A DNA stretch of 25,612 nucleotides from Polymyxa betae (lineage: Eukaryota; Endomyxa; Phytomyxea; Plasmodiophorida; Plasmodiophoridae): NCBI GenBank assembly GCA_003693705.1, contig RBZT01000744.1, positions 1 to 25,612 on the forward strand, given 5' to 3'. The position numbers were made by a program, and so were the translations under genes. Positions 1 to 25,612 of this stretch are shown one piece after another. Each line of letters begins with the position of its first letter. Within the stretch, counting starts at the first letter, position 1. The notes under the pieces were generated by a model. It made no database searches. It worked only from the letters and a program-made list of their open reading frames with translations, and was not told where the DNA came from.

Positions 1-1
1 G

Positions 2-166
2 ACTTCTACGCTCCTCACATCCGTGCTGGAAAAGCTAAAGAGGTTAGCGACACGAGAGAACATGACTTCAGACGGGATCGGGGGCAGAAATGTCACGAGT
101 GGGGAACGTGGTCGTAGATCTAAGACGTATGCGACCGCCTATATAGGAGGTCGCGCACGCAGTTAA
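2..166 (+). CDS. Possible C-terminal end of a gene running in from the left edge
   Basis: A reading frame is open from the first bases of the window to a TAA at 164-166, giving 54 residues with no start codon inside. It is serine/arginine/glycine-rich near its end and I recognise no domain. It could be the tail of an exon entering from outside the window, but an open frame of this length can also occur by chance. From here to about 530 I see no other gene or repeat. Confidence 0.2.
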   Translation, partial: TSTLLTSVLEKLKRLATRENMTSDGIGGRNVTSGERGRRSKTYATAYIGGRARS

Positions 167-533
167 AACTGCGACCGGTTGCAGACGTAGCAGGGTCGAT
201 TGCCCAAATAGATTCCAGAACCCCTACTACCGATTTCGGGGCGTTGCGGTAATTCACCCGTTAATGTAAATGAGATGCAAACAGCATTCCAAAGAGCCAA
301 TCTGTTCAAATCTGGTGTTCAACCCTTTGCGTGGCTGCAGCAGACTTCCGAAATTTGGAGACCGAACCTTCTAGTTGTGCGACTACCGGTAGTTAAAGTA
401 GAGAACAAAATAAAACACAAAATTTTTGGAGTTCTATAAAAATAGATGTGTCCAAATTATGCTCTAAAAAGCTGCCATGTGACATCAATCTGTTCTCGCA
501 GCTAAAAATGTTGAAAACCCTAGCACTAAAACC

Positions 534-851
534 CTAAATATACACTTTGACTGTCAAAACGAATGTAAAATCTTGTATGTTTAATGGCACCTGTCGACCG
601 TATCTTAAGCGCATTAACCGAATATTCTTCTTACGACGCCAAAAGTGACTGAAATCTAGATTCCTCAGGAGCCCATGGATTTTGCCCTCACTGTTTAAAA
701 ACATGCGATATACAGCGGTTTGTTCGACGTTACTTCCGCCGGCTGAAACTGGGCTGCTCTTATCCAGCTGAAACCAGGTTGCGCTTCCGCTGGGTTTGAT
801 GCTTGCGAAGTCATGCGACTGAACGTTCGGGGGTTCCTTCATGATATACAT
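534..851 (-). CDS. Hypothetical 105-residue open frame
   Basis: The frame starts at an ATG at 849-851, with a second in-frame ATG three codons later, and runs to a stop at 534. Its first 70 residues have a mixed, protein-like composition; the end is rich in K/R. A GTAAGA donor-like site lies in the basic part, so the true exon could end earlier and be spliced. No family is recognised. A plus-strand frame at about 813-1106 overlaps its start, and the sequence alone does not decide between them. Confidence 0.25.
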   Translation of the reverse strand: MYIMKEPPNVQSHDFASIKPSGSATWFQLDKSSPVSAGGSNVEQTAVYRMFLNSEGKIHGLLRNLDFSHFWRRKKNIRLMRLRYGRQVPLNIQDFTFVLTVKVYI

Positions 852-1190
852 ACATGGATGATATTAATAAAACTAAGGCATCAATCGACCAACACCTGCA
901 TCTTCTTATCATATCAGGCTCTGAACGGCGCTCCCGATCACGATTGCCTCATGCCCGTTAGCGCCGACTCTCGCGATCACGCTCTGTTTATTACCAGCGA
1001 AATCATCGCTCTAGCCAATATAGTCGATCGTATGCTCTATATCGTATTATCGTTCAAGGGGTTCGTTCTGTCGTGCAACGGTGTAGGCATCCGAATTTTT
1101 TATTAGTAGGAGAGCCACGGACCTTCGAGTCTGTGCCCCGCACTAGGGTTAAAGTGCCGCCCACCTTGCCGAAAGGCACAATAACTAGTA

Positions 1191-1215
1191 CAATCCAATC
1201 CAATCCAATCCAATC
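1191..1215. repeat. (CAATC)5 microsatellite
   Basis: Five perfect tandem copies of the pentamer CAATC. They lie in a gene-free, pyrimidine-rich stretch (about 1140-1440) that otherwise holds only low-complexity open frames, such as the R/S-rich frame at 1073-1336. Confidence 0.9.
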
Positions 1216-1710
1216 GCTCTGTAGTTCTCGTTCTCGAGGCGCGCCCCGTCGCTCTCGTTCACGAGGCTCGCCCGTCGTTCTCCTTCGCAGCGATTGTCGT
1301 CTTCTTCTTCCCGCTCTCGGCGTAAGTTGCCTTTAGTAAGATTGTAATTGTTTATTGAGGTTCAGCCCCTATTCAATTTAACGCGTAATCGTGGTTAGGC
1401 AAATCTGGCCCTGAGGTTTCTGCATCGTCATGCGACAATGTCATGACGAGAGATGTCTCCTTCTCATTGGAAGAGGCCGGGGTTTCAGTCGAAGGGCTGC
1501 CGTTATCCAACCCAACAAACCCTACACCTGTCCAGCGCGACAGCCCCATCCCCTACAATGCCCAGTGTGACAGCCACCTCCCCTACTCTCTACTGCGCGA
1601 CCCCCAATCCCCTACACTTACCAACTCGGGGCGCAAGCCCTGCGCGATCCGTGAATCAACGGTGTCTTCACAGTTGATTCTTATCTTCGTCCAACCACCT
1701 CTCCTCAGTA

Positions 1711-2121
1711 ATGCCACCGTTTTGGACCGACGACGAAGACGCTGCGCTCGACGAATGTTTCCGAATTCGCTGAACGATCGCTCGCTGGGCATCAGGACAT
1801 ACACTGAGCAAGCCGTTAGAGGTCGCTGGAATGAGCGAAAAGTCAAGTTGCTCGAGCTCAACGGACCAGTAATCTTCTACTTTCAGATTTGTTTATTGGT
1901 TTTTTGCTTGTTTATCGTATCGTTTGAATTTTCGTTTTAAAAGTTTTGCTCTAACATCTCTCAGCGCCGGAGAAGACTAACGAGTCTGCTACTCAAATCT
2001 GGTTCGAAGATGTGCTGAGCGAGAGGATTGAGTGGCCTGATGGGTACCGCCTAATCTGCTTACCTGGAAGCACACCCGTACCTATCTTAGACGCCTGTTG
2101 TTTTCTGACACTAAAATCCCT
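1711..2121 (+). pseudogene. Myb/SANT-like DNA-binding gene fragment, frameshifted, with a possible intron
   Basis: From the ATG at 1711 the frame encodes WTDDEDAALDECF, a typical first helix of a Myb/SANT repeat, and then meets a stop. After a one-base shift the frame continues with IRTYTEQAVRGRWNERKVK, which fits the later helices of the same fold. A donor-like GTAATC at about 1869 and an acceptor TCTAACATCTCTCAG near 1964 bound an intron-like AT-rich stretch. Beyond it an open frame carries IWFEDVLSERIEWPDGYRL, but the phase does not fit cleanly. Proteins of this kind partner Harbinger transposases or act as transcription factors. I read it as a decayed copy; sequencing indels are an alternative. 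Confidence 0.35.
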
Positions 2122-2247
2122 ATAACCATCAAGTAGGCATATCGGCAATTTTATTGTTAAAAACTTTTCTGATTCTTACTATTCAGAGATCTTACGAAAA
2201 CATTAGAGCGTCACAATGATATAGTCAGTACAAGAGAATTTTTCAGA

Positions 2248-2722
2248 TTAGGACTGGATCGTTGTGATACCATGTCTGCGGTCAACCCTTAGCAGGCCCA
2301 AACTCCTGTTTGGCGCTTTCATTCCTGTTCGCACATCTGCTACGTTTATGGCCTGCTCGTTCTTCGTCGCCTGCCGTGCCACTATTGATGCCGGGTTTCT
2401 ACACTGGACGGTGGCTGTTAACCCCTGGAACCGTTCTGTAGCCATCCCCTTGGCAGACGCGCTATCCTTGATGATTATGGCGCTCAACGTTTCGGTCGGA
2501 GACGTTTCGTCGTGGTTTGTCGGCGGTATTGGTGGACGCACCATCGTGGTTATAGTTGTCTTCAACTATGACACGCGACAACAGCAACAATATCATCATA
2601 ATAGTAACATCAACTGCAACTTGGTTTTACTTAACCCGAACTTACTTAAATTTAGACTGGAGCGAATACCAAAACGACCAAAGCTCCAAAAACAGGATCA
2701 GTTAACCAATTCTCAAATGTAA
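2248..2722. other. Region with competing long open frames on both strands
   Basis: The plus strand has a 152-residue frame (2264-2722) with two hydrophobic stretches and a Q/N-rich end over CAA and AAC runs. The minus strand has a 105-residue S/T/A-rich frame (2248-2565). They are complements of one another, so at most one is real. The minus-strand frame looks like soluble protein; the hydrophobic plus frame is what its complement would look like. No family is recognised for either. Confidence 0.25.
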
Positions 2723-3486
2723 GCAATCGTTTCTTACAAACAACTGTGTTGGCCATCCTGAAGAAGACGAACAGAGCCCAATCATTCCTATAAGGTAAGT
2801 GAGACCTACTACTATTTCGCAGTGTAATTTTGATCTGTTTTGATAGTGTCAGATCGCAAGCACTATTCCCCAGGCAAACCTACACACTGCGCGATGCTGT
2901 AGAGGTAATGTACAAGGCGGCAGCCCTAATCAGGTATTTCTTTCTTACTATCAGCAGATCCCCCATGCAGACTGTTTGTAGGCTGAAAATCTCAGTGTTC
3001 TAATCGCACTAAATGATGAATTTCCATGTACTATTGGTAGGGTTTAGAACGCAGACATCGAAAGGGCCTCCCCTACCTTACGATCCGATATCGGTAAACT
3101 TTGAGCACCGAATCGGCTGTGAGGTCTAGGAAAAGCCGTCTATCAGCGGTTCGCGCCGTTAATGATGGAGGGCGAGTTCTATGGTGATGAGATTTTAAAG
3201 CTCGCCAGACCTGCTATTTTCACGGGAGTGTTCGCTGCCGGGGATGCCTTGTTGCTTCCGGGAAACCTTATCCATTTTTGCCCCAAGCTGGAATGTCCCT
3301 TCCAACCCTCCAAGCATGGAAATTCGGATGACTCTGTTTTTAACATTCGCTCCTACAGGCCATCGTCTTCGTAACGATTTGCAGGTTCATGCGCTGAACT
3401 TAGCACAGATTCTGTACGGGGCGCAGTCTGAGCGTGCCTGGAGATGGTCAATTGCCTCGATCTTTATTAGAGCCTGGTCCAAGTAA
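2700..3486 (+). CDS. Hypothetical spliced gene (exon limits uncertain)
   Basis: A frame containing NNCVGHPEEDEQSPIIPI ends at a strong donor GTAAGT (intron 2795-2846, 52 bp, acceptor TTGATAG). It resumes in frame as RQTYTLRDAVEVMYKAAALI. The intron length matches the 48- and 54-bp introns of the two GST genes in this window. Farther on, 3162-3350 encodes a coding-like segment (MMEGEFYGDEILKLARPAIF) and 3380-3486 another that ends in AWRWSIASIFIRAWSK and a TAA. The links between these later pieces need either further short introns or frameshifts, which I could not settle. The protein family is not recognised. The in-frame splice is the best evidence; the full model is inference. Confidence 0.4.
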
Positions 3487-3564
3487 AAATAATGCGATCT
3501 CAATAATCCGTGGAATGACTAATTGTGGTCCAAGTAAAGAATACTATTTGTATGGAATAAATTA

Positions 3565-4452
3565 GGGTGCGTTTGGCTATCTGAGCTGCGGAATTTTGCA
3601 AAATTCCATTATTGCAATATTGTTGAAAAATATTGTAAGAACATGTTTTGACAAATTCCAGATCGTTTGGATGCACTGTTTATGAATAAAAAAACACAAA
3701 GTTGATAGTCCGCATCGAATATTTTTACAGTAGCTCTCTTTGCGACAATCATGTCAGATGAAGGGCAGTTTCAAAGAATTCACAACAGCATCGAAATGTT
3801 TGCTCAGTTTATATTTATTACTAAAGGGATGTATTCCAAACGTACCCGCTAATAGTCTCGTAGGAATGCTGAAAGCGCTTTTGGGAGCTTTTATTGGATG
3901 CATTTTGACCGACGACATACAGGAAAATAGCCAACTGGTGGTCTTAGGTAGTGATACCTCGAGATGGCATCAGGCACCCTTTAGCAATGATGAATTTTTC
4001 AGATGAAGGAAGGTGAAACGATTCATTCGGAAGAACTCCAAGAAGCGCCGTTCGATTGTAGTATGCGACAGCAATTCCTACATTTAGAGGCAGCCGGTCA
4101 TGATGGACGTTCTGCATGACTCCCTGCAAAGGTATTGTGCCGCATACCATCATGTTGCTAGGACAAGAAAGTCTGCAGCATTGCCGTCACCGTCATCGAT
4201 GCCGCAAGCCTCAAGACCCCTGGAGAAAACAGAAGCCATATCTCGAACGGCAGGTAATATTTAAATTTGCAGCCCAAAAATTTAGGTCCGAGCTGAATAT
4301 CGTATTTTGCAAAATTCAAGGGTATTTTGCAAAAATCCCGATTTTGCAAGAAAGGCATCCCAACACGTTCAGCATCTTTTTCTTTGTAAAATAGGCAATT
4401 TTGCAAAATATCCCCCGGAATTTTGCAAAATTGCGAGTATCCAAACGCACCC
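3565..4452. mobile_element. 888-bp terminal-inverted-repeat element with TTA target duplication (PIF/Harbinger-like, non-autonomous)
   Basis: The ends carry a perfect 12-bp inverted repeat, GGGTGCGTTTGG at 3565 and its complement ending at 4452. TTA lies directly outside each end (3562-3564 and 4453-4455). A 3-bp TTA/TAA duplication and G-rich ends of this kind are typical of PIF/Harbinger elements. The subterminal parts hold repeated AATTTTGCAAAATT palindromes: one near the left end (about 3591) and five full or partial copies at about 4310-4435. These are likely transposase-binding sites. No transposase is encoded inside; the Harbinger module just to the right could have supplied one in trans, but no shared termini were found to prove it. 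Confidence 0.8.
3751..4250 (+). pseudogene. Gene-like cargo inside the TIR element, with an intron
   Basis: An ATG at 3751 opens an 18-codon exon. A 57-bp intron (3807-3863, GTTTAT...CGCTAATAGTCTCGTAG, with a CTAAT branch-point-like motif) then joins it in frame to a segment containing ESAFGSFYWMHFDRRH, which ends at a stop. A further open segment starts at an acceptor TTTTTCAG near 4004 and encodes MKEGETIHSEELQEAPFDCS. A third follows after a frame change, with MMDVLHDSLQRYCAAYHHVA. The intron phase and protein-like composition suggest a host gene fragment captured by the transposon, as in Pack-type elements. The family is not recognised and the frame is interrupted. Confidence 0.4.
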
Positions 4453-4524
4453 TTATGTAGAAAATCAAATTTTGCGTGTCCGTGTAGGCAGTAGGGTAGT
4501 CTCATCTCATCGATCAGCTGTCGC

Positions 4525-5330
4525 ATGGAGTCGCTGCCGGATTCGATAGCATTGGAAATTAACACAGGGGCTATTGTAGTGAAGCCAGATGGCGAGCAGC
4601 CGAAGCGAGGCCGCGGGCGCCCTGCTAAAAAGGCGAAAAAAGACATCCCAAACGCTGAAAAAGCAGATTGGTCTACGAAAATGATCGAAACATTGCTGAA
4701 TGAGAGAAGTGAACTCATAGACCTGTTTCTTGAAGCTCAAAAGAGCAAAAAATTGCTGCAGGGTGGACGAAAGTTACTCTTGCAGTCAATACAGACTTTG
4801 ATCTCAAGCTGAGCGTGGATCAGGTGAATAACAAATACAACAACCTGAAGGCAAGTAATCGACAAATAGTAGAAGCCAAGACCGAAACCGGCAATGTTAA
4901 ACAGCCCAAAAAGCCAGAGCACTGGGAAGCTATGTTTGAAGATCCTTTCAACCGGCGAGCTGGTCTAGCCCATGGCGACGTTCTCAAACCTACCGTTTCC
5001 ACTGAAAAGCAGGATATCGCGTCTGAAGTAAAAGGGTCGAAAGAAAGCGGCAGTAGATCGTTTTGGTGCGGTTGCTGCTGTTGGAGCCGATATCAAAGAG
5101 GGTCTGCTGGGCCTTGGCAATATGGTCTGATAAGCGATTGGCAGCAAATCACAGCTTGGGGGTGATGGCGAAGTCCTTACCGCTTTAAAACAGCAGACCT
5201 CTTCACTTCAGCGAGCAAACGATTGGCTCAAATATAATCAAGAGCAAGCGGATAAATTTTTACAACCAAAGCCTCGTCGATTCACAGAACGCCTTGCTGC
5301 AAGCAATAACCAAGTTCTTAGAGAAAGAAT
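4525..5330 (+). pseudogene. Harbinger-associated Myb/SANT-like (MSANTD-type) protein, module A
   Basis: The frame opens at an ATG at 4525 with a basic stretch (RGRGRPAKKAKK), then WSTKMIETLLNERSELIDLF, the first helix of the Myb/SANT-like domain found beside PIF/Harbinger transposases. A one-base shift near 4740 is needed to continue with AAGWTKVTLAVNTDFDLKLS and VDQVNNKYNNLKA, the remaining helices. Further shifts near 5050 and 5130 lead to a C-terminal segment rich in Q/L/K that ends close to the transposase stop. In the family this protein binds the element ends and helps import the transposase. The gene is convergent with the transposase gene on the minus strand, the usual Harbinger layout. 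At least three indels make it a pseudogene, unless the assembly has indel errors. Confidence 0.7.
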
Positions 5331-5342
5331 GATAAGCAATAA

Positions 5343-6960
5343 TTACCGCCGTATATTGAACAGGTATTGCTTAATGGCCTCTCGGGTGTTTTGTCCCTTT
5401 TGGTCCGAGTTGTCCTGTGCTGTGTTTTCATCGCAATGAATAGGTAAATGGACTTCTTCGTACATTGCTGTTATTTCTTGTTCATTGAGGTGACAGAGAA
5501 TGCTGTGTAGTATCAAACATGCCTGTACAACTCTTGCCATTTGCGTCGTAGCTGGAAACCCATTGAATGGATCAGGTTTCTGATTGAATGGAGTCTTCAG
5601 AATTCGAAAGCGATGTTTTTGCATTCCAATCAATTTTTCCACTGTAATACGAGTTCGAGAATGTAGATAATTGAATAAGGATTCATCTGCAGTGTCATGC
5701 TCTACGTGCATGGACACGAAGCCCTTGGAACCCTCCAACCGGCGCGGCCGCAGTTGCGCACCCGCTCGCACCCCTCGCATTACGATCAACGCCTTCCTCA
5801 TCGTCTTCACCTCCTACCTCCTCTCTCTCCCTCTTTCCCTCGACATCGTCTCCGTCCTCCGGACCTCCTCCTAGTTCTCATCCCGCTCACGCCATCGCCT
5901 GGCCCCAATCCAGCGCCCCGGTCCAGTCCCGCGTCCCCGTTTCTCCTATTTCCGACCCAACGTCTCCGTCCCTTCTGCTCCCGCTCCGCAAGCCGTCAAC
6001 TATACTCGTCCCGACTACTCGCCCCGACGTCACCACTGCCCCGTCGCCTTACCTTCCTTATTTCGGTTCCATTGTTTGTTGAGTTGATAAAGCACAGTTT
6101 TCTTTAGTTAATTCGCATTAGTACTGTATCAGGACTTCTTTCCCTCGTCCTAACATGCAGATATATCGTCATGAATAGGATAGGGTGTGATAATTTTCCC
6201 AGATAATTTGTAGCCAGCGTCAGCGATCACCAGCATTCCTTTGGGAACAGTATTGTCGATGTTCTTTCCAAAGTCAGAGTAGTTGAAGACAGCCTTGTCA
6301 TTGGCCGACCCCTGGTCGAAAATCGTACGAGCGAACATTTCCTTTGGAGTCCATGAAAGATGCTACAAGTCGGAGTGCTCAATGTAGGCTAGTTAACAGA
6401 GTGAATTGTATATTAGGTGACATAGGACAGATCATGTAGGACACGAGTCCGGTGCAAGCGATCTAGTACACTGCACGGGACTGGAATGCTGCATCATGGT
6501 CAAGTGACCGTGACGCCTGCTCCAACGGTCCACGCCAATCTGCACGTTCATTGCTGGGTAAAGTTTGGGGCAGCACCATCCTTCGGAGTAATGAAGACGT
6601 TCGATTTCAAAGAGGGTGCCATCCATCGCAAGACAGGTCTTGGGAAAGCCACATATCTCTTCAAAGCTCCTGCAGAGATTTTTCCACTTCTGTAAGCCTC
6701 GGGGAAGATAAAGGAACTGGTCTTTCAATAAAGCTTCAATGACACTAATAGTTTGCCAAATAAAGCGAAGTGCTGAGGCCTTGCCCATTCCAAACATTTT
6801 GGCAGACTGTGATACGCTTCATGAGTGTGCCAGATAATGAAGAGTGACAGCAGCTCGGTCTCGAATAGAAAACGTGGCATTGTCACCTATTTTTATTGTT
6901 CGAATCCAGCCAGTTCCGCTCGACCATGTTGGGGCAGATGTTATCGTGCCGCTGGTTTCC
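5343..6960 (-). pseudogene. PIF/Harbinger DDE transposase (HARBI1-like), module A, interrupted
   Basis: Read on the minus strand, the N-terminal part (about 6960-6800) has GWIRTI and FSIRDRAAVTLHYLAH. It is followed by the helix-turn-helix region and FEEICGFPKTCLAMDGTLFE at 6640-6590, which holds the first catalytic Asp. The second Asp is in VIADAGYKL (about 6240) and the Glu in RTRITVEKLIGM (about 5640). The C-terminal tail ends at 5343. All three catalytic residues are visible, but the gene is broken. There is a TGA and frame change near 6815, an extra ~120 bp without homology around 6340-6480, and a 474-bp insert (5700-6173) between the second Asp and the Glu. Family role: cut-and-paste transposition with 3-bp TWA target duplications. 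Confidence 0.8.
5700..6173. mobile_element. 474-bp pyrimidine-rich insert in the module A transposase, flanked by a GTCATG repeat
   Basis: The transposase frame is coherent on both sides. The hexamer GTCATG occurs at 5694-5699 and again at 6168-6173; removing one copy plus the insert (474 bp, divisible by 3) restores the reading frame. The insert is C/T-rich on the plus strand with many CTCC/TCCC runs and carries a low-complexity P/S/R-rich open frame. No terminal repeats, tRNA-like boxes or poly(A) tract could be confirmed. A transposed segment with a 6-bp target duplication is the simplest reading. A long intron is less likely, because the other introns in the window are about 50 bp. Confidence 0.55.
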
Positions 6961-7177
6961 ACTTGTGATTGTTGAAATCTAACCGGTGCATATGAACTCT
7001 GAGCAGCTACGAACTTCCTGTTCCAACGGGCCCAGCCAAGGATCCTTTCCCATGTTCTGTCTCAAAATTTCAACAGATGCCGCTGCTTTCCACTTGTGAT
7101 TGTCGAAATCTAACCGGTGCATATTAACTCTGAGCAGCTACGAGCTTTATGTTCCAACGGGCCCAGCCAAGGATCCT
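6949..7177. repeat. 98-bp direct repeat, two copies, 131-bp period
   Basis: Copy 1 (6949-7046) and copy 2 (7080-7177) share a segment that runs from CCGCTG through CTAACCGGTGCATAT to CAGCCAAGGATCCT, with a few substitutions. It lies between the start of the module A transposase and the start of the module B Myb/SANT-like gene, so both genes may draw promoter or N-terminal sequence from it. It may be a junction duplicated when the two modules came together. Confidence 0.85.
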
Positions 7178-7966
7178 CCCCTGTCACTGCAACCGACACC
7201 GATGCAACAACGGCTTCGGAAATAAGGGGACGCAGACCTAAATCAGAGAAATCTGCGGATGAAAGGGATTTGCGGTGGACGACCCCGATGATCGAGACAC
7301 TACTGAAATTTCATCGAGAAGCACACGTAAGGTACTTTCAGAACAAGCCTAATCCGTAAGCGGCGGGTGAAGGCTGGGCTTTGTTGTGAAGGACTGGTGC
7401 CAGCAGCAAGAGCGGAATGTTCCGCTGAGCATGATCAGTCCGAAGTACGATGCTCTCCTAAAAATGTGGAGGGATTTCGGGCCAACTGGAACGGAATCAA
7501 AGAAGACTGGTAACGTAAAGCCTGATCTAACACCATAGATGATCCTGCTTTGGCTGTCATCACACCTTTTTTTGCCAAATACCCAGGAACTGGATAAGAT
7601 CTTGGACCGTCCACTGATCACGTTGGCGGTCATGCACGAGATGACGATAGCGATGCAGATATGGACTGTGATGCTAGCTGACTTTCCAGAATCTGATCAA
7701 GCGCCTTCAGCGAAGCGCCCACGTGCTGGAGTGTCCTCAAACGCAACTGATCTTGGCGACAAAAAGGATCCGCCGTCGCCATGGTTTCCGAAAGCTTTTC
7801 CAGCTGAGCGAAGGTTGTTAGCGGTCAGGACGCGGACGTTTTGAAAACTTATATGCAAGAGTGTCGTGATGCTCTAGTCTCTTTGAAGCAGTCCATCGGT
7901 AAAAGCACACAGACTCAGTTGGCAATGCTGGAAGCTATTCAAAAACTCGCTAATGGCGGTTCTTAA
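7117..7966 (+). pseudogene. Harbinger-associated Myb/SANT-like protein, module B
   Basis: The N-terminal part has a basic segment (GRRPKSEKSADE) and WTTPMIETLLKFHREAH, matching the first helix of the same domain as module A. After frame changes near 7340 and 7390 the text goes on with PKYDALLKMWRDFRANWNGI and KEDW. Then comes a linker ending in SAKRPRAGVSSNATDLGDKK, and a C-terminal helical, coiled-coil-like end (DVLKTYMQECRDALVSLKQS ... LAMLEAIQKLANGGS) that stops at 7964-7966. The proposed start at 7117 lies inside the direct repeat and is uncertain. The gene converges on the module B transposase. Several indels are needed, so it is annotated as a pseudogene. Confidence 0.65.
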
Positions 7967-8929
7967 CTGAAGAAAAATAAAATTTAACAATGTCACGCCG
8001 CAGCTTGGCTCTTTCTCCATTTACTGCTTCGACCAGATCAGTTTGTGGTTGATCATTGTTTGGGGGGAGGGCGTTATCATTATCTTTCTCAGAAGTAGGA
8101 ACAGCATCGGATATCGCAATGAAAACGTTATGAAAAATGAGGCAGCGGTGAACGATTCGCGCTGCTTGAGAGCTGGCCATTTTTGTCTTCGCTCTGGTCG
8201 CCAACCGTTCTCAAGGTTGCCTTTCTGATTGAGAATCGCTTAAAACCGTCAGAAATGATTTTTCAGCATTCCAAAAGCGTTATCCCCACAACGATTCGCG
8301 TACATGACGACAAATTAGTTGTAGTTGCGCTACTCTGACGCCATCTCGTCGTTGTAATCATAAAAAGTCAAACAATGGGTGTACAACTGATAACCAGCGT
8401 CCGCAAGAATCACTTTGAATGGAGGCAACAGCTGATGCACTGTTCTCCCAAACTCAGAGCGATGAATACAACCTTATCGTTTTCAACGCCCGGCCGCATG
8501 ACGTAGCTCCGAGAGCGACGTTTGTAATCAACAACACCTTGTAAGTTAATGGCACGATATCCTTTCCGGCAATACCATCCCCCGTAATCATGCGGACGTT
8601 CAATCTCGATCAAGGTCCCGTCAAATGACAGGCATCGGGAAAGCCGCAAATTCTCTCAAATCCCAGTGAAAGTTCTTGCCATTTATCATGAGATGTTGGA
8701 AAGTAAATGAATCGAGGGCCAGATCTGTCAATTACAATGTCCAAAACCTCTTCGAAATACCGCAAAGCAGAGGCTTCAGGCTTTGCCCATTCCGAAAACT
8801 TTGGCGCGCGGAATCGATGACAGATCCAGATCTTGTCAGGTAATGTAGGCAAACAGCAACACGTTGGCGGACGATAAACTTTACATCGTGATGAATGGGT
8901 CCATGATAGGAACCCCATTCTATGTTCAC
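7950..8929 (-). pseudogene. PIF/Harbinger DDE transposase (HARBI1-like), module B
   Basis: On the minus strand the gene starts near 8929 and has VRQRVAVCLHYLTRSGSV, then an ASALRYFEEVLDIVIDRSGP segment, LSLGFERICGFPDAC, and SFDGTLIEIERPHDYGGWYC (first catalytic Asp, about 8620). RPGVENDKVVF and VILADAGYQL (second Asp, about 8400) follow. The region aligned with the catalytic Glu of module A has two stops and reads GDNAFGMLKNHF, with Asp where Glu is expected. The tail, with ARIVHRCLIFHNVFIAIS, ends at 7950. At least three frame changes are needed. It shares the architecture of module A but is clearly diverged, so the two are separate old insertions of related families. Confidence 0.75.
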
Positions 8930-9199
8930 CAGATTAGCAATCTCATCGAATGACCGCTACGAACAGCGGAATGTGTCGCGAAACCAACCGTCAAACTACT
9001 CAGGATTTGAGCTGCGAGCTCGTGTTTTCGTCCAGCTCTTCGCCATCGTTACCTGGAAGCTCATAAACAAACGTCGATTGAATACTTTCCGGCAGGAACA
9101 TTCCCTAGAACCCTCCGGGCCAGTACGACTAATGCGCACTTCACGCACTCCGACTCCGTGGAACCTTCCAGGCGTGGAGTCTTCTGGCAATGTCGGTCA

Positions 9200-9700
9200 C
9201 TATACCTTGATCTTTGATCCCGCTTCCTCGTCCAGCTCGTCGGCTAAACTCAACGTCATAGCTAGATGAGCGTACAGATCTCCGTTTTCCGTTAACCTTG
9301 TATGACGAGACGTTTGGATCAGGATGAGAATCGAAAGTCCGCTCCGCTTTCTGTAGAGCGACCTTAAAGCGTCCATGCCTCCCTTGGCGTGCTCATCTTG
9401 TTGACCAAGACGTACTGACTTGACTCCAGAGCTGCAATCAGAACCAAGAAGGCCTTGTTCTGAGTAGCCTTGTTGGCGATATCCTCCTAGCTTGAGTGTG
9501 TTCACCAAGTCATATCCGATCAGGTGCGTTGCAAACCCGAGCTCGAACGCATCCCAATTCTTTCCTTTCAGCTTCTCACCAGTGTAAGCTCGGATAGCGT
9601 CTGGGCCCATAACCTGAGGTGATGTGGTAGATTGCGTGTTGTTGAGGTTCGAGCCAGATCCCTGATCCGCTCCCGTATTGTTCGCTTCGTTGTCGCTCAT
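9200..9700 (-). pseudogene. Copia-type Gag N-terminal fragment
   Basis: From an ATG at 9698-9700 the minus-strand frame gives an S/T/N-rich leader and then KLKGKNWDAFELGFATHLIG, the start of the copia Gag fold. A frame change follows. The alternative frame has VLIAALESSQYVLVNKMSTP and REAWTL, and then the first frame resumes with RSLYRKRS, RLTENGDLYAHL and SLADELDE. This order (W-x5-F, ALESSQY, AW-L-LY) is that of the retrotransposon Gag family. The rest of the element is absent downstream, where the module B transposase begins. The fragment is not closely related to the young copia element in this window. No function is expected. Confidence 0.6.
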
Positions 9701-10274
9701 GCTGTCTACAATCGCGATACAAACGATTAGGACAAAGTAACCACGTGAGTTTTCATATATATTATTTTTCCAGGACGCAGACAGGTTGGGCTGCAGGCCC
9801 AAGTGGCCAGCTGTCAGCCGCCAGCCCCACACTACGATGAAAGGTCACTGGGCCTCCGACGCAGCCAGCTGCAGTTTCCAGGGTCAGCGCCACTCTAACA
9901 AAAATCGTGGATATCGTCGGCGTCGTTTGCAGTGATCGTGGTCGCTCCTGTGAAGAGCACGACGTCAGATGAGTGCCTAGATTCTGTGGTCAGAATTCGT
10001 CAAATTCAAATTATATGCGGTGTCTCAACTATTGATGACACAATTGGGCATATGTTTTGCAACTTTGATCATCGTTACAGAGAATGGCCAAGAAGTGGTC
10101 GCCCTTGATGTCTGTTGGGTTACGGATGGCAGTGACAGCTGTTTGATGGGATTTATTGTTGTTGAGCGCCGACAGAGCGATCCAGAACCGGAATCTGTTA
10201 TGATGTCGGCAAGCGTTAGCAGAAAGAGTAGCTATCGTTGAGAGCGAGATTGAGATGGCTACAAAGGTTTAGAA

Positions 10275-10450
10275 GTGAAATTATTGAAAACATGTAATAA
10301 TATTCATTCATCGGCCATCGGCCATTCTCACCCAACACTATTCATTCATCCAGAATTGACTGCGAAACCCTAAACCTTAAAATTATCCTCCTTTTCACAG
10401 GAGATTGTGGCCATGAAAAACGCCGATTTTGTTACGCAAAGTATACAACC
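10275..10450 (-). mobile_element. Decayed copia 3' end (RNase H tail, polypurine tract, LTR start)
   Basis: On the minus strand this stretch parallels the 3' end of the young copia element. It has a TTTGCGTAAC...GGCGTTTTTC stretch where the intact element has TTTGCGAAAC...GGTGTTTTTG. A purine-rich GAAAAGGAGGA follows, then TTTCGCAGTCAA and GGATGAATGAATA, where the intact LTR has ATTCGCAGTAAAC and ATATTCATTC-type repeats. The stretch between here and the Gag fragment at 9700 may be its diverged LTR, but its end could not be placed. The plus-strand frame at 10020-10241 in that stretch is probably fortuitous. Confidence 0.35.
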
Positions 10451-10455
10451 GGTTA

Positions 10456-11135
10456 GAGCATCTCCACCGCCACAACGCTCCTTGCATGCCGAAAAAAAGT
10501 GCATGCCAAAACCAAAGATCGTAAGCAACTACAGCTTCAAGCACAATGCAAATTCATTTGAGCCCTCGGTATGATCCCTGCCAAGCGCTTGGACAATTTT
10601 CCCATTTCCAATTATAGCAATCGATGGAGCCATGCAACCATTCCTGGAAAATCCCCTTTTGGCATTTTCTTGCATAATTTTTTGCAGATCATCCACTATA
10701 AGCGACAGTCGATATTCCTCTCCGAACAGAGCAATAGTGGCATCACAGAATCACTCCAGGCATTCGCTTGCAGTAGATTCGCCAATTTTGACATACTCAT
10801 CAACGGCGTCATAAGAATGTAATATGCCAGAATACGAATAGTTGCTACACACTTCTGGAGTGTGGACAATCCGAGATCTCCAATGTCATTCTCCTTTGCA
10901 GAAAATAATTATCGTGGTCTTTGACAGCAACTATTTTCAAAAATAACGCTCATCGCATTCTGAATCGACGTCGAAATAAATTGGAATCGAAAACTGGGCA
11001 CTCAGCAAAGCAATCGTTGTAAATGCGCTTGTCAGCGTCAGCGATCGAAGTCCCGTTCCAAATTAAAGCTTCTTCCAATTCTTGAGCAGCCTGCTTTCTC
11101 ATGGCTGCTTTCAGAACTTGTGGTGCCACAGTCAT
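10456..11135 (-). pseudogene. Plant_tran-type PIF/Harbinger transposase, truncated copy
   Basis: The ATG at 11133-11135 opens a frame that ends near 10950 with CFAECPVFDSNLFRRRFRMR, the N-terminal signature of this transposase group. Past frame changes, the minus strand reads GDLGLSTLQKCVATIRILAY, then a DEY-KIGESTA-ECL segment, and finally GSIDCYNWKWENCPSAWQG (about 10640-10585), which holds the first catalytic Asp. The text then reaches DLWFWHA and stops matching: the part with the second Asp and the Glu is missing. Directly after this the sequence ends in GAGCATCTCCACCGCC read on the plus strand, preceded by TTA. That looks like the element's terminal repeat and target duplication, so this is an internally deleted copy. 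The other terminus was not found. Confidence 0.7.
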
Positions 11136-11261
11136 TGAGAACGATGTCGTCTGTATCGTCTACAGCGAGCGCGGGGCCAAATCATGGAGCAAATACCAGG
11201 TCAACGACATGATGATATTCAAAACTTAGGTACAATCCGTAATGTAGTCCCGCCAAATCTG

Positions 11262-11266
11262 GATAG
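11262..11266. other. Target-site duplication of the young copia element (3' side)
   Basis: The plus strand reads GATAG here, i.e. CTATC in the element's orientation, directly outside the 3' LTR. The same CTATC stands directly outside the 5' LTR at 18929-18933. Confidence 0.85.
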
Positions 11267-11447
11267 TGTTGGTGCTGCCCCGCCAGACGAACGTCCAGCA
11301 CTTGAACCTGAAGAATCAGCCATGATTGGTGACACAGAACGTACACTAAGAGAGAAGGCTCGTTAGTTAGTCACAAAGAAGAATGAATATTTGTATTCAT
11401 ATAATCGATATTCATCGGTCATAGTTTACTGCGAATATTCATCAACA
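11267..11447 (-). repeat. 3' LTR of the split copia element (181 bp)
   Basis: The LTR begins TGTTG directly after the polypurine tract AAAGGGGGAGAT (11448-11459, minus strand) and ends CAACA, a 5-bp inverted terminus. Compared base by base with the LTR at 18934-19114 it reads as identical over all 181 positions. It contains ATATTCATTC/GAATGAATAT-like repeats. It also holds the ATG that, in the 5' copy, would start gag. The pol stop codon (11419-11421) lies 27 bp inside this LTR. Confidence 0.92.
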
Positions 11448-12981
11448 ATCTCCCCCTTTGCAGGAAACTATCACGCTCAAAAACACCTAGTTCGTTTCGC
11501 AAAAATAGAAATCGGCTACCGCCTAAATTTTTCGTAAAAATGTCCGCGATCATGCTTTGACTTTTACAATACTGTAACTCAATGTTCTTCTTCTTAACAT
11601 GGTCGCGCACAAAATGATAATGAACGTCAACATATTTCGACCTTTTCGTACTGGTTGTTTGTTCAGCGATAGATATACACGCTTGGTTATCTTCATAAAT
11701 TCTTATAGGATGTGGTAGTTGTTGTCCTGGTAAACTAGTTAACAATTGCTTAAACCACAAAACTTCCGCAACTATGTCAGATAGAGAGATATATTCTGCT
11801 TCCGCGGTAGAACGGGATACGCATCCATGTTTCTTAGAATAGAAAACAATTGGTCCTCCGTTATATAAAATTACTCCCCCTGAAATTGATTTTCGATCGG
11901 AAGACTCTCCAGCAAAATCCGAATCACAACAAATATTGATATTTTGTTGATTTTCGTGAAACCCGATTCCGTATGTTGAAGTCCCTCTTAAATAGCGATA
12001 AATTCGTTTCACTAATTTAACATGATGCTGGTTATAATTTGAAACAGCACGAGCAACAACTCCGACAGAATGTGCGAGATCTGGTCTTGTCATGTTCGCC
12101 AGATACATAAGATGTCCGACGGCTTCTCGATACGGAAACTCGCTGCAATTTTCTTGAATTTCACCTTGAAGAGGTGGTGAAATATTTCCGTTCGGGGCTT
12201 TCACTGGCTTACAATCTTGCATGTTGAATAACTTTAACATCTTGTTAACCTTAGCCTCTTGAAATAGATGAATTCTTTTATGTTTTCGATTCCTTGTTAC
12301 ATGCATGCCTAAAAGAAACTTAACTTCCTCTAGATCTTTGACTGGAAATACGGTAGACAGATCCTTCTTGAATTGATTGTATATGGAAAGAGTAGTACAC
12401 GCACAAATTATATCGTCAACGTGAATAGCGCCCATGATATAATCACCATTGGTATAAGTTTTATAAATGACACACTTGTCGACCGCCACTGTTGTATAAC
12501 CATGTTGTTCTAGAACATCTAATAAGTGCTTATGAAGTTCAACAGCACCCTGCTTAAGTCCATATAGAACTTTGTGTAATTTACAAACATGACTCGCAGA
12601 TGATGTTCCTGGCTCAATAAAACCTGCAGGTTGTTCCATATATATTTCTTCTTTAAGATTTTGATGTTGAAATGCTGTTTCGATGTCCATTTGATAAAGC
12701 TCCAAATCTTCAAATGCCGCAATCGATATAATCGTCCGAATTGATGCCGTACACGCAACCGGACTGAAAGTCTCCATATAGTGACACCCGAAAACTTGAG
12801 TAAAGCCACGCGCAACAAATCTTGCTTTAAACTTGATAACCGCGTTGTTCTGATCTCTTTTCCTCTTAAAGATCCACCGGCTATCAATGACTTTCCGATC
12901 ATCTGGCCTCTGAACTACCGTCCACAAGTCTTTGCAGGCTGAAGTGACTGGATTGTGCGAAAGGAAAGACCAGTGCGGCAA
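11419..12981 (-). CDS. Copia Pol 3' half: reverse transcriptase and RNase H, fused to a short foreign N-terminus
   Basis: A 520-residue uninterrupted frame. After about 16 residues that do not belong to copia, it carries the start of the RT domain (RPDDRKVIDSRWIFKRKR), then FKARFVARGFTQVFG, YQMDIETAFQHQNLKEEIYM with the first catalytic Asp, and IHVDDIICA, the YVDD-type active site. LLGMHVTRN, VGHLMYLANMTRPDL and the RNase H domain (CCDSDFAGE, STAEAEYISLSD, EDNQACISIAE) follow, and it ends inside the LTR. Family role: copies element RNA into DNA and removes the RNA strand. The frame begins at TTG, not ATG, because the gag-IN part lies 8.5 kb away on the other strand (18934-21409). The catalytic residues are intact, but without gag, PR and IN in cis it cannot act alone. 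Confidence 0.95.
   Translation of the reverse strand: MPHWSFLSHNPVTSACKDLWTVVQRPDDRKVIDSRWIFKRKRDQNNAVIKFKARFVARGFTQVFGCHYMETFSPVACTASIRTIISIAAFEDLELYQMDIETAFQHQNLKEEIYMEQPAGFIEPGTSSASHVCKLHKVLYGLKQGAVELHKHLLDVLEQHGYTTVAVDKCVIYKTYTNGDYIMGAIHVDDIICACTTLSIYNQFKKDLSTVFPVKDLEEVKFLLGMHVTRNRKHKRIHLFQEAKVNKMLKLFNMQDCKPVKAPNGNISPPLQGEIQENCSEFPYREAVGHLMYLANMTRPDLAHSVGVVARAVSNYNQHHVKLVKRIYRYLRGTSTYGIGFHENQQNINICCDSDFAGESSDRKSISGGVILYNGGPIVFYSKKHGCVSRSTAEAEYISLSDIVAEVLWFKQLLTSLPGQQLPHPIRIYEDNQACISIAEQTTSTKRSKYVDVHYHFVRDHVKKKNIELQYCKSQSMIADIFTKNLGGSRFLFLRNELGVFERDSFLQRGRLLMNIRSKL
12930..12940. other. Left inversion breakpoint inside copia pol
   Basis: On the minus strand copia pol homology starts immediately after a TGC (12934-12936). 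Upstream of it the sequence is unrelated to copia but stays open in the same frame. The partner breakpoint at about 21407-21409 also carries TGC. The 3-bp shared sequence would fit end joining with microhomology. Confidence 0.75.
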
Positions 12982-13299
12982 CCGTTCAACAACAGCGTTT
13001 TTAAAAAGTCAATGAAAGTTCATAGATTATTGCTCGTTCTGTTGCTGTGCAGGAATCTCTCCAACTCCTGACATCCAATGACAGGTTGCACTATGTAATA
13101 TCATGGTGATGCAATCAAATTGCCAAACCTTACAAGCAACCTGCAATTGATCTCTGCAACATTCACGAGACAACAGAAGCAATCAATCAAAACATCAATG
13201 TATTGGAATTCAAAAGATGTCGTGTTGCAAATTCAGCTGCTGGATGCGACTTTAGGGAAAGGGAGATTACAAATACGCCTATTGCCCAGATGTTAGAGA

Positions 13300-14523
13300 T
13301 AACACCTGCCAAACAACAAAGAATATTTACAAGTCGAATGCGAACTTTACGAAGTTCATAGTGACGACCACAAACGTGACATGTTTACGGAAACGTTGTC
13401 TCCTGCAGATAATCAGATTAAGTAGGTTACGCAGAATTACCGCGCATACTGGCCCATAATGATATCGAGAACTTCGTTGAATCGATCCCCGTCTGTCCCA
13501 CAGGTGACCTCCAGTAGGAAGATGTTGCTGTTCGGAGCGTCGCTTCCTTTATCTTCCAAGGACCCGAGAAAGGCGTCCGTATACGGCGTTCCGACCGTAT
13601 CCAACAACTCGAAAAATTCATCGGTGATTTCCTTAATCTCTTCTTTGATCAGATCCTTGCGCATGTTGTCATGGTCGAGCATGGTCGAAAGACAGTGACC
13701 CGCTTCCAATAAACCGAATATCGTTCGTCTGCGGTTTCATGCTGGTCCCCTACAGATTAAAAGGTCAGCATACAGATCCCAGAGATAAAAGAACCTTATT
13801 GACCTTGTAGATTTCCAATTTCGTTTGAACCCGTGGATTGTATGTATTACTGAATCGCTCCATCAAAATTTGATACTCTGAGCGAACTGATTCAGAATGG
13901 TCTCAGGATGTCAAATGGTCAACGTTTCTTACGAAATTGGTCAACGTCTTGAACACCCAATTCGATTAGAGTGTTATAGTCGGATTCGGACAAGAAAAGA
14001 GGTGCCGATGCTGTCTGTGACAATTGGGAGGCGACAGTCGTGGAGACTTTTGGGGTCGAGCTCTTAAGCATTGGTTCAGGAATGAAATGAGGATTCTTAT
14101 TGGATAACTTGCAGACGAGATCATTAACCCCAGAAGAGTTGCAGATGAGGCGATTCTATCAAGACCACAATGAATAAGTTGAACAGATTTGAGACTGCAA
14201 AACGGGAAACGAAGGACACTGTCATAAGTGAACAGAGATATACAATGCAGCATCTTAATTGGAGAATAATCTGGAGGTAAATTACACAGCACAATAACAT
14301 AACAACAAAGAGATCAAGAGCAAGAATAAAGCGAAACAGAATGGAGGGAGGGATAGAACCAGAATAAGTGAAATCATTACCGATTTTGAGAAATTTCTCC
14401 TTCCGCTGATGGGCTGAGGAGCGGAGTAATGGGAGTCAAGACAGAACCAGAAAGCAAGGTTGTTTGAGCCCAGGCCAAGGAGGCCAGCGAGCTGACAAAG
14501 CAGGCAATCACTATCGATGACAT
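13300..14523 (-). CDS. Hypothetical spliced gene for a secreted protein (model partly uncertain)
   Basis: Exon 1 (14523-14381) encodes a clear signal peptide, MSSIVIACFVSSLASLAWAQ, with cleavage likely after AWA. A tentative exon 2 (14253-14220) leads to exon 3 (14155-13933), which contains VNDLVCKLSNKNPHFIPEPM and LFLSESDYNTLIELGVQDVD. A 46-bp intron (13932-13887; GTAAGA...AATCAG) joins in frame to exon 4, with SEYQILMERFSNTYNP. A 45-bp intron (13794-13750) follows. After one frame change there is a 90-residue acidic segment (13709-13437; EEIKEITDEFFELLDTVGTP, FLLEVTCGTDGDRFNEVLDI) and a possible 38-bp intron. The family is not recognised. Exons 3-4 are well supported by phase-matched splicing; the 3' end is not. 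It may have continued across the inversion breakpoint. Confidence 0.5.
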
Positions 14524-15150
14524 TGCAGAATGAAAGCAGAGAGAGATGAGTTCGATTAACAATGAGAGAGCCGCGATAGGGTTAGGGTTTGTTGTTCAGT
14601 TATCACACTGACAGCAGGAATGAAGAGCGTGTCGTTCTGAGCACGCTGAAATACCTGTTCGAGATTATTTATAGTAGGTAGGGTGCCCTAGTTGCTGAAA
14701 CTGAGGATGGTCTCTGGGATGATTCTCACAGGAAGAGATTCCAGAGGGGTTTTGTGGTATGCCGTGGGGTGGCGCATTGACCTCGGAGTCAGTCGGCACT
14801 TGGCCATTTGAGTCCAAATATAGAACGCCCAGTGGCCGATGAAAGCGACCTCACCCGTTTCGGCATGGCTCTCTTGACTGTAGTTACCCCTCCCGAACCA
14901 GCCTGAGAATAGCACCTGCTGATGATAACTTGCAAAATATCAATCAGAGTAGGATTAATCAAAGATTGATTGTAATTATTAATCAATGGCACAAAGGTCT
15001 CGAAGGAGGAAGACCTCGAGAAATTGCGAAATGTTCCATTCATCCAGCGCTACCTTTAGATACACCGATGTTTGGTGATGCCCTTCGGTACATCATTTGG
15101 CTCGAAATCTTTAAGTGATAATTGAGCGTTTACTGTTTGTTCTAGCAGGT

Positions 15151-15828
15151 TTAACGCTTCGTGTGGGTTTCGTTCCATTCGATCACTTTTGGATGTGAAT
15201 GAACGTTCTGAAACACGATCCCAATATTAGTATACGAATCGAGAGCATCAATCGGAAATCCGGCAATACGTCCTAGGAAATTCAGCAGTAAGCAAATGCT
15301 TGAAAAAATCAAGAACTCACTTAGTTTGAAAACCGACGCCAGAGAGTGAAGAAAAAGGTCGGCAATAGTTAAGGATGAGCCAACGCAAAACCCTGAACCC
15401 TGTTTGCCGATATATTGGTCGAGCAAAAAGCAGGGCTTTGGCAGCTTGTTCGTGACAAAGTCTTCGATTAATTCCATCTTCTTATATGGATCTGGCAGTC
15501 GAAACACCGGATTGATATGCACTAAAATGTCCTCAATTTGATCGACGACCATATCAACTTTTAAGGCTTGCAGAGGGTCGTTGGGGTATAGACCAGAGAG
15601 GCGGCCAGCATATCTCAGCATAGCTAATGATTGAGCATAAATTACGCCATCGACAGTGATGGTTGGTAGCTGGCCGAAGGGTGTTTGGGGCTTCGTTTGA
15701 GCCCAGTCCTGGGCCTGGATGCGTTCGTCTCGGAACGGGATGCCTCCGATCACGAATGCCAGGCGAGTCGGCTCTGCTTTGCCGGTCAGATCGAAGTAGC
15801 TGACGGTGATGTCGGGATATTGAGACAT
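15151..15828 (-). CDS. Glutathione S-transferase, sigma-like (copy 1)
   Basis: The gene has two exons, 15828-15321 and 15272-15151, split by a 48-bp intron (GTGAGT...TTTCCTAG, phase 1), giving 209 residues, the usual length of cytosolic GSTs. The N-terminal thioredoxin-like domain has ITVSYFDLTGKAEPTRLAF with the catalytic Tyr near residue 10, the FGQLPTITVDG cis-Pro loop and the glutathione-binding AQSLAMLRYAGR. The all-helical C-terminal domain has VGSSLTIADLFLHSLA, the conserved N-capping/Asp motif, and ends near HPKVIEWN. The intron reads through in frame, so retention would give a longer protein of 225 residues. It conjugates glutathione to electrophiles or acts on peroxides in the cytosol. 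Its paralogue at 23805-24491 has its intron at the same site and phase, so the two are tandem duplicates. Confidence 0.92.
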   Translation of the reverse strand: MSQYPDITVSYFDLTGKAEPTRLAFVIGGIPFRDERIQAQDWAQTKPQTPFGQLPTITVDGVIYAQSLAMLRYAGRLSGLYPNDPLQALKVDMVVDQIEDILVHINPVFRLPDPYKKMELIEDFVTNKLPKPCFLLDQYIGKQGSGFCVGSSLTIADLFLHSLASVFKLSEFLIFSSICLLLNFLGRIAGFPIDALDSYTNIGIVFQNVHSHPKVIEWNETHTKR

Positions 15829-17510
15829 CTCTGGGCGAATTCGATCGTTGAAGAAACCCTTACAAGGGACCCTTGGACAGTCAGCACAGCACGAGGCGAC
15901 TGAATAATGGGTTGCGCAACGGGCTGCGCTCTGTCCCTTTGACTAAGTTGACTAAGTTGACACCGATAGAGGTTTTCATAGGAGACCATGCTGAAGCTGA
16001 TTCAGCATTTCGGGTGATTCGATAAATCTGTGAAACTTCGACGATTTTGGTTTTTTAGTCACAGATCGAGAATATCATCTATCTCGCTATCAATGTTTCA
16101 TGTTGATGTCCTATGGATGGACTTGGAGTATGAAATTATCTACGCTGCTGAATCCTTCCTAAAGTCACCATCGCTTTGGTAGTCGATAAGATTATTGTCT
16201 TGGTTTTACTTGTACCCGAGAGACTACCGAGGGAGAGAGACGACAAATTCGAATCTTACCATTCTCTATGTCTACTATCATGTTAAGTACAGGAATTGGA
16301 TAATATTGTAGGTAGATTAAAAGCAATGGATTCCTGGATTTTCCATTTAAGGGGCTCAGCTCTATAGAGATGTCTATAATCCCATAGAAAACGACGATGT
16401 ATGATTCCGTATGGCAGTAAATAGCACAGCTGACGCCATCACTCGCGTTAATGAATATGATATTAACAGGGCTGCAATTCTCGGGTCTGTAGCATGAAAC
16501 AGGGTTTTAAACCTGGCACAGATCGCTGATAGTAGGGAGCAATGCCCAGCGAGAGAATCGTTTTCAATATCGTTGAAAAGCATGAAGTTGCTTAAAGAGC
16601 ATATGCTGTTAGAAAACAGAAAACCCCAACGGATGAAATTGATAGAGAATCCACGACTATGGATGGGTTCGAATGCACCGACCCGAAGTCAGCACGGGTC
16701 CGCCAAGATACATTCGAATAGGCCTTGCATTGGTCACAAATTTCGTTGTCCAAATAGAGCTATCATACAGGAGCTTGCTCGAAAGGCAACGTTTTCTTCG
16801 AAAGATTGCGACCGTTTTGATGGGCGGCTGTTGCATTGAGGCAGATAATATCATGAATCTGTCAATCCATATTTTGAAGGAGGATCTGGATTCTAGCGAT
16901 CTGACGGTCATCAATGTGTGTCTACAAGTCTTATAGCGAACACCACGAGGTGTGAGGTCCGAAACTTAGATAGAGTCCTACCGGGCCATGGATTTGGGGA
17001 TGAGATCGCTCAGAATGCATTATGGTTGGAATATCACGTTGGTTCGAATCAACATGATATTTCATGATAATAACAACTGAAAAGATTTCTTCATACTGTA
17101 ACATTCAGGAACAAATTGTGCGAAGATATCCGATTTTTGATCAATAACGGTCAAATACAGATATGAAAGGCTCGGAATAATCCTTCAGAATTTTTTACCA
17201 AGAATTCGGATGGCATCACCGGGCGATAACTATTTCGTATACTGTTAAACCGGATCTGGACTCGACCTAGCTCTGACATTGGCCAGCTTGATTGTGTGCT
17301 CTCATGTCCGATTTATTGGCCATGATTGTTTCAGATGTTGGCAATTTGAACGCTGTTAGATCAACCCGGAGATATCAATAGCGTTGACTAACTCAAACTC
17401 AACCAAAAAGTATTGCCTTGGATTGCATTTCTAAGGCGTATAATCACTTCTTCAAACACATTCTACTATAGTTGCAAACATACCTCTCATGTTTAACGTT
17501 ACAGATTCAA
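15829..17510. other. Gene-poor stretch between GST copy 1 and tRNA-Gly copy 1
   Basis: Only short overlapping open frames are present (for example 16673-16936 on plus and 16657-16914 on minus, complements of each other). None has a recognisable domain, signal or phase-matched intron. AT-rich unique sequence; I see no transposon ends. The promoter of the minus-strand GST should lie in the first few hundred bases. Confidence 0.6.
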
Positions 17511-17581
17511 GCGCTGTTGGTTAAGTGGTATAATAGCTCGTTGCCAACGAGTTGTCCCGGGTTCGATTCCCGGACGGCGCA
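17511..17581 (+). tRNA. tRNA-Gly (anticodon GCC), copy 1
   Basis: A 71-nt cloverleaf: acceptor stem GCGCTGT paired with ACGGCGC, anticodon stem GCTCG/CGAGT with loop TTGCCAA (anticodon GCC), T arm CCGGG-TTCGATT-CCCGG, and discriminator A. The internal A box (TGGTTAAGTGG) and B box (GGTTCGATTCC) of RNA polymerase III are present, and a run of six T follows about 25 bp downstream. The 71 nt are identical to the copy on the minus strand at 24719-24789; the flanks are not. No intron; CCA is not encoded, as expected for a eukaryote. Confidence 0.95.
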
Positions 17582-18928
17582 TTCAATATTTTCAAGAAAT
17601 CCGTTTCTTTTTTGCCGTTAATGCTATATTTTAATGCTCGAGGCGGAAATGTTTCGTCTTGGATTCTAGACTTAGCTCGTGATTAGACTAATTCAGTAAA
17701 CATTATTTTTTGTCGATTTTTAAGTAATCAAGATTTTAGATTTGAAATCCGCATGAAATGAGGACATCAATGTCAGACAGAGCCTTTCAGATGTGTGATC
17801 AGAGCAGATCTGCTTATTGCTTCTCCGAATGTTTCTGATTCCATTCTGGATTTTAGGCTGGCCGATTACCCTTGCATGGATTTGATTGTGAATCTGACGT
17901 TGTTATAGGGATTTCAAAATCAGCAGAAAAGTCGGGAGCAGCCCCTTGAGATGAATTTACACAGCAGGTTATAGACAACCAGATCAATGATCGTTGAATT
18001 CGGACCGATAGCGAAATTCGAGCCATGATAGGAGACGTTTTTGTCCAGAGATGACTATAAAGCCTGCAGGTTATTATTGGCTATTTCATCAAGCAAGGCT
18101 TTGCTCTTATCACAGCCTTTCTCATGGTAACTTTCACCGATCGGCTTGAATATGTTCGCGTTGGATTGAGAATACATCTCGTCATTCAGAGTTATAACGG
18201 CAATCAGGCCGAAGGTCGTCCGGAGTTTGAAACTCTGCCATTGTTCATGCGTTAGACGATGATTCCAGCCTCGCCGAATCGGTTCATCACGACCGAAAAC
18301 GCAACGATACCCCAGACGAAACAGAACAGGCAGCAGGTCATGCGCGTGCAGTACTGTGTAACAGAACAGACATTGGGCAACTGTTACATCCAGTCTCTGA
18401 TCTCAACAACAACCAACGATATTCAAAAGACATCAACCAGCAATACAAAAGAACGCACAAAACCAAACTATCACATGATAAAATCCTGGTACTCCAATGA
18501 GGCAATGAATTGGGTATAGGTTATACAGAGCAAGTACTGCTGGATATCTGGATGTTCGTAGTAGGCTGCCAGACAAAGGATCTCTGCATGTTAATGCGTC
18601 GTAGTTTGCATAATCTGGACGCTCTACAAAGACAAATATTGTGGTGAGCGGAAAAAACTGCCACTCAACAAAGTTTTAGGATTTAGGGTTTTCTGTGAAA
18701 AGTGTCGCTTTGATGGAATATAACAAAACCTGGGTTGTTCACTTCGGAACGGATGACGATTACGATCGAAATCGTGATGGGTAGCGATAGCTCGTCTGCG
18801 GGCGGTGTTTGTACACAGCCAAAATTACAAGCAATTTAATGTTTTTGCTCCGCACGCGGAGTTTTTAGCTTCAATTTTACTATTTCAAGATCCCCATTGT
18901 CCATTGGGGTAATTTGGGGTATGGAGAG
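17582..18928. other. Gene-poor stretch upstream of the copia 5' LTR
   Basis: There are no convincing genes. An 86-residue plus-strand frame at 18259-18519 is T/N/Q-rich without a recognisable domain. A small perfect hairpin CTCCGC-AC-GCGGAG stands at 18848-18861 between T runs. Before the inversion, the right edge of this stretch would have joined the sequence now at 11261. Confidence 0.5.
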
Positions 18929-18933
18929 CTATC
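18929..18933. other. Target-site duplication of the young copia element (5' side)
   Basis: CTATC lies directly before the TGTTG of the 5' LTR and equals the 5 bp outside the 3' LTR in element orientation (11262-11266). Copia integrases typically make 5-bp duplications. Confidence 0.85.
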
Positions 18934-19114
18934 TGTTGATGAATATTCGCAGTAAACTATGACCGATGAATATCGATTATATGAATACAAATATTCATTC
19001 TTCTTTGTGACTAACTAACGAGCCTTCTCTCTTAGTGTACGTTCTGTGTCACCAATCATGGCTGATTCTTCAGGTTCAAGTGCTGGACGTTCGTCTGGCG
19101 GGGCAGCACCAACA
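18934..19114 (+). repeat. 5' LTR of the split copia element (181 bp)
   Basis: It starts TGTTG, ends CAACA, and is followed after two bases by a primer-binding site. It reads as identical over 181 bp to the LTR at 11267-11447. An ATG at 19058 within the LTR starts a frame (MADSSGSSAGRSSGGAAP) that runs through the LTR end and the primer-binding site towards gag, as Ty1 gag does; it meets a frameshift near 19130. The LTR also holds the element's promoter and polyadenylation signals, which I could not pinpoint. Confidence 0.92.
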
Positions 19115-20054
19115 ACGTTATGGGCCCAGCAAACACTATAAGGGAGCTCAGCTTATTGGAATTGAAAATTATAGCGTGTGGAAAATGATGATGCGTTCAT
19201 TTTTGGATCGCAACGATTTGCAACAGTACGTTGCTGCTGGTAGCGGAGACGATGAACAGCGAACACGTCGGGCCAAGGCTGTATATGACGAAATACTGTG
19301 TTCGATATCGTCCAGTGTATTACCGAGTTTCACGTCTATGAGAAATGCAAGAGACTTATGGCGAGCAGTGGTAGCCAAATTCGAGAATCAGTCCGCGACT
19401 CATGTGAACACTCTGCGTACGCAGTTACAGCGTATGAAACTGTTTGAGGGTTTACGCGTTTTTGGACAAGTCTATTACGATTACAGAAGAACTTCTTCAA
19501 GTAGATCCTCATGCATCAGAAGTCGATTCTATTCAAATGCTGATTACAAATATCAAGACTCAGCGTTATGAGGCTGAACTAGTTTAATTCTTAATGATAT
19601 GGATGGAATGACTATCGATACATTTTGTGATGGTCTCAAACAGTACGAAGAACATCTTTCTATGCGGTTTGGTTCCGGTAAACATAAGAAGAATCAAAAT
19701 AAGGATGAAGAACAGCTCTTGTTCGCTGGTGATCAGTTCCGAGCAAAACGAAACCCCCGATTTCTGAAATGTTATAACTGCGGACGTCGCGGACATTTAG
19801 CGTGGGATTGTTGGTCAAAGAATCAAGATAAAGAAGACAGTCCTGAGGAGCTGGCGTTAACAGCTGATGAAGACATTTCAAATTCATCAACATTGTGTTA
19901 CGTGGACTCCGGTGCATCACGACATATGACCGGATCTAAACACCTTCTGCAAGATTATGAGGACCTGGATAAGCCTGCAGATATTATTACAGCTAATGGC
20001 GTCAAGATGTCCGGGATTGGTGAAGGGAAGATGAAAATGGGGCCATTAATATGA
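19058..20054 (+). pseudogene. Copia Gag and protease region (5' half of the split element), frameshifted
   Basis: The Gag fold is visible in YKGAQLIGIENYSVWKMMMR, LWRAVVAKFENQSATHVNTL and LRTQLQRMKLFEGL. After frame changes come LLQVDPHASEVDSIQMLITN and GMTIDTFCDGLKQYEEHLSM. The CCHC zinc knuckle CYNCGRRGHLAWDC is at about 19770-19812, and the protease motif YVDSGASRHMTG at about 19898-19935. Gag packages the RNA into particles and the Asp protease cuts the polyprotein. The lesions are one-base shifts near 19130, 19470, 19585 and 20040. With identical LTRs such damage is unexpected, so assembly indels or trans-mobilisation of a defective copy are possible. The start is likely the ATG within the LTR. 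Confidence 0.85.
19117..19131 (+). other. Primer-binding site complementary to the anticodon arm of initiator tRNA-Met
   Basis: The 15 nt GTTATGGGCCCAGCA lie 2 bp after the LTR end. They are the exact complement of TGCTGGGCCCATAAC, the anticodon stem-loop of eukaryotic initiator tRNA-Met (compared from memory of the conserved sequence). Drosophila copia is known to prime from a 5' half-molecule of this tRNA ending at nucleotide 39, and this site begins at the matching base. Most copia elements instead bind the 3' end of the tRNA (TGGTATCAGAGC-type sites), which is not seen here. Confidence 0.8.
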
Positions 20055-21409
20055 AAGATGTACTTTATGTTACACATCTAAAGACAAGTTTGTTCTCAGT
20101 GAGCGCTGCTACTAAGACTAAGAATGTCGCTGATATTCGTTTTGGTCCGGAAATTTGATATGCCATCTTTCACGGTAAACAATATCAACTAGGTGTTCGT
20201 CAAGGCAAAGCCTATGCTCTGAAAGTTGAAGCAGATGGGAAAGAGTCCCCTATTGATCGAGAACTGCTTCATCAAAGATTAGGCCACCTCAATTATGCAA
20301 CAATGGAGAAAATGATCACTTCTGGGACAGTATACGGAGCCAAATTGACTGGCGCAAAGCCCGATTTGTGCGAGGGTTGCGTAGCGGCAAAATTGAGTCA
20401 GTCTTCTTTCCAAACACGACCAAGTTCCCGGGAGGCTACTGCAATCAACGATTTTATACATTCAGATGTCGTTGGGCCTATGAAATCGCAATCATTGGGA
20501 GGTAAAAAATATGTTGTCTTTTTTATAGATGATTATTCCAGATATGTAACTGCTTATTTTTTGGCGGCGAAAAGCGATGTCTATAACGCATTCAAGGAAT
20601 ATAAAAGGTTCGCGGAAACGTTGCATAAACGTCCAATTGGTCGAATTCGTTCTGATAATGGAGGAGAATACACTTCTGCGAAGATTATCAATTGGCTAAC
20701 GAAAAGCGGCATTAAACAGGAGTTGACTGTCGCAAGGAGACCGCAACAGAATGGAGTTGCGGAGCGTTATAATCGGACTGTTATTGAGATGGCAAGGGCT
20801 ATGTTATTGTCATCGGCGTTAGCCAGAAATTATTGGGCAGAGGCAGTTCAAACTGCTGTTTATATTCGTAATCGATGTTCGTCATCGTGTTTACCCAAGG
20901 GAAAGACTCCTTTTGAGCTATGGGCGCATCGAAAGCCAAGTGTACGTCATCTGCGCGTTTTCGGATCTAAAGTGTGGTATAAAGTTGATCAAGCTGGCAA
21001 GTTTGATCGTAGGGCTCGAGAAGGTATCTTTATAGGATATCCAGCTAATAAGAAGGGATACCGGATTATGGACCAATCCTCAAAGAAAGTTATTGTGAGC
21101 CGAGATGTTGTGTTTCAAGAATCCAGAAAACAACAAGTTGATCTTGATAATGATGAACTGGATATCGAAAATCCGGACATCAAGGTCCTTGAATCTGAAC
21201 CTGGATCCAGAGTGGAAGAAACCCCTGCTAGACGATCCAGTCGAATGCGGAAACAGCCGACCAGATTTAGTGAAGAGCAGACATTATTTTGTTATATTTG
21301 TCAAGAACAAGATGATCCAAAATCCCGAATCGGAGCTTTGAAAGACAAGGACGCAAAAGAATGGAAAAAAGCAATGGAGACTGAGTATAGCGCGTTAATG
21401 AATGCTTGC
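20055..21409 (+). pseudogene. Copia integrase and linker, cut off at the start of reverse transcriptase
   Basis: The pre-integrase part has MKDVLYVTHLKTSLFSVSAA, a TGA at 20156-20158, then LLHQRLGHLNYATMEKM and CEGCVAAKL, the H-H-C-C zinc site. The catalytic core shows IHSDVVGPM (first Asp), RSDNGGEYTS (second Asp) and PQQNGVAERYNRTVIE (Glu), followed by GKTPFELWAHRKPSVRHLRV and the GKFDRRAREGIFIGY element of copia integrases. The last copia-like residues (AKEWKKAMETEYSAL) lead into RT, but homology stops at about 21409. The frame then runs on into unrelated sequence. The missing RT-RNase H part is at 11419-12933 on the other strand. From 20159 on the integrase frame is intact. Confidence 0.92.
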
Positions 21410-21519
21410 TTTGTGATTCCAGCAGCAAGCTTTACTGTTGGAGCCAGTGTTAGCGCACCGAACTCGGAAGATCTCGATGAAAGTAGCGGTTCTTAACAGC
21501 CCGAATTAGAAAGCGACTA
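21407..21519 (+). other. Right inversion breakpoint and host-derived tail fused to integrase
   Basis: After the TGC at 21407-21409 the integrase frame continues for about 28 foreign residues (FVIPAASFTVGASVSAPNSE, then an acidic DLDESSGS) to a TAA at 21494-21496. Joined on paper to the foreign leader of the RT fragment at 12937-12981, these two pieces make one open frame, as expected if they were parts of one host exon before the inversion. The same frame after the stop (ESDYNVNDRLIVEESTAEK) still looks coding-like, so the host gene may already have been damaged. Confidence 0.6.
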
Positions 21520-21539
21520 TAATGTCAACGATCGATTGA

Positions 21540-21864
21540 TTGTCGAGGAATCCACTGCAGAGAAGCATCCGTCCAACGGAAAGCTATCAGAACACCAGAG
21601 TTATTGAGCTGACCCGGCGCAATCAGAAAATTAAGCAGAAAGATAGCATTGCTTGGTGCGCTCATGAATTCAGATTGGCTTTATCGCAAGGTTGGATCTC
21701 AAAACTTGAAGAAAAAGTCGAGAAAATTCAGCAACGACAGCAGCATGAATGTGGCCGGGCTGGGCCAGTACAGCGGCGACAAGCAAAAGGGCGGTGAGCA
21801 GAATGGTGAAGAGGCAGGAGGGCATCATGAACGACCGTTAGAGAATCTCTCTCGGACTCCGTGA
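21540..21864 (+). other. Charged open frames, possibly a decayed coding exon
   Basis: Two overlapping plus-strand frames (21540-21797 and 21649-21864) encode K/E/Q-rich helical segments such as WISKLEEKVEKIQQRQQ and GDKQKGGEQNGEEAGG. They could continue the host exon cut at 21409 after frameshifts. The complement of the second frame is the signal-peptide-like frame listed next, and only one of them is likely to be real. Confidence 0.25.
21670..21828 (-). CDS. Small open frame with a strong signal-peptide-like N-terminus
   Basis: The minus-strand ATGATG at 21823-21828 starts a 52-residue frame, MMPSCLFTILLTALLLVAAV followed by LAQPGHIHAA. This has a short polar start, a 17-residue hydrophobic core and a likely signal-peptidase site after VLA. 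The remaining 28 residues form an amphipathic, L/A/R-containing stretch. It is too short for most ORF screens. It could be exon 1 of a secreted protein. The caution is that it is the complement of a K/E/Q-rich plus-strand frame, and such complements look hydrophobic by the genetic code. Confidence 0.35.
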   Translation of the reverse strand: MMPSCLFTILLTALLLVAAVLAQPGHIHAAVVAEFSRLFLQVLRSNLAIKPI

Positions 21865-21997
21865 AGGGTCCAATAAAACTGACGGAGGCCGCGCACTCCC
21901 GCAGAATTGAAAGCCGAAAATATGCGCAAAATTTTCAGAGCCAATGTGAGCGGATCTGCAAATACGGCCGCCTACATAGGGGCAATGAGACAATTTG

Positions 21998-22370
21998 TTA
22001 TCGCTTTGGAAGAGGACTTGTAATATTTGAAGGTATCAAGATCGCGATATCTTTGATTGTTTGAAGCACACCGAGTTTCGACAGCTGAGGGTCGTCGCGT
22101 TCGTACTCAACTGCAATGAGTTGGTCTTCTGGTGTTGTTGAGTTGATGGAGGATCCACTCATCTTGAATGAGATAGTAGCTGACGTCACTTCCATCGGGA
22201 GTAGGGAACAGTGGTTGATCACTGCTGTTTCTGTTGATTAGACGTGATCTATCCGATAATCTTGTGAACAGGCACAAAAAGGTTCGACTAAGAATTGTGC
22301 CCTCTTGTGTTCCCAGATATGGAATGAAACTTGCGGTCAGATTGGTGACAACAAGATCTGATATGAGCAC
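21998..22370 (-). CDS. Hypothetical minus-strand gene piece in two frames
   Basis: The frame from 22370 (LVVTNLTASFIPYLGTQEGT) is coding-like to about 22170. A second frame then takes over to 21998 with MSGSSINSTTPEDQLIAVEY and LGVLQTIKDIAILIPSNI. An acceptor-like TTCAAG immediately precedes the MSGSS codons, so the second part may be its own exon start or a spliced continuation. No family is recognised. Confidence 0.3.
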
Positions 22371-22929
22371 CCAGCACTGGGCGACCCTAACCCTGTCATT
22401 TCAAAAAATATTGGATGTTGTATGGCTCTACAAACTCTAACTCTGGATATCGATCAACTATGATGGGCTCACTAAGGGATTGGATTCACAATATTCTATA
22501 AAGACAGATACGAATCTTCATTACTGCAGCAATCGTCTCAAGTTTAAGCCCGTGGTTGCCACACATTTGCAAAACATTCAACTGGCTCTTTCTATGAAAA
22601 AAGCCTATTTGTGTTATCAAACGTCGCCGATTGCACCATTCATCTATGTATTTATATCACGCCGATTCCAAGTGTCATAGCAATCCGAGATCTGCTTTTC
22701 GTCCCAGATTTCAAGTTGTAGCAATTGTCACATTTTCTCCGACTTCGGCTTCGACAGAGACTCTGATCGTTCAGAGATCGCAAATCTTCTTTTCAAATCA
22801 AACATTTTTTTCAACATTCTAAAACGAAGGTAATTCATCATCAAATGTCAGTAAGCGACTCGCTTAAAAATGTCGAATCCAGCACCATTATCCACCAAGG
22901 TCGAATAACTTGATTCTAACCCTATCGTG

Positions 22930-23282
22930 AGAAATCGTCCCAAGACGGTGCCGATGGGATCCCTGACGCAAACCGACGCCAACTCCAATACAAAGGAACC
23001 CGATATGCAAGACAGCGGTCGTCCCGGTCCCCGGCCCAGTACGACCGATTCAACAGACACGACCAAATGAGCAGAAACAGAGTGCCGAACGCTCCAGAAC
23101 ATCCAGCCATGCTGCCCGGTTACGCTTCACGTTTTCTTCCTGAAGGTCGGCAGGATCCTAGAGAGCTCTCGTCCAGCAGATTTGGGCCGTCTTCAAGCTT
23201 GCATGTGATGGCCCGCGATTGGAACGTGACCCCGATTACTAAGGACACTATTTGTTGGTTAATTGTTTATGGCCTCATATAG
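22930..23282 (+). CDS. Hypothetical arginine-rich exon
   Basis: A frame open from about 22938, just after TTCTAACCCTATCGTGAG, encodes a soluble R/Q/D/S-rich segment (DANRRQLQYKGTRYARQRSS, MSRNRVPNAPEHPAML, FLPEGRQDPRELSSSRFGPS). A donor-like GTGACC follows MARDWN near 23226. The branch-point-like CTAAC before it and the donor after it suggest an internal exon. The minus-strand frames across the same bases (22848-23110) are less protein-like. No domain is recognised. Confidence 0.35.
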
Positions 23283-23590
23283 TGATTCGGGATTCAATCG
23301 GCAACTTCTGAAGAGCTCGCAATCTTATCGTAGATAAGAATCATCAAATGCTAGTCCAAACCTAACCCGAGATGCTTCAATGTTGATTCGAGATTGCATT
23401 GAACTGAGAAAAGGGTAAACTTACAGCAATGTCTCTGACAATGAGAATGACAAAACAACACAAAAGGGGAGGCCATGTGGCGCAACCCTTCTGGCTCGAC
23501 TTGGAGCAGCCACTTTGGCTTTGGATGGTTGTACTGTGGAGTTGCACTGACACCTGGGTTTCTCAGCCTGCCATCAATTTTCACTCGCCA

Positions 23591-23772
23591 CTGTCAGATA
23601 GGGTTTCCTCACTCAACCAAGGCGCAGCCCTCGATTGTCAATGATCCCACGCCTCTGTCAGATAGGGTTTCCTCACTCAACAAAGGCGCAGCCCTCGATT
23701 TTCAATGATCCCACGCCTCTGTCAGATAGGGTTTCCACAGTCAACCATGGCGCAGCCCTCGATTGTGAATTT
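23591..23772. repeat. 64-bp tandem repeat, about three copies, upstream of GST copy 2
   Basis: Units start at 23591, 23655 and 23719 with CTGTCAGATAGGGTTTCC and contain GGCGCAGCCCTCGATT. Copies 1 and 2 differ at very few positions; copy 3 is slightly more diverged and truncated. The array ends about 35 bp before the GST start codon, so it occupies the likely promoter and 5' untranslated region. Confidence 0.92.
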
Positions 23773-23804
23773 TAAGTGTCTGTTGATTGTCGTCATTCTT
23801 AACA

Positions 23805-24491
23805 ATGGCGCAACAACCCGACATCACCATTACCTACTTCGACCTGACCGGCAAGGGCGAACCGATTCGTCTCGCATTGACGATCGGTGGGATCCCGTTC
23901 AAAGACGAACGTCTCCAACGAGAAGACTGGCTCGCCTTGAAGCCCAAGACGCCATTCGGGCAGCTGCCAACCATGACGATTAATGGTGAGACCTTTGCCC
24001 AATCGCATGCCTTGCTTCGTTATGCTGGACGTCTTTCTGGTCTGTATCCGGAGGATCCAATTCAAGCGCTGAAGGTGGACATGATTGGCGACCAGGTCGA
24101 AGATATCATCCAAAACTTGTACCCAGCCTTCCACGAAGAGGATCCCGGTAAACAGAAGGCTCTGATAGAGGAAATCGTTAAGTCGAAACTACCTGGACCG
24201 TGTTCGGCTCTGGAGAAGTTCATCTGCAAAGAAAAATCGGGATGCTCTGTAGGGTCATCTCTTACCACTGCTGATTTACTCATCTACAATTTGGCGTCGC
24301 TTTTCAAATCTGGTGACTTTTGTTGCTAATGCATTCTAAAACCTTTCTCTTATATTTCCACGTTAGATCGTTTTTCTAAATCCCCGAATAACGCTTTCGA
24401 ATCCTACAAGAATATTAACCGAGTTTATGACACTGTCTGCGGCAATCCTAAAGTCGTCGAATGGAACCACAAACACTTCAAGAATGCCTAA
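23805..24491 (+). CDS. Glutathione S-transferase, sigma-like (copy 2)
   Basis: Two exons, 23805-24312 and 24367-24491, are split by a 54-bp phase-1 intron (GTGACT...CACGTTAG with GCTAAT inside), giving 210 residues. The ATG at 23805 is chosen because the next upstream in-frame codons have no ATG and the first residues align with copy 1. The thioredoxin-like domain has ITITYFDLTGKGEPIRLAL with the catalytic Tyr, FGQLPTMTINGETFAQS and the LLRYAGRLSGLYPEDP helix. The C-terminal domain has VGSSLTTADLLIYNLASLFK and ends NPKVVEWNHKHFKNA. It probably conjugates glutathione in detoxification or oxidative-stress response in the cytosol. It is clearly paralogous to 15151-15828 (same intron site), with both active-site regions intact. 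A long antisense frame over exon 1 is a shadow. Confidence 0.95.
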
Positions 24492-24718
24492 TCGACTGTC
24501 TAAGCAGTTCAGCACAAGTTGGCGACCTTCTTTGATTACTAAATCCGATTGGTTTTATTAGTATATTTGTTTTAAATTAGTCTAGCACAAACCAAGTCTA
24601 GAATCCAGTATTTACAAAGCATTTTTGTTCTGCCTTGGACATCGAAATATCAAGATACCTTTCGAACCATCCCTCTCGAAACCCACAAAATGCGACCGGT
24701 TTTCCTAAAAATTATAAA

Positions 24719-24789
24719 TGCGCCGTCCGGGAATCGAACCCGGGACAACTCGTTGGCAACGAGCTATTATACCACTTAACCAACAGCGC
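24719..24789 (-). tRNA. tRNA-Gly (anticodon GCC), copy 2
   Basis: The 71 nt are identical to the copy at 17511-17581, including both internal promoter boxes and the GCC anticodon in loop TTGCCAA. On the minus strand the gene is followed within 10 bp by a TTTTT run, a normal polymerase III terminator. It lies about 230 bp downstream of GST copy 2, on the opposite strand. Confidence 0.95.
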
Positions 24790-24826
24790 TTAATTTTATG
24801 TAACATTAACGTCCAATAGATCTAAC

Positions 24827-25246
24827 ATGCGACTACACAATAAAATCAGTCAGTGCCAAAACTGGATCGTGCAGGTCATGGCCCTGGGCAAGTACGGCAT
24901 CAAAACGCGAACTCGGAGTCGTTCAAAATTCGAATTTGCAGATATACCTATTGAATACAAGGACACTTGTCATTTCGACTGATTTCTCTAACGGCTTCAA
25001 AATCGTTGCTCTGTAATACAGATCTAATACGAGCAGGTACAGAAGATCGTGAAACAATGTCCTTACTATCAACGATCGCAGTCCCTGATCGTCCGATACC
25101 AAGATCAGTTCGTGGACCAGTACGACCGTCCTCCGGAGGCCGAAGAAATTAGGATTATCCGTTCGGTTGCTGTTTCAACATCCATCCGCCAGCTCTGCTG
25201 GAAAAAACAGGAGGCCAAATACAAATTTCTGCCGCTCCAGACTTAA
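24827..25246 (+). CDS. Hypothetical gene, probably two exons
   Basis: The ATG at 24827 opens a 51-residue basic frame (QCQNWIVQVMALGKYGIKTR, then RSKFEFADIPIEYKDT). A 53-bp GT...ACAG stretch (about 24968-25020) has the size of the other introns here. After it, the best protein-like frame encodes QSLIVRYQDQFVDQYDRPPE and IRQLCWKKQEAKYKFLPLQT and stops at 25246, but the splice phase leads into a different frame. Either a different junction or an indel is involved. No family is recognised. Confidence 0.3.
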
Positions 25247-25372
25247 GATTACAGCATGCCGCATCCGGCAGCATCCTAATCCTAAACACATTTATGTACT
25301 TATTCAATAATGCACTTAGTTTCTGATGGATCGCTGAGGTAATCCCGCATTGGTTGCTCGAGCACTTGCTCG

Positions 25373-25397
25373 CTGTCATGCCCATTGAGCATGACAG
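25373..25397. repeat. Perfect 9-bp inverted repeat (hairpin)
   Basis: CTGTCATGC and GCATGACAG are separated by 7 bases. It lies in the gene-free right end of the window (25247-25612), where I otherwise see only unique, GC-richer sequence. Confidence 0.6.
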
Positions 25398-25612
25398 TAC
25401 TCGCAGCCGCCCAGCCGACCACCAGGCAGTCGTACTGGCCCTTCCTGAGGGGCTGCGCAGAGGGCTGCGCCCCTGCTGACGATTCCTATAGGGGAAGAGC
25501 CCTAACTGTCACGGACTGCGCGGGTCCCCTCATCTCCATACTATGAATGGCGAGGAGCGGCCTCCACGCAACGATTCCGATCAACTCCAAAATTCATACG
25601 TTTCTCATCTCG

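Follow-up and report, generated by a model that had tools for sequence, protein, structure and literature searches.

A single Ty1/copia retrotransposon of Polymyxa betae lies divided between the two ends of an 8.5-kb region, and its history was probably that of a single insertion and a later inversion, of positions 12934-21403. With one of its ends inside the element, the inversion would mean that the element at this locus has been broken by rearrangement. The window in which it was found, the whole stretch of DNA analysed, is one entire contig of 25,612 bp. We favour one insertion and one inversion because the two LTRs are identical, both outer flanks carry the same target duplication, the halves meet at an exact joint, two relatives are uncut at that joint, and a paralog of the insertion site is empty.

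Two halves of one element

The left half is on the minus strand. It comprises the 3' LTR (11267-11447; 181 bp), whose boundary is also visible in a related copy, C117, and in a solo LTR in C282, together with the RT half (11448-12933), which encodes RVT_2 (Pfam, E 4e-56) and then RNase H and a polypurine tract, both identified by eye only. The right half, on the plus strand, comprises the 5' LTR (18934-19114; 181 bp) and the gag-protease-integrase half (19115-21403). Here Pfam recognised Retrotran_gag_2 at 19011-19571 (E 1e-7), Pol_BBD and zf-CCHC at 19578-20054 (zf-CCHC at E 3.7e-5), and rve, SH3_retrovirus and gag_pre-integrs at 20159-21496. The first-pass annotation had described the halves as complementary, and the domains bear this out, with the RNase H and polypurine tract resting on inspection; the halves do not overlap. 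Together they are one Ty1/copia element with no part missing, 4137 bp long when reassembled and with an LTR-to-LTR spacing of 3956.

The two LTRs, which start with TG and end with CA, are inverted relative to each other, 7486 nt apart, and identical at 181 of 181 positions. Each is flanked by a short target duplication: GATAG at 11262-11266, the same 5 bp being present inside an uninterrupted paralog in C425, and CTATC, its inverse, at 18929-18933, so that the two copies match when read in the orientation of the element. Identical LTRs and a common duplication had both been read from the sequence at first pass, and both readings held. The further proposal that the insertion is young fared less evenly: the absence of LTR differences agrees with it and places a 95% upper bound of 1.6% on LTR divergence, a figure that without a rate gives no age in years; no single frame stays open across the gag-protease-integrase half.

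The joint between integrase and RT

A search of the genome (24.4 Mb in 541 contigs) for relatives intact across the joint, as proposed at first pass, yielded four contigs other than the window that match either half. In C407 and C133 the match is confined to RT-side fragments; the other two, C117 and C213, carry both sides of the joint, uncut. C117, which is without its 5' part, is 95.5% identical to the window over 11267-12929 and 93.2% over 20635-21402, and its RT-side and integrase-side matches adjoin with five nt between them. In C213, at 64-67% identity, integrase runs into RT without foreign DNA, the frame being broken at that point, and a 45-nt direct repeat is spaced 3966, in agreement with the 3956 here. 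Integrase lies upstream of RT in both of these relatives, and does so in the window only once the inversion is undone.

The length of the protein linker at this joint allowed the break to be positioned. We scanned 128 stored proteins, consisting of 120 integrase relatives and 8 unrelated GSTs, for the motif running from a conserved leucine to a tryptophan; 112 gave no match, and in all 16 records that did, the linker is 5 residues long, as it also is, by eye, in C117 and C213. The window has 2 of these residues up to 21403 and 3 from 12933, and because 2 and 3 make up the 5 of the relatives, the cut was exact and without loss, at 21403 on one half and 12933 on the other. Linker length and the alignment with C117 thus set the element/host junctions at 12933..12934 and 21403..21404, the host side of the latter having no independent copy, and the inverted stretch at 8470 bp. 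The first-pass annotation had recognised both junctions but put them at 12,937 and 21,409; by the linker count the true cut is 3 nt inside the first of these on the minus half and 6 nt inside the second on the plus half. Neither breakpoint is within an LTR.

The insertion site

When the outer flanks of the element, left plus reversed right, were joined and compared with the genome, C425 matched across the join at 81%; longer flanks extended the match to 568 columns at 82.6%, making this an empty-site paralog. C264 matched the left flank as far as the join (86.9%); there it is interrupted for 4.4 kb by another element, one with inverted ends, and 64 nt of the right flank follow on the far side. 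The flanks being contiguous in the C425 paralog, the sequences outside the two LTRs adjoined before insertion. The host repeat at the site is a Harbinger-like transposon (Pfam Plant_tran), into a copy of which the 4137-bp element inserted on the minus strand with a 5-bp target duplication. Flipping 12934-21403 restores both the element and this target, and the first-pass proposal of one insertion and a subsequent inversion is supported, also by the identical LTRs, the uncut relatives C117 and C213, and the empty site in C425.

The proposed inverted segment and host breakpoint

The host DNA carried in the inversion amounts to 5995 bp (12934-18928) and includes a GST gene (15151-15942, minus strand) and a tRNA-Gly gene (17511-17581, plus strand). 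The window's two GST genes are 71% alike over 291 columns. Undoing the inversion brings the GST pair onto one strand and the tRNA-Gly pair onto one strand, an outcome with a chance of 1 in 4.

From the two junctions, we infer that two double-strand breaks occurred some time after insertion: one split the element precisely at the boundary of integrase and RT, and the other fell in host DNA about 6 kb outside the 5' LTR. The 8470-bp piece 12934-21403 would then have been reversed and rejoined by end joining, leaving the RT half and 3' LTR on one side and, at the far end, the 5' LTR and the gag-integrase half, which now reads on the plus strand. The two junctions are reciprocal, as a paracentric inversion repaired by end joining would have them, and comparison of the window with itself gave no repeat pair at 12934 and 21404. 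Ectopic recombination between inverted transposable-element copies was also considered: the sole such copies, the LTRs, lie away from the breakpoints, and as no repeat is present at both breakpoints we rejected it.

There is weak support for a stagger of 6 nt at the host break. Positions 21404-21409 (plus strand) match 12934-12939 in inverted orientation at 5 of 6 positions, the sequences being GCCTGC and GCTTGC, and could represent a staggered-break duplication; 0.52% of random position pairs reach 5/6 at k=6, and 3.2% do so by a free-length score. The mismatch in this 6-nt near-repeat, set against none in the 181-bp LTRs, speaks against a recent and exact duplication of this kind. We noted as well that a perfect 7-bp hairpin stem begins exactly at 21404, as one does at 62 of 25552 window positions; the observation was made post hoc and carries no weight.

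The ancestral host site was reconstructed by joining reversed 13334-12934 to 21410-21809, and in the organism's own genome this query matched only its own two pieces. It counts against the single-inversion account that no independent copy or relative was seen with 12934 (reversed) beside 21404. The open reading frames beside the host breakpoint (13437-13736 and 13966-14313) gave no Pfam result, so no gene is demonstrable across the ancestral site; a frame spanning the site as joined on paper was too short to count. Queries for a second haplotype found, besides the window, only short repeats with 12934-18928 (40 of 44 candidates scored) and with 21404-25612 (40 of 76). A third, with 1-11266 (39 of 127 scored), says nothing about a second haplotype, the window's own match being absent from the scored set.

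Other readings of the locus

Also against the single-inversion account is that the assembled order through both LTRs depends on reads that are unseen here. Since the two LTRs are identical inverted copies 7486 nt apart, the contig and a version of it with the inter-LTR stretch turned over have equal junctions except through the LTRs themselves. In the turned-over version a solo LTR would stand beside its 5-bp duplication (11262-11266), and some 6 kb off there would be a one-LTR element in circularly permuted order, RT - LTR - gag - integrase, between GCCTGC and GCTTGC. Such an arrangement could have come about if LTR-LTR recombination freed a one-LTR circle that reinserted nearby, or if, after an inversion, the LTRs, by then in inverted orientation, recombined with each other; what the contig shows would in that case be the inter-LTR stretch flipped, as the alternative isomer or through an error of assembly. 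In C282 this family is represented by a solo LTR with a 5-bp duplication, and the empty-site paralog and the gene orientations are compatible with either order. We nevertheless think this arrangement improbable: it requires more events or an assembly error, and the flanking repeat matches at 5 of 6 positions rather than being a perfect duplication.

It is also opposed by the probable length of the reads. The window is free of N, its G+C content is near 45%, and the repeat at its right end was followed into 14 contigs, of which 11 stop 237-248 nt inside it and three run through. Such contig ends would be explained by reads of about 250 nt, and the assembly appears to have been made from short reads; the published P. 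betae draft is described as having a G+C content of 45.1%, 2 x 250 reads, 1,001 contigs and 27.1 Mb (PMC6328671). The same paper gives a G+C content of 45.7% for Spongospora subterranea, and an Arp2 protein encoded in the genome analysed here shares 91% identity with its Plasmodiophora brassicae counterpart, the next match standing at 79%. Reads of about 250 nt can bridge a 181-bp LTR, which tips the balance toward the order as assembled but is no proof of it.

A related notion, that recombination between the LTRs acts as a two-state switch, flipping the segment with the GST and tRNA genes back and forth so that a population may hold both isomers, appears to us more doubtful still. If it were true, one isomer would be the split element and the other the solo LTR with the permuted one-LTR element.

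We give little credence to an inversion made during integration itself, in which a single event would have attached cDNA, already broken between integrase and RT, both to the target and to another break in the host DNA. Identical LTRs leave no gap between insertion and inversion, the break is near the middle of the element, and some retroelements have a plus-strand discontinuity near the middle; against this, a second polypurine tract inside the element was neither sought nor noticed at the break, and the timing of the two events is not resolvable. Equally hard to accept is a chimeric contig, in which the assembler joined two copies of the family and there is no inversion at all. Assembly from short reads and the existence of a relative in C117 would lend themselves to such an error, but the window contains no N, both junctions lie in sequence that is unique here and differs by 4-7% from C117, both halves stop at the same joint without loss, and the common target duplication and empty-site paralog would have to be coincidences. 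Two independent insertions, separately truncated and complementary by chance, are scarcely credible: truncated copies do occur, as C117 without its 5' part illustrates, but these two have the same 5-bp duplication and identical LTRs, are exactly complementary at the joint, and have flanks that are contiguous in the paralog.

Comparison with known systems

For one insertion followed by one inversion, the LTR pair and target duplication provide an internal record of the order of events, insertion first and inversion second, both recent by LTR identity. The locus would be a useful illustration of how a retrotransposon can be broken cleanly, with nothing lost, in a rhizarian lineage that has received little study. 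It also cautions that local gene order is uncertain where a short-read assembly contains identical LTRs in inverted orientation. Our literature search for a retrotransposon split by inversion with the same target duplication found no paper, which is not evidence that none is in print, and titles found for Plasmodiophora copia concern plant hosts and resistance.

Once its halves are combined, the element resembles other Ty1/copia elements in domain order, RVT_2, rve, CCHC knuckle and 5-bp duplication, and differs only in being split. That an inversion may have one of its ends in a retrotransposon is already well known; the present case belongs to that kind, and no new mechanism is indicated. 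In inversions mediated by transposable elements through ectopic recombination, as described in PMC12368964 and PMC2775673, a transposable element is likewise involved, whereas here the breaks are outside the repeated LTRs and no second copy was seen at the other breakpoint; that mechanism is not indicated. In Drosophila, the inverted arrangement produced by staggered breaks is reported to have inverted duplications at its breakpoints (PMC5080602); at our locus there are at most 6 nt, with one mismatch, as a putative duplication. The nearest parallel is in the human/chimpanzee comparison of Lee et al. (2008), who, after setting aside 49 recombination-mediated cases, had a retrotransposon at only one breakpoint in 63 of 203 inversions (PMC2603318). 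As in those cases, the retrotransposon here spans only one of the two breakpoints; in those cases the elements were L1 or Alu, without the readable record of one insertion that two LTRs and a target duplication supply here.

Repeats and paired genes around the probable inversion

The window carries two host gene pairs, each with its members on opposite strands: the GST genes at 15151-15942 and 23787-24329, 71% alike over 291 columns, and the tRNA-Gly(GCC) genes at 17511-17581 and 24719-24789. Beside a tRNA-Gly gene lies a dispersed repeat of about 125 bp (17336-17463), possibly a short interspersed element, which draws 31 of the 42 matches listed when the genome is searched with 12934-18928; these are 74-82% alike. 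Directly upstream of a GST gene is a tandem array (23574-23770) comprising 2.9 copies of a 64-nt unit. A large share of 1-11266 has matches in other contigs, and the left part of the window is therefore repeat-rich; a fragment of a DDE_Tnp_4 transposase is present at 5343-5813. The contig terminates in a high-copy repeat (25373-25612), and 11 of the 14 contigs examined for this repeat likewise end 237-248 nt into it.

At the host breakpoint, the element-to-host junction at the right end of the probable inversion, we noticed post hoc a perfect 7-bp hairpin stem (21404-21430), whose first nucleotide falls exactly at the breakpoint.

Related insertions elsewhere in the genome

A paralog of the Harbinger-like target repeat, in contig C264 (L026:388-4813), carries a different element at the position equal to the copia insertion spot. 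This element has inverted ends CAGCTCAAGACACCTTAA, a TA duplication, and a 698-aa ORF with a SAP domain.

The family of the split copia element is represented in contig C282 by a solo LTR (L014:4628-4808), with differences at 2 of 181 positions and a 5-bp duplication, ACGAA. The LTR copy in C376 (L015:1766-1957), 76% identical and flanked by GTATC and GAATC (4 of 5 nucleotides duplicated), is older. In C117 a family copy (L013:2598-5029) starts inside integrase; another copia ORF adjoins its 3' LTR, with gypsy-type pol (RVT_1) beyond, an arrangement of nested transposable elements.
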